A stretch of 50,455 nucleotides of DNA from a virus (IMGVR_UViG_3300046804_001087:1-50455); one strand, 5' to 3'; counted from the stretch's first letter, positions 1 to 50,455 are shown. A program made the numbers and translations. The notes: a model not told the origin generated them from the letters alone.

Positions 1-2
1 GA

Positions 3-386
3 CCTACAGGACCACAAGGAACTCCAGGAAACGCAGGAAGCAAAGGACCAACTGGTCCAACCGGTCTCGCTGGATCCGCAGGAAATACAGGTGGTCCTGG
101 TCCTACCGGTCCTGTAGGTTTAACTGGTCCGACAGGTCCTGCAGGAACGCCCGGAAATAAAGGAGCAACTGGTCCAACCGGTCCTCAAGGAACTCCAGGA
201 AATGCGGGAACACCAGGAACTGGTGCAGCTGCGCCAAGCGGATCTCCAGGATCGTCCGGAAACGCTGGTTCACCAGGCCCTGCAGGAAACGCTGGTTCTC
301 CAGGATCGCAGGGAAATGCTATCTCTGGTAACTCCAATGTAACTAAATACATCAACGCAGGAACACAGAGTGGACCCGTATCATGA
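3..386 (+). CDS. Collagen-like fibre protein, C-terminal part (5' truncated)
   Basis: This frame is open from the window edge and ends in TGA at 384-386. Nearly all of it is Gly-X-Y triplets such as GPTGPTG, GTPGNAG and GSPGS, followed by a tail of about 20 non-collagen residues. Collagen-like triple helices are common in phage tail fibres, where they form trimeric shafts. The stop overlaps the next start (ATGA at 383-386), so the two genes are translationally coupled. The start lies outside the window. Tail fibre or whisker shaft is the likely role; the exact virion position is unknown. Confidence 0.8.
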
Positions 387-772
387 ATATTAATTACAAA
401 GTCACAGAAGTATGGCCAAATAATCATCAGATTGTTGTTAGATTTACAACTGATAATGTATCAGAAGAAGATGTGGTATCTTATCGCAACGAAAATGGTG
501 ACATAGTCCGTTGTACTACAGATGTTCCAATAACACTACCGGTTCCTACACCAACTGGTACGCAGTTAGAAGCGTGCATTTTGTCACATGCACCAATCGA
601 AACGTTGCAGAGATTAGAATCTATTAAAGATCCTAGCATCGATACTTCGTTAAGCGATATATCGGAAAATCTTTTGAATGTTACTAAAACTGTAACGCTG
701 GAACAAAGAGCAGAAACTATAAAGAACGCTTCAAAAGTTTCGCAAGAAGTGATTGACGGATTGATTAAATAA
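383..772 (+). CDS. Unknown protein coupled to the collagen-like fibre gene
   Basis: A 129-residue protein with no signal peptide or membrane segment and no family I recognise. The N-terminal half looks beta-rich, with alternating polar and hydrophobic residues. The C-terminal third, about residues 75-129, looks alpha-helical. The start overlaps the stop of the collagen-like gene by 4 nt and the stop abuts the next ATG at 772, so it belongs to the same transcription unit. A small gene directly after a fibre gene is often a fibre chaperone or tip protein in tailed phages. That role is inferred from position only. Confidence 0.7.
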
Positions 773-1674
773 TGACTAAAAATCTAATCACTTTTAGTGG
801 CGGAGCAGATTCTGCGTTATTAGTTCACAAGCTAATAACAGAAACGAGTGATGAAAATACTTTGCTCGTTCTCTGCAACGAAAATCTAAAGTGGTCTCTC
901 AACACTAAAAAGTTGCTTGCTATTCAGCCAGTTTTAGCTGAGTTAAAAACATATGGAAATTTTGAAGTAATATATCACAATGTAGAAGTCGATCAAATCA
1001 ATTCGATGATGGACGATATGTGGTATGCGTATGCCATCAAGAAGTTCGCTTCAAAACTAAATGATGGTACATATGATAGATTGGTTTCTGCTGTAGGGTT
1101 TGAACAGAATAACGGCAAGTTCATGAAGAATCACGAACAGCGCGGCGTTAGACCTACGTTTGAAGCGAAGCATTTGTTTGATGCAGCTGTTACTAAAGGA
1201 CAATTTTGGCAACCTTTTGTAACAAACGACTTCTTTAATAATTACAACAGATGGCATCTATATAAGAATCTTCCAGAATCTTTAATGAACAAATCTATGT
1301 CTTGCATGACATATTCTAATCCCGCATGCGGACTTTGTGGAAAGTGTTTGTACAATCAAAAGGTGATTGAGTGCATTGCTGATGGATGGACTGCTTCAGA
1401 TCTACAGGAATGGACTGAAGAACGTTCAAGATACTACGGTGGCTCTAATAGAGATGCACCGATCATCTACTGGATTCATGCTGAGACTGGAGTCGGGGCA
1501 AGATTCAAGTGTGGAATATCCAAAGACGAGCGCAAAGGCGATTCTGTTTTTGTAAAGGACAAAATTACATTCGACGAGTGGTATGATACTATCGAATATA
1601 CTGTTCCCACGGATAACGGATTAAGTAATTGGAATCTGAGCAAATCTGATTGGTTGCCTCCAACGCAATCTTAA
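772..1674 (+). CDS. PP-loop ATPase, QueC-like (7-cyano-7-deazaguanine synthase family)
   Basis: 300 residues. A PP-loop SGGADS at residues 9-14 is the ATP-pyrophosphatase signature. Four cysteines, C178, C186, C189 and C192, have the CxxCxxC spacing of the QueC zinc site. QueC converts 7-carboxy-7-deazaguanine to preQ0, the precursor of queuosine and of the 7-deazaguanine DNA modifications that some phages use to evade restriction. The protein is about 70 residues longer than usual QueC, with the extra length after the zinc site. No FolE, QueD, QueE or DpdA-type gene is in this window, so preQ0 synthesis is not shown. Another PP-loop activity is possible. The end overlaps the convergent gene by 4 nt. 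Confidence 0.65.
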   Translation: MTKNLITFSGGADSALLVHKLITETSDENTLLVLCNENLKWSLNTKKLLAIQPVLAELKTYGNFEVIYHNVEVDQINSMMDDMWYAYAIKKFASKLNDGTYDRLVSAVGFEQNNGKFMKNHEQRGVRPTFEAKHLFDAAVTKGQFWQPFVTNDFFNNYNRWHLYKNLPESLMNKSMSCMTYSNPACGLCGKCLYNQKVIECIADGWTASDLQEWTEERSRYYGGSNRDAPIIYWIHAETGVGARFKCGISKDERKGDSVFVKDKITFDEWYDTIEYTVPTDNGLSNWNLSKSDWLPPTQS

Positions 1675-2600
1675 TTTATCAGTTTGTTTAGCAAGTCTTT
1701 ATCTACGTTCGACAGCTGATTCATTATATCCTGTGCTAGATTTGAATCAACTAAACTGACGTCGATACCTATCTTTTCTGCTTCCCTTACATATTCTGGA
1801 TCGTTGACAGCTTTAACAAAAGCTGATCTCAGTCTTTCTGCTTGTTCGGAAGGAACATCTGGAGGGGCTATGAACGGTCTGGTTAGAACGTTGGACAATT
1901 CTAAAACTGAAATAAGATAGCGACTATCTGCGTCTTTAGCCAGTTCCATAAGAGTGGGAACATTGTTCAACTCAGGATTTCTTTTTAATCCAGAACCATA
2001 TTGCAAAACGATTTGTCCTCTGATGTTGTTATACTTGTGTCCTGAAAAAGAATTGAAGAATGCGTCAACTTCATTGCGCTCGTATGAAAGTCTAATAGCT
2101 GGCTGATCTTTATATCCAGATATCTTGTTTAGTTTTAGATTTGTAGTTCTATTTACGAAATCAATTAAGCTAGATTCGCCGGAATTGTTATCACCAACTA
2201 TCAATCCTTCTTTGTATGGAATATTGGAAACTAAAACATTAACATCTCGTCTTCCATCAGCCGCAGATCCCAACCAAGTGAATTTCTTAGGATCGAACTG
2301 CGCGTTAGGTTCTCCAAGCATACTTCGTAGCGGAACTGTTCTAGGAACGGCTGCTATAGTTTTTCCGTCTTTTTCAGCTACGTTGTAAACATAGTTTGCA
2401 AGCGCAACACCGCCGGCTCCAGGAATCGTTCTCAACTCGACTTCAGTGATCTCAGGCATATACTTTTGCATATATCTGCCAACGATCCTAGCGTTTATTC
2501 CTGGTTGCGTAGCAGCATTCCAAGTCAGCACAGTAAGCGTCTTGGCTTCCGCAAAAGAAATTCCTGCGATAAAGACTGATGCTATAATTGATAATTTCAT
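1671..2600 (-). CDS. TctC/Bug-family periplasmic solute-binding protein
   Basis: 309 residues from the ATG at 2600, which overlaps the upstream stop (ATGA) and is followed directly by a signal peptide of about 20 residues ending FAEA. An in-frame start 24 nt further upstream is less likely. The mature protein looks like a tripartite tricarboxylate transporter receptor: an N-terminal IPGAGG segment, a central GDNNSGESS loop and a C-terminal APPDVPSEQAERLRSAF region. These proteins bind carboxylates in the periplasm and deliver them to TctAB. No transporter subunits are encoded here, so it would have to work with host permeases or act alone. It is a rare cargo for a phage, comparable in kind to phage-borne PstS. 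Confidence 0.85.
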   Translation of the reverse strand: MKLSIIASVFIAGISFAEAKTLTVLTWNAATQPGINARIVGRYMQKYMPEITEVELRTIPGAGGVALANYVYNVAEKDGKTIAAVPRTVPLRSMLGEPNAQFDPKKFTWLGSAADGRRDVNVLVSNIPYKEGLIVGDNNSGESSLIDFVNRTTNLKLNKISGYKDQPAIRLSYERNEVDAFFNSFSGHKYNNIRGQIVLQYGSGLKRNPELNNVPTLMELAKDADSRYLISVLELSNVLTRPFIAPPDVPSEQAERLRSAFVKAVNDPEYVREAEKIGIDVSLVDSNLAQDIMNQLSNVDKDLLNKLIN

Positions 2601-3214
2601 ATGAACTTTGGTCCGAGCACCCAAACAACAAGCGAACGTCTGGTACCTTTAATTATAGGTTTGACTCTGTGGATCATGAAAGAAGGGAAAAATATAGCTC
2701 TTCCTTTCGGAACGGGAACTGTTTCAGCATTTTCTTCCTTTCCTCTATTTATCTGAAATTCGCCTCCTTCAAAATCATCGTTCAACAACAAAGTCATTGA
2801 TAGTTTTCTTGGTTCAATATCGGCAGAATGACTAGTCGTAAATTCCATATCAGTATGCCAATCGTATCGTCCTTCTTCTTCAGAATTATATGTGGTGTAT
2901 TGAAACGTCTTATATCCGTTTAGATGAAATCCATAAAATTGATCGTTGATTGATTGAGTTATTGTGTTAATTCTATCAAAGATCCAAGCTGTGTCTGAGT
3001 TTCGTTCGTGGAATTTCACGTTTGAAACGCGATGCTTTTTAATGTCATTTTCATCATTTGAACCAAATGTGGTGCCGAGAACTGTACCTTGTGATTCACA
3101 GTAATCGATAACTTTTTGTAGTTCATCGTCTGTGAATGCGCCGTCCCAATATACCCAAGGATAGGTAATCTTAGTCCTCGTCCAAGGGTCATTGTAGATT
3201 GTGTTGTATTTCAT
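2597..3214 (-). CDS. 2-oxoglutarate/Fe(II)-dependent oxygenase (prolyl 4-hydroxylase-like)
   Basis: 205 residues. The double-stranded beta-helix signature is present: HTD at residues 120-122 gives His120 and Asp122 as iron ligands, His182 (SFMIHRV) is the distal His, and an Arg at 192 or 193 could bind 2-oxoglutarate. The LNDDFEGGEF segment is typical of this family. Such oxygenases are common in T4-like phages of aquatic bacteria, with unknown substrates. A GGAG ribosome-binding site lies 7 nt before the ATG. The gene leads a two-gene minus-strand unit whose second member, the TctC-like gene, starts in its stop codon. Confidence 0.88.
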   Translation of the reverse strand: MKYNTIYNDPWTRTKITYPWVYWDGAFTDDELQKVIDYCESQGTVLGTTFGSNDENDIKKHRVSNVKFHERNSDTAWIFDRINTITQSINDQFYGFHLNGYKTFQYTTYNSEEEGRYDWHTDMEFTTSHSADIEPRKLSMTLLLNDDFEGGEFQINRGKEENAETVPVPKGRAIFFPSFMIHRVKPIIKGTRRSLVVWVLGPKFI

Positions 3215-3237
3215 AGTTTTTCTCCAAGTTCCACTAT

Positions 3238-3267
3238 TGTATATAGCAGGACAATAAATAGTGTAAA
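3238..3267 (-). promoter_or_regulatory. Possible sigma70-like promoter for the minus-strand pair
   Basis: Read on the minus strand, TTTACA lies 16-18 bp before overlapping TATATA and TACAAT-like boxes, upstream of the oxygenase gene. The match is moderate, in an AT-rich gap between divergent genes. Confidence 0.3.
3253..3260 (+). promoter_or_regulatory. Possible late promoter (AATAAATA) for the curli-like cluster
   Basis: AATAAATA differs from the TATAAATA late box by one base and lies 22 nt before the first start of the cluster, with a GAAAGGA ribosome-binding site between them. It is the only promoter-like element seen directly ahead of the eight-gene run. Single-base variants occur easily in AT-rich gaps, so confidence is limited. 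Confidence 0.4.
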
Positions 3268-3282
3268 ACTGAAAGGACTGCT

Positions 3283-3561
3283 ATGGATTTCTTCAAACTC
3301 GTGGCTGAAGTGGGCTTTCCTATAGCATCAGCCTGCGCCGGCGGATATTTCGTATTCCTCACACTGAAGTTCATTTTAGCGGGTGTGATGAGTTCTGTAA
3401 AGGGTCTTTCTGGAATTATCATGGCTTTGGACAATCGTGTCAAGACCATGAACCACGACGTGATCCGTATTGATACGCTGGTCTCCAACGCACTGGGCAT
3501 AAAGCCAGATACGGATCGCATAGCACGAGCCGATGGCAAGAACGACGCAAGGAGAGACTGA
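3283..3561 (+). CDS. Small membrane protein, first of a paralogous pair
   Basis: 92 residues. An N-terminal hydrophobic segment, about residues 8-36 (GFPIASACAGGYFVFL and onward), is followed by a helical stretch with regular hydrophobic spacing (residues 45-70) and a charged tail. It resembles the next protein: both carry a GFPI-A-G-GY core in the membrane segment and a D-NDL/DV-R-like helix after it. The ATG follows GAAAGGA. The stop overlaps the next ATG by 1 nt (TGATG). It opens the curli-like cluster. It may be an inner-membrane partner of that system or a small holin-like protein. No known family is assigned. Confidence 0.75.
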   Translation: MDFFKLVAEVGFPIASACAGGYFVFLTLKFILAGVMSSVKGLSGIIMALDNRVKTMNHDVIRIDTLVSNALGIKPDTDRIARADGKNDARRD

Positions 3562-3866
3562 TGGATCTTGTAGCCATGATCAACAAATATGGTTTCCCTA
3601 TCGTCGCCGCCGGCGGCATGGGATATCTCATCTTCTATGTATGGAAGTGGGCTACGCAAGAAATCAAGCCAGTTCTGTCGGAAGCTAATACAGTTCTTAT
3701 TGCGTTGATTGATCGTATTCGTATGCTTGATAATGACCTCATTCGTTTGAACCAAAAAGTGAACGTTGTGCTGACGCTCCGAGGACAGCAGATTGAGGAG
3801 ATGAAGGATGCGCATCTGCAAGGTAGTAGCAATACTGCTAACAGCGACGACAAGCCAAGCAAGTGA
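3561..3866 (+). CDS. Small membrane protein, second of a paralogous pair
   Basis: 101 residues. A single membrane segment at about residues 10-30 (GFPIVAAGGMGYLIFYVW) precedes an amphipathic helix (about 40-80) that could form a coiled coil, and a polar tail. The arrangement matches the preceding gene, so the pair probably arose by tandem duplication. The 3' end overlaps the csgF-like gene by 59 nt in another frame. One-segment proteins with a cytoplasmic coiled coil occur among phage holin-like proteins, but the genetic context favours a role with the secretion genes. Function is unknown. Confidence 0.75.
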   Translation: MDLVAMINKYGFPIVAAGGMGYLIFYVWKWATQEIKPVLSEANTVLIALIDRIRMLDNDLIRLNQKVNVVLTLRGQQIEEMKDAHLQGSSNTANSDDKPSK

Positions 3867-4251
3867 GCTGAATTTCAAGTTCAAGAGTCCTGCGTTTTCT
3901 GGTGAGGGATATTCTTCACACGTATTGACGATTGACAATCAAGAGCAGACAAGAAAGCAGAAGCTGATCGACGAGAAGAAAGCTGAAGCTGCGAAAGCTG
4001 CTGCTGATGCGAAGAATACAAACTTGGCTAGATTTCTGAACAATCTGGAAAGTCGTGTCTATGCTACTATTTCGCAAAAGATTGCTGAAGAATTGTTCAA
4101 GAGTGGTAGTTCTAACTCTGGCGGTTCTTTTGACGTTGCTGGCAATAACGTCCAGTGGTCTTCAGTAGGAAATGATATTACGCTTCGCATAACTGATTCT
4201 GCTGGTGCTGTGACTGAGATTGTTGTGCCGACAGGGAGTCTAGCGTGGTAA
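3808..4251 (+). CDS. csgF: CsgF-like curli assembly protein
   Basis: 147 residues. A signal peptide of about 18 residues ends in SQA. The mature N-terminus, ELNFKFKSPAFSG, matches the conserved CsgF start in which an aromatic-rich strand is followed by a P-x-F-G/SG motif. In known curli systems this N-terminal segment inserts into the CsgG channel and the rest couples secretion to fibre nucleation at the surface. Residues 48-100 form an Ala/Lys-rich helix and the C-terminus is beta-rich, as in CsgF. The start lies inside the previous gene, out of frame, preceded by GAGGAG about 7 nt away. Its last 7 nt overlap the csgG-like start. Confidence 0.85.
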   Translation: MRICKVVAILLTATTSQASELNFKFKSPAFSGEGYSSHVLTIDNQEQTRKQKLIDEKKAEAAKAAADAKNTNLARFLNNLESRVYATISQKIAEELFKSGSSNSGGSFDVAGNNVQWSSVGNDITLRITDSAGAVTEIVVPTGSLAW

Positions 4252-5060
4252 GATTGTTGCTTATAGCACTAGCTAGTTTGATGGTTGCTGCTTGTCAGCC
4301 GCCAAAGTCTAGACAACAAAAGCTAGAGCCTAAGATTGAAGAATCTGGTGCTGAGGTAATCACTAAGAAGCGCATCAACGAGCTTGCGTCTTTGCCTGCT
4401 CTTGATGGTCCTTCTATTCCGATTGCTGTATATAAGTTCAATGATATGACTGGGCAACGTAAGCCTGCACAAACATTTGCGAGTCTTAGTTCTGCTGTAA
4501 CGCAAGGCGCTGAAGTGTTTCTTATCAAAGCTCTTCAGGACGCTGGAAACGGAAACTGGTTCAAAGTTGTTGAGCGCGTTGGTCTCGAGAATCTTGTAAA
4601 AGAACGACAGATCATTCGCAGTCAACGTGAACTTTATGAAAAAGAGGAAGCGAAACCGCTGACGCCACTGATTGTAGCTGGCGTAATGATTGAAGGCGGT
4701 ATCGTTGGATATGATAGTAATATAGGAACTGGCGGTGTTGGTGCTCGCGTCTTAGGAATAGGAGCGAGTCAGGAATATCGCAAGGATGAAGTGACTGTTG
4801 TTCTCAGACTTGTGTCTGTCAACACAGGCGAAGTGTTATTATCTACGGGTGCATCAAAGACTATTCTGAGCACGAGCGCAGGAACGAATCTGTTCAAGTT
4901 CGTTGATATAGGAACAAAGTCTGTAGAGTTTGAAGCTGGAGCGACCGTGAATGAACCTACAACATACGCAGTGCGTGTAGCCACTGAAGCAGCGGTCGCA
5001 GATATGATAAAAGAGGGAGCTAAGAAAAAGCTCTGGAAGTTCAAAACAAAGGGGAAGTAA
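4245..5060 (+). CDS. csgG: CsgG-like curli secretion channel, outer-membrane lipoprotein
   Basis: 271 residues, starting at GTG. A lipoprotein signal ends in the lipobox VAAC with Cys17 as the lipidated residue. Several stretches line up with E. coli CsgG: ERVGLENLVKERQIIR (110-125), VAGVMIEGGIVGYDSN (144-159), GGVGARVLGIGA (163-174) and TGEVLLSTGASKTILS (194-209). CsgG forms a nonameric outer-membrane pore for unfolded curlin subunits. By eye, the constriction positions Tyr51, Asn55 and Phe56 of E. coli CsgG fall on Gln76, Ser80 and Leu81 here, so the pore neck would lack its aromatic residues. The gene overlaps the csgF-like gene by 7 nt and ends immediately before the curlin-like gene. Confidence 0.92.
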   Translation: MVRLLLIALASLMVAACQPPKSRQQKLEPKIEESGAEVITKKRINELASLPALDGPSIPIAVYKFNDMTGQRKPAQTFASLSSAVTQGAEVFLIKALQDAGNGNWFKVVERVGLENLVKERQIIRSQRELYEKEEAKPLTPLIVAGVMIEGGIVGYDSNIGTGGVGARVLGIGASQEYRKDEVTVVLRLVSVNTGEVLLSTGASKTILSTSAGTNLFKFVDIGTKSVEFEAGATVNEPTTYAVRVATEAAVADMIKEGAKKKLWKFKTKGK

Positions 5061-5744
5061 ATGCGCATAGCAAGACTGACAGCGTTTTTGTCATTCTTGA
5101 TTATGTCTCAATATGCAAACGCCGCGAGCAATAGTATTTACGTTGATCAAATTGGAAGTGGATCAACTATATCACTGACACAAACTGGTACGGGCAACGC
5201 GATTGGTAGCACTACAAAGGCTGCTACCATAAATGGTGATAATAATACAATTACAATTGAACAGATCGGAAACACGAACACAATGTCGCTTGACGTAGGC
5301 GGCACTGGTGCAACTGTGACTACAACTATAACAGGCAACAGCAACGTTGTTGATGTAGCTTGCGGCGCAGGATCTGGAACGTGCAGCACATCTACAATCA
5401 CTAACACAATAACTGGCGATAGCAATACGCTTACACAATCTAGCACGAATCTTATTGATTCTACTGTAACGATTGATTCGAATAACAATACCGTCAGCGT
5501 AACGAATACTTCTACAGCTATTCTTGGTGCAAAGACTGTTATTGATATTTCTGGCGGCGACTCGAACAACGTTGCTGTAACACAAGCTGGTGTTGCTTCA
5601 ACGAACGGACATGACGTTGGATTGACAATTGTAGGCGCGACTAATGTTGTAGATATCAAGCAAGGTGGAACAGTTGATAGCAAGGTCGTTTCTAACATCA
5701 CTGGTTCTGGTAATACTCTCACTATCAAGTCCAACCATCCTTAA
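5061..5744 (+). CDS. Curlin-repeat protein (CsgA-like amyloid subunit)
   Basis: 227 residues. A Sec signal peptide runs to about residue 22 (QYANAAS). The mature part is built of short Asn/Gly/Thr/Ser-rich repeats with the curlin pattern: I-x-x-x-Q-x-G-x-x-N, for example YVDQIGSGSTISLTQTG (27-43) and ITIEQIGNTN (64-73). Curlin repeats form the stacked beta strands of curli amyloid. It contains exactly two cysteines, C101 and C108. The start codon immediately follows the csgG-like stop, and the last 80 nt also encode the start of the fecR-like gene in another frame. It is likely the main cargo of the CsgG-like channel. Confidence 0.85.
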   Translation: MRIARLTAFLSFLIMSQYANAASNSIYVDQIGSGSTISLTQTGTGNAIGSTTKAATINGDNNTITIEQIGNTNTMSLDVGGTGATVTTTITGNSNVVDVACGAGSGTCSTSTITNTITGDSNTLTQSSTNLIDSTVTIDSNNNTVSVTNTSTAILGAKTVIDISGGDSNNVAVTQAGVASTNGHDVGLTIVGATNVVDIKQGGTVDSKVVSNITGSGNTLTIKSNHP

Positions 5745-6780
5745 GGCGGATGTTGGAAAGGTAACGGAGCAAACAGGACCAACTGAAATAAAACGCAGCG
5801 CACAGATGATTCCCAGCGCACTATCGCTGGGAATCGAGATGAATGATATTATCACAACAGCTAACGCCAAAGCTGGTATCACGTTCAAAGATGAAACTCG
5901 TGTGCAAATCACGGAGCACTCCAAACTCGTGATAGACAACTTCGTTTATGACGGTGAGAAGAAAACTGGCAAGCTCGGTATCAAGATGGCGCTTGGTACT
6001 ATCAAATATGCTTCCGGTCAAATAGCAAAGAGCGATCCACAACAAGTCGTCGTAACAACGCCAACCGCAACGATTGGTGTTCGTGGCACAGATTTTTCTA
6101 GCACAGTCGATGAGATAGGAAGATCAACGATTGTTCTTCTTCCGTCTTGTCCCACGGGTTGGAAGAATCTTGAGCGCGATTGTGTCGTAGGTGCAATCAG
6201 CGTAACAACTGATATGGGAACAATAATCCTCACGCGCGCATTCGAGTCTGTATCTGTGCAATCGAGCATGACGCAACCTAGATCAGCGCTGTTGAATCTG
6301 TCGATGGATCAAATCAACAACATGCTTATCGTCACTCCGCCTAAACGCATCGCAGAATCTGCGGGACCTGTTGTGCGACAGAAAGACGCGCTCGATGAAG
6401 ATCTCCTGGGAAAAGATTTCTTGAAGTACGATGAGCTCAAGAAAAACTATCTTGAGGAAGATAACAACAAACTAAAGAAAAATTATCTAGACACAGATTA
6501 TCTTGTTGACTTTATTCTTATAGCCAATACGCAAATCATGGGAAATGAGCTCGACGAGTTCTCGCAATTGTTGCCTAAATATGATCCGAGGACAGGACTC
6601 AAGTTCGCAATAGAAAATGATTTCCTGTATCTTAATCGTGAATCACTGAACGCATACGCTGAAATTAGAGTACCCACGACGGCTGCTGTTACGACAAGAT
6701 TCTCTCAAGATGGTGTTGATATCAAGCAAATGGTAAACAGCGCAGGAACAACAACTATTACGATAAAGCAAAGCCAATGA
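5665..6780 (+). CDS. FecR-domain secreted protein
   Basis: 371 residues from a GTG at 5665, inside the curlin gene. Only this upstream start yields a complete signal peptide (hydrophobic residues 9-27, ending ILKA), which supports the 80-nt overlap. A FecR domain spans about residues 30-200, with the family motif TPTATIGVRGTDF at 132-144. FecR domains act in the periplasm, often as partners of membrane sensors. Two cysteines only (C162, C173) could form a disulfide. The middle (240-300) is charged and helical. The last 30 residues, with QDGVDIKQ and TTTITIKQ, resemble curlin repeats. The stop overlaps the next ATG (ATGA). Confidence 0.85.
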   Translation: MEQLIARSFLTSLVLVILSLSSPTILKADVGKVTEQTGPTEIKRSAQMIPSALSLGIEMNDIITTANAKAGITFKDETRVQITEHSKLVIDNFVYDGEKKTGKLGIKMALGTIKYASGQIAKSDPQQVVVTTPTATIGVRGTDFSSTVDEIGRSTIVLLPSCPTGWKNLERDCVVGAISVTTDMGTIILTRAFESVSVQSSMTQPRSALLNLSMDQINNMLIVTPPKRIAESAGPVVRQKDALDEDLLGKDFLKYDELKKNYLEEDNNKLKKNYLDTDYLVDFILIANTQIMGNELDEFSQLLPKYDPRTGLKFAIENDFLYLNRESLNAYAEIRVPTTAAVTTRFSQDGVDIKQMVNSAGTTTITIKQSQ

Positions 6781-7052
6781 AAACATTTATCGCACTATTA
6801 CTCATGACAACTTCTGCGATCGCGCAGACCGTTCCCACAACGCAAAATAATGCGACTGTGAACATCACAGGAAACAATCAAAATGTTATCATTAATCAGT
6901 CTGGTGCTGGGCATAACGCTAATCTTAATCTTAATGGAAACGATATTCCTGTTAATGTCAGTCAGTCTGGGCTTACTCCGCAGACTTTTACTCTTACTCA
7001 TACCTGCAGCAGCGCTTGTGCTAGTAACCCTATTGTGGTTAATCAATACTGA
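6777..7052 (+). CDS. Short curlin-like secreted protein
   Basis: 91 residues. A signal peptide ends at TSAIA (residue 16). The mature 75 residues contain two or three curlin-type repeats, such as VIINQSGAGHN (37-47) and VNVSQSGLTPQ (59-69), then a cysteine pair C77 and C81 and a final VVNQY. By size and repeat content it could act like the minor curlin CsgB (nucleator) or as a chain terminator. This is inference, since CsgB is normally about 150 residues. It is coupled to both neighbours: ATGA with the fecR-like gene and a 1-nt overlap with the cyclase gene. Confidence 0.78.
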   Translation: MKTFIALLLMTTSAIAQTVPTTQNNATVNITGNNQNVIINQSGAGHNANLNLNGNDIPVNVSQSGLTPQTFTLTHTCSSACASNPIVVNQY

Positions 7053-9118
7053 TGATGGAAAAACTTGGTCAACTACTAACAAGTACACTAGCAGCTGCTA
7101 TCAGCGGTATTCTCCTGTTGATATTGTATGTCGTCAATCCAAGTCCGATTGAAATTCTGCAACTGAAAACATTTGACTATCTCATTACTTCGTTAGAACC
7201 TAAGAAGTCAGAGGAAGTAGTCTTTGTTGAGTTTGGCGAAAAGTCTGTACAAGAGTTTGGTCAGTGGCCTTTCGATCGTCGCGATATCGCTCTTACGATT
7301 GAACGACTCCGTCATGCTGGCGCAGGTCCGATCGTCATTCCTGTATTGTTTAGTGAGAAAGATCGCGCCGGTGGCGACGAAACTCTTGCTAAGTCCATTG
7401 GTAGCGGCGGTGTGGTTATATCGCAAACACCAACAACTCAGTCTCGACCACCAGACGCAGCTCGCAGAGGGTTTGCTGCTATCGGTGATGATCCTAAGCC
7501 ATGGATCTATACTTGGCCTGGGGCTGTTGCTCCTCTCGGACCTTTTGCAAACGCTTCCGAAGGCGTCGGACTACTCGCTTCACTTCCTGAGCGCGACGGT
7601 GTTGTTCGTCGCTTGCCTATGCTGGGTCGCATTGGGGATACACTGTATCCTTCACTTGTACTCGAAACGCTACGAGTTGCTGCTGGAGATCCTTCTTATC
7701 AAATTAAGTCCTCCGAAGCGGGCGTCGAGTTCGTCCGCATCCCTGCGTTCCCGCCAATCGCAACCGACGAAAGAGGGCGTATCTGGCTCACCTGGAACAA
7801 CGAATTTGAACGAGTTGAATCTACAGAGATTACAAAAGAAAAAGTAGAAGGGAAAGTTGTTGTTCTTGGACTAACAATCGAAGGTGTTGGTGGTATTATC
7901 GCAACGCCAATTGGCGAAAAGTGGGCTCATGAAATACAGGGACAAGCACTGCAGACTGTTATCGACGGATCTTCGATATCCAGATTAGCGTATGGTAGGA
8001 TATTAGAAATATCAGCACTGACGCTAATATTATTATTGCTACTTTTTCTGGTGCCGAGAACATCTGTTATGTGGACCGTTCCGCTTTACTTACTCGTTGT
8101 AGGCGGAGCTGCGGGGTTTGCATACTATATGTTCGTTTCCAGTATGCAGCTCTGGGACGTGAGTTATTTAGTTGTAGCCAGCACTTTTAGCTTTGGTCAT
8201 CTCACATACAACAATTTCGCACGCGAGAACAGACTGAAACTGCAAATCAAAAAGCAGTTTGGCACATATCTTTCACCAGCTCTCGTTGAGAAACTTCAGA
8301 AAAATCCTGAACTACTCAAACTCGGAGGAGAAACCCGTGAGCTGTCAATTATGTTTACGGATGTTCGTGGTTTTACTACTATTTCTGAGCACTATGGTGA
8401 TAATGTGCAAGGTCTTACGGAAATAATGAATCGCTACATGACAGCGATGACTGCGAAGATACTTGAGAACAACGGAACGCTCGACAAATACATTGGTGAC
8501 GCTCAGATGGCTTTTTGGAACGCACCGCTCGATGATAAAGATCACGCGAAACACGCTGTGAAAACTGGACTGGAGATGCTGAATGATCTCGACGCTTTCA
8601 ACGCTGCTATCGCAGTTGAAGGAATTCCTGCTTTTGGTATGGGCCTTGGCATCAATACTGGTAGTGTGGTCGTTGGCAATATGGGCTCTAGTCAACGTTT
8701 TGATTATACCTGCTTGGGGGACTCTGTCAACTTGGCTTCAAGATTAGAGGGACAATCTAAGCCGTATCATGTTCGTATCATTCTTGGTGAGCGCACCGCA
8801 GAGTTAGTGCAAGACGAATATCCTCTAGCAGAACTGGATTGCATTGCAGTCAAAGGTAAAACAAAAGGTGTGAAGATTTACACTATTGTTGATGGAAAAG
8901 GTATTAATCGATCGTATCTTAAAACGCACGAAGATTTCATAAGATATTATCGTAGTCAGGATTGGGAAGCAGCAAGATATCATATCAAATATTTAAAGAC
9001 TGCGTTCAATGGCGAACTGAGCGATTATTATGATATGATGCTAGAACGAATCGACGAGCTGCAGACTAATCCTCCTGGGGCTAATTGGGACGGAGTTTAT
9101 AGGGCTACATCTAAATAA
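7052..9118 (+). CDS. CHASE2-domain class III adenylate cyclase
   Basis: 688 residues with a second possible ATG at codon 2. Order: a membrane segment (11-28); an extracytoplasmic CHASE2 sensor (about 35-310) with the family features LKTFDYL and FDRRDIA; three membrane segments (about 318-385); a class III cyclase domain (about 428-612); and the C-terminal tail typical of these enzymes, ending NPPGANWDGV. Catalytic residues are intact: metal aspartates D437 and D483, Asn560 and Arg564 for the transition state, and Lys479 with Thr553, the pair usually linked to adenine rather than guanine. It should make cAMP from ATP in the cytoplasm in response to an envelope signal. CHASE2 cyclases are often neighbours of FecR proteins in bacteria, as here. 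Confidence 0.95.
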   Translation: MMEKLGQLLTSTLAAAISGILLLILYVVNPSPIEILQLKTFDYLITSLEPKKSEEVVFVEFGEKSVQEFGQWPFDRRDIALTIERLRHAGAGPIVIPVLFSEKDRAGGDETLAKSIGSGGVVISQTPTTQSRPPDAARRGFAAIGDDPKPWIYTWPGAVAPLGPFANASEGVGLLASLPERDGVVRRLPMLGRIGDTLYPSLVLETLRVAAGDPSYQIKSSEAGVEFVRIPAFPPIATDERGRIWLTWNNEFERVESTEITKEKVEGKVVVLGLTIEGVGGIIATPIGEKWAHEIQGQALQTVIDGSSISRLAYGRILEISALTLILLLLLFLVPRTSVMWTVPLYLLVVGGAAGFAYYMFVSSMQLWDVSYLVVASTFSFGHLTYNNFARENRLKLQIKKQFGTYLSPALVEKLQKNPELLKLGGETRELSIMFTDVRGFTTISEHYGDNVQGLTEIMNRYMTAMTAKILENNGTLDKYIGDAQMAFWNAPLDDKDHAKHAVKTGLEMLNDLDAFNAAIAVEGIPAFGMGLGINTGSVVVGNMGSSQRFDYTCLGDSVNLASRLEGQSKPYHVRIILGERTAELVQDEYPLAELDCIAVKGKTKGVKIYTIVDGKGINRSYLKTHEDFIRYYRSQDWEAARYHIKYLKTAFNGELSDYYDMMLERIDELQTNPPGANWDGVYRATSK

Positions 9119-9126
9119 TATAAATA
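9119..9126 (+). promoter_or_regulatory. T4-type late promoter upstream of gene 13
   Basis: An exact TATAAATA, the T4 late-promoter box recognised by gp55-loaded RNA polymerase, lies 27 nt before the gene 13 start in the gap after the cyclase gene. Confidence 0.8.
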
Positions 9127-9153
9127 GGGGGAGCACGAATATGGAGTTCCCCG

Positions 9154-9894
9154 ATGGCTATAGCATCGCGCCAAGCATTTAAAGATTACGTTTTACGCCG
9201 TTTAGGCGCTCCAGTTATTGATATTAACGTCGACGACGAGCAGGTTGAAGATCGTATTGACGACGCTCTTCTTAAGTTTCGCGACTATCACTACGACGGA
9301 ACTGAGCATCTTTACTATCCGCATCAAGTTACGTCGCAAGATATCACAAACAAATATATCACGCTCCCTGAGGGTATCATTGGCGTAACTCGCGTGTTTG
9401 ATATTAACGATTCATATAATGCTATGAATCTGTTCAATATCCGCTATCAGCTCCATCTCAACGAACTGTTCAATATCACCAGCGTATCGGTTACTCCATA
9501 CGTTGTAGCGATGCGTCATATCGAGTTCCTCGAAGAAGTATTCGTAGGCAAAAAGCCAATCCGTTTCAATCGTCATATGGATCGCCTCCATATTGATATG
9601 AAGTGGAACGAGGATGTGCGCGTCGGACAATTTATCATTCTGGATTGCTATCGTACGGTTGATCCAGAAGTTTATCCAGACGTCTGGGATGATCCGTGGC
9701 TAAAACAATATGCAACAGCGCTCGTCAAGCGTCAGTGGGGTGAGAATCTTAAGAAGTTCGAAGGCATGAATCTTCCTGGTGGTGTTACGTTCAATGGACA
9801 AAAGATCTGGGACGAAGCACAACAAGAAGTTGAAAAGCTCGATGCTGAAGTTATCAACAATTATTCACTACCTGTCACTGACATGATTGGATAA
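9154..9894 (+). CDS. 13: Neck protein gp13 (head completion)
   Basis: 246 residues, somewhat shorter than T4 gp13 (309). The N-terminal RQAFKDYVLRRLGAPVIDINV segment and the central helix pair are typical of gp13 in T4-like phages of aquatic hosts. gp13 joins the portal vertex of the DNA-filled head and, with gp14, provides the tail attachment site. The identity is firmly supported by position: first gene of the 13-14-15-16-17-18-19-20 run and directly behind a late promoter. A GGAG ribosome-binding site lies about 7 nt before the ATG. Confidence 0.9.
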   Translation: MAIASRQAFKDYVLRRLGAPVIDINVDDEQVEDRIDDALLKFRDYHYDGTEHLYYPHQVTSQDITNKYITLPEGIIGVTRVFDINDSYNAMNLFNIRYQLHLNELFNITSVSVTPYVVAMRHIEFLEEVFVGKKPIRFNRHMDRLHIDMKWNEDVRVGQFIILDCYRTVDPEVYPDVWDDPWLKQYATALVKRQWGENLKKFEGMNLPGGVTFNGQKIWDEAQQEVEKLDAEVINNYSLPVTDMIG

Positions 9895-9896
9895 CA

Positions 9897-10733
9897 ATGG
9901 CCGTAAACAAATACTTCAAATATTTTACATACGGTCGTGAACAAGACACAGCCGAAGATCTAATCATTGAGTCTATCAAGATATATGGTCTAGATGTAAA
10001 GTATTTGCCGCGCACATTAGTTGGTGAGGATCCTTTGCTTGGTGAAGATCCTTTATCCAGATTCGACGATGCTGTTGACATAGAAATGTATGTCAAGAAT
10101 ACGCAGAACTTTGAAGGCGAAGGCGATTTCCTGTCCAAGTTCAATCTTGAGATCAGAGATTCGATGACGCTCGTTATGGCTCGTAAGCGTTGGGAACAAA
10201 TATCAAACGAAAAACTGCTGACTGAAGTTGGATACAATGTTCAAGTCGAAGATGCTGATACTAATCGTTGGGCTAACTCTGTAGCAATACGACTTGAGTC
10301 GGGAGGAACTGAAGGATATCAGACTCTTTCTCCTCGTCCGTTTGAAGGCGACTTCATTTTCTTTCCGCTAAACAAAAAATTATATGAAATCAAATTTGTT
10401 GAGCACGAGCAGATATTCTATCAGCACGGCAAGCTATACACATACGAGCTTCGTTGCGAACTTGTAGATCGTATCACAGGCATCGATCTTGCTACTGGCA
10501 ACACTGAAATCGACGCTATCGAAGATCGTTATAGCCAAAACATCCTTGTTTATCAGGTCACGCTGGAAGACGGAACTGGTTCTGTCATGAACGAAGATGG
10601 CGAATCGATCCTTTGGGAATACAGAGTCGAGACTCAAGACAAATTGGCTAACAACGAAGTGTTCTTCCAGAAATCAATCGACTTCATTGATTTCAGCGAA
10701 CGTAACCCATTCTCAGAAGTGGACAGATACTAA
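9897..10733 (+). CDS. 14: Neck protein gp14 (head completion)
   Basis: 278 residues, close to T4 gp14 (256). The N-terminal NKYFKYFTYGREQDTAEDLIIESIKIYG segment is characteristic of gp14, a beta-rich neck protein that docks the tail to the gp13-decorated head. It begins 2 nt after gene 13 and its stop overlaps the gene 15 start by 1 nt. There is a short local duplication (GEDPL twice, residues 43-52). Confidence 0.9.
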   Translation: MAVNKYFKYFTYGREQDTAEDLIIESIKIYGLDVKYLPRTLVGEDPLLGEDPLSRFDDAVDIEMYVKNTQNFEGEGDFLSKFNLEIRDSMTLVMARKRWEQISNEKLLTEVGYNVQVEDADTNRWANSVAIRLESGGTEGYQTLSPRPFEGDFIFFPLNKKLYEIKFVEHEQIFYQHGKLYTYELRCELVDRITGIDLATGNTEIDAIEDRYSQNILVYQVTLEDGTGSVMNEDGESILWEYRVETQDKLANNEVFFQKSIDFIDFSERNPFSEVDRY

Positions 10734-11617
10734 TGTTTGGTTCACAGTTTTATCATCAAAGTATCCGCAAGTATGTTATCATGTTTGGTAACATGTTTAA
10801 CGATATTGTTATTCGTAGATATGACAAACAAGGAAATAACATCTCGGCTATAGCAGTTCCTCTTGCTTATGGTCCTAAAGAAAAGTTTCTCGTTCGTATC
10901 ACGCAAGATCCTAAGCTAGATCAACAAGTCGCTATTCAACTTCCTCGTTTGGGATTTGAGATGACGACGCTCAACTATGACGGCAATCGTCGTCTTACGG
11001 GCGTAACAAGAAACATTCGTGTTGTTAGCGACAGAGATAAATTAGATTACAATTACGTTCCTGTGCCATACGATCTGCAGTTTAATCTGTATGCGTATGT
11101 AAGAAACGCAGATGATGGCGCGCAGATTCTTGAGCAAATCGCGCCATACTTTGGACCAGAGTGGACTAATCAAGTTCGCATCTTACCGCAAACAAATGTT
11201 GTGATTGATGTTCCTACGATTTTGAACACAGTATCAATCGAAGATACATACGAAGGCGATTTCGAAACGCGTCGCGCAATGATCTATACGTTTGACTTCA
11301 CTGTTAAAGCATACTTCTACGGACCAGTCCGTCGTCAGGGAATCATCAAACGTTCGCAGATCGACTTTGGTATCGTCAGCTCGAACTCTGTTAATAAAAT
11401 TACAATGGAAGATATTGCAAACACTCCTCGCAATTCTCGCGTTGTAATTGTTCCTGGATTGTTAGCTAACGGTAGCCCAACTACCAACAGCGCAGCGTCA
11501 ATTCCATACAATCAGATTGATGCGAACGACGATTACGGATTCTGCTCTAATACATTCTTCTATACGGATGGAAAGAAATATAATCCAAAAACTGGCGTGG
11601 ATGACCCATTAACATGA
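10733..11617 (+). CDS. 15: Tail sheath stabiliser and completion protein gp15
   Basis: 294 residues. It begins MFGSQFYHQSIRKY, which aligns with the start of T4 gp15 (MFGYFYNSSFRRY), and shares the later pattern with ILEQIAPYFGPEW. gp15 caps the tail as a hexamer and forms the interface with the neck. The start at 10733 is supported by this alignment. Translation is coupled on both sides: TAATG with gene 14 and ATGA with gene 16. Confidence 0.95.
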   Translation: MFGSQFYHQSIRKYVIMFGNMFNDIVIRRYDKQGNNISAIAVPLAYGPKEKFLVRITQDPKLDQQVAIQLPRLGFEMTTLNYDGNRRLTGVTRNIRVVSDRDKLDYNYVPVPYDLQFNLYAYVRNADDGAQILEQIAPYFGPEWTNQVRILPQTNVVIDVPTILNTVSIEDTYEGDFETRRAMIYTFDFTVKAYFYGPVRRQGIIKRSQIDFGIVSSNSVNKITMEDIANTPRNSRVVIVPGLLANGSPTTNSAASIPYNQIDANDDYGFCSNTFFYTDGKKYNPKTGVDDPLT

Positions 11618-12030
11618 ATGAAAAAACCAACTTCGAATTAAGTGTAGAACAAGCCCTCGGTCTGCCCGATTCGCCTCCGATGGTAACGGCTACTCCTCCA
11701 GTGGAGGTAAATCAAAATGCAGACATTGACGGGGATTTTGCGGTTGCTCGTAACAATCTGCATCAAATTATTCATAAAGGTAATGACGCTCTTGAAGAAG
11801 CCCTTCTTGTGGCTAAAACATCCGAGCATCCAAGAGCATTCGAAGTCGTTGGACAACTTATCAAGACGCTCGTTGACGCTAACAAAGATCTTCTTGACAT
11901 CCAGAAAAAACTAAAAGATCTCAAGAAAACCGATGATCCAAAAGAATCTAATGCTCCAGTGCAAGCGCAAAATGCAATCTTTGTTGGTAATGCAGCTGAA
12001 CTCCAACAGCTGATCAATGGTAGAAAGTGA
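11614..12030 (+). CDS. 16: Small terminase subunit gp16
   Basis: 138 residues, near the 164 of T4 gp16. The core, about residues 45-105, is two long helices with the motif EHPRAFEVVGQLIKTLVDANKDLL, which is conserved in gp16 of T4-like phages and forms the coiled-coil oligomerisation core. gp16 regulates the packaging motor gp17, whose gene follows with a 1-nt overlap. The N-terminal 40 residues are Pro-rich and variable. Confidence 0.85.
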   Translation: MNEKTNFELSVEQALGLPDSPPMVTATPPVEVNQNADIDGDFAVARNNLHQIIHKGNDALEEALLVAKTSEHPRAFEVVGQLIKTLVDANKDLLDIQKKLKDLKKTDDPKESNAPVQAQNAIFVGNAAELQQLINGRK

Positions 12031-13649
12031 TGGCTGTAAAAACATATCTTGGTAATCCTAATCTCAAAGCAGCCGGTGTCATTCATCAATATACAAAAGA
12101 AGAAGTTGAAGAATACATTAAATGCGCTAGAGATGTAGAATATTTTGCTAGAAATTATATCAAAATCGTAAACGTCGATCGCGGCTTGATCCCATTCGAA
12201 ATGTGGGATTTCCAAGCGAAGATGTTGCATACGTTCGCTGAGAATCGCTTTTCTATCTGCAAACTACCTCGTCAGGTTGGTAAGTCTACGACATCGGTTG
12301 CTTACATTCTTTGGCTTATTCTTTTTACAGATCAGCAGAACGTAGCAATCCTCGCGAACAAGGGAGCGCTCGCGCGCGATCTGCTTGCTAAGTTGCAACT
12401 AGCATACGAATATCTGCCTAAGTTTCTGCAACAAGGCGTTGTTACTTGGAACAAAGGTAACATTGAACTGGAGAACGGCTCAAAAGTCGTTGCAGCAGCG
12501 ACATCTTCGAGCGCCATCCGCGGTGGATCGTATAATCTAATCTTCCTCGATGAGTTTGCGTTCGTGCAACGTAATCTTGCTGATCAGTTCTTCGCTTCTA
12601 CGTATCCTACAATTTCATCTGGTAAGACTACTAAGATTATCATCGTTTCTACGCCAAACGGCATGAATCACTTCTATAAGATGTGGACGGATGCGCTTGA
12701 CGGTAAGAGCGAGTATCAGCCAATTGAAATTCATTGGTCCGACGTTCCTGGGAGAGACGATGAATGGCGTAAACAAACTATCGCTAACACCAGCGAAGAA
12801 CAATTCCGTCAAGAGTTTGAATGCGAATTCATCGGATCGTCGCATACGCTCATCCATCCGTTAAAGCTGCGTGAGCTGACTTGGGTCAAGCCTAATAAAG
12901 ATTCGTTCGGATTGGATTTCTATGAAGCTCCAGATCCGAGAAAACTATACATATGCGTGTTTGACGTATCCGAAGGCGTTGGTGGCGACTATTCCGCGCT
13001 GTCTATATTTGACGTGACTCAGTTTCCGTATAAGCAAGTGGCTAAGTATCGAAGTCGAGAAATTACGCCGCTTCTGTTTCCAGATGTGATATATCGTTTC
13101 GCTCGAATGTATAATAACGCATATGTTCTGGGCGAAACAAATAATATCGGACAACAAGTCGTACAATCGTTGTTTATGGATCTTGAATACGAAAATGTTA
13201 TTGCTACGTTCACGAAGAACAAGAATATTAAAGTCGGTGGTGGATTTAGTACAAGATCAGCGTTCGGTATCCGTACAACAAAATCTGTCAAAAAGATTGG
13301 TTGTTCGAATCTAAAGACGATTGTTGAAAGCAATAAACTGTTAATTACAGATTTTGATACGATCGAAGAGCTGACAACATTCGTTGAAACGAAAGATACG
13401 TATAAAGCTGAAGAAGGATCACATGACGATCTTGCTATGACGCTTGTACTATTTGGATGGCTTATAACTCAGCCCTATTTTAAAGATCTAACAAATAGCG
13501 ATATTCGTAGAAATCTGGCTCAGGAAACTATGAGAGAAGTGCAGGATGATCTACTGCCGGCTGGATTTATAGATGATGGAGGGGTAGCGCAATCTATGGA
13601 AGATCCCGTTTCTGATGAATCGGGGTTTGCCGACGGGCGAATTTGGTAA
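12030..13649 (+). CDS. 17: Large terminase subunit gp17 (packaging ATPase and nuclease)
   Basis: 539 residues from the ATG at 12030, which overlaps the gene 16 stop (TGATG); a GTG one codon upstream is less likely. ATPase domain: Walker A LPRQVGKST (79-87), Walker B LIFLDE (170-175) and the STPNG coupling motif (about 208-212). The RNase-H-like nuclease domain begins near FDVSEGVGGDYSAL, with candidate metal aspartates D312 and D320 and a later DDLA motif. It drives ATP-dependent DNA translocation into the prohead and makes the packaging cuts. Confidence 0.98.
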   Translation: MAVKTYLGNPNLKAAGVIHQYTKEEVEEYIKCARDVEYFARNYIKIVNVDRGLIPFEMWDFQAKMLHTFAENRFSICKLPRQVGKSTTSVAYILWLILFTDQQNVAILANKGALARDLLAKLQLAYEYLPKFLQQGVVTWNKGNIELENGSKVVAAATSSSAIRGGSYNLIFLDEFAFVQRNLADQFFASTYPTISSGKTTKIIIVSTPNGMNHFYKMWTDALDGKSEYQPIEIHWSDVPGRDDEWRKQTIANTSEEQFRQEFECEFIGSSHTLIHPLKLRELTWVKPNKDSFGLDFYEAPDPRKLYICVFDVSEGVGGDYSALSIFDVTQFPYKQVAKYRSREITPLLFPDVIYRFARMYNNAYVLGETNNIGQQVVQSLFMDLEYENVIATFTKNKNIKVGGGFSTRSAFGIRTTKSVKKIGCSNLKTIVESNKLLITDFDTIEELTTFVETKDTYKAEEGSHDDLAMTLVLFGWLITQPYFKDLTNSDIRRNLAQETMREVQDDLLPAGFIDDGGVAQSMEDPVSDESGFADGRIW

Positions 13650-13663
13650 TAAAGCTCCGTTTT

Positions 13664-13671
13664 TATAAATA
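13664..13671 (+). promoter_or_regulatory. T4-type late promoter upstream of gene 18
   Basis: An exact TATAAATA preceded by a T-run lies 61 nt before the gene 18 start, in the gap after gene 17. Gene 18 also has a strong AAGGAG ribosome-binding site, as expected for an abundant virion protein. Confidence 0.85.
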
Positions 13672-13732
13672 AAACGAGCAGAACTCAGGGCGCGAAGAAA
13701 ATACTTCGTTTTATAAAAAGGAGATAAGTCCG

Positions 13733-15670
13733 ATGGCTTTCCAAGTTTCTCCCGGCGTAAATGTAAGTGAGATCGATCTCACAACGATTATTCCGGCTGT
13801 ATCTACGTCTACGGGTGCGATTGCAGGCCATTTTCGCTGGGGTCCTGTAAACAAGCGCGTCCTTGTTGACTCAGAAGATACGCTGGTTAAGAATTTCTAT
13901 CAGCCAAACACGAACACAGCCGCAGACTTCTTTACAGCTGCGAACTTCCTTGCGTATGGCAATTCGCTGTATGTCGTTCGTGTTGTTAAGGCTAATACTT
14001 CTACCACAGATTCTGGTGCTGCTCGCAACGCTATTACGAACTCTGCAAACAACAAGATCACCATCATTCAGAACGACGACGAGTATGTCGAAAAGTTCAG
14101 CGGTGGTATCTCAAGTGTAGGTCCGTTCGTTGCTAAATATCCTGGTTCTATCGGAAGCTCTCTCCGCGTTTCAACTTGCCCAACAGCTAACGCATTTGAG
14201 AAAACGCTGACTGGCACTCTTTCGTTTACCAATAACAGCGTAACTGTTACCGGTTCTGGAACGAACTTCACCGCACAATTAACTGTTGGCGACATTCTGC
14301 TCTGCGGACCAGACAAGCAACAGATTAAGGTTGCTTCTGTTACCAATACAACTTCTCTGTCGTTGCAGTCTAAGTACATTGGTAACACTTCATCTGGTTT
14401 AACAACAACTCGTCGTTGGGAATACTATAACTTCGTTCCTAATGCTCCTGGAACTTCAAGAAACGTTTCTATCAATGGCGGTAGCAACGATGAGATGCAC
14501 CTCGTTGTTGTTGACAAAGATGGACGTTTCTCAGGTACAGCCAACACGATTCTCGAAGTATTCCCGAATCTTTCTAAGGCTTCTGGAACTACGGATGAAG
14601 TTGGTACCAACATTTATCTGAAAGACTACATCAATAACAACTCTCGTTATATCTGGTGGGCAGCCAATCTTGTTGGTTACACGAACGTTGGTCAGCCACA
14701 CACAAGAGCCATCAACTTTGGCGCTGGTGATCAGGGTGTAGACGACTTCGCGTTCTATCACGGTAAGGACGGAAACGTTCCACGCGCAGCAGACTATATC
14801 AATGGATATAATCTGTATAAGGCTGCCGAATCAGTTGATGTTTCGATCGTTCTTGGTGCAGCTGCAGACGCTACTCGTGCAACACATCTGATCAACAATA
14901 TTGCAGAGTATCGTAAAGATTGTATCGTAGTTCTTTCGCCACGTCAAACCGATGTTGTAAACAACTCAGGATATGCCGGCGCTGAAGTAGACGACATCGT
15001 AGCGTTCCGCGAGACGTTGCCTTCTTCTTCTTATGCTACAATGGACTCGGGCTGGAAGTATCAGTACGATAAGTACAACGATCTGTATCGTTTCATTCCT
15101 GCAAACGGTGATACAGCTGGTACGATGGTTCGCACCGATCTTGAGCGCGATCCATGGTATTCGCCAGCTGGATACAACCGCGGTCAGATTAAGAACGTAA
15201 TCCGTATGGCTTACAATCCAAACAAGACGGATCGCGATCAGCTCTACAAGAAGGGTATTAATCCAATCGTAACATTCCCAGGTGAGGGAACTGTACTGTT
15301 TGGCGATAAGACTCTGCTTGCCAAGCCATCTGCTTTCGATCGCATCAATGTTCGTCGTCTGTTCATTGTTCTTGAGAAGGCAATCGCTACAGCAGCCAAG
15401 TACACTCTGTTCGAGTTCAACGATGCGTTTACTCGTGCTCAGTTCAAGGCTCTCGTAGAACCATTCCTGCGTGACGTTCAGGGTCGTCGTGGTATCACAG
15501 ACTTCCGCGTTGTTTGCGACGATTCAAACAACACACCAGAAGTCATCGATCGCAACGAGTTCATCGGTGATATCTACATCAAGCCTGCTCGTTCAATCAA
15601 CTTCATTCAGCTCAACTTCGTGGCTGTTCGCACCGGTGTTGACTTCTCTGAAGTTGTAGGAAAGTTCTAA
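13733..15670 (+). CDS. 18: Tail sheath protein gp18
   Basis: 645 residues, the size of T4 gp18 (659). The N-terminus AFQVSPGVNVSEIDLTTIIPAVSTSTGAI-type segment is the conserved start of contractile sheath proteins. The C-terminal part (about 480-640), with the YTLFEFND and FNDAFTR region and a conserved SINFIQLNFVAVRTGVDF-like ending, forms the inner contractile domain. Residues about 145-230 (TGTLSFTNNSVTVTGSGTNF region) look like a variable surface domain. It is expressed from its own late promoter. Confidence 0.97.
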   Translation: MAFQVSPGVNVSEIDLTTIIPAVSTSTGAIAGHFRWGPVNKRVLVDSEDTLVKNFYQPNTNTAADFFTAANFLAYGNSLYVVRVVKANTSTTDSGAARNAITNSANNKITIIQNDDEYVEKFSGGISSVGPFVAKYPGSIGSSLRVSTCPTANAFEKTLTGTLSFTNNSVTVTGSGTNFTAQLTVGDILLCGPDKQQIKVASVTNTTSLSLQSKYIGNTSSGLTTTRRWEYYNFVPNAPGTSRNVSINGGSNDEMHLVVVDKDGRFSGTANTILEVFPNLSKASGTTDEVGTNIYLKDYINNNSRYIWWAANLVGYTNVGQPHTRAINFGAGDQGVDDFAFYHGKDGNVPRAADYINGYNLYKAAESVDVSIVLGAAADATRATHLINNIAEYRKDCIVVLSPRQTDVVNNSGYAGAEVDDIVAFRETLPSSSYATMDSGWKYQYDKYNDLYRFIPANGDTAGTMVRTDLERDPWYSPAGYNRGQIKNVIRMAYNPNKTDRDQLYKKGINPIVTFPGEGTVLFGDKTLLAKPSAFDRINVRRLFIVLEKAIATAAKYTLFEFNDAFTRAQFKALVEPFLRDVQGRRGITDFRVVCDDSNNTPEVIDRNEFIGDIYIKPARSINFIQLNFVAVRTGVDFSEVVGKF

Positions 15671-15677
15671 TCGGCGG

Positions 15678-15685
15678 AATAAATA
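15678..15685 (+). promoter_or_regulatory. Possible late promoter (AATAAATA) upstream of gene 19
   Basis: AATAAATA, one base off the late box, sits 25 nt before gene 19 in the gap after gene 18. The position suits a late promoter; the imperfect match lowers confidence. Confidence 0.5.
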
Positions 15686-15710
15686 CTAGAAAGGATAGGG
15701 AGATAAACTA

Positions 15711-16319
15711 ATGCCCTTTAATGTGTCTACATTCGCCGCTCAAGGACTTCCATACGGTGGAGCCCGCGCATCGCTCTTCGAAGTGTTCATGACACTTCCT
15801 GGAGCGATCGCAGAAGCAACGGCGCAAGCTCAATTTAGATTCGTATGTAAAGCATCAACGGTGCCATCAAGCACCGTTGGACAAGTTGAAGTTCCATACT
15901 TCGGTCGTAAGATTAAGATGGCTGGTAACAGAACGTTCGAAAACTGGACTGTTACCGTTATGAACGACGAAGACTTCCTCGTACGCAACGCATTCGAGAA
16001 GTGGAGCTCTTTCATTAACTCACACGAAAACAATCTTCGCAATCCTGGCGTAAATGCTGAACTCGGATTGGGATCATATCGCACAATTGCTACTGTTCGC
16101 CACTATGCTAAAACAAGCATTCTTGGTGGAGGCGGCACTGTAGGCGACGCTGCAATCCCAACCCGTCAATATTCGTTTGTTAATATTTTCCCAATCAACG
16201 TATCAACGATTGATCTTAACTGGGAAACAACCGACGCAATCGAAGAGTTTACGGTAGAATTCGCATACGATTACTGGACTGTTGATGCCGACATCAACAA
16301 TAAGGTGATCATCACTTAA
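15711..16319 (+). CDS. 19: Tail tube protein gp19
   Basis: 202 residues, like T4 gp19 (163) but slightly longer. Family features are the RASLFEVFMTLPG start, a VPSSTVGQVEVPYFGRKIKMAGNRTFENWTV-like block and the C-terminal EEFTVEFAYDYW. It forms the hexameric rings of the inner tail tube. Its position between sheath and portal genes is canonical. The last codons could pair with bases after the stop to form a weak hairpin (16304-16328), but the following T-run is poor, so no terminator is called. Confidence 0.93.
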   Translation: MPFNVSTFAAQGLPYGGARASLFEVFMTLPGAIAEATAQAQFRFVCKASTVPSSTVGQVEVPYFGRKIKMAGNRTFENWTVTVMNDEDFLVRNAFEKWSSFINSHENNLRNPGVNAELGLGSYRTIATVRHYAKTSILGGGGTVGDAAIPTRQYSFVNIFPINVSTIDLNWETTDAIEEFTVEFAYDYWTVDADINNKVIIT

Positions 16320-16360
16320 TTGATCGCCTCTTTGTTATACTTTAATTTGAAGGAATATAA

Positions 16361-18130
16361 ATGGCGATCGAATTATTTGGCTTCCGTATTGGAAGAACGT
16401 CGGACGAGGATGAAAAGCGCGCAGTCGCAGTTCCCTCGTTCGCACCTCCTCCAAATCTTGATGGCGCGATGGAAGTCGCGCCTGGAGGCGCTTACGGCAC
16501 ATATGTTGACTTAGAAGGCACCGCTAAGAATGAAGCGGAGCTTGTCACACGTTATCGTGAAATGTCAATGTATCCTGAGTGCGAATCTGCTATTGATGAT
16601 GTTGTTAATGAAGCCATCATCACAGACGATCACTCAGATCCTATCTCCATTAATCTCGACGAAGTAAAACAACCTGAGAGCGTAAAGAAACGCATTCAGG
16701 AAGAGTTCGACGAGATACTGAAGTTGCTCGACTTCTCAAATCTTTCCTACGAGATCTTCCGTCGCTGGTATGTAGACGGTCGTTTGTTCTATCATATCAT
16801 GATTGATACGAAAGTTCCTCGTAAAGGTATTCAGGAACTTCGTTATATTGATCCGCGTCGTATTCGTAAAGTGCGTCAGCCAATCAAGCGAACTCCTGTT
16901 GTAGGGCAAAACTCAAAGCTAATTGCTCCTCCATACGAAGAATACTATCTGTTCAATCCAGCCGGTCTTTCGTCAGGCACGCTTACACAAGGCGTAAAGA
17001 TTTCGAAAGACGCAGTCTGCTATACACATAGTGGATTGATGGATGCTCGTAACAGAATGATTTTGTCGCATCTTCACAAAGCAATCAAGCCGCTCAATCA
17101 GCTGCGAATGCTTGAAGACGCAGTGGTTATCTATCGTCTCGCGCGCGCACCCGAGCGTCGCATTTTCTATATTGACGTAGGTAACTTACCTAAAGCCAAA
17201 GCAGAACAGTATGTGCGTGACATGATGGTTCGCCACAAGAATCGTCTTGTCTATGACGCCAACAACGGCGAGATTAAAGACGCACGTAAGTTTATGACGA
17301 TGTTGGAAGATTACTGGCTCCCACGTCGTGAGGGCGGTCGTGGTACAGAAATTACTACGCTGCCTGGCGGTGAGAATCTGGGACAGATGGACGACGTAGA
17401 TTACTTCCGTAAGAAGCTCTACAAGTCTCTATCAGTTCCGATCTCCCGTCTTGAACCAGAAGGCACATTCTCGATGGGTCGTCAGGGTGAGATCACTCGC
17501 GACGAAATCAAATTTGCCAAATTCACGTCAAGACTGCGTGATCGTTTCACGCATCTATTTGATAATCTTCTTGAGATTCAGCTTCTGCTCAAGGGTGTAA
17601 TGACCCGCGACGAGTGGAAAGAAATCAAGAACGATTTGAAGTACGATTTCCAGCGCGATAACTATTACGCGGAAATCAAAGAACAAGAAATGATTAATCA
17701 GCGTCTGGGTACTCTAGGCGTTGTAGACGCATATGCAGGCAAGTATTATTCTGTAGAGTGGATTCGTAAGAACGTTCTTCGACAGACAGATGAGGACATT
17801 AAAGAGATTGATGCGCAGATTGCTGCGGAAGGACCAGCGGACGGCGATACGCCAACAACTGATCCTGCACAGAAATCAATAGCTAATGCTCCAGGTAGCT
17901 CTGGCGGTAATGCTGGCGGAGACGCCAACACTAGCAACAAACCACAGAAGCTAGAGATCAGCGTGAAAAATGATAATTCTGGCGTGAAGAGCGTCAAGAA
18001 AGAAGAGTTCGTTCCTAAGCCTCTAACTGAAGAAGACAAGAAACTCATTGAGAGCATGACTCGCGCAATCGAGCGTGTATCGAAAGAAGATCTTGACGAG
18101 ATAGAAGAAGATGCTAGGGATGAACTGTAA
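16361..18130 (+). CDS. 20: Portal vertex protein gp20
   Basis: 589 residues (T4 gp20 is 524). It has the segments conserved in gp20: YREMSMYPECESAIDDVVNEAI, the IDPRRIRKVR block, RAPERRIFYIDVGNLPKAKAEQY, and the LSVPISRLEPE region used in marine g20 surveys. It forms the dodecameric DNA-entry ring. The C-terminal 90 residues (about 495-589) are Gly/Ala/Asp-rich and then charged, longer than in T4. The ribosome-binding site GAAGGA precedes the ATG. Confidence 0.97.
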   Translation: MAIELFGFRIGRTSDEDEKRAVAVPSFAPPPNLDGAMEVAPGGAYGTYVDLEGTAKNEAELVTRYREMSMYPECESAIDDVVNEAIITDDHSDPISINLDEVKQPESVKKRIQEEFDEILKLLDFSNLSYEIFRRWYVDGRLFYHIMIDTKVPRKGIQELRYIDPRRIRKVRQPIKRTPVVGQNSKLIAPPYEEYYLFNPAGLSSGTLTQGVKISKDAVCYTHSGLMDARNRMILSHLHKAIKPLNQLRMLEDAVVIYRLARAPERRIFYIDVGNLPKAKAEQYVRDMMVRHKNRLVYDANNGEIKDARKFMTMLEDYWLPRREGGRGTEITTLPGGENLGQMDDVDYFRKKLYKSLSVPISRLEPEGTFSMGRQGEITRDEIKFAKFTSRLRDRFTHLFDNLLEIQLLLKGVMTRDEWKEIKNDLKYDFQRDNYYAEIKEQEMINQRLGTLGVVDAYAGKYYSVEWIRKNVLRQTDEDIKEIDAQIAAEGPADGDTPTTDPAQKSIANAPGSSGGNAGGDANTSNKPQKLEISVKNDNSGVKSVKKEEFVPKPLTEEDKKLIESMTRAIERVSKEDLDEIEEDARDEL

Positions 18131-18132
18131 AG

Positions 18133-19065
18133 ATGGAAGAACTAGAACACGCCAAACTTCTATCTATTGCGGCTAAGTTCGCCAAGTCTGAAGCTGAAGA
18201 AGTTCGGAACGATGTTCTACGCGAATTCCATGAATATTTTTCTAGTCCTAGCTACGAACTAGAAAAAGCAAAACTCCTTTCCATTGCATCCAAGTTCGCT
18301 AAGTCTGAGGCTTCTGTAGTTCGAGAAGAATTACAGAAGACCCTTAAAGATTTAGAAACACGCATAATATCCGAAACATTTATTCCCAATCCTGAAGATC
18401 TTGAAGGTATAAGCAAGATACGAACTGTTCGTGGCTTGCAAGGAGATCAAGGTCCACAAGGTGAACAAGGACCAAGAGGACTAACTGGCGCACGAGGCGA
18501 AAAGGGTGATCAGGGTCCGCAAGGAAATCCAGGAAGACCAGGCGTTCGTGGTGCTAAAGGACCCAAAGGTGATAAGGGTGACACAGGTCCTGCTGGTCCT
18601 GCTGGTAGAGACGGACGCGATGGTATTGATGGAAAGGACGGAGAACCTGGACCGAGAGGTTTAACAGGTGCAGCAGGATTACAAGGCCCTAAAGGCGATA
18701 AGGGTGATAAGGGCGACAAGGGTGATCCTGGCTCTGATGCAGATGTTGAACCAATCAAAAAAGAACTGGAACAGTTCAAAGATATTGTCGAGAAAAGAAT
18801 TTCTCGTCTCGCATTCACTATTGCTACGGGTGGAGGAGGAAGTTCTGCTGGATCTGGTGAAGTAAAACTCAACAGATTAGACGACGTTGATTATACGAGC
18901 GTTCAAGCAGCAGCGAATGGACAAGCACTGGTGTGGAATACCACTATAAATAAGTGGCAGGCTGGTAATGTTATTGCAACAGAATTTAGCTCAGAGGTTA
19001 TTGATTACGGAACAATAACTGGCGCAGTAGATATAGAAACGAGTAGGGATTACGGGACGCTGTAA
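18133..19065 (+). CDS. Collagen-like tail fibre protein with a duplicated N-terminal helix
   Basis: 310 residues. Two related helical units (about residues 4-33 and 39-68), both with a KLLSIA-KFAKSEA core, are followed by a charged linker. An uninterrupted Gly-X-Y collagen-like stretch covers about residues 101-202, followed by a helix and a Gly/Ser-rich, beta-rich C-terminus. Collagen stretches trimerise phage fibre shafts; the N-terminal repeats could attach to the virion. The gene starts 2 nt after gene 20, a position where T4 has gene 67, so it marks the left edge of an accessory fibre island. It abuts the next ATG by a 1-nt overlap. Confidence 0.82.
   Translation: MEELEHAKLLSIAAKFAKSEAEEVRNDVLREFHEYFSSPSYELEKAKLLSIASKFAKSEASVVREELQKTLKDLETRIISETFIPNPEDLEGISKIRTVRGLQGDQGPQGEQGPRGLTGARGEKGDQGPQGNPGRPGVRGAKGPKGDKGDTGPAGPAGRDGRDGIDGKDGEPGPRGLTGAAGLQGPKGDKGDKGDKGDPGSDADVEPIKKELEQFKDIVEKRISRLAFTIATGGGGSSAGSGEVKLNRLDDVDYTSVQAAANGQALVWNTTINKWQAGNVIATEFSSEVIDYGTITGAVDIETSRDYGTL
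18433..18738 (+). repeat. Collagen-type Gly-X-Y coding repeat
   Basis: About 34 consecutive Gly-X-Y triplets encoded by degenerate 9-nt units such as those for GDKGDKG. The region is rich in GGTGAT/AAGGGC-type words that could recombine with other collagen-like genes, for instance the one at the left window edge. Confidence 0.8.
18945..18952 (+). promoter_or_regulatory. TATAAATA box inside the collagen-like fibre gene
   Basis: An exact late-promoter octamer within coding sequence, 112 nt before the next start at 19065. It may be an internal late promoter for the following fibre genes. The same bases encode a TINKW motif common in fibre proteins, so coincidence is possible. Confidence 0.35.
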
Positions 19066-19703
19066 TGGCTATCCAGGTTAAGTTCAGAAGGGGTACAGCC
19101 GGACAGCACAATTCGTTCACTGGAGCGAATGGTGAGATTACGGTTGACGTCACGAACAAAACCCTACGAGTACATGATGGAGCAACAGTAGGCGGAACAC
19201 GTCTTGCTAAGTTCAGCGATCTAGCTACATCAACAGCAAATCTTCAGTTCGTTACGACGAACATTCTTCCATCAGCAAATATCACATATGATCTAGGTTC
19301 TCCTACGAAAAGATGGAGAGATCTATATCTTGCTGGTACCACGATTAATCTTGGCGGATTTAAGATCCAGTCAAACACTGGCGGCATTGTATTTAAGAAT
19401 CTGTCCAACGACGTCATCGCCAATTTCGATTCTCAGAACCCTTCGACGTTTTCTAATGTTTCTATTGCAAATTCGTCGATCATTAATTCAAGCATCACTA
19501 ACGTAATTCTAAACGGCGTTCTTGGTCCTCAGTATGGCGGAACTGGATTCACGTCGCTAACACAAGGCGGATTACTATATGCAGCCAACACTTCAGCGTT
19601 TGCGTTTGCAGTTGGAGCTGAAGGCGAAGTTCTAACTATAGCAAACGGCGTTCCTACATTTAGCGGTGACATTTCTGTTGGAATGGATGGCGGTAATTAT
19701 TGA
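19065..19703 (+). CDS. Tail fibre protein with a fibre-type N-terminal head domain
   Basis: 212 residues. The N-terminal 45 residues (QVKFRRGTAGQHNSF and GEITVDVTNKTLRVHDG) resemble the small head domain at the start of many phage fibre proteins, including the tropism-determinant type. Next comes a DLGSPTKRWRDLYL motif (about 76-89), widespread in fibre shafts, then beta-rich repeats (SSIINSSITN) and a Gly-rich end. It is probably a virion fibre subunit. It overlaps the preceding stop by 1 nt and the following start by 1 nt. Confidence 0.75.
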   Translation: MAIQVKFRRGTAGQHNSFTGANGEITVDVTNKTLRVHDGATVGGTRLAKFSDLATSTANLQFVTTNILPSANITYDLGSPTKRWRDLYLAGTTINLGGFKIQSNTGGIVFKNLSNDVIANFDSQNPSTFSNVSIANSSIINSSITNVILNGVLGPQYGGTGFTSLTQGGLLYAANTSAFAFAVGAEGEVLTIANGVPTFSGDISVGMDGGNY

Positions 19704-20062
19704 TGAGCAAACAGACCCAAAGTATAGAAAATGAAACAATCAATTTGTTTATCGAGCAACAGCAACAAAAAATCAAAGAGTTAACTCAAGCTCTTATGAT
19801 ATCTGAAACCAAATTTAAAATGATGTTGAAAGAAAAAGATACTAAAATTGAAAAACTAAATGAAGAAGTACAGGAACTAAAAAGTATAAATAGCCAGTAC
19901 AAAAAAGAGATTGATGACAAGATTGTTGTAGCTAAAAGAATGGGATTAAGTGAGATCGCTTCCTCTAATGCCGACAAGCCTAGAGTCGAAGAGATTCCTG
20001 AAGTCGAAAAGGTGAAGGTGAACGGTTTCACAACGAACAAACAAAAGATCTACAAGGGGTAA
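19703..20062 (+). CDS. Coiled-coil protein in the fibre operon
   Basis: 119 residues from the ATG at 19703, which overlaps the upstream stop (TGATG). Residues about 8-80 form a long charged helix with heptad spacing (IEQQQQKIKELTQALMI and so on), strongly suggesting a coiled coil. The tail, ending TTNKQKIYKG, is basic. No family is recognised. A coiled-coil gene between two fibre genes could be a fibre chaperone, a trimerisation partner or a structural linker. Codon use and base composition are more AT-rich than in the neighbouring core genes. Confidence 0.7.
   Translation: MSKQTQSIENETINLFIEQQQQKIKELTQALMISETKFKMMLKEKDTKIEKLNEEVQELKSINSQYKKEIDDKIVVAKRMGLSEIASSNADKPRVEEIPEVEKVKVNGFTTNKQKIYKG
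19885..19892 (+). promoter_or_regulatory. TATAAATA box inside the coiled-coil gene
   Basis: An exact late octamer 176 nt before the large fibre gene at 20069, within coding sequence in an AT-rich stretch. It is a weak candidate for an internal late promoter. Confidence 0.25.
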
Positions 20063-20068
20063 TAGAAT

Positions 20069-22012
20069 ATGGCTTCAATTATTAGAGTCAAAAGAAGTAC
20101 GACACCAGGATCGATACCTGGCTCGCTACAAGCGGGCGAGCTTGCGATCAACCTTACGGACAGAAAACTCTTTTCGTCTAATGGTTCAGCCGTATTTGAA
20201 ATCGGCGAAAGCGCTCTTGCTAATACGAACGCATACATCGCAACGAGAGCTTCATGGACGGCTCTTACAGGAACGAATACTGCGCTTCGTACTCTTATCA
20301 GCGATCGTCTGCAAGTTGCTAACGCAGCATCCACATACGAAACAAAAGCTACAGCTAACGCTCGTTTAGCTAACACAAACGCATATATCGCGACTCGTGC
20401 GTCATGGACTGCGCTGACTGGAACAAACACAGCGCTCCGCACATTGATCAGCGATCGTTTGCAAGTAGCCAATGCAGCTGCAACGTATGAGACGAAAGCG
20501 ACAGCCAATGCTCGTCTGGCTAACACGAATTCCTACATTGCTACGCGCGCATCGTGGACAGCTCTTACTGGCACCAACACAGCGCTTCGTACGCTCATTG
20601 CAGATCGTCTTCAGGTTGCTAACGCTGCTGCGCTTTATGCGACTAAGGGATATGCTGCTTCTAACACATACGTAAACAATACGTTCCTTAAGAAGACTGG
20701 CACACAAGCTTCTTCTCAATCTGTTAATACGAACGTATCATTTTCTGCCAACGTTTTCATTCAAGGTAAACTTACTGTAACGGGTGGTGTCAGTTCATAT
20801 TTCGCTAACAACGTAAGCACAAGCGATAATATGATCTATCTCAACGCTAACAGCGTTGTGTCGAACCCAGATCTCGGTTTCGCAGGTAACTACAACGATG
20901 GCGTATATCGTCACGCTGGTTTCTTCCGCGATGCTTCTGATAATGGCACGTTCAAGGTATTCCATAAGTACACGCTTGAACCAGATGCGAACGTTTATAT
21001 TAACACTGGTCATGCTTCGTTTGAGCTTGCACCATTTGCTGCTCTTAATGTAACTGTAGCGAACAATCTGGTAGTTGCAGGAAATACTTCTGTTAAAGGA
21101 CTTCTTGCAAACGGTTCGCTTGGTACTTCTGGTTACGTTCTTAAGACGAATGGAACGAATGTATTCTGGTCGCCAGGTAACTTCAACAAGTATCTTGAAG
21201 TATCTAACGCAAATGCTAAATTTGCAACTAAGGCTTATGCGGCTGCAAACAGCTATGTAAATACGCTTCTTGCAAATACAAATTCGTACATTGCTACTCG
21301 TGCATCGTGGACAGCCCTTACTGGTACGAACACCGCGCTGCGTACACTCATCAGCGATAGACTTCAAGTTGCTAACGCAGCTGCTACATATCAGACAAAG
21401 GCTGTTGAACGTGCAGCTTTGGCTAACACCAACGCATATATTGCGACTAAGGTCAACACGACCACGTTCAATTCTGCGCTGGCTAATACTAACTCATACA
21501 TTGCAACAAGGGCTTCGTGGACTGCGCTTACAGGCACGAACACAGCTCTCCGCACTCTGATTAGTGATAGACTGCAAGTTGCAAACGCAGCTTCGCTTTA
21601 TGCTACTAAGATTAATCCAACGACTTCTGGATTGCTTGCTCATACTGGGCGCGCAACGATTTCTACAAATCTTGCTGTTTCCGGCAACACGAGCATTAGC
21701 GGTAATCTGCTTGTTGACGGCGATCTAACGGTTGAAGGATCGGTAACTTATATTTCGTCATCTACCCTGAACGTTGATGACTCGATGATTAAGTTGGCTG
21801 CTAATAACGCAGCTGATACAGTTGATACTGGATTGTATTCTAAGTATGTTTCTAGCGGCACTAAGTATTCTGGTCTATTCCGCGATGCAACAGACGGAGT
21901 ATTTAAGTTCTATTATGGATTGCAGAGTGAACCTACTACTACAGTAGATACTGGAGGCGCAGGATATACAATCGCTACAATTGAAGCTGTCATAGACGGC
22001 GGTACATACTAA
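20069..22012 (+). CDS. Large repeat tail fibre protein
   Basis: 647 residues. It opens with a fibre head domain (RVKRSTTPGSIPGSLQAGELAINLTDRKLF). Three near-identical 50-residue units follow (about residues 50-199), each containing RASWTALTGTNTALRTL and DRLQVANAA. A globular beta-rich block comes next (about 215-330; NNVSTSDNMIYLNANS), then two more repeat units (about 400-510) and a second globular block (about 550-640; STLNVDDSMIKLAANN). The repeat and globular blocks recur in the next fibre gene, so the two are paralogues. It has no S74 domain. It is probably a long fibre shaft or host-contact subunit. Confidence 0.8.
   Translation: MASIIRVKRSTTPGSIPGSLQAGELAINLTDRKLFSSNGSAVFEIGESALANTNAYIATRASWTALTGTNTALRTLISDRLQVANAASTYETKATANARLANTNAYIATRASWTALTGTNTALRTLISDRLQVANAAATYETKATANARLANTNSYIATRASWTALTGTNTALRTLIADRLQVANAAALYATKGYAASNTYVNNTFLKKTGTQASSQSVNTNVSFSANVFIQGKLTVTGGVSSYFANNVSTSDNMIYLNANSVVSNPDLGFAGNYNDGVYRHAGFFRDASDNGTFKVFHKYTLEPDANVYINTGHASFELAPFAALNVTVANNLVVAGNTSVKGLLANGSLGTSGYVLKTNGTNVFWSPGNFNKYLEVSNANAKFATKAYAAANSYVNTLLANTNSYIATRASWTALTGTNTALRTLISDRLQVANAAATYQTKAVERAALANTNAYIATKVNTTTFNSALANTNSYIATRASWTALTGTNTALRTLISDRLQVANAASLYATKINPTTSGLLAHTGRATISTNLAVSGNTSISGNLLVDGDLTVEGSVTYISSSTLNVDDSMIKLAANNAADTVDTGLYSKYVSSGTKYSGLFRDATDGVFKFYYGLQSEPTTTVDTGGAGYTIATIEAVIDGGTY
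20216..20665 (+). repeat. Three tandem 150-bp repeats in a fibre gene
   Basis: Units begin at 20216, 20366 and 20516, each encoding 50 residues from LANTN through the YETK-type segment. Codons differ between copies although the protein is nearly identical, so the duplication is old or maintained by selection on the protein. Related units recur at about 21270-21610 and in the next gene at about 23030-23400. Confidence 0.85.
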
Positions 22013-22029
22013 TATAAATTAATATACCA

Positions 22030-22055
22030 GTGAGGGGACAAGTGTTTCCCCTCAC
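22030..22055 (+). terminator. Probable terminator between the two large fibre genes
   Basis: A 9-bp perfect inverted repeat, GTGAGGGGA and TCCCCTCAC with an 8-nt loop, is followed by a short T-rich tract. It lies in the gap after the 647-residue fibre gene. A TATAAATT variant of the late box lies just upstream at 22013-22020. Confidence 0.6.
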
Positions 22056-22075
22056 TTCCTTTATAGGAGTTGGGT

Positions 22076-25000
22076 GTGGCCTCTACAATTAAAATCAAGC
22101 GCAGTAGTGTTGCGGGCAAAGTACCGTTAACAACTGATCTCACTACTGGCGAAATAGCAATCAACACAAAAGATAAGAAGCTCTATTCTTCGAACGGCAC
22201 AGCTGTATTCGAGATAGGCTCTCAGCTGAACAATCTCACAGTCTCTGGAAATACGACTGTAGCTGGTGTTAAGGCTAACAATTCATTAGGAACTTCTGGA
22301 CAAGTTCTTAAGACGAATGGCACAACAAGCTATTGGGGTACAGATACAGCTGCTGTAGGCACAACCAATCAGATTCTGTATAGAAATTCTTCTAATACGT
22401 TAACTGGAAGCTCTGGTTTACAATATGATGGTGTCAGCATCAAAGTTAATGGAAATCTTGAGTCTGTATATTCAAATGGAAATGAAGGCGGCGAGATCTT
22501 TCTAAATAAACCAGCTACAGGGACTACTATTACAAATGGCGTCACTATTGACGTATATCAAGACAGACTAAGAATTTTTGAAAACGGCGGTACAAATCGT
22601 GGCGCATATATTGATATTAGCGCAGCTGCAACAGGGGTAGGATCAAATCTTCTTGCTGGTGGGGGCACTTCTTCCAACGGATTTTCTGGAATTCTCGTCG
22701 GTTCAAACGTAGTTGTAGCTGATTCGACAAGCGACAGACTTACATTTGTAGCGGGCAGTGGGATGACCATTGCAGCCAATCCTACAACAGATACAATCAC
22801 ATTTAGCTCATCTGGTGGCGCTGCTTCTAACGGATTCTCTGGAATTCTTGTTGGATCAAATGTTATCTCGGCCGATTCTTCTACAGACAGACTTACATTT
22901 GTTGCTGGATCAAAGATTTCACTTGCAGCCAATCCTACGACAGATACGATTACAATTGCTGCGCAAACAAACGAATATCTACAAGTAGCCAACGCAGTAG
23001 CAACATATCAAACAAAAGCAGTTGAACGTGCTGCTCTTGCTAACACCAATGCAAGAATTACATTAGTAAATCAAAATCTTACTGGTACCAATACTGCGTT
23101 AAGAACTTTAATTTCTGATCGTCTACAAGTTGCTAATGCAGTCGCAACATATGAGACCAAAACTACAGCCAATGCTCGTTTAGCTAATACGAACGCATAC
23201 ATTGCTACGAAAGTCAATACGACTACGTTCAACAGCGCATTAGCCAATACTAACTCATTCATCAAGTCTCAGTTGGCTAACACGAACGCATACATTGCTA
23301 CGCGCGCGAGCTGGACTGCGCTCACGAGCACCAATACAGCTCTAAGAACATTAATCAATGATCGTTTGCAAGTTGCTAATGCCGACGCAAAGTTTGCAAC
23401 TAAAGCATACGCAGCAGCTAATTCTTATGTAAACAATACGTTCCTTAAAAGAACCGGTTCTCAAGCATCAGCACAATCTGTTAATACAAACGTCGCGTTT
23501 TCAGCCAATGTATCTATCCAAGGTAAACTGACTGTAACAGGTGGTATTACTTCATATTTCGCTAACAATGTAAGTACAAGCGATAATATGATTTATCTTA
23601 ATGCCAATAGCATTGTATCAAATCCAGACTTAGGATTCGCTGGTAATTATAATGATGGAACATATGCTCACGCAGGTTTCTTCCGCGATGCGTCCGACGC
23701 AGGAACATTTAAAGTATTTCACAAATATACATTAGAACCTGATGCTAATGTTTATATTAACACAGCACATGCTTCATTTGAACTTGCGCCATTTGCAGCT
23801 CAAAACATTAGAGCAGCAAGAAATCTTGTTGTTGTAGCTAATTCTACATTAGGAAATACTTCCGTATCTGGATTCCTGAAACTAAATGGAACAGATATTC
23901 GTACTACATTTGCTCAGAATACGTATGTTAAATCGATTTTAGCTAACACCAACGCACGTATCAATCTTCTTAATACGAACTTAACTGGAACGAATACAGC
24001 TCTTAGAATACTTATCAATCAAAAATTATCACAAAACGATGTAGTTACAACATATCAAACAATTGCAGTTGAACGTGCTGCGTTGGCTAATACGAACGCA
24101 CGCATCAATCTTATTAACACGAATTTAACTGGCACAAATACTGCGCTACGCGCGCTCATCAGTGATCGCTTGCAAGTAGCCAATGCTTCTACGTTATATG
24201 CGACGAAATCAAATCCAACGACTTCTGGATTCTTAAATCATACTGGTCGCGCAACAATCAGCACGAATCTAATTGTTTCTGGAAACACATCAATCGTTGG
24301 TCTTAGAGCGAACAATTCATTTGGTTCTGCTGGACAAGTACTAAAAACCAATGGAACATCAGTCTATTGGAGCGCAGACGTTTCTGGTTCTAGCGGTGGA
24401 TTTGCAAACGGACAATCTATTTCCGTTCTTAATTTAACTGTTACAGGAAACACGACTCTAGGTGGTGCTGGTAAGACTATAACTTCTACTGGCGCGATTA
24501 CACATACAGGTCGTGCTCGTATATCAACTAATCTTTATGTTGCAGGAAACACAGTTCTTGGTGATCCAACAAATATTTCAGAACGCACTACAATCAACGG
24601 TACTCTTTTTGCCAATGGAAACATCAATCTAAACGGCAATACATTCATTGGTGCAGCGGGTAAGATAGCCAACGCAACCGGTTGGTTTGGTGTCAACGGT
24701 CGTGCAACTGTAGGAACAAATCTTTTCGTTGGTGGTAACACTAATATAAGAGGACTGATCGCTAACGGTTCTCTTGGTACTGCGAACTTTGTTCTTAAAA
24801 CAAACGGAACAACGACGTTCTGGGGTGCGGCTGCTTCAGGCGGCGGTGTAACTCTCGCTGACGAAACAGCCAGTGCGACTACGCATTATCCAACAATGTC
24901 AACGACATCTACTGGTTCTTGGACCGCTGGTAGAGTTTCAACAACTAAATTGTATTTTACGCCATCTACTGGTCAGCTCAACGCAACAATCTTTAACTCC

Positions 25001-25270
25001 CTTTCCGACAAACGAGTCAAGAAAAACATCAAGACTTTTGATGATGCGCTAGAAACAGTTAATAATATGCGTGGCGTTAAGTTTAATTGGAAAGAAACTG
25101 ATACGCCGTCAATTGGTCTTATCGCTCAGGAAGTTGAGAAATTGCTTCCACAATTGGTTCATACAAGCGACAATGGTGAAAAGTCAATTAACTATGGCGG
25201 TGTTGTTGGTGTTCTAATTGAAGCAATCAAAGAATTAACTTCTAGAGTAGAAAAACTAGAAGGTAAGTAA
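22076..25270 (+). CDS. Large tail fibre protein with a C-terminal S74 intramolecular chaperone
   Basis: 1064 residues from the GTG at 22076, which lies 6 nt after AGGAG and gives the same MAS-TIKIKRSS start as its paralogue; an in-frame TTG 6 nt upstream touches the ribosome-binding site and is unlikely. Head domain, repeated GFSGILVGSNV units (about 205-280), then the LANTN repeats and globular block shared with the previous fibre gene. The last 90 residues are a peptidase S74 domain with the Ser977-Lys982 dyad in SDKRVKKN and the IGLIAQEVEKLLPQLV motif. S74 domains assist trimer folding and then cleave themselves off. Confidence 0.9.
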   Translation: MASTIKIKRSSVAGKVPLTTDLTTGEIAINTKDKKLYSSNGTAVFEIGSQLNNLTVSGNTTVAGVKANNSLGTSGQVLKTNGTTSYWGTDTAAVGTTNQILYRNSSNTLTGSSGLQYDGVSIKVNGNLESVYSNGNEGGEIFLNKPATGTTITNGVTIDVYQDRLRIFENGGTNRGAYIDISAAATGVGSNLLAGGGTSSNGFSGILVGSNVVVADSTSDRLTFVAGSGMTIAANPTTDTITFSSSGGAASNGFSGILVGSNVISADSSTDRLTFVAGSKISLAANPTTDTITIAAQTNEYLQVANAVATYQTKAVERAALANTNARITLVNQNLTGTNTALRTLISDRLQVANAVATYETKTTANARLANTNAYIATKVNTTTFNSALANTNSFIKSQLANTNAYIATRASWTALTSTNTALRTLINDRLQVANADAKFATKAYAAANSYVNNTFLKRTGSQASAQSVNTNVAFSANVSIQGKLTVTGGITSYFANNVSTSDNMIYLNANSIVSNPDLGFAGNYNDGTYAHAGFFRDASDAGTFKVFHKYTLEPDANVYINTAHASFELAPFAAQNIRAARNLVVVANSTLGNTSVSGFLKLNGTDIRTTFAQNTYVKSILANTNARINLLNTNLTGTNTALRILINQKLSQNDVVTTYQTIAVERAALANTNARINLINTNLTGTNTALRALISDRLQVANASTLYATKSNPTTSGFLNHTGRATISTNLIVSGNTSIVGLRANNSFGSAGQVLKTNGTSVYWSADVSGSSGGFANGQSISVLNLTVTGNTTLGGAGKTITSTGAITHTGRARISTNLYVAGNTVLGDPTNISERTTINGTLFANGNINLNGNTFIGAAGKIANATGWFGVNGRATVGTNLFVGGNTNIRGLIANGSLGTANFVLKTNGTTTFWGAAASGGGVTLADETASATTHYPTMSTTSTGSWTAGRVSTTKLYFTPSTGQLNATIFNSLSDKRVKKNIKTFDDALETVNNMRGVKFNWKETDTPSIGLIAQEVEKLLPQLVHTSDNGEKSINYGGVVGVLIEAIKELTSRVEKLEGK

Positions 25271-26448
25271 TGTCTGGTTTTGAAATTTTAGAAGAAGATT
25301 TTGATCGCGTCTTTATGACGGAACAGGAGATTATTGATCGATATGTGGGCAATAGACTTTGGTCGTGGGGTAATAATAGTGAAGGTAATTTAGGTGATGG
25401 AACATCAACATCGCGATCATCTCCAGGAACAACTGCTGGAGCAGGTGTAAATTGGCTTCAAGTTTCTGCTAATGGAAATTTAGGAATTAGATTTGCTGCA
25501 GGTGTAAAAACTGACGGCACATTATGGACATGGGGTGCTAATGTCGCAGGTAAGTTAGGTGATAGCACAACAACATCAAAATCTTCTCCAGTAACAACTT
25601 CTGGTGGCGGAACTAACTGGAGACAAGTTTCTTGTGGAACAACAAACACAGCAGCAGTTAAAACAGATGGAACTTTATGGACGTGGGGTGCTACGACAAG
25701 TGGTAGTTTAGGCGATAATTCGTCAACAGCTTCTCGTTCTTCTCCAGGCACAACTGCTGGTGGCGGTACCAACTGGAGACAAGTTTCGGCTGGTGGAAAT
25801 CTTATGGGCGCTATCAAAACAGATGGCACTCTATGGGTTTGGGGAGCTGGTGCGAACGGTGGTTTGGGTGACGGTACAACAACAAATAAATCTTCACCAG
25901 TAACAACTGCTGGCGGTGGTACTACTTGGAAACAAGTTGCAGCGACAGTTGGGCGTATGGTAGCCGTTAAAACAGACGGCACATTGTGGACGTGGGGAAG
26001 AAATACAAGAGGACAGTTGGGAGATGGCACAACAACTTCAAGATCATCGCCGGGCACAACTGCTGGCGGTGGTACAACTTGGAAACAAGTAAGTACGAAC
26101 GATGGTACCAATGACGGTCATACAGCTGCTATTAAAATAGATGGAACTCTCTGGACTTGGGGAGAAAATGTTTCTGGCGAACAAGGAACAGGCAACACTA
26201 CTTCAAGATCATCGCCAGGCACAACTGCTGGTGGTGGTACTAACTGGAAACAAGTTTCTTGTGGATATCGTACAACGGCGGCTGTTAAAATTGATGGAAC
26301 ACTATGGACTTGGGGTGCTGGTACAAACGGTGTAATGGGAGATAATACTATAACGCCAAGATCTTCTCCTGGCACTACAGTTTCTAATTCAAACGTGTGG
26401 AAATCTACGACAGCAGGTAATGTTTATACATTTGGTATAGCAGATTAA
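25270..26448 (+). CDS. RCC1-repeat protein A, putative adhesin
   Basis: 392 residues. A 30-residue acidic N-terminus (FEILEEDFDRVFMTEQEIIDRYV) precedes seven beta-propeller repeats of about 50 residues, each with [23 protein letters not shown] and [10 protein letters not shown]. The repeats belong to the RCC1 (regulator of chromosome condensation) superfamily by pattern. Seven blades would make a closed propeller. No signal peptide is present. The gene follows a fibre gene with a 1-nt overlap, so a virion tip or receptor-binding role is likely. It is the first of three paralogues in 4.8 kb. Confidence 0.85.
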   Translation: MSGFEILEEDFDRVFMTEQEIIDRYVGNRLWSWGNNSEGNLGDGTSTSRSSPGTTAGAGVNWLQVSANGNLGIRFAAGVKTDGTLWTWGANVAGKLGDSTTTSKSSPVTTSGGGTNWRQVSCGTTNTAAVKTDGTLWTWGATTSGSLGDNSSTASRSSPGTTAGGGTNWRQVSAGGNLMGAIKTDGTLWVWGAGANGGLGDGTTTNKSSPVTTAGGGTTWKQVAATVGRMVAVKTDGTLWTWGRNTRGQLGDGTTTSRSSPGTTAGGGTTWKQVSTNDGTNDGHTAAIKIDGTLWTWGENVSGEQGTGNTTSRSSPGTTAGGGTNWKQVSCGYRTTAAVKIDGTLWTWGAGTNGVMGDNTITPRSSPGTTVSNSNVWKSTTAGNVYTFGIAD

Positions 26449-26460
26449 AGAGGAATAGAA

Positions 26461-27093
26461 ATGACTGCATATGTTTTAGTTCACAATGGTTTTGTAATTA
26501 ATGGACCAAGGGAATGGAACTATCGTTCGTTTGAATCTTCTCTTGAAGAAGAATGCGAAATCGCATATAAACTCCCGATGAGCAAGAACGATGAAGAAAT
26601 AATTGAAATTGATGCGAATACGAAAATCTATGCTGCTGAATTAGTATATCCGAGCTATAATTCAAAGATCGAATATCCGCACGGTCCTTTCTGGGATTTT
26701 TCATCAGGCAAAGCTATTGGCACATTCCAAGTGTTGCCAACACCAATCGATCTCATCAAAAATACTTTGAAAGCAAGAGTTGCAGAAATTCGTTGGCGCA
26801 AAGAAATAGCTGGTATGATAACAAATGTGCAAGGAACGGATGTATTCGTCGATACATCTAGAGAAATGCGTGATGTGTTCGTACAAAAATACATTTTGAT
26901 AAATGATAACGAAACTGTTCAATGGAAATTCAAATCTGGTTGGTTTACTCTTACTAAGACGGAAATCAATTATATAGCTGTTGCAATAGCCAATCATATC
27001 CAAACTCAGTTTGATTGGGAAATTGCAAAGAATGCGGAAATTGATGCTTGCACAACAGCACAAGAATTAGACGCCATTAATCTTGAGGAATAA
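26461..27093 (+). CDS. DUF4376-type fibre-associated protein
   Basis: 210 residues. The C-terminal half (about 105-205) has the pattern RVAEIRWRKEIAGM, NVQGTDVFVDTSREMRDVF and WFTLTKTEINYIAVAIANHI found in DUF4376 proteins, which are typical partners or C-terminal domains of phage tail fibres. The N-terminal half resembles small fibre-tip or fibre-assembly proteins. It lies between RCC1 proteins A and B and has a clear AGAGGAA ribosome-binding site. It is probably a chaperone or accessory subunit for the adjacent adhesin. Confidence 0.75.
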   Translation: MTAYVLVHNGFVINGPREWNYRSFESSLEEECEIAYKLPMSKNDEEIIEIDANTKIYAAELVYPSYNSKIEYPHGPFWDFSSGKAIGTFQVLPTPIDLIKNTLKARVAEIRWRKEIAGMITNVQGTDVFVDTSREMRDVFVQKYILINDNETVQWKFKSGWFTLTKTEINYIAVAIANHIQTQFDWEIAKNAEIDACTTAQELDAINLEE

Positions 27094-27096
27094 TTA

Positions 27097-28332
27097 ATGC
27101 CTGTCTTTAATTTTACAGACAACGATGGCATTGATATTGGTAACAAATATGTTACCAAAGATTATCTTATGGATGTTTATCCTAACTTAGTTGCTGGTTA
27201 TGCAAGCCCCCAGCTTTGGACTTGGGGGTTGAACGACACTACTACATTAGGAAACGGCGGTCAAGGAATACTTGGAACAGGAGATGCAACGAATAGATCA
27301 TCTCCAGGCACCACTGCTGGTGGAACTGCGACTTGGGTGCAAGTGTCTGTAACTGCAACAAGCGCTGCAGCAATAAAATCAGACGGTACTCTTTGGACTT
27401 GGGGGCAAAATTCTCAAGGAAGATTAGGAAACGGTAACACTACTGACAGATCATCACCTGGAACCACTGCGGGCGGCGGCACAAATTGGAAACAAGTGGC
27501 TATTGGCGCTTCGACTGCAGCAGTAAAAACAGATGGTACATTATGGACATGGGGTTATGACGGATACGGATTATTGGGAACAAGTACTAATAATACCAGT
27601 CGTTCTTCTCCAGGCACAACAGCTGGTGGTGGAACTAATTGGAAACAAGTTTCAGCTGGTGGTACTGTATTTGCAGCAATAAAAACAGATGGAACTTTGT
27701 GGGCATGGGGCGCTAACGGTAATGGAAAAGTTGGTGATGGAACAACTACAACGAGATCATCTCCTGTAACTACTGCTGGTGGTGGCACTAACTGGAAATT
27801 TGTCAATATGAATTCTGGTTCTGGTTCTGTTGCAGCTATCAAAAACGATGGAACATTATGGACTTGGGGCGGTAACGGAGGCGGTCAGTTGGGAACTGGT
27901 AATACAACTGATCGTTCTTCTCCAGGCACAACAGCTGGTGGTGGTACTAACTGGACTCATGTAAATATAAATGACAGCGTTTGCACAGCAATAAAATCAG
28001 ATGGCACTCTCTGGACTTGGGGTTCTAATTTTCAAGGTTGTTTAGCTACAGGAAATATAACTGATCGTTCTTCTCCTGGAACAACAGTTGGTGGTGGAAC
28101 CGACTGGAAATATGTTACCACCTACGGCGAAGGAAATTCTACCCGCGCAGCGATAAAAACAGATGGCACGTTATGGGTTTGGGGTGTAGATGGTTTTGGA
28201 TCGTTAGGTACTGGTGCTCTCAATGATACGAAATCTTCACCAGTAACAGTCGCTGGTGGTGGAACAGGTTGGAAACAAGTCACAATGGGAACAAGATCTT
28301 CTGCAGCGATTGCAGAACAAGGTGGTTGGTAA
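27097..28332 (+). CDS. RCC1-repeat protein B, putative adhesin
   Basis: 411 residues. A distinct 40-residue N-terminus ([26 protein letters not shown]) is followed by RCC1-type repeats highly similar to those of protein A, including DGTLWTWG and GGGTNWKQV. The N-terminus shares only a loose D-x-x-x-V/M-T/K pattern with the other paralogues, as if different anchors carry one propeller type. The stop overlaps the next start (TAATG). It is likely a receptor-binding or virion surface protein. Confidence 0.85.
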
Positions 28333-28826
28333 TGGCATTTATTAAAACATTGACGATTGATGATTTCTATACGCCAGAAGGTGCGCATAACTTATCGTTG
28401 GTCGCTCGTGGTCTTCCTTTTGTGCAGAAAGATCTCGGTAAAGAAATCGAGAACTTCAATCACGTTCCTGATGATATGTCTGAAATTATTTCTAACACCA
28501 TCGCTCGCAAAGTAGAAGTTGATTTAGATCGTTCTGGCGTATTTCGTTTTCCTGAAGTATTCGTTCATTTCGAAGACTTTGAGTCAACCAAAGATTGGAT
28601 ACTTGTGGTCGCTTTAGATCATACATATTTCAATATATACGAGCACAAAGACGGCGCAAGAAATGCTTTAGAAGGATATGATTTTCCATATCTTGATTTG
28701 TTTCAGTGGAATTTAAAAGTAAATTATGAGTTGGAGCCTGGACAGGCAGTATTTTTTAGACCATGGCTATTTCATTCTTTCACAGGTAATCTAGTTCAAA
28801 TTTTTAGATTGAAAGATGTAGAATAA
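28332..28826 (+). CDS. Unknown protein between RCC1 genes (possible cupin or oxygenase fold)
   Basis: 164 residues from the ATG at 28332, coupled to the RCC1-B stop. An upstream in-frame start would sit inside RCC1-B and is unlikely. The C-terminal LEPGQAVFFRPWLFHSF segment resembles the distal-His strand of double-stranded beta-helix proteins, but no complete HxD...H set is evident, so an enzyme is not claimed. It replaces the DUF4376 gene found after RCC1-A, which suggests an adhesin-specific partner. The next ATG overlaps its stop by 1 nt. Confidence 0.7.
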   Translation: MAFIKTLTIDDFYTPEGAHNLSLVARGLPFVQKDLGKEIENFNHVPDDMSEIISNTIARKVEVDLDRSGVFRFPEVFVHFEDFESTKDWILVVALDHTYFNIYEHKDGARNALEGYDFPYLDLFQWNLKVNYELEPGQAVFFRPWLFHSFTGNLVQIFRLKDVE

Positions 28827-30055
28827 TGGCTGTCGGTTATAAGACAACATACAACGGACGAGTTATAGAAGTTGACGATCTCTTGGTCAAACGAGATGAT
28901 TTCAGCACCGGAACTCTTTGGGTTTGGGGCGAAGGAAGTTCTGGAAAATTAGGAACAGGTGCGTTAACCGACAGATCGTCTCCCGTAACAACCTCTGGTG
29001 GTAGTGTATATTGGAAAACTGCTCCTACAAATATTACGTATTTTGGTGTTGGTGCTATTAAGTCTGATGGAACTTTGTGGACATGGGGTGGAAATACTTA
29101 TGGTTCGCTTGGGAGCGGTTCTACACTTTCAAGATCATCGCCCGGAACAACAGCCGGCGGCGGAAATAACTGGAAACAGGTTTCTTTTGGTTTTCATCAC
29201 ACTGCGGGAATTAAAGCAGATGGTACTCTTTGGACTTGGGGAATTAATAATCTTGGGTCTGGAGGGCCACTGGGAACCGGAAACTTAACAGATAGATCAT
29301 CGCCCGGAACAACAGCTGGTGGCGGTACTAATTGGAAACAAGTTTCCTGTGGGTATTCTGTAACTGCGGCAGTGAAAACGGATGGCACTCTTTGGACTTG
29401 GGGAAGCGGAGCCGCTGGCGGACTGGGAACAGGAAGTTTAAGCGGTCGATCTTCACCAGGAACAACAGCGGGCGGCGGAACTAACTGGAAACAGGTAGCG
29501 GCTACAACGGCATTTACAACAGCGCCTCGTGATAACACAGTAGGTGCAGTCAAAACTGACGGGACGCTTTGGATGTGGGGAGCGGGATTAAACGGCGTTC
29601 TGGGGAATAGCAGCACATTAGATCGCTCGTCTCCGGTGACTGTTTCAGGTGGAGGCACCGACTGGAAGCAAATTGCAATTATGAATTATTCTGCGGCGGC
29701 TGTTAAAATTGATGGAACACTATGGACTTGGGGTTTAAATACGTATGGACAATTGGGTGATGGAACCACCACTAATCGTTCATCTCCTGGAACGACTGCT
29801 GGTGGTGGAACAAACTGGAAACAAGTTTCCTGTGGATATTCATATGCGGATGTGACAACTGAAACCATTCATATGGCGGCTGTAAAAACAGATAGCACTC
29901 TTTGGACTTGGGGAAGAGGGACTTTTGGTAGACTTGGCACCGGTGCTACTGCTGACAGATCATCGCCCGGAACAACCACTGGTGGAATATCAAACTGGAA
30001 AGAAGTCACGGCGGGCGCTGCAATAACTATTGGTATTACTGATCTGACTATATAA
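28826..30055 (+). CDS. RCC1-repeat protein C, putative adhesin
   Basis: 409 residues. A 33-residue N-terminus (YNGRVIEVDDLLVKRDDFSTG) contains a DDLLVKRDDF motif resembling short anchor segments in fibres of T4-like aquatic phages. It is followed by RCC1-type repeats. Several blocks are close to those of A and B at the nucleotide level, for instance the repeated [19 protein letters not shown] unit. It is the third paralogue and ends 27 nt before the sulfotransferase gene. Confidence 0.85.
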   Translation: MAVGYKTTYNGRVIEVDDLLVKRDDFSTGTLWVWGEGSSGKLGTGALTDRSSPVTTSGGSVYWKTAPTNITYFGVGAIKSDGTLWTWGGNTYGSLGSGSTLSRSSPGTTAGGGNNWKQVSFGFHHTAGIKADGTLWTWGINNLGSGGPLGTGNLTDRSSPGTTAGGGTNWKQVSCGYSVTAAVKTDGTLWTWGSGAAGGLGTGSLSGRSSPGTTAGGGTNWKQVAATTAFTTAPRDNTVGAVKTDGTLWMWGAGLNGVLGNSSTLDRSSPVTVSGGGTDWKQIAIMNYSAAAVKIDGTLWTWGLNTYGQLGDGTTTNRSSPGTTAGGGTNWKQVSCGYSYADVTTETIHMAAVKTDSTLWTWGRGTFGRLGTGATADRSSPGTTTGGISNWKEVTAGAAITIGITDLTI

Positions 30056-30082
30056 TATACGCACTTACATTATGGAGTTGTT

Positions 30083-30856
30083 ATGAAACGATACCATTTT
30101 ATTTCTGGGCTTCCACGTTCTGGATCTACACTCCTCACTTCTATTCTCAATCAAAATCCTAAGTTTCATTCTGATATCTCAAATCCACTGGCGCGATTTG
30201 TCAGGAGAATTGTAACAGAATCATTTGCTGGTCCTGGATATCACTTACAGTGTCCAGAGCCAAAACGAATTGAGCTGATCAAAAATCTAATCGAAACCTA
30301 TCACTCGCATATTGACAAAGAGGTGTGTTTCAATACCAATCGTGGTTGGACTGGTTTGTTGCCATTGTTACAACAGACTCATCCAGACGCAAAAGTAATT
30401 TGTTGTGTTCGTGATATTCGTTGGGTTCTTGATTCTTTTGAGGTGTTGTTCCGCAACAATCCATTTACAATGTCGCAATTGTATGGAGAAGAAGAATCAG
30501 AAACTGTTTATACCAGAGCTTATGCGCAAATGGCTCCAGGAAGAACTTTACGTTTCGCATACGACTCGCTGAAAGAAGCCATCACTGGTCCGCATAAAAA
30601 AATGATTATGCTTCTCGAATATGATCAACTAGCCAAACATCCAGAACAAACTATGCGGGCTCTGTACAATTTCATTGGCGAGCCATATTTCGATCACGAT
30701 TTCAGTAATGTCGAAGGCGAATGGGACGAATATGATCTTGACGCTAGAATAAATGGTTTACACAAGATCAGAAAAGAAGTAAAATATATAGAACGTGAGC
30801 CCATACTCCCTCCTGATTTGTGGGCTGAATTTTCTAATCTTGAAGTTTGGCGATGA
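30083..30856 (+). CDS. Sulfotransferase-family protein
   Basis: 257 residues. The 5'-phosphosulfate loop GLPRSGSTLL is at residues 9-18 and the 3'-phosphate-binding Arg110 and Ser118 lie in CVRDIRWVLDSF, the two signatures of PAPS-dependent sulfotransferases. No signal peptide, so it acts in the cytoplasm. The substrate is unknown; candidates are surface sugars, a lipid or a phage protein. It leads a tightly packed run of six genes (30083-34469), and the last of them contains an APS-kinase-like domain that could supply PAPS. A GGAG ribosome-binding site precedes the ATG. Confidence 0.85.
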   Translation: MKRYHFISGLPRSGSTLLTSILNQNPKFHSDISNPLARFVRRIVTESFAGPGYHLQCPEPKRIELIKNLIETYHSHIDKEVCFNTNRGWTGLLPLLQQTHPDAKVICCVRDIRWVLDSFEVLFRNNPFTMSQLYGEEESETVYTRAYAQMAPGRTLRFAYDSLKEAITGPHKKMIMLLEYDQLAKHPEQTMRALYNFIGEPYFDHDFSNVEGEWDEYDLDARINGLHKIRKEVKYIEREPILPPDLWAEFSNLEVWR

Positions 30857-31194
30857 AGCTCAAAACACATCATGTAAAAGCGATCACCATCGAGCGCGAT
30901 ATCGAGGTGTCAGATGTGCCATGTCAAACGATTGATTGTACGCTCTGCTGCGAAATGTTATCGCCGTACTTGACAGAAGCAGAAATGAAATCTGGTAAGT
31001 ATATCTTTACATTTATGAACAACGACGCAGATCCGTTCACTCCAGTCATCGCAGTTCCTAGAGTAGAAACCGGCTGCATCTATTTTGGTGCTGATCGCAA
31101 ATGCAAAATATATGAGGATCGTCCACTAGCCTGTCGTCAGTTCGATTGTCGCAAAGGACATCATCCGAGAATATCCAATCAATTTGAAAAGTGA
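30853..31194 (+). CDS. YkgJ-type cysteine-cluster protein
   Basis: 113 residues from the ATG at 30853 (ATGA with the sulfotransferase stop). Cysteines fall in a C-x4-C-x2-CC cluster near the N-terminus and in later CIYF, CKIYEDRPLACRQFDC segments, the pattern of the YkgJ/UPF0153 family, predicted to bind zinc or an iron-sulfur cluster. Biochemical function is unknown in the family. The tight coupling suggests a role in the same modification pathway. Confidence 0.8.
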   Translation: MKLKTHHVKAITIERDIEVSDVPCQTIDCTLCCEMLSPYLTEAEMKSGKYIFTFMNNDADPFTPVIAVPRVETGCIYFGADRKCKIYEDRPLACRQFDCRKGHHPRISNQFEK

Positions 31195-31201
31195 GGTTGT
31201 T

Positions 31202-31750
31202 ATGAAAATTAATCTTGGCGCTGGCGATACAAAATACGATGGCTTTCTAAACTGCGACTACGACGCAAGGACTAAACCAGATTTCCAATTTGATATGGAA
31301 AGAGACAAATGGCCTATTGAAGATAATGTCGTTGAACAGGTAATCGCGCATCACGTCTTCGAACATATGGGCGAAGGATACTTTCACTGTTTGCAGGAAT
31401 TGTATCGCGTTTGCAAACATGGCGCTATCATTGATATTCGTGTTCCTCATCCTCGTCATGACTATTATCTAAACGATCCAACACATCGTCGACCAATTAC
31501 GCCTGATGGATTGTCGCTGTTCAGCCGCAAGTATAATGATGCTTGCATTGAGCAAAATGCAGCAGCATCAAGACTTGGTTATTACTTTGGCGTAGATTTT
31601 GAAGTTGTCGATGTGAACGAAATTCCTGATCCAATGTACATGAAAGCATTTGATGGTATACAAGCAGATCAAGCGCGACGCTATATTCACGAACACAACA
31701 ATATCGTAATGGAATATCATATTCGTATGGTCGCAGTAAAAAATGCTTGA
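31202..31750 (+). CDS. SAM-dependent methyltransferase-like protein (COG4627 type)
   Basis: 182 residues from the ATG at 31202 behind TGAGG; an in-frame TTG at 31184 inside the previous gene is less likely. The start KINLGAGDTKYDGFLNCDYD is the SAM-binding motif of the small predicted methyltransferases often found in surface-polysaccharide clusters. An HHVFEHMGEGYF motif follows, as in that group. The substrate is unknown; a sugar or glycan is the usual guess. The 3' end overlaps the glycosyltransferase gene by 8 nt. Confidence 0.8.
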   Translation: MKINLGAGDTKYDGFLNCDYDARTKPDFQFDMERDKWPIEDNVVEQVIAHHVFEHMGEGYFHCLQELYRVCKHGAIIDIRVPHPRHDYYLNDPTHRRPITPDGLSLFSRKYNDACIEQNAAASRLGYYFGVDFEVVDVNEIPDPMYMKAFDGIQADQARRYIHEHNNIVMEYHIRMVAVKNA

Positions 31751-33095
31751 GAACAAACAAGAAACCGATCCGCTTTTCTTAGTTATCAGTTCTTTAACTA
31801 AAGATGAAAAACGCAAGACTGCAGTAATGTTGCTCGACGAAATGTTTACGTTGGCTAAAACATTACAACAATTTGAATCTGTGGGGCGCGCAGCGCTCGA
31901 AGTAAAGTATGCTGAGTTGTATCTCAAATGCGCAGAGATATGCTATTCTATGTGCAGAACAACGGAACAACTTTACGTTGCCCGTGAAAATCTATACAAA
32001 GCATACAATCTTAACAATTATCCAGAAAAGGCTTTATTTTACATTGATTTAAATCTGCAAGTAAAGCCAAACGATCCCGACACATTAGCAAACAAAGCAT
32101 TTAATCTGTCGCTTCTCGGTAAAAGAACAGAAGCAGAAGCGATCATCGAAGATCTAATCGCTCGTCAAGTAAAGATGGATAAGCAAGAATCGTTAGAATA
32201 TGCGCTCTGCGGCAAATATCTACGTCTTGGTGAAACGTCAAAGGGAATCGATCTTTTCATCAACACATTCAAAAAGAAAAATCCCCTATTCGAAGATGTG
32301 CTAAAGCTGAAGTTCTGGGACGGTGGTGCATATCCAGGGAAAACGATTATCATCAATGGAGAAGGTGGTATTGGTGATGAGATCATCAACATTCGCTATC
32401 TAGATAATCTAAAAGCTCTAGGAATGAACCCCATCTTGTATTCTTCGTGGCATATGTATCGTCCCGATATGGTGAACTTGTTCAAACGCCACGGATACGA
32501 AGTAACGACTAATCATCTGTTCTTTCCGAAAGATGCGCTCTGGACTCATATGATGAGTTTGCCGGGATATCTTGGCTTGAAAGAAAATCAATTATGGAAT
32601 GGTCCTTATCTCAAGCCATTGCGTCAGGAAAAGAACAAACTCGACGACAAGAAGTTCAAGATCGGTATAAAAGTCAACGGCAATCCACACTTCGAGCAGG
32701 ACGTGTATCGTCGCATTCCGTTCGACGAGATGATGGCGATTATGCCAAAAGATGCGTCGATTTATTATATCGACACAGAAAAAGAATACGATGGTACGAT
32801 ATCGCTGAAGAACAGGATCGAGTCGTGGGAGGACACGCTCGACTTTATTGATCAGATGGATTTGATCGTTTCTTCCTGCACTAGTCTTGTACATGCTGCT
32901 GGTGCTATGGGCAAACGATCAATTGTTTGCGTACCCATCGCCGAGTATTACATATGGAGTTCAACTCGTACAAACGAAACAACTCCATGGTACGGCGATA
33001 ATTTAACTGTGTTGAAGCAAACTAAACTGCGGAGCTGGAAAGAACCACTCGCGCGCGCACGTGAGATAATACTGGAAGAAATGAATGCACATTGA
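31743..33095 (+). CDS. TPR plus GT9-like glycosyltransferase
   Basis: 450 residues. Residues about 20-190 are helical hairpins with TPR spacing. The C-terminal part (about 200-445) opens with GEGGIGDEI, the loop that starts GT9/heptosyltransferase and O-GlcNAc-transferase-like domains, and contains CTSLVHAAGAMGK and TPWYGDN, matching the GT9 acceptor/donor site pattern. GT9 enzymes typically transfer heptose from ADP-heptose, and an ADP-heptose operon lies 1.3 kb downstream on the other strand. A heptosyltransferase role is therefore an attractive inference. The TPR part could select a protein acceptor. Confidence 0.8.
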   Translation: MLENKQETDPLFLVISSLTKDEKRKTAVMLLDEMFTLAKTLQQFESVGRAALEVKYAELYLKCAEICYSMCRTTEQLYVARENLYKAYNLNNYPEKALFYIDLNLQVKPNDPDTLANKAFNLSLLGKRTEAEAIIEDLIARQVKMDKQESLEYALCGKYLRLGETSKGIDLFINTFKKKNPLFEDVLKLKFWDGGAYPGKTIIINGEGGIGDEIINIRYLDNLKALGMNPILYSSWHMYRPDMVNLFKRHGYEVTTNHLFFPKDALWTHMMSLPGYLGLKENQLWNGPYLKPLRQEKNKLDDKKFKIGIKVNGNPHFEQDVYRRIPFDEMMAIMPKDASIYYIDTEKEYDGTISLKNRIESWEDTLDFIDQMDLIVSSCTSLVHAAGAMGKRSIVCVPIAEYYIWSSTRTNETTPWYGDNLTVLKQTKLRSWKEPLARAREIILEEMNAH

Positions 33096-33669
33096 ACCTG
33101 CATTTCCTACATTGATTGGAACGCATCAGGTTGACTCTGCAGCCGTAGAGAAAACATTACTGGCTGTTCGTCAGTGGGAAACGACTGATAGCTACAAGAA
33201 ATACATGCAGTATTCTAAAGCAGAAAATCTCAACACGACTTATCATACGTTTCACGATATTCTTACTGAGATCAAGTTAGTTGATTTGCGTAATGAGATT
33301 GGCAACGCTGTTCGTGAGTTTGCTGCTGCTCATGGTGTTCAGCTAGATAGAATGAGAATAGATTCTTGGATCAATTACTTTCAGCCTGGAAACTACGAAG
33401 CTGAACACAATCACTTTGGTAATTTCATCTCGGGTGTATATTACGTTCAAGCGATGCCAGATACAGGTAACTTTGAGTTCTATGAGCCAGCGAAGCAAAA
33501 GTGTATGTGGAACTCGTTATATACCAAAGTAGCAAATCTTGGTGAGATCCAACCAAAGACCGGTAAAATGATTTTGTTCCCGTCTTTCCTTGATCATTCA
33601 GTCAAAAGAAATATGTCTGCGTCAACGCGCATTTCTATTGCGTTCAACATTCAATTGGAGAAACAATGA
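33085..33669 (+). CDS. Putative 2-oxoglutarate/Fe(II) oxygenase (TIGR02466-like)
   Basis: 194 residues. The start PAFPTLIGTHQV, the central NYFQPGNYEAEHNHFGNFISGVYYV and the C-terminal FPSFLDHSVKRN match the TIGR02466 family of predicted oxygenases common in phages of aquatic bacteria. Iron ligands would be a His in EHNH and the His in LDHSV; the middle acidic ligand is not clear by eye. It starts inside the glycosyltransferase gene (11-nt overlap) and ends in the start of the kinase fusion (ATGA). The substrate is unknown. Confidence 0.82.
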   Translation: MHIEPAFPTLIGTHQVDSAAVEKTLLAVRQWETTDSYKKYMQYSKAENLNTTYHTFHDILTEIKLVDLRNEIGNAVREFAAAHGVQLDRMRIDSWINYFQPGNYEAEHNHFGNFISGVYYVQAMPDTGNFEFYEPAKQKCMWNSLYTKVANLGEIQPKTGKMILFPSFLDHSVKRNMSASTRISIAFNIQLEKQ

Positions 33670-34469
33670 AGATTCTTATTATGGGATTGCCAGGATCTGG
33701 TAAGACAACTCTAGCCCAAGAAATGTACGACGAGTTTACTGCTCAAGGATTGCCAGTGAATTGGCACAACGCCGATTCTGTGCGTAAGATGTTTGATGAC
33801 TGGGATTTTTCAGAAGCAGGTCGAACACGTCAAGCAGAAAGGATGGGAAGATATGGTAATAAAGATAAGAAAGACGGTATATATTCTGTCTGCGAATTTA
33901 TTTGTCCCACTGAAAATCTAAGAAAAATATTTTCTGAAGGCGGATCGCCCGATTATGTTATCTGGATGGACACAATCAAGAAAGGTAGATACGAAGACAC
34001 CAATAAGTTGTTTGAGCCACCAACAGAATACGACTATCGCATCACGAACTTTGATTCTAAGGGATGGGCTAAACGTATTGTGAAAGATATCATCAACAAC
34101 GAGCATCCTGTACAATTTGATCCACGCAAACCTACAGTGCAAATGCTTGGACGTTGGCAACCATGGCACGATGGTCATCAAGCATTATTTGAACGTGCGT
34201 TAGCTAAAACAGGTCAAGTCTGCATCATGATTCGTGATTGTCAGAACTGGAATGACAGCAACCCATTTGATATTGCTGATGTAGAAGAACGCATTCATAA
34301 AGCACTGGGACCAAAGTATTATGGTCAGTACACGGTGCAAGTTGTGCCCAATATTGTCAATATAACATATGGGCGCGATGTTGGTTATAAGATCGAACAA
34401 GAAACGTTAGATGAAGCAACGCAAGCAATATCAGCTACAAAGATTCGAGAAAGTCTCGGACTGAAATGA
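33666..34469 (+). CDS. APS-kinase-like/nucleotidyltransferase fusion
   Basis: 267 residues. The N-terminal domain (1-145) resembles APS kinase CysC: P-loop GLPGSGKT (7-14), an ADSVRKMFDDWDFSEAGR block matching the CysC DGDNVR...FSDADR region, and SVCEFICPTENLR matching its FISPHRAER segment. The C-terminal domain (about 155-267) is a nucleotidyltransferase with GRWQPWHDGH (162-171) and ISATKIR (255-261), the NMN-adenylyltransferase-like signatures. The order differs from PAPS synthetases, where the partner is ATP sulfurylase. It may make PAPS for the sulfotransferase and carry a second activity, or act on another small molecule. The 3' end overlaps the convergent hldD-like gene by 35 nt. Confidence 0.82.
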   Translation: MKILIMGLPGSGKTTLAQEMYDEFTAQGLPVNWHNADSVRKMFDDWDFSEAGRTRQAERMGRYGNKDKKDGIYSVCEFICPTENLRKIFSEGGSPDYVIWMDTIKKGRYEDTNKLFEPPTEYDYRITNFDSKGWAKRIVKDIINNEHPVQFDPRKPTVQMLGRWQPWHDGHQALFERALAKTGQVCIMIRDCQNWNDSNPFDIADVEERIHKALGPKYYGQYTVQVVPNIVNITYGRDVGYKIEQETLDEATQAISATKIRESLGLK

Positions 34470-35217
34470 ACTTGTGATCGTAGTGTTTACGAGCGCAAGT
34501 ATACCACTGATATTTGTTCTTTAGTTGTTCTGGAAATGGAATCTCCTCTATGAATGCGTCGTACTTGCGAGCTACGAGACTAGCGACATATTGGAATGAG
34601 ACTGGATTGTTCGTTCCGATATCGTAGATGCCAGATTCCTTTTCCATAGTCATGCAGTCTATAGCGTCGTTCACATGAACGAAATCACGGAAGTAATCTT
34701 TAGATCCTTCAAATATTTTGATCGTGCCAGTTTCTTTCGCTTGTTTAGTAAACTGATGTAGCGGACTAGCCTGTGATCCTTTGTTTTCTTCGCCATCGCC
34801 ATACACGTTGAAGAATCTGCATCCCACGACATTGCTAAATCTGTCGATGTTGTCGAGCATCCAGTAATCTACTGTTGCTTTTGATAGCGCATAATAATTG
34901 AGCGGATTGATTTGATACGTTAACGAGTTACCATAAACGGAAGCGGAAGAAGCATAAGTCACAGGAATTTTGTGTTCAATAGCAAATTCAAATAGTGAAA
35001 TGCTGTATTTGATATTGAGATTATGAATACGTTCTAGATTGTTTTCAGTCGTGCTTGATAATGCGCCAAGATGATATATCTTTGTAATATTTTTCCAAGG
35101 AAAGTCTGAATCGAAGATTTCCATATGATTATGAAAATCGAGCGCGATAACATCCCAGTCGCGTTGCTTTATAAAATTGCGCCCAATAAAACCTTTAGAT
35201 CCCGTTATCAATATCAC
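34435..35217 (-). CDS. hldD: ADP-heptose 6-epimerase-like protein (HldD family)
   Basis: 260 residues from the GTG at 35217, which has AAGGAG 7 nt upstream; an ATG 18 nt earlier lacks a ribosome-binding site. A short-chain dehydrogenase fold with a GSKGFIG NAD-binding loop near the start and a YALSK catalytic Tyr/Lys. FFNVYGDGEENKGSQAS and IFEGS-x-x-x-x-RDFVHVNDA align with E. coli HldD, which converts ADP-D-glycero- to ADP-L-glycero-D-manno-heptose. It is about 50 residues shorter than the cellular enzyme. It is the last gene of a four-gene minus-strand operon that also encodes an HldE-like enzyme, so the assignment is mutually supported. Confidence 0.85.
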   Translation of the reverse strand: MILITGSKGFIGRNFIKQRDWDVIALDFHNHMEIFDSDFPWKNITKIYHLGALSSTTENNLERIHNLNIKYSISLFEFAIEHKIPVTYASSASVYGNSLTYQINPLNYYALSKATVDYWMLDNIDRFSNVVGCRFFNVYGDGEENKGSQASPLHQFTKQAKETGTIKIFEGSKDYFRDFVHVNDAIDCMTMEKESGIYDIGTNNPVSFQYVASLVARKYDAFIEEIPFPEQLKNKYQWYTCARKHYDHKFISVRDFLESL

Positions 35218-35509
35218 GGAAGTACTCCTTGTCACTCATGGCTTTGTCGTCAATCCAAATATCGTATTTTGGTTTACGGAAGTTCAGTGAAGTATATTTG
35301 ACTTTCCAACTATCAAGTTGTTTCTTTGTAAACTCAGACCAGTCTTTGCCACTGTTGCCGCCGCGCGCAGTCCAGTAATGAATTTCATGCCCTTCATCAA
35401 ACAATTTATTAAAATGCGATATTCTTTTGACAAACGGTTCAGCATATTCGTAATTGCTAGTTACTGTTGTAGAACAGATAGTACCATCTATATCAACATA
35501 GTAGATCAC
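35195..35509 (-). CDS. Minimal HAD-superfamily phosphatase
   Basis: 104 residues. All four HAD motifs are visible: DIDGT with nucleophile D6 and acid/base D8, T47 in YWTARG, K79 or K81, and D87/D88 in IWIDDKAMSD. There is no cap domain. In the ADP-heptose pathway a phosphatase (GmhB, also HAD family, about 180 residues) removes the 7-phosphate before adenylylation. Its location between the hldE-like and hldD-like genes makes it a candidate for that step. Sequence alone does not fix its substrate. It overlaps both neighbours. Confidence 0.8.
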   Translation of the reverse strand: MIYYVDIDGTICSTTVTSNYEYAEPFVKRISHFNKLFDEGHEIHYWTARGGNSGKDWSEFTKKQLDSWKVKYTSLNFRKPKYDIWIDDKAMSDKEYFRDIDNGI

Positions 35510-35862
35510 GACTGGCTATCTCCTTTTTCTACACGATAGCTGTCTTGCGGATCGTCGTGCGTTGATACTTCAAATACGATTGAGTCGTCTTCTAATGCTT
35601 CTAGCTGATGTGGCTCAAATACTTCGTTCGTCCATATATCTCCTTGTTTCAATACAGAAGAACATTTGTTTGCGTTGACTGTGTTGATATAATAAACGAT
35701 AAACGATCCTTGTTGCACATACCACGTTTCAGTTTTCTTACCATGAAAATGCATACTTCCTTTTGAACCAGCTTTGTCGAAACACAACAATTTACCACAA
35801 TACTTTTCATTGTTGACAAAAATGATTTCGCGCCCCCAACCTTTTTCTACGATCTGTTTCAC
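35506..35862 (-). CDS. Cupin-domain protein (mannose-6-phosphate isomerase-like)
   Basis: 118 residues. It starts KGWGREIIFVNNEKYCGKLL and continues with the cupin metal motif (H38, H40, E45 in SMHFHGKKTETWYV) and a distal EPHQLEAL His, as in the cupin domain of ManC-type mannose-6-phosphate isomerases. It may isomerise a phosphosugar for the operon. A classical GmhA sedoheptulose-7-phosphate isomerase is missing here, but this fold is unrelated to GmhA and replacement is speculative. It overlaps the hldE-like gene and the HAD gene by 4 nt each. Confidence 0.82.
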   Translation of the reverse strand: MKQIVEKGWGREIIFVNNEKYCGKLLCFDKAGSKGSMHFHGKKTETWYVQQGSFIVYYINTVNANKCSSVLKQGDIWTNEVFEPHQLEALEDDSIVFEVSTHDDPQDSYRVEKGDSQS

Positions 35863-37028
35863 TTCATCTTCTCCGTGATTTTTGTGGTAGAATATCCATG
35901 AACGAGTGGAATAATGACAACTTCCGCGAGATCATTTCCTATGACGGTATCTTTATTGTAGTCGCCACCCTTCGTGATTATATCTGGTTGTATCTGTTTG
36001 ATAAGTTCGTATGGCGTATCTTCGTCAAATATAATAACTTGATCTACGAAGCTCAAAGATTCTAGAATAGCTTTGCGATCTTCTTGATTAGTCAGCGGAC
36101 GAGCCAATCCTTTTAATCTGCGGACGCTTGCGTCAGAATTTAGACCAACGATTAACTTGTTACCTAGCTCGCGCGATTTTCTAAGATAGTCTATGTGTCC
36201 GCGATGGATTATGTCAAAGCATCCGTTCGTAAACACAACTTTACTATTCACAGAGTCGATATCCTCTTTTGTCAAAACATATGTTCCAAACTTGGTGACC
36301 GAGATAGAAGCTAGTTTAGTTGCTTTCTGTACAGCGGATTTCAACGTTTCTTTTTTTGCTAGGAAATATGTCATAACAGCTACAAAGACATCACCAGCCC
36401 CAGTAACATCTGACACCTGATGATCTTCAGTCTCAACATATTCTAAAGAGTCGCGAGTTGCTATAACGACGCTCTTGTTCGCGCGGGTGATCACGAGCGC
36501 TTCTTTGGCGTATATTTTAGCAGCTTCGGTATATTCCAAATCACCAACATATTCGTGATACTCTTTTTCATTGAGCTTGATGATGTCAGCGCCTACATAA
36601 TTGATTAGTTTCTTCTTTGGGTCTACGACGATCTTCTTGTTTTGTTTTCTTAGATTTTCGATTATCGTTTGAGGGTCGCGAACAACGCCTTTGTTGTAGT
36701 CACTGATAATAACATACTCAGCCGCAGGATCTATGTTTGTACCATCAATCAACTCTTGAGTTGTTTTTTCCATGTCAACGCGGAACACTATGTGATTATC
36801 ACAAACGTATCTCACCTTTATGCAACAATCAATTGAACGATGAAAATCTACTATAGCGCCCAACGCTCGCAGATTAGCCGCGACATTTCCAGCACCGCCG
36901 GCACGCCAGTCGGATTGTTCGCGTCGCTGTAAATTGAATATGGGTGTGGGAGATTCGGGTGAGATGCGTTCTACTTTACCATACTGATAGAGATCATCGA
37001 TCTGATCGCCAATCAATCCAATTATCAT
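35859..37028 (-). CDS. hldE: Bifunctional heptose kinase/adenylyltransferase (HldE-like)
   Basis: 389 residues (E. coli HldE is 477). The N-terminal PfkB-type kinase has WRAGGAGNVAANLRALGA (41-58) and the catalytic DVTGAGD (207-213). The C-terminal nucleotidyltransferase (from about 264) has FTNGCFDIIHRGH (266-278), LIVGLNSDASVRRLKG, TKGGDY and GYSTTKI (378-384), all aligning with HldE. It would phosphorylate D-glycero-D-manno-heptose-7-phosphate at O1 and later transfer AMP. The kinase half is shortened by about 90 residues but keeps its active site. It is the first gene of the minus-strand operon. Confidence 0.92.
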   Translation of the reverse strand: MIIGLIGDQIDDLYQYGKVERISPESPTPIFNLQRREQSDWRAGGAGNVAANLRALGAIVDFHRSIDCCIKVRYVCDNHIVFRVDMEKTTQELIDGTNIDPAAEYVIISDYNKGVVRDPQTIIENLRKQNKKIVVDPKKKLINYVGADIIKLNEKEYHEYVGDLEYTEAAKIYAKEALVITRANKSVVIATRDSLEYVETEDHQVSDVTGAGDVFVAVMTYFLAKKETLKSAVQKATKLASISVTKFGTYVLTKEDIDSVNSKVVFTNGCFDIIHRGHIDYLRKSRELGNKLIVGLNSDASVRRLKGLARPLTNQEDRKAILESLSFVDQVIIFDEDTPYELIKQIQPDIITKGGDYNKDTVIGNDLAEVVIIPLVHGYSTTKITEKMK

Positions 37029-37033
37029 GATAT

Positions 37034-37052
37034 CAAAGCTCCTTCAGCTTTG
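37034..37052 (-). promoter_or_regulatory. Hairpin over the hldE-like ribosome-binding site
   Basis: A perfect 7-bp stem, CAAAGCT with AGCTTTG, has a 5-nt loop. On the minus strand the AAGGAG ribosome-binding site of the hldE-like gene spans the loop and the first bases of the 3' arm, 11 nt before the ATG. It could modulate translation. No terminator T-run follows on either strand. Confidence 0.4.
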
Positions 37053-37062
37053 TTATATAGTC

Positions 37063-37070
37063 TATAAATA
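37063..37070 (+). promoter_or_regulatory. T4-type late promoter, first of two before gene 67
   Basis: An exact TATAAATA 52 nt before the gene 67 start, in the divergent gap after the minus-strand operon. A second copy follows 29 nt further on. Confidence 0.7.
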
Positions 37071-37091
37071 TTGAGTGTTTATAGGTGATTT

Positions 37092-37099
37092 TATAAATA
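37092..37099 (+). promoter_or_regulatory. T4-type late promoter, second of two before gene 67
   Basis: An exact TATAAATA preceded by a T-rich stretch, 23 nt before the gene 67 start; a TTGAGG ribosome-binding site follows. Its position is the classical one for a T4 late promoter. Confidence 0.85.
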
Positions 37100-37122
37100 G
37101 AATCACAAATTGAGGTATCATA

Positions 37123-37332
37123 ATGGAACATATTTACACTGCTATTCAAGCCGCATCAAACGAGAACGCCGCGGAGTTTCGTGACGCCATTGGTGCTGCT
37201 ATAGCGACAAAGATTCAAGACGCCCTCGAGCTGAGAAAGATCGAGATCGCTTCTTCCATGTTTAATTCTCAGGCAGAAGAGCCCGCAGAACAGGAGAATA
37301 TTTCAGATGAAGACGTTCAGACAACTGCGTGA
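37123..37332 (+). CDS. 67: Prohead core protein gp67-like
   Basis: 69 residues (T4 gp67 is 80). A helical N-terminal half with KIQDALELRKIEIASSMF matches the LIKEEKIAIARNFL-type helix of T4 gp67, and the C-terminal part is acidic. gp67 is a minor scaffold component cleaved by gp21. The location, directly before the other head genes and behind two late promoters, supports the call. The 3' end overlaps the next gene by 26 nt. Confidence 0.75.
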   Translation: MEHIYTAIQAASNENAAEFRDAIGAAIATKIQDALELRKIEIASSMFNSQAEEPAEQENISDEDVQTTA

Positions 37333-37873
37333 GGCTCTAGATAAAGCAAATCCTGAAGCGGCCGCTCTTAGACCGCGCGCTCAGGGAGAAGTTGATTTTC
37401 TTGACGCACACACTCGCGAAGTAAAAGATTATCCTGTATCAAGCAAGGGTGGCGAAACTAAGCAAGCCGAGCATCAACCAGATAACGGCGATCGCTCTCC
37501 TATCAAGCAGGGAACTTCCGATCTTAAAGATCAATCTGGATTCAAGGGCAGCAAAACGCCACTGACACGCGCCGACAAGACACAAGGCGATATGAAACCA
37601 GTACGTCAGTCTCCTTCTTCAGTTCAAGCGTTCAAAGAATCACTCTTCGTTAATCAACCAGTAATCAACGAGTCTGACGAAGACATCGTTTATATTGATC
37701 TACTGAACGGAGATGCAATCGAAATCAATCAAGATACTTGGGATGCTCTCCATCAGGTTTATGAAAATCTGAATACAGGCAATCGCGAAGTATTCCGTGC
37801 AGCCGTCAACGAAAGCGCAGATTCTTTTGAGAAGATTCTTGACTTCGTTGTAGAATCACTCGGAGATGAATAA
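37307..37873 (+). CDS. Probable prohead core protein (gp68 position)
   Basis: 188 residues. The start MKTFRQLREAL is the short motif that opens many core and internal proteins of T4-like phages. The middle (about 40-105) is polar, charged and probably disordered, and the C-terminal 75 residues are acidic and helical. It occupies the place of gene 68, between 67 and 21. T4 gp68 is 141 residues and similarity is not obvious by eye, so the role is inferred mainly from position. Confidence 0.65.
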   Translation: MKTFRQLREALDKANPEAAALRPRAQGEVDFLDAHTREVKDYPVSSKGGETKQAEHQPDNGDRSPIKQGTSDLKDQSGFKGSKTPLTRADKTQGDMKPVRQSPSSVQAFKESLFVNQPVINESDEDIVYIDLLNGDAIEINQDTWDALHQVYENLNTGNREVFRAAVNESADSFEKILDFVVESLGDE

Positions 37874-38259
37874 TGGCTGCAGAAGGAATTGTAAACAAGC
37901 ACGTTAAGGGCGGATGGTTCATCGCCAAGTTCAACGCTAGTGGTTTCATTAAAAGAAATCATCCAACAGCTACAATCGGAGCTAATTCCGCAGGTGAAAA
38001 CGTCACTCGTATGAACATTGTTTCAGCTGAGTGGTCTTGTGGTAACAACGTACACTGGGTAGTTCAGCGCGGCTCAAACACAATTCTGCTGTTAACAGAC
38101 GGTCAGCACGTTATGGATTTTTCTGATTCACGTCTCATCGACAATGGCGACGCAGAAGCGACTTCAAATGTTGTTGTAACAAAAGTTGGCACTGGTCCCG
38201 CAACACTTGTTCTTAAGTTGCACAAAACCGTTTCTATTGCCGGAGGCTCGCAATACTAA
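37873..38259 (+). CDS. Unknown beta-rich protein in the head operon
   Basis: 128 residues with no recognised family. Alternating hydrophobic residues suggest a beta-sandwich, and there is a single Cys in EWSCGNNVHWVV. It sits between the core gene and the prohead protease with 1-nt overlaps on both sides, so it is made with the head proteins. A decoration, head-fibre or internal virion protein is plausible from location. Confidence 0.7.
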   Translation: MAAEGIVNKHVKGGWFIAKFNASGFIKRNHPTATIGANSAGENVTRMNIVSAEWSCGNNVHWVVQRGSNTILLLTDGQHVMDFSDSRLIDNGDAEATSNVVVTKVGTGPATLVLKLHKTVSIAGGSQY

Positions 38260-38912
38260 TGAAACTCATCTGCGAAGTTAACGAAAACATACAGATCATC
38301 ACAGAATCTAATGAAGCAGGTGAGAAACAGTATTTTCTTGAAGGTATCCTGATGCAGGGTAATCTCAAGAACAAAAATGGTCGTATGTATCCTACCGAAA
38401 CACTAGCCAACGAAGTTTCACGTTACAATCGTGAGTTCGTTGAGCAGAATCGCGCTTACGGCGAGCTTGGTCATCCACAAGGACCAACTATCAATCTCGA
38501 GCGCGTTTCACACATGATCAAGTCACTGCGTCAGGAAGGCGATAATTTCGTCGGCCGCGTTAAGATCATGGACACACCGTACGGAAACATCGTAAAGAAT
38601 CTGATGAAAGAGGGAGCCAAACTCGGGTTCTCTTCTCGTGGTATGGGATCGCTCGTTAAGAGAGGCGATCTGATGGAAGTACAGAAAGACTTCTATCTTG
38701 CTACGGCTGCAGATATCGTTGCCGATCCATCGGCCCCAGCAGCACTCGCTAATGGAATCATGGAAGGTAAAGAGTGGGTTTGGGACAACGGCATCCTTGT
38801 TGAAAAGGACGTTGCTCGAATCAAGGCAGAGATTAACGAGGGATATAGCACTCGCGAGGAGCGTGAAGCAATTCTGCTCAATGCGTTTAATAAGTTCCTC
38901 AAGAAACTCTAA
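38259..38912 (+). CDS. 21: Prohead core scaffold protease gp21
   Basis: 217 residues (T4 gp21 is 212). It has a herpesvirus-assemblin-like fold signature with His72 in GELGHP and a Ser at 125 or 126 in KLGFSSRGMGS, plus the NKNGRMYPTETL start. It cleaves the scaffold and the major capsid precursor during prohead maturation. The gene order 67-core-21-22-23 is canonical. The start overlaps the previous stop (TAATG). Confidence 0.95.
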   Translation: MKLICEVNENIQIITESNEAGEKQYFLEGILMQGNLKNKNGRMYPTETLANEVSRYNREFVEQNRAYGELGHPQGPTINLERVSHMIKSLRQEGDNFVGRVKIMDTPYGNIVKNLMKEGAKLGFSSRGMGSLVKRGDLMEVQKDFYLATAADIVADPSAPAALANGIMEGKEWVWDNGILVEKDVARIKAEINEGYSTREEREAILLNAFNKFLKKL

Positions 38913-38925
38913 ATGGCGTCATTTT

Positions 38926-38933
38926 TATAAATA
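38926..38933 (+). promoter_or_regulatory. T4-type late promoter upstream of gene 22
   Basis: An exact TATAAATA after a T-run, 41 nt before gene 22, in the gap after gene 21. It would also serve gene 23, which has no box of its own. Confidence 0.85.
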
Positions 38934-38974
38934 AACTAGAAGAATCTTCTATAACCCTGAGGGAGAATAATAAT

Positions 38975-40078
38975 ATGTCAGTTCAGGACACAAATGTCGA
39001 AAAGCTCGACATGCAAGAAGCAAAGAAGGCGAGCTACGGCGTTGACGCTGAGGTCGCTGACCCTACTGGAGTTCAGGCCGCAGTTCCTGGTGGTGTTGCC
39101 CAGCAGGGTGAGAAGTCAGGCCCAATGACACAGGGCTCTGGAATCAAGCCATATACAAAGGTTGGCATGATCAATGCCATGGTTCAGGCTCTTACCGGCA
39201 TGAAGAAGGCTGAAGTATCTCAGGCTTACGACTCATTCAAGGGTGACAAGACAAATCCAACGCAGGGTTCATCTGTTAATCCAAAGGGCCGTGTCGCCGA
39301 GGAAGCAGAGATGAAGCTCGCAAAGCTCACAGCCGAGGATATCGACGTAACCGAAGATATCAAGGCTATCTTTGCTGGTGCCGACGTTTCCGAAGAGTTC
39401 ATCGCTAAGGCTACTCAAGTATTCGAAGCTGCTGTTCTTTCCAAGGTAAACGAGCAGATCGAAGCTCTCGACGAGCAAGTTCAGGCTACTATCAGCGAAG
39501 AAACCACAACGATCAACGAAGAGCTCGTTGAGCGCATCGACACATATCTCGATTATGTTGTTGAGCAGTGGATGGAAAACAACGCCGTTGCCATCGAGCG
39601 CGGTCTTAAGGCTGAGATCGTTGAGTCGTTCATGAACGGACTGAAGGGTCTGTTCGAAGAGCACTACATCGACATTCCAGACGACGCCGTTGACGTTGCA
39701 GAAGAGCTTGCTTCTCAGGTAGAAGTTCTCGAGTCTGCAATCAACGAAGAAATCGAGAAGAATGTTGAGCTTACTGCTCGCATCAAGGAATTCGAACGCT
39801 CACTCGCGTTCGCAGAAGTTTCAGAAGGCTTGACAGATACGCAAGTTGCAAAGCTGTCTTCACTTTCTGAGTCCATCGACTTCGAGGATGTTGAATCATT
39901 CAAGAAGAAGGTTGGAACTCTTCGTGAGAGCTACTTCCCTTCAAAGTCTTCGGCCGGGACTTTGTCTGAAAGCGTAACTCTCGATGAGGAACCAGTGGGC
40001 GACGAAGTCGCTGAAAAACAGGTTCCAGTTGAAATGGCTGCTTATATGAACGCGATCGCTCGCGGAATCAAGAAGTAA
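38975..40078 (+). CDS. 22: Prohead scaffold protein gp22
   Basis: 367 residues (T4 gp22 is 269). It is acidic and strongly helical, with long coiled-coil-like stretches (about 110-300), as expected for the main scaffold. The Gly/Gln-rich N-terminus (about 20-100) is an extension relative to T4. The C-terminus ends MAAYMNAIARGIKK, a conserved type of ending in gp22 of related phages. It lies between the protease and the major capsid gene. Confidence 0.87.
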   Translation: MSVQDTNVEKLDMQEAKKASYGVDAEVADPTGVQAAVPGGVAQQGEKSGPMTQGSGIKPYTKVGMINAMVQALTGMKKAEVSQAYDSFKGDKTNPTQGSSVNPKGRVAEEAEMKLAKLTAEDIDVTEDIKAIFAGADVSEEFIAKATQVFEAAVLSKVNEQIEALDEQVQATISEETTTINEELVERIDTYLDYVVEQWMENNAVAIERGLKAEIVESFMNGLKGLFEEHYIDIPDDAVDVAEELASQVEVLESAINEEIEKNVELTARIKEFERSLAFAEVSEGLTDTQVAKLSSLSESIDFEDVESFKKKVGTLRESYFPSKSSAGTLSESVTLDEEPVGDEVAEKQVPVEMAAYMNAIARGIKK

Positions 40079-40103
40079 TAGGTAAATTAGGAGAAATAAG
40101 AAA

Positions 40104-41498
40104 ATGCAATCTCTGAACGAGACAATTCAGAAGAAGTGGCAGCCAGTCCTGGAACATCCTGATCTGGCTCCCATTAAGGACGTTCATCGTCGTAGCGTAG
40201 TTGCTCAGCTCCTTGAGAATCAGGAGAAGGCTGCTCGCGAAGATTCATTCGGTTCGGGCGGATATCGCGCTCCAGGTCTCCTGGGCGAAACTGCTCCAAT
40301 CAACAGCATGGGTGCTTCGTCATCCACAGCAGGTGACGGCTCGATCGACACGTTCGATCCAGTTCTCATCTCGCTGGTTCGTCGTTCTATGCCAAACCTG
40401 ATCGCATACGATATCTGCGGCGTTCAGCCAATGACAGGTCCAACAGGCCTGATCTTCGCAATGCGTTCACGTTACAGCACACAGGGTGGTTCGGAAGCTC
40501 TCTTCAACGAAGCTAACACAACCTTCTCTGCTTCTGCTGCTGGTAACACAGCTTCACGTAAGGTTGTTGCTAACTCTTCAACCGGACGTGTTCAGGACGG
40601 CAGCGATCCAACGGGTCGTGTAAAGGCTGGCGCTTCTGGCTATACCGTTTCGACCGGTATGTCACGTTCCGCTGCTGAAGCTCTCGGCGACGGAGCTGCT
40701 AACGGCTTCCAGGAAATGGCTTTCTCGATCGAGAAGGTTGCCGTTACAGCCGTATCGCGTGCTCTGAAGGCTGAGTACACGATGGAACTCGCTCAGGACC
40801 TCAAGGCTATCCACGGCCTCGACGCTGAGACCGAGCTTTCCAACATCCTCGCTGCTGAAATCCTTTCGGAAATCAACAGAGAAGTTGTTCGTACAATCAA
40901 CTACACCGCTTCGGCTGGCGCTCAGGAAAACGTAACAACTGCTGGTACGTTTAACCTCGACGTTGACTCAAATGGTCGTTGGATGGTTGAAAAGTTCAAG
41001 GGACTTCTGTTCCAGATCGAGCGCGAAGCTAACCAGATTGCTAAGGCAACCCGCCGCGGCAAGGGTAACGTTCTGATCTGCGGATCGGACGTTGCATCAG
41101 CTCTTCAGATGGCAGGCGTTCTGGACTACACCCCAGCTCTTGCTAACAACCTCAACGTAGACGACACGGGCAACACCTTCGCTGGTGTTCTCAATGGACG
41201 TATCAAGGTCTATATCGACCCATACTTCACATCGTCTTCTGGCAAGCAGTACTTCACACTCGGCTATAAGGGCTCTTCAGCTTTCGACGCCGGTCTGTTC
41301 TACTGCCCATACGTTCCTCTCCAGATGGTTCGCGCCGTTGGTCAGGATACGTTCCAGCCAAAGATCGGCTTCAAGACACGTTACGGCATGGTTGCAAACC
41401 CATTCGCAACGTCGACTGCAGACGGCACGATCGGCTCGTTCGGCGACGCAAAGGCGAACCTCTACTATCGCTTCGTTGCTGTTACGAACCTTATGTAA
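40104..41498 (+). CDS. 23: Major capsid protein gp23
   Basis: 464 residues. It shows the conserved gp23 stretches DPVLISLVRRSMPNLIAYDICGVQPMTGPTGLIFAMRSRY (used for g23 diversity surveys), EMAFSIEKVAVTA, ELANILAAEIL-type helices and CPYVPLQM. A Glu near residue 50-65 after a polar segment would provide the gp21 cleavage site. It has a strong TTAGGAG ribosome-binding site and is followed by a canonical terminator, both typical of this very abundant protein. Confidence 0.98.
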   Translation: MQSLNETIQKKWQPVLEHPDLAPIKDVHRRSVVAQLLENQEKAAREDSFGSGGYRAPGLLGETAPINSMGASSSTAGDGSIDTFDPVLISLVRRSMPNLIAYDICGVQPMTGPTGLIFAMRSRYSTQGGSEALFNEANTTFSASAAGNTASRKVVANSSTGRVQDGSDPTGRVKAGASGYTVSTGMSRSAAEALGDGAANGFQEMAFSIEKVAVTAVSRALKAEYTMELAQDLKAIHGLDAETELSNILAAEILSEINREVVRTINYTASAGAQENVTTAGTFNLDVDSNGRWMVEKFKGLLFQIEREANQIAKATRRGKGNVLICGSDVASALQMAGVLDYTPALANNLNVDDTGNTFAGVLNGRIKVYIDPYFTSSSGKQYFTLGYKGSSAFDAGLFYCPYVPLQMVRAVGQDTFQPKIGFKTRYGMVANPFATSTADGTIGSFGDAKANLYYRFVAVTNLM

Positions 41499-41525
41499 TA
41501 AGAAGACGGTTTCAAGCCGCAAACT

Positions 41526-41551
41526 GGGAGAGCTTCGGCTCTCCCTTTTTT
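41526..41551 (+). terminator. Rho-independent terminator after gene 23
   Basis: A perfect 8-bp stem, GGGAGAGC and GCTCTCCC, with a TTCG tetraloop is followed by six T residues. This is a textbook terminator that closes the head operon. Confidence 0.96.
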
Positions 41552-41568
41552 ATTGACTAAATAGTGAT

Positions 41569-42114
41569 ATGTCAGCAATAGACAACCAACCTACAAATAT
41601 CAATTTCCTTGGTCAAAACGGATTTCGTTTTGCTATCAGAAGATTGCCTGGCGTTAACTACTTTTGTCAGTCAGTAACGCTCCCATCAGTTTCTATGGTT
41701 GCTATTGAATCTCCTACGCCACTTGCGTTTGTTCCGCGTCCTGGCGATAGGATTACATACGATCCGTTAACAATTAGATTTAAAGTTGACGAGGATCTTC
41801 GCAATTACTTTGAGATTCAGTCCTGGATCGAAGGCCTTGGACATCCTGAAAGCCTAAAACAAACTACAGATCTTTCTAAACAAATTAGAAGCGAAGTTCC
41901 TATGTATCGTGGAGTAGGAACAGCCATGACATTTGTTTCTGATGGCGTATTATCAATCTTGTCAAGCAACAAGAATCTCAATAAGAATGTTTTCTTTTAC
42001 GATCTATTTCCTATCAGTCTTACAGAGCTGACTTTCGATACGACTAACACCACGTTAGAATATCTCGAAGCTACAGCCACATTTAGATATCGCCGTTACG
42101 TTCTAGAAACGTAA
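41569..42114 (+). CDS. 3: Tail completion protein gp3 (tail tube terminator)
   Basis: 181 residues (T4 gp3 is 176). The tube-like pattern FRFAIRRLPGVNYFCQSVTLPS, then RPGDRITYDPLTIRFKVDEDLRNYFEIQSWIEGL, is typical of gp3 in T4-like phages and related to the gp19 fold. gp3 caps the tail tube. In related aquatic T4-like genomes gene 3 lies between 23 and uvsY, as here. There is no clear ribosome-binding site. A CTAAATA late-like box ends 5 nt before the ATG. Confidence 0.8.
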   Translation: MSAIDNQPTNINFLGQNGFRFAIRRLPGVNYFCQSVTLPSVSMVAIESPTPLAFVPRPGDRITYDPLTIRFKVDEDLRNYFEIQSWIEGLGHPESLKQTTDLSKQIRSEVPMYRGVGTAMTFVSDGVLSILSSNKNLNKNVFFYDLFPISLTELTFDTTNTTLEYLEATATFRYRRYVLET

Positions 42115-42159
42115 TATGACCGCTTGAACACATTCAAATTATATGGCCAAACTGTTTGC

Positions 42160-42186
42160 TTGTCAAGATATTTTTATTCTTGACAA
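42160..42186. promoter_or_regulatory. Inverted repeat overlapping the uvsY -35 box
   Basis: TTGTCAAG and CTTGACAA form a perfect 8-bp inverted repeat with an 11-nt AT-rich spacer. The right arm contains the TTGACA of the uvsY promoter, so it could be an operator. A weak terminator for gene 3 is the alternative. Confidence 0.45.
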
Positions 42187-42208
42187 CTGGCTTAATTCGT
42201 AGTAGAAT
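42180..42208 (+). promoter_or_regulatory. Sigma70-like promoter giving a leaderless uvsY mRNA
   Basis: TTGACA, a 17-bp spacer and TAGAAT. The -10 box ends 6 nt before the uvsY ATG, so transcription should start at or next to the start codon. No ribosome-binding site is visible. Confidence 0.75.
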
Positions 42209-42214
42209 TATAAA

Positions 42215-42652
42215 ATGACCCTTGAAGAACTTTATGAAATGTGGGAAAAAGACGCCAAGTACGACGATCTTAACTTGGACGCCGACTCTCTTAACATATC
42301 CTCACTACACGCCAAATACAATCGCCTACTGAGCGAAACGCGCAGCCAATTGCGCGCGATCATGATTAAGAAGAAGTCACATTATAGTACGCTCCGCGAT
42401 TACTATCTTGGCAATCTAAACAATCCACAAGATCTCGAACGTATTGGGCGCGAGCCATTTCTCAATAAGGTTCTGAAGAACGAAGTTCAGGGCTACATAG
42501 ATTCAGACCGCGATCTCATCAAGATGGATGAACGGATAGCGTTGCTTGAAGAAAAGGTTGAAGTGATCGTAGAAATTATGAAGTGCATTCACAAGCGCGG
42601 ATACGATATCAAGTCGGCTATTGAGTGGCGAAAGTTCACGAATGGATTCTGA
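42215..42652 (+). CDS. uvsY: Recombination mediator UvsY
   Basis: 145 residues (T4 UvsY is 137). Helical throughout, with DYYLG after a lysine-rich helix, VLKNEVQGYIDSDRDLIKMDERIALLEEKVEVI and a KRGYDIKSAIEWRKF ending, all parallel to T4 UvsY. UvsY loads UvsX recombinase onto gp32-coated single-stranded DNA. It is followed by uvsW with an 11-nt overlap, the usual pair in this lineage. The promoter immediately upstream is sigma70-like, unlike the late boxes of the head genes. Confidence 0.92.
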   Translation: MTLEELYEMWEKDAKYDDLNLDADSLNISSLHAKYNRLLSETRSQLRAIMIKKKSHYSTLRDYYLGNLNNPQDLERIGREPFLNKVLKNEVQGYIDSDRDLIKMDERIALLEEKVEVIVEIMKCIHKRGYDIKSAIEWRKFTNGF

Positions 42653-44138
42653 CCTAAAGCTCACAAAAGTAAATGAAGCATGGCTTCGCGTAGACGGCGA
42701 TATGGGTATCGCGCGCGAGCTCGCGGAACATTTAACTTTTGAAGTGCCTGGAGCTAAGTTCTCACCAAAGTATAAGTCGCGCGTGTGGGATGGAAAGATT
42801 CGTTTGCTGAACTCGCGCAACATGCAAACGTATGCAGGACTAGCTAATGAGATCAAGCAATTCTGCGAAGAGCGCGACTACTCTATCGAAGTCGATTCTG
42901 AGCTAATTGAGACTGAGGAGTTTTCCCTTGCAGAAGCAAAAGAGTTCACACAATCGCTCAATCTACCATTTGAAGCACACGAGCATCAAACACGAGCAGT
43001 TGCTTTGGCGATTAGGAACCATCGCGGTATTCTCATTTCTCCTACTGCTAGTGGTAAGTCACTAATCATCTATTCACTGGTTCGTTATTATGCTTGTCGT
43101 TCTCTTATACTTGTTCCGACTATTTCTCTTGTTCATCAGCTGCGTTCCGATTTTGCTGATTATGGTTTTGATGTCGATACTAACGTTCATACTGTATTTG
43201 GTGGACAAGACAAATCATCTAATAAGTCTGTTACCATCTCAACATGGCAATCGGTTTATGAACTACCTAAATCGTATTTTGATTCGTTTGATCTAATCAT
43301 AGGTGACGAAGCGCATCTGTTCAAAGCGCAGTCTCTTACAAAGATCATGACTAATATGACTAACACGAAATATCGTTTTGGTCTTACTGGTACACTGGAT
43401 GGATCGCAGGTCAACGAGCTTGTATTAACAGGATTGTTTGGTCCTACACATAAGATCATTGACACGAAGGAACTTATTGATACGGGTAAACTCGCACAGC
43501 TCAAAGTGAAAGTTCTTACGCTCAATCATCCTATCGAAGAATGCAAGCGACTAGCTGGATGCAGCTATCAGGAAGAAGTCGAGCATATAATCTCGTTTCC
43601 GCCGCGCAACACATTTATCCGTAATCTTGCGCTATCGCTCAAAGGTAATACGCTGATACTCTACGCATACGTCGAGAAGCATGGACAAGTTCTCTACGAT
43701 CTCATAAACAACAAAGCTGAGAATCGTAAAGTATTTTTCGTGCATGGTGGCGTTGACGGTGAAGAACGCGAAGAGATTCGCAGTATCGTAGAGAAAGAAA
43801 CTGACGCTATAATCGTCGCATCTTACGGCACATTCTCGACGGGTATAAATATCAGGAACCTACACAACGTCATATTCGCAAGCCCAACGAAGAGTCGTAT
43901 TAGAACGTTGCAGTCTATTGGTCGCGGACTTCGTATCTCAGACGTAAAGAATACTTGCACACTATTTGATATCGCTGATAATCTGTCACATAGCAATAAG
44001 AAAAACTATACTCTCAATCATCTTATTGAACGTGTCAAGATGTATAATAGCGAAGGATTTCCTTATGAACTGCACGCTATCAAGCTAAGGAGTGATGATG
44101 CAACAGGAAGGCGAAGTTTATTTTCTGAAACTGAATAA
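42642..44138 (+). CDS. uvsW: Recombination DNA-RNA helicase UvsW
   Basis: 498 residues from the ATG at 42642 (T4 UvsW is 503). The N-terminal domain (1-100), with the GAKFSPKYKSRVWDGKIRLL pattern, is UvsW-specific. The SF2 helicase core has Walker A SPTASGKS (133-140), GDEAH, a LTGTLD motif III and a C-terminal QSIGRGLR motif VI. UvsW unwinds R-loops and branched DNA and shuts off origin-dependent replication late in infection. The 3' end overlaps the next gene. Confidence 0.96.
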   Translation: MDSDLKLTKVNEAWLRVDGDMGIARELAEHLTFEVPGAKFSPKYKSRVWDGKIRLLNSRNMQTYAGLANEIKQFCEERDYSIEVDSELIETEEFSLAEAKEFTQSLNLPFEAHEHQTRAVALAIRNHRGILISPTASGKSLIIYSLVRYYACRSLILVPTISLVHQLRSDFADYGFDVDTNVHTVFGGQDKSSNKSVTISTWQSVYELPKSYFDSFDLIIGDEAHLFKAQSLTKIMTNMTNTKYRFGLTGTLDGSQVNELVLTGLFGPTHKIIDTKELIDTGKLAQLKVKVLTLNHPIEECKRLAGCSYQEEVEHIISFPPRNTFIRNLALSLKGNTLILYAYVEKHGQVLYDLINNKAENRKVFFVHGGVDGEEREEIRSIVEKETDAIIVASYGTFSTGINIRNLHNVIFASPTKSRIRTLQSIGRGLRISDVKNTCTLFDIADNLSHSNKKNYTLNHLIERVKMYNSEGFPYELHAIKLRSDDATGRRSLFSETE

Positions 44139-44493
44139 TGGCGAAGATCTACTTTGCATGCTTGTTGGCGATGAGCCAGATTGTTTATATGTCACTCAGC
44201 CCTACAGAGTAGAAGCCATGCAGTCTCCTTCCAATATGGTTGTGACTACAGCCATCATGCGATGGATTCCATTCGAAAATATGATGACTGAGAAGATAAG
44301 ACTTGACAAGTCGCACATTATGACGTATATGTTAGTAGATGACGAAGTTGCAGAAAAGTATCTAAACTCTATCAATAAAGAATCTAGAAGCGTTAGGCAG
44401 ATGCGCGAAGAAGAAGCCCGTCGTTTAGTAAGTCGCGCGCTATCACAGGCTATCATCAATAATGCGAACAACAGTTCAGGAACCATACACTAA
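44098..44493 (+). CDS. Conserved small protein between uvsW and 55 (Sm-like pattern)
   Basis: 131 residues from the ATG at 44098, 5 nt after AAGGAG; two in-frame starts just upstream are too close to that site. The first 60 residues show a small beta-barrel pattern resembling an Sm1 motif (EVYFLKLNNGEDLLCML, then YVTQPYRVEAM). The C-terminal half is helical and charged. The gene overlaps uvsW by 41 nt and gene 55 by 1 nt. A small gene at this position is common in related phages. RNA binding is a guess from fold pattern only. Confidence 0.75.
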   Translation: MQQEGEVYFLKLNNGEDLLCMLVGDEPDCLYVTQPYRVEAMQSPSNMVVTTAIMRWIPFENMMTEKIRLDKSHIMTYMLVDDEVAEKYLNSINKESRSVRQMREEEARRLVSRALSQAIINNANNSSGTIH

Positions 44494-45035
44494 TGACTGC
44501 TAAGAAGAAGACACACTACGTCAACAACAAAGATCTGTATGCTGCGATGGTAGAATACAAAGCTCTTGTCAATGAAGCTAAAGATACAGGTAAACAAAAT
44601 CCTCGTATCCCGCACTACATTGGCGAGTGTATCATGAAGATCGCGACTCACTTAGCCTATCGTCCGAACTTTGCAAACTATACGTTCCGCGAAGAAATGA
44701 TTTCTGACGGCATCGAGAACTGTTTGCTCTACATCAATAACTTCGATCCTGCTAAGTCTCAGAATCCGTTCGCGTATTTCACGCAGATCATTTACTTTGC
44801 GTTCATTCGTCGCATTCAGAAAGAGAAGAAGCATCTCTACACTAAGTATGCTGCTATCGAGTACGCCAATATCATGGGCGAAACTTCTGAATCGCAGGAT
44901 GGCGATAGATCACATGACACAGATATCAAGTATGGCGAGTGGTCGAAGGAGCAGATGGAAAAGTTCATGGCTGACTTCGAAGCGAGCAAGAACATCAAGC
45001 GCAATAAAAAGATTGACAACTCTAAGGTAGCGTGA
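44493..45035 (+). CDS. 55: Late-transcription sigma factor gp55
   Basis: 180 residues (T4 gp55 is 185). The conserved core, about residues 40-125, has an HYIGECIMKIATHLAYRPNFANYTFREEMISDGIENCLLYINNFDPAKSQNPFAYFTQIIYFAFIRRI-type region, the sigma-2-like part that binds core polymerase and the late -10 box. It would direct host RNA polymerase to the TATAAATA promoters seen before genes 13, 18, 67 and 22. The start overlaps the previous stop by 1 nt. Confidence 0.94.
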   Translation: MTAKKKTHYVNNKDLYAAMVEYKALVNEAKDTGKQNPRIPHYIGECIMKIATHLAYRPNFANYTFREEMISDGIENCLLYINNFDPAKSQNPFAYFTQIIYFAFIRRIQKEKKHLYTKYAAIEYANIMGETSESQDGDRSHDTDIKYGEWSKEQMEKFMADFEASKNIKRNKKIDNSKVA

Positions 45036-45041
45036 TAGAAT
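45013..45041 (+). promoter_or_regulatory. Sigma70-like promoter giving a leaderless gene 47 mRNA
   Basis: TTGACA, a 17-bp spacer and TAGAAT. The -10 box ends 6 nt before the gene 47 ATG, the same geometry as at uvsY. It overlaps the 3' end of gene 55, and no ribosome-binding site lies between the -10 box and the start. Confidence 0.75.
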
Positions 45042-45047
45042 TACAAT

Positions 45048-46109
45048 ATGAAAATTGCTATTATCACTGATACCCACTGGGGTGTGCGCAACGATCAGAT
45101 TGCGTTCCTTGACAACAACAAGAAGTTTCTAGATAATGTTTTCTTTCCGTATATCGATGATAATAGCATCTCTACTGTTATCCATCTCGGTGATCTTGTT
45201 GATCGCCGTAAATACATTAACATCTATACAGCGCGACGCTTGCGTGAGGATTTTATTTCACCTCTACACGCAAGAGGCATCAAGCCACATCTCACCCTCG
45301 GAAACCACGACACCTATTACAAGAATACGAATTCAGTCAACGCCATTAGAGAAGCGTATCTAGACGACTTCATTCTGTATGAAGAAGCTACAGAAGTTGA
45401 GTTCGATGGTGTCAAGATTTTGTTTATGCCGTGGATTTGCGAAGACAATCGTGAACACGCGATGAATCTAATAAGGAAGACCAATGCTCAAATCTGCATG
45501 GGACATCTTGAAATCGCTGGCTTCGAAATGTATCGAGGCAGTCCTGTCAGTCATGGTGATGACCGGTCTATTTTTGATAGGTTTGATTTGGTATGCTCTG
45601 GTCATTATCATCATCGTTCCTCTAGTGGGAATATCCATTATCTTGGTAGTCATGCTGAATTTACTTGGAGCGACTACGATGACCCTAAGGGATTCCATAT
45701 CTTCGATACTGAAACTCGTGAGTTGGCGTTTATAGAAAATCCTTACAAGATGTTTCGCAAGGTGTGGTACAACGATAAGGATAAAACGACAGAAGAAATC
45801 CTAGAACGCGACTTCAGTAAATATTCTGGCGCATACGTAAAGCTCATCGTTTCCAATAAAGATAATCCATTCACGTTCGATCTGTTTACCACCAAGCTCT
45901 ACGAAGCCGGTCCAATCGAAGTGACTATCGTCGAAGATCATCGTAATATGGACGCCATCGACGAGCAAGAATTGCTGAACGAGGCTGAAGATACTCTTAC
46001 AATTCTGTCGAAATATATTAAGACGATTGAGTCTAATGTAGATAATGAAAAACTTGACAAGCTCATGCGTTCGTTATATAATGAAGCTCTTCAAATGGAA
46101 ACTGAGTGA
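45048..46109 (+). CDS. 47: Recombination nuclease subunit gp47 (Mre11/SbcD-like)
   Basis: 353 residues (T4 gp47 is 339). The metallophosphoesterase motifs are in order: TDTHWG (D8, H10), HLGDLVDRR, TLGNHDTYY, and GHYHHR for the second metal. With gp46 it resects DNA ends for recombination-dependent replication and host DNA breakdown. Its start is 12 nt after gene 55. Its 3' end carries a consensus sigma70-like promoter for the genes that follow. Confidence 0.96.
   Translation: MKIAIITDTHWGVRNDQIAFLDNNKKFLDNVFFPYIDDNSISTVIHLGDLVDRRKYINIYTARRLREDFISPLHARGIKPHLTLGNHDTYYKNTNSVNAIREAYLDDFILYEEATEVEFDGVKILFMPWICEDNREHAMNLIRKTNAQICMGHLEIAGFEMYRGSPVSHGDDRSIFDRFDLVCSGHYHHRSSSGNIHYLGSHAEFTWSDYDDPKGFHIFDTETRELAFIENPYKMFRKVWYNDKDKTTEEILERDFSKYSGAYVKLIVSNKDNPFTFDLFTTKLYEAGPIEVTIVEDHRNMDAIDEQELLNEAEDTLTILSKYIKTIESNVDNEKLDKLMRSLYNEALQMETE
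46054..46082 (+). promoter_or_regulatory. Consensus sigma70-like promoter inside the end of gene 47
   Basis: TTGACA, a 17-bp spacer and TATAAT: a perfect consensus. Transcription would start near 46089, just before the small gene at 46109 and gene 46. Confidence 0.75.
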
Positions 46110-46294
46110 TGACATTCGTTGCTGGCGAAACCTATATAAGTCGTGAAGGCAAAGAATACATTTATGTAGAACGTCGCCAAGGCGTACAGGTATTTCAATG
46201 CGTTGAAACTAAGACGAGCCTTCTCTTAAATCTTGTTGGTCGATATAGATGGGATGACCAAGATCATCCTTGTGATATTATTGGGAATAAATGA
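46109..46294 (+). CDS. Small unknown protein between 47 and 46
   Basis: 61 residues from the ATG at 46109, overlapping the gene 47 stop (TGATG). Beta-rich (FVAGETYISREGKEYIYVERR, then VFQCVETKTSLLLNLVGRYRW), resembling a small SH3-like barrel, but no family is recognised. It ends in the gene 46 start (ATGA). Small genes between 47 and 46 are usual in T4-like phages. Confidence 0.8.
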   Translation: MTFVAGETYISREGKEYIYVERRQGVQVFQCVETKTSLLLNLVGRYRWDDQDHPCDIIGNK

Positions 46295-47994
46295 TTCATT
46301 TCAAAAAGGTGCGCTGGAAGAACTTCCTTTCGACTGGCAACGCATTTACAGAAATCAAGCTAAACGAGAACGACTCTACGCTCATCGTTGGTGAGAACGG
46401 CGCTGGCAAATCTACAATGCTCGACGCACTGTGTTTTGGTTTGTATGGCAAGCCATTTCGTAAGATCAAGAAAGATCAACTTATCAACTCGGTCAACGGG
46501 CGCGATGTTGTTGTTGAGATCGAGTTCAACACGCATGATCATCAGTACATAATCAAGCGTGGTATCAAGCCAAATCTGTTCGAGATCTATGAAGACGGAT
46601 CGCTGATCGATCAAGACGCAGCTATGCGCGACTATCAGGAAATGCTTGAGAAGAACATTCTTAAGTTGAGCATGAAGTCGTTCACCCAGATAGTTATCCT
46701 GGGATCTTCGTCGTTCGTTCCGTTCATGCAACTCACAACTAATGTGCGACGCGAAGTCATCGAGGATCTGTTAGATATCCGCGTCTTTTCCTCGATGGCT
46801 TTGTTGCTCAAAGATCGCGTTGCTACTAATCGTGAAACGTATAAGATCAACGAAAACGATATTTCCAACACAAGCGAAAATATCAAGCTACAAGAGAAGT
46901 TGCGCAACGATTTGGCGCAAGAAAAGAGCGAGAAGATCGATGAGTATCGTAGGCGTATTGAAACAGTTAACGCATCGCTCCTGCGCGACGAAGCGGAAGT
47001 TGCTACTCTCGAAGCTGAAATCAATGATCTTCTTGAGCAGATCGACGACAAAGAAACAGTAAGCACAAGAATTCAAAAGATATTGAATCTCGAGTCAAAT
47101 CTTGAGAAGAAAAAGATTAACGCTCGTAAGACTATCAAGTTCTATCACGACAACGACGAATGTCCTACATGTACGCAGAATATTGATCAAACTATTAAAT
47201 GCGAGAAGATCAATGAGAAAGAGCAAATTATCTCGGAAGTCGACGGTGCCCTTGCGTCCTTGCAAGACAATCTTCGTGAAGCGGAGAATCGGCTGGATGT
47301 TATCTCGGGGATACAACGTGAAATTAGTGCAAAGCAGAACGTTCTACGGGAGCTACAGTCGTCTATCAAAACCCATCAAAAAGAGATCTCTGTTTACAAC
47401 AAAGAAATCAGAGATGCGGAGAACAAGACAGAGACTTTCAATGAGACAGTAATCAAACAACTGAACGAAGATTATAATGAACTTCTAGGAAAGAAAAATG
47501 TTATCCTCGAAGAGCGTGAAATGTTCGATCTTGCTACTGTTATCCTTCGCGATAGCGGCATCAAGTCTCGCATCATAAAACAGTATGTACCAGTCATCAA
47601 TACTTTGGTGAATAAATACCTTGCCGCCATGGACTTCTTCGTGAAGTTCGAGTTGAACGAGTCGTTCGAAGAAAAGATCCTATCGCGTCATCGCGACGAC
47701 TTTACTTACGATTCTTTCAGTGAAGGCGAAAAGATGCGTATCGATCTTGCGCTTCTTTTCACGTGGCGTTCAATCGCTCGTATGAAGAACAGCGCCAATA
47801 CGAATCTTTTGATTCTAGACGAGGTATTCGACGCGTCGCTTGACGCAAATGGCTGCGATGAATTTTTGAAATTGATTCACAATCTGGAACAAACAAATAT
47901 ATTTGTCATCTCGCACAAAGGCGATGTTCTTCACGATAAGTTCAGCAATGTTATTCGCTTTACAAAGCAGAAGAATTTTAGTAGGATAGTGTAA
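46291..47994 (+). CDS. 46: Recombination endonuclease subunit gp46 (Rad50/SbcC-like)
   Basis: 567 residues (T4 gp46 is 560). Walker A GENGAGKS (34-41), a Q-loop near SFTQIVILGSSSF, long coiled-coil arms, a zinc-hook CPTC in NDECPTCTQN, the signature FSEGEKMRIDLAL and Walker B NLLILDEVFDASLD, ending with a switch SHKG. It forms the ATPase of the gp46/47 nuclease complex. The 3' end contains the promoter of the def gene. Confidence 0.97.
   Translation: MIHFKKVRWKNFLSTGNAFTEIKLNENDSTLIVGENGAGKSTMLDALCFGLYGKPFRKIKKDQLINSVNGRDVVVEIEFNTHDHQYIIKRGIKPNLFEIYEDGSLIDQDAAMRDYQEMLEKNILKLSMKSFTQIVILGSSSFVPFMQLTTNVRREVIEDLLDIRVFSSMALLLKDRVATNRETYKINENDISNTSENIKLQEKLRNDLAQEKSEKIDEYRRRIETVNASLLRDEAEVATLEAEINDLLEQIDDKETVSTRIQKILNLESNLEKKKINARKTIKFYHDNDECPTCTQNIDQTIKCEKINEKEQIISEVDGALASLQDNLREAENRLDVISGIQREISAKQNVLRELQSSIKTHQKEISVYNKEIRDAENKTETFNETVIKQLNEDYNELLGKKNVILEEREMFDLATVILRDSGIKSRIIKQYVPVINTLVNKYLAAMDFFVKFELNESFEEKILSRHRDDFTYDSFSEGEKMRIDLALLFTWRSIARMKNSANTNLLILDEVFDASLDANGCDEFLKLIHNLEQTNIFVISHKGDVLHDKFSNVIRFTKQKNFSRIV
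47959..47987 (+). promoter_or_regulatory. Sigma70-like promoter giving a leaderless def mRNA
   Basis: TTTACA, a 17-bp spacer and TAGGAT. The -10 box ends 6 nt before the def ATG, again the geometry seen at uvsY and gene 47. It has two mismatches to the stronger copies and lies within gene 46. Confidence 0.55.
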
Positions 47995-48524
47995 TGGAAC
48001 TTCTAAAAGGTAACGATCCAAGGCTCTCGCAGATCTGCCCAGAGTTTGATTTTGAGTCTGGCTATACAACAGAAGACGGAACTCATTACAACGCTAAACA
48101 ATTGTATGAGCTTTTGCGAGACACGATGATTGCCAACAGAGGCGTTGGTCTTTCTGCGTGTCAGTTGGGAATTATGACTCGCGTCTTTGTTATTGGCAAT
48201 TTCAGCGATCCAGCAAGCATCATCGGCGTATTCAATCCAATTATCACAGATTATGATGAGGAAAAGGTTACATACGAAGAAGGATGTCTGAGTTATCCTG
48301 GGATGTTCATCAAAATCAAAAGATCGCGCGGTATTCGTGTGCGCTATCGTGGATGGGATGGAGAAGCTGGCACTACACGTTATGAAGGATATACTGCTCG
48401 CGTGTTTCAACACGAATACGATCATCTCAATGGAATTACATTCCAGCAAAGAGCCAATCGGTTTCATCTAGAGCAAGCAAAGAACTTCAAGAACAAAGCT
48501 GAACGAAGAATGAGGACTGCGTGA
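47994..48524 (+). CDS. def: Peptide deformylase
   Basis: 176 residues, near full bacterial length. Motif I is GVGLSACQ (51-57 region; Ser for the usual Ala), motif II EGCLSYPG with metal ligand C98, and motif III HEYDHLNG with H140, E141 and H144. It removes the formyl group from nascent proteins. Phage deformylases are frequent in T4-like phages of photosynthetic and other aquatic bacteria. It overlaps gene 46 by 1 nt and the methyltransferase gene by 4 nt. Confidence 0.96.
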   Translation: MELLKGNDPRLSQICPEFDFESGYTTEDGTHYNAKQLYELLRDTMIANRGVGLSACQLGIMTRVFVIGNFSDPASIIGVFNPIITDYDEEKVTYEEGCLSYPGMFIKIKRSRGIRVRYRGWDGEAGTTRYEGYTARVFQHEYDHLNGITFQQRANRFHLEQAKNFKNKAERRMRTA

Positions 48525-49660
48525 GCAACTATCAACCATATACTATTGAAGATGTGCGACGCTCGTCCGCGCGCGAACTGTTTACTGTCGTATCTACGTT
48601 CGCAGGTGGTGGTGGATCTTCAACTGGATATCGGCTTGCAGGCGGGAAAGTTGTCGCGATCAACGAGTTCGTTGAGGAAGCAGTGGCTACCTATTCGCGC
48701 AACTTTCCCGACACGAAGGTAATCCTTGGAGATATCAAGAATATAAAAGGAAAAGATCTGCTCGAGATCGGTAATCTAAATCCAGGAGAGCTTGATATTC
48801 TCGATGGATCTCCACCATGTTCTGCATTCTCATCTTCTGGTAAAGGGAAGAAGGGATGGAACAGAGAGAAAAAATATTCTGATGGCAAGACTGTAAAGAA
48901 CATTGAAGACTTGTTCCTTGAATATATAAGGATTGCAGAGGATATCCAACCTAAAGTCATTATAGCAGAAAACGTCGAGGGAATCACAGCTCGCGCTGCT
49001 ATTGAGAAACTAAGAGATTTCGTAACAGGCTTCGAACGCATCGCACCAGGCTATAAGATGGTGTATCAAGTGATGGATGCTTCGAAGTTTGGGGTGCCCC
49101 AGAGTCGTATGAGAACATTCTTCGTGGGAGTCAGGAACGATGTGTTCGCGGCTCTGGGGCTGGAGGAGTATCAACTCGCGAGTCGAGTATTTCCAATGCC
49201 TACGACAAGCGATGGTGTATCAATCGCCAGCGCAATAGAAGGGATCGATAATGATCCAGCAGAAGTTCAAATGCTCCTGGACTTCTGCGAAAATAGTTTC
49301 CAGAAGAAATTCGTGGAAACAATGCCTTTCAATCCCCACAAAGTATTGAAGCCAGGACCGGTCAACGGTAAGACGTCTTGCTTCAATATGAAACGACCAG
49401 CTCCTAATAAGCCATCTCCTACGCTCACACAGATGGGTCAGCAAAGAAGCGCCAGTGGTGTTATGCACTACGCGGCGAATAGAAAGTTGACAATCAAAGA
49501 AATGAAGCGTATCATGAGCTTACCTGATGATTATGAATTGACTGGTACGTTCGATCAGCAGGCTGAACGTATCGGTCGTATGGTTGCACCAAAGATGATG
49601 TGTGCTCTTTCTACTTGCATTTACGAAAACATTTTGAAGCCCTATAAGGAATTGTCATGA
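48521..49660 (+). CDS. DNA cytosine-5 methyltransferase
   Basis: 379 residues from a GTG overlapping the def stop (GTGA). Motif I FAGGGGSSTGYRLAGG (27-42), motif IV with catalytic Cys100 in DGSPPCSAFS, motif VI ENV (150-152), motif VIII QSRMR (194-198) and a C-terminal motif X region (MVAPKMMCALSTCI) are all present. It transfers methyl to C5 of cytosine. No cognate restriction gene is nearby, so it is an orphan enzyme, probably protecting phage DNA from host restriction. The target sequence cannot be read from the gene. Confidence 0.95.
   Translation: MSNYQPYTIEDVRRSSARELFTVVSTFAGGGGSSTGYRLAGGKVVAINEFVEEAVATYSRNFPDTKVILGDIKNIKGKDLLEIGNLNPGELDILDGSPPCSAFSSSGKGKKGWNREKKYSDGKTVKNIEDLFLEYIRIAEDIQPKVIIAENVEGITARAAIEKLRDFVTGFERIAPGYKMVYQVMDASKFGVPQSRMRTFFVGVRNDVFAALGLEEYQLASRVFPMPTTSDGVSIASAIEGIDNDPAEVQMLLDFCENSFQKKFVETMPFNPHKVLKPGPVNGKTSCFNMKRPAPNKPSPTLTQMGQQRSASGVMHYAANRKLTIKEMKRIMSLPDDYELTGTFDQQAERIGRMVAPKMMCALSTCIYENILKPYKELS
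49487..49515 (+). promoter_or_regulatory. Possible sigma70-like promoter for the CmoA-like gene
   Basis: TTGACA, a 17-bp spacer and TATCAT, inside the methyltransferase gene, about 140 nt before the next start. The spacing is ideal and the -10 box has one mismatch. Confidence 0.4.
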
Positions 49661-50340
49661 CAGGTAAGTTCACGTTCGCTACACGCGAAGAAGGCTTTGA
49701 TAATCACATCGACGGATCGATCCGTGGATACGGCGATCTTTGGCAGGACGTAGTTGATATCTCGCAGTATTTCGTCGAGAACAATACGTCTGTCGTTGAT
49801 ATTGGTTGTTCTACTGGCAAGATGCTTAAGAGCATGATCGCACAGAACACATTCGCTCCTGATGCAATCTACGAAGGTGTTGAGATCGAGCAAGACTTTT
49901 GGAAGGGATTCATCGCGGACGAGGCGAAACATGAAAATCTATCGTACTTTCGTGGAGATGTGTTAAACTATAAGTTTAAGAATTGTTCCTATGTCACTTC
50001 AATCTTTACGTTACAATTCATGTCGTTCAAAGATCGCAGAGAAGCCGTCAGTAAGGTTTATGACGGATTGCTTCCTGGAGGCGCGTTCGTCTTCGCAGAA
50101 AAGACTATGCCAGAGAACGTGCGCGTACACGAGATCCGCACATTTACCTATTACGATTTCAAGCGCAAGACATTTACGACAGAAGACATTATGGATAAGG
50201 AACGACAACTACGCCACATGACTAAGCCTAGCACCAGACAAGAGATCGTGGATATGTGTAAGGACGCAGGTTTCAAGGTAGTCGATTCGTTCTGGCAAAA
50301 TCATGCCTTTACCGGCTTTATTGCGTTAAAAAATCCTTAA
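49657..50340 (+). CDS. CmoA-like SAM-dependent methyltransferase-fold protein
   Basis: 227 residues (E. coli CmoA is 247). The SAM loop VVDIGCSTG (46-54) is set in a context that follows CmoA, including a preceding RGYGDL for its PGYSNI. FTLQFMSFKDRREAVSKVYDGLLPGGAFVFAEK matches the CmoA FTLQF...LNPGGALVLSEK block, and a DFKR and final GFIALK also match. CmoA makes carboxy-SAM from prephenate for tRNA wobble cmo5U formation. The partner CmoB is not in this window, so it would rely on the host or have diverged. It overlaps the preceding stop by 4 nt (ATGA). Confidence 0.78.
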   Translation: MTGKFTFATREEGFDNHIDGSIRGYGDLWQDVVDISQYFVENNTSVVDIGCSTGKMLKSMIAQNTFAPDAIYEGVEIEQDFWKGFIADEAKHENLSYFRGDVLNYKFKNCSYVTSIFTLQFMSFKDRREAVSKVYDGLLPGGAFVFAEKTMPENVRVHEIRTFTYYDFKRKTFTTEDIMDKERQLRHMTKPSTRQEIVDMCKDAGFKVVDSFWQNHAFTGFIALKNP

Positions 50341-50398
50341 CGATCGTAACCAAGATTTTACAAAAAAGTTTTCCCCATAATATCAGTGACTTAGCTAT

Positions 50399-50424
50399 AA
50401 CCCCCTGTTTTTACAGGGGGTTTT
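50399..50424 (+). terminator. Rho-independent terminator after the CmoA-like gene
   Basis: A 10-bp stem, AACCCCCTGT and ACAGGGGGTT, with a TTTT loop runs into a T-tract. It closes the operon that begins at def or earlier. Confidence 0.9.
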
Positions 50425-50429
50425 GTCAT

Positions 50430-50455
50430 TTGACAACCAACCCGATACCCCATAC
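50430..50455 (+). promoter_or_regulatory. Start of a sigma70-like promoter cut by the window edge
   Basis: TTGACA followed by 17 bp and then TAC at the last three bases, consistent with the first half of a -10 box. A TTGTCA/TGACAA inverted repeat overlaps the -35 box, as near uvsY. Confidence 0.4.

Follow-up and report, generated by a model that had tools for sequence, protein, structure and literature searches.

A curli, FecR and CHASE2 cyclase gene block in a T4-like phage: comparison with the pelagiphage module and a tentative link from fiber to membrane

The CsgF and CsgG proteins of the curli (type VIII) secretion system were first reported in phages from the genomes of pelagimyophages, where their use in 'sibling capture' was proposed (PMC7029224). 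A role as a pinholin or secretin has also been proposed for the phage curli genes, in a study in which no clumping was seen when infections with phage Melnitz were followed by cytometry or TEM (PMC9004378). In 2022, curli genes were described together with genes for FecR and an adenylate cyclase in both myo- and podo-type pelagiphages, with a histidine kinase gene, sometimes two, placed ahead of them; the genes were reported to be of alphaproteobacterial origin and to be expressed in the ocean (PMC9599517). Several bacterial systems resemble parts of this module. FecR and CHASE2 proteins are paired in the BiofilmReg operon (PMC5192318), and the adenylate cyclase CyaD1 of S. meliloti produces cAMP constitutively when it lacks its CHASE2 domain (PMC5498481). 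Adhesins of the LapA/MpAFP class are retained at the cell surface by a periplasmic domain (PMC6890996, PMC13090378), and the last repeats of E. coli CsgB are required for its association with the outer membrane (PMC4551309).

Gene order and phage relatives

The DNA analyzed here, hereafter the window, is a stretch of 50,455 nucleotides from a virus (IMGVR_UViG_3300046804_001087:1-50455). T4-like neck, terminase and sheath genes lie downstream of the block under study and identify the window as part of the genome of a T4-like (Kyanoviridae-type) phage, the terminase of which shares ~55-57% identity with its counterparts in Melnitz and cyanophages. Eight open reading frames, each overlapping or abutting the next, fill positions 3283-9118 on the plus strand, and all eight packed genes are of the types named in the initial annotation (Table 1). 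Comparison with Pfam and PHROGs confirmed CsgF, CsgG, the curlin repeats, FecR and the CHASE2 cyclase, and identified the two small proteins as paralogs. The fecR gene starts at a GTG codon 80 nt within the preceding curlin gene, and the overlap encodes the FecR signal peptide.

Table 1. Features of the curli-FecR-cyclase block in window coordinates.
Feature	Position	Strand	Evidence and remarks
Late-promoter-like site AATAAATA	3253..3260	+	One mismatch to T4-type TATAAATA; 30 bp 5' of first ATG
Small membrane protein A, 92 aa	3283..3561	+	phrog_18771, 5.7e-34
Small membrane protein B, 101 aa, paralog of A	3561..3866	+	phrog_18771, 6.1e-33
CsgF-like outer-membrane chaperone, signal peptide	3808..4251	+	PF10614, 3.7e-16; phrog_35372, 8.6e-44
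CsgG lipoprotein pore	4245..5060	+	PF03783, 2.5e-53; lipobox ...MVAAC
Curlin-repeat protein 1, signal peptide	5061..5744	+	PF07012 (Curlin_rpt), 8e-6
FecR-fold periplasmic protein	5665..6780	+	PF04773, 4.2e-12; AF2 model; tail analysis; Foldseek
Short curlin-like protein 2, 91 aa, signal peptide, C-terminal Cys pair	6777..7052	+	Alignment; curlin HMM
CHASE2 class III adenylate cyclase, 688 aa	7052..9118	+	PF05226, 1e-34; PF00211 (Guanylate_cyc), 3.2e-20
Exact TATAAATA opening next unit	9119..9126	+	Before gp13-like neck gene at 9154

The order CsgF-CsgG-curlin-FecR-curlin-cyclase, without CsgE, matches that of the pelagiphage type VIII secretion module (PMC9599517), and the window copy is a new member of this known arrangement. 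The link between curli and a cAMP-producing enzyme had been singled out in the initial annotation as the feature that stands out; because curli, FecR and adenylate cyclase were already reported together in 2022, this central point is not new. The described module differs from the window in having one or more histidine kinase genes in front, where the window and the cultured phages HTVC008M (KC465899) and Melnitz (MZ577097) have a pair of genes for small membrane proteins. The gene order of the window, including this upstream pair, is that of the two cultured phages; the main proteins are ~40-50% identical to theirs, with CsgG at 50% to both. The second curlin is 338-441 aa long in HTVC008M and Melnitz and 91 aa long in the window. 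The short window protein can be aligned to the C-terminal end of its longer counterparts; it has no significant Pfam match and was detected by a phage-curlin HMM and by alignment.

In comparison with bacterial curli systems, the window has the CsgG pore, CsgF and CsgA/CsgB-type repeats and is missing CsgE. The absence of CsgE noted in the initial annotation is borne out more widely, as PF10627 was found in none of 20 module-bearing phage records (the window and 19 others, including the complete HTVC008M and Melnitz). Export of the curlin-like proteins by a CsgG/CsgF pore is well supported by homology.

Three scans of viral contigs, with gene calling followed by profile HMM searches, yielded ~230 loci, in almost all of which the core order CsgF-CsgG-curlin-FecR-(curlin)-cyclase is found; gene content and order are kept across hundreds of phage contigs. 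CsgG and the cyclase occur together in 120 distinct phage loci, and the cyclase is missing from one of the 144 loci that contain CsgG, FecR and 4.5 kb beyond FecR. This co-occurrence of CsgG, FecR and CHASE2 across phages, named in the initial annotation as a test, supports its suggestion that the genes form one envelope system.

The GC content of the window is 43%, against ~35% for the HTVC008M locus, and most of the closest relatives of the window are also GC-richer; phage module loci span 31-50%. The host of the window is therefore likely to differ from that of HTVC008M, and hosts beyond SAR11 are likely. A TctC-like gene in the window, considered as a clue to the host, was only 28% identical to its best match (150 genomes, one beta-type order).

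FecR, its curlin-like tail and the CHASE2 cyclase

An AlphaFold2 (AF2) model of the window FecR, based on an alignment of 44 sequences, comprises a signal helix, the FecR fold at residues 31-210, a linker of low confidence and, at the C-terminus, a separate beta domain of six short strands (residues 312-369, pLDDT ~90). The terminal strand is curlin-like and ends in ITIKQ. Gln369, in this last strand, is present in all 44 aligned sequences and Gln348 in 43, and the 21 residues between them are close to the curlin period of 22-23. A motif for the end strand, defined post hoc after inspection of three sequences, is found in 90% of 131 phage FecR tails compared to 0.5% of other ORFs, 3.6% of shuffled sequences and ~40% of curlins. 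Nearly all of the phage FecR exceptions still end in a Gln-bearing strand, and one is a broken copy; the motif was found in 0/32 bacterial FecR proteins adjoining CHASE2 cyclases. Against HMMs of the curlin repeat the tails score weakly (median 2.8 bits, against -0.5 for shuffled sequences), with 11% above the 99th percentile of shuffles. Identification of the tail as a plain curlin repeat was rejected on these raised but weak scores, and we therefore term it curlin-like only; the weak scores and the post hoc definition of the motif count against the model proposed below.

Foldseek places the FecR domain among signaling domains of the PupR type and alongside 5ix9, with a TMt of 0.74 and an rmsd of 1.0 over 62 columns; a search of PDB sequences with the FecR profile gave no match. 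The 5ix9 structure, entered in the PDB under the name 'antifreeze protein', is of the domain that anchors an RTX adhesin, which we take to be MpAFP, to the cell surface. The similarity of the window protein to the LapA/MpAFP retention system is thus one of fold, between the FecR domain and this anchoring domain; the window FecR is not fused to an RTX adhesin, its C-terminus being the curlin-like strand domain, and the cluster has no recognized genes for an RTX adhesin, for type I secretion or for LapG/LapD. Since the last repeats of CsgB are needed for association with the outer membrane, a curlin-like terminal strand on FecR would be a plausible tether. Both this tail and the kinship of FecR domains with the anchoring domains of adhesins support the suggestion that FecR senses or anchors the exported subunits.

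The window cyclase has all six of the expected metal, adenine and transition-state residues: the metal residues Asp437/Asp483, Lys479/Asp551 and Asn560/Arg564. Among 133 distinct phage cyclases, Asp437, Lys479 and Asp483 are invariant and Arg564 is present in 132. Asp551 is found in 108 of these proteins and Asn560 in 109; around one fifth of the phage cyclases are without one or other canonical residue, an observation that counts against the model proposed below. The solved cyclases nearest to the window protein include CyaB (3r5g, 6e-49). In a tree of 42 phage and 77 bacterial rows the phage cyclases group in a single clade that excludes the bacterial proteins, with a support of 100, and the nearest bacterial CHASE2 cyclases, mostly from Alphaproteobacteria, are ~33-39% identical at the top.

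Of 59 flanked loci of these nearest bacterial cyclases, 29 have a FecR-fold gene close by. The products of these neighboring genes include several large cadherin/RTX adhesins as well as small proteins, and their FecR part matches 5ix9 by sequence (4.8e-6). The FecR-CHASE2 partner in bacteria would therefore often be another exported adhesin, with curli taking this place in phages. The bacterial pairs share with the window a FecR-fold periplasmic protein beside a CHASE2 signaling enzyme; unlike the phage module they are without curli genes, as CsgF, CsgG, curlin and the small pair were found in 0/80 CHASE2-cyclase loci (fetched flanks). Conversely, neither FecR nor a cyclase was found within ~9 kb, or to the contig end, at 11 bacterial curli loci (six alphaproteobacterial, five of gamma/beta class). 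A complete bacterial ancestor of the cluster was thus not found in these 80 and 11 loci, which are a small sample. FecR and CHASE2 may signal through physical contact. The constitutive activity of CyaD1 without CHASE2, together with the FecR and adhesin neighbors of the bacterial enzymes, suggests that CHASE2 may restrain the cyclase until an envelope signal arrives.

Late-promoter motifs and the membrane partner

The motif TATAAATA occurs within 80 bp upstream of the gene for small protein A in 42% of the loci in which it is the first gene, within the same distance of csgF in 45% of those in which the pair has moved away and csgF comes first, and likewise in 25% of cases in which A lies on the other strand. 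It precedes none of the genes for small protein B, CsgG, curlin or FecR and 2% of the cyclase genes, with shuffled sequences giving a background of ~1%. From this distribution, before genes that open a unit and rarely within it, the module is probably expressed late, with the cyclase co-transcribed. No sign of a separate cyclase promoter was detected, which strengthens the tie of the cyclase to the cluster drawn in the initial annotation. The window's own site, AATAAATA, carries one mismatch to TATAAATA and counts against the model.

The two small membrane proteins are paralogs that belong to a single PHROG, phrog_18771, and A has a conserved C-terminus (...ADGKNDARRD). A-type proteins are encoded by 188 phage ORFs, with A followed by B in 178 of the 188 loci. 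A set of 77 distinct loci is flanked by 2.5 kb or more on each side, and 76 of these contain the pair. Where the pair shares the strand of the module, it lies upstream in 34 loci and downstream in 2; where it is on the opposite strand, it lies downstream in 39 and upstream in 1. In annotated phages the pair is confined to the six records that bear the module. The retention of the pair despite its relocation argues for a working link to the module. The window proteins have no Pfam domain, and HisKA and HATPase gave no match even at an E-value of 10 in these or in four orthologues; an identity as histidine kinases was rejected for this lack of Pfam support. We infer that the pair corresponds to the genes called histidine kinases in the pelagiphage study (PMC9599517).

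A search of 20 phage records for a cNMP-binding domain gave a single match, in L076, the only flanked locus that lacks the small pair. This protein, of 213 aa, has a hydrophobic C-terminus and is divergent from csgF; its phosphate-binding loop has conserved the expected Glu and Arg residues, and no HTH domain was detected. Two scans recovered it from six contigs, in four of which it lies beside the csgF of a module, and the pair is absent from all four. Of the remaining two, one (L329) has no module nearby and the other (L330) is a short contig. These few, related cases suggest that a phage membrane protein reads the cyclic nucleotide. The partner is rare, at six contigs, and its exchange with the pair may be a single event; these points, and its occurrence without the module in L329, count against the model. 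Pycsar systems share with the module a class III cyclase and also a membrane protein that binds cNMP, the latter in a few relatives; the phage module differs in its CHASE2 sensor, curli partners and phage-borne location. Membership of Pycsar was rejected, as similarity to PycC and to the cNMP-binding domains of effectors did not extend beyond the domain level, and the small pair gave no match to a Pycsar effector.

A possible mechanism and its alternatives

We propose that, in a module expressed late, CsgG and CsgF would form an outer-membrane pore that exports both curlin-like proteins without a CsgE gate. FecR, from its sequence and fold, would act as a periplasmic tether or sensor, its FecR domain remaining in the periplasm while the flexible linker, together with the curlin-like strands at the C-terminus, contacts the fiber as it exits or grows. 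The cyclase, in the inner membrane, would read the state of FecR through its periplasmic CHASE2 domain and would make cAMP. This cAMP would act on a membrane partner, namely the cNMP-binding membrane protein in a few phages and possibly the small membrane pair in nearly all others. The most likely use would be a late change of the infected-cell surface, with this change, or the status of the envelope, coupled to when the cell lyses. Taken as a whole, this chain is the reading we favor, tentatively, since we judge it somewhat more likely to fail at some point than to hold throughout. A narrower outside-in circuit, in which FecR is a retention-plug tether whose curlin-like tail engages the fiber at the CsgG pore, the CHASE2 cyclase reads the state of fiber or envelope, and the cAMP gates a membrane effector (the small pair or the cNMP-binding protein) that sets the lysis time, is unlikely to be correct in all these details.

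Surface fibers could be the purpose in themselves, with curli clumping neighboring cells ('sibling capture') or shielding the cell from other phages, and FecR and the cyclase tuning their amount. This explanation was put forward in two of the earlier studies (PMC7029224, PMC9599517), and the curlin-repeat proteins, CsgG and CsgF are all in the window. Clumping, also among the uses suggested in the initial annotation, was looked for in Melnitz infections by cytometry and TEM and none was seen (PMC9004378); blocking of superinfection, another of those uses, fits poorly because late promoters leave little time for protection. As the small membrane pair and cNMP-binding protein are also left unexplained, we consider fibers alone an improbable, if serious, contender. 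A repurposed pore, in which CsgG/CsgF forms a gated secretin or a pinholin-like channel that times lysis or takes up large molecules and the curlins do not form fibers (PMC9004378), would account for the lack of a CsgE gate, the late promoters and the conserved small membrane pair. A bare pore has no need of the curlin-type repeats and curlin-like FecR tail that have been kept, and we hold this reading to be rather improbable.

Alternatively, cAMP could alter host metabolism through a CRP-type regulator of the host, the tie to curli reflecting shared late regulation only. CRP-type circuits are the usual outputs of class III cyclases, and the catalytic residues of the phage enzyme are conserved. 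Set against this, the cyclase remains within the curli-FecR operon across the phage clade, and the phage cNMP-binding protein, beside csgF, has a hydrophobic C-terminus in place of any detected HTH; a host regulator is accordingly, in our estimate, a distinctly poor prospect. Finally, as each main part has bacterial relatives, the block might be a remnant of bacterial DNA that a single phage happens to carry. Such an origin can be practically dismissed given that the block is intact in hundreds of contigs and that the phage cyclases form a fully supported (100%) clade with invariant residues.

The use of an amyloid exporter to a virus has been a stated puzzle since 2020, when curli genes were found in aquatic phages. 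Beyond the published work, the promoter pattern, the FecR tail, the linkage of the small pair and the cNMP-binding alternative are new, all of them computational results, and the favored mechanism reaches past the earlier papers on this computational basis. Together, the late promoters, FecR tail, small pair and cNMP-binding alternative provide testable links between fiber, signal and membrane, and hint at which genes to test first.

Genes flanking the module and elsewhere in the window

The phage-encoded TctC-like protein is distant from the bacterial homologues searched. HTVC008M, a cultured phage with the same module, carries a phytanoyl-CoA dioxygenase-like gene where the window has the 2OG-Fe(II) oxygenase. 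By eye, the ORFs at 27097 and 28826 resemble the RCC1-type repeat protein.

Features of the window outside the curli/FecR/CHASE2 module
Feature	Position	Strand	Remark
TctC-like periplasmic solute-binding protein	1671-2597	-	weak Pfam match
2OG-Fe(II) oxygenase	2597-3214	-	adjoins module
Collagen-like repeat protein	18133-19065		tail region
RCC1-type repeat protein	25270-26448		within 25270-30055 stretch
Sulfotransferase	30083-30856		
HldE-like kinase/cytidylyltransferase	35859-37028	-	
DNA C5-methylase	48521-49660		

Variation among related loci

The module-bearing viral contig L076 lacks the small membrane pair; divergently to csgF it encodes a protein that combines a cNMP-binding domain with a hydrophobic C-terminus (5730-6371, -). 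The same arrangement is found in L327, L328, L331 and L332. A CsgG match occurs in a very short record (OR851715.1, H16; 1499 bases) labelled Salmonella phage, which is possibly host DNA.

CHASE2 cyclases in bacteria and in Melnitz

Bacterial CHASE2 cyclases (L237, L238, L248, L251, L267 and others) often have a large protein with a FecR domain close by, and several of these proteins are cadherin/RTX adhesins. The cyclase of the cultured phage Melnitz (L003:7932-9983) has Ser at both the canonical adenine-Asp and transition-state-Asn positions, so cyclase activity in the Melnitz subclade may differ.
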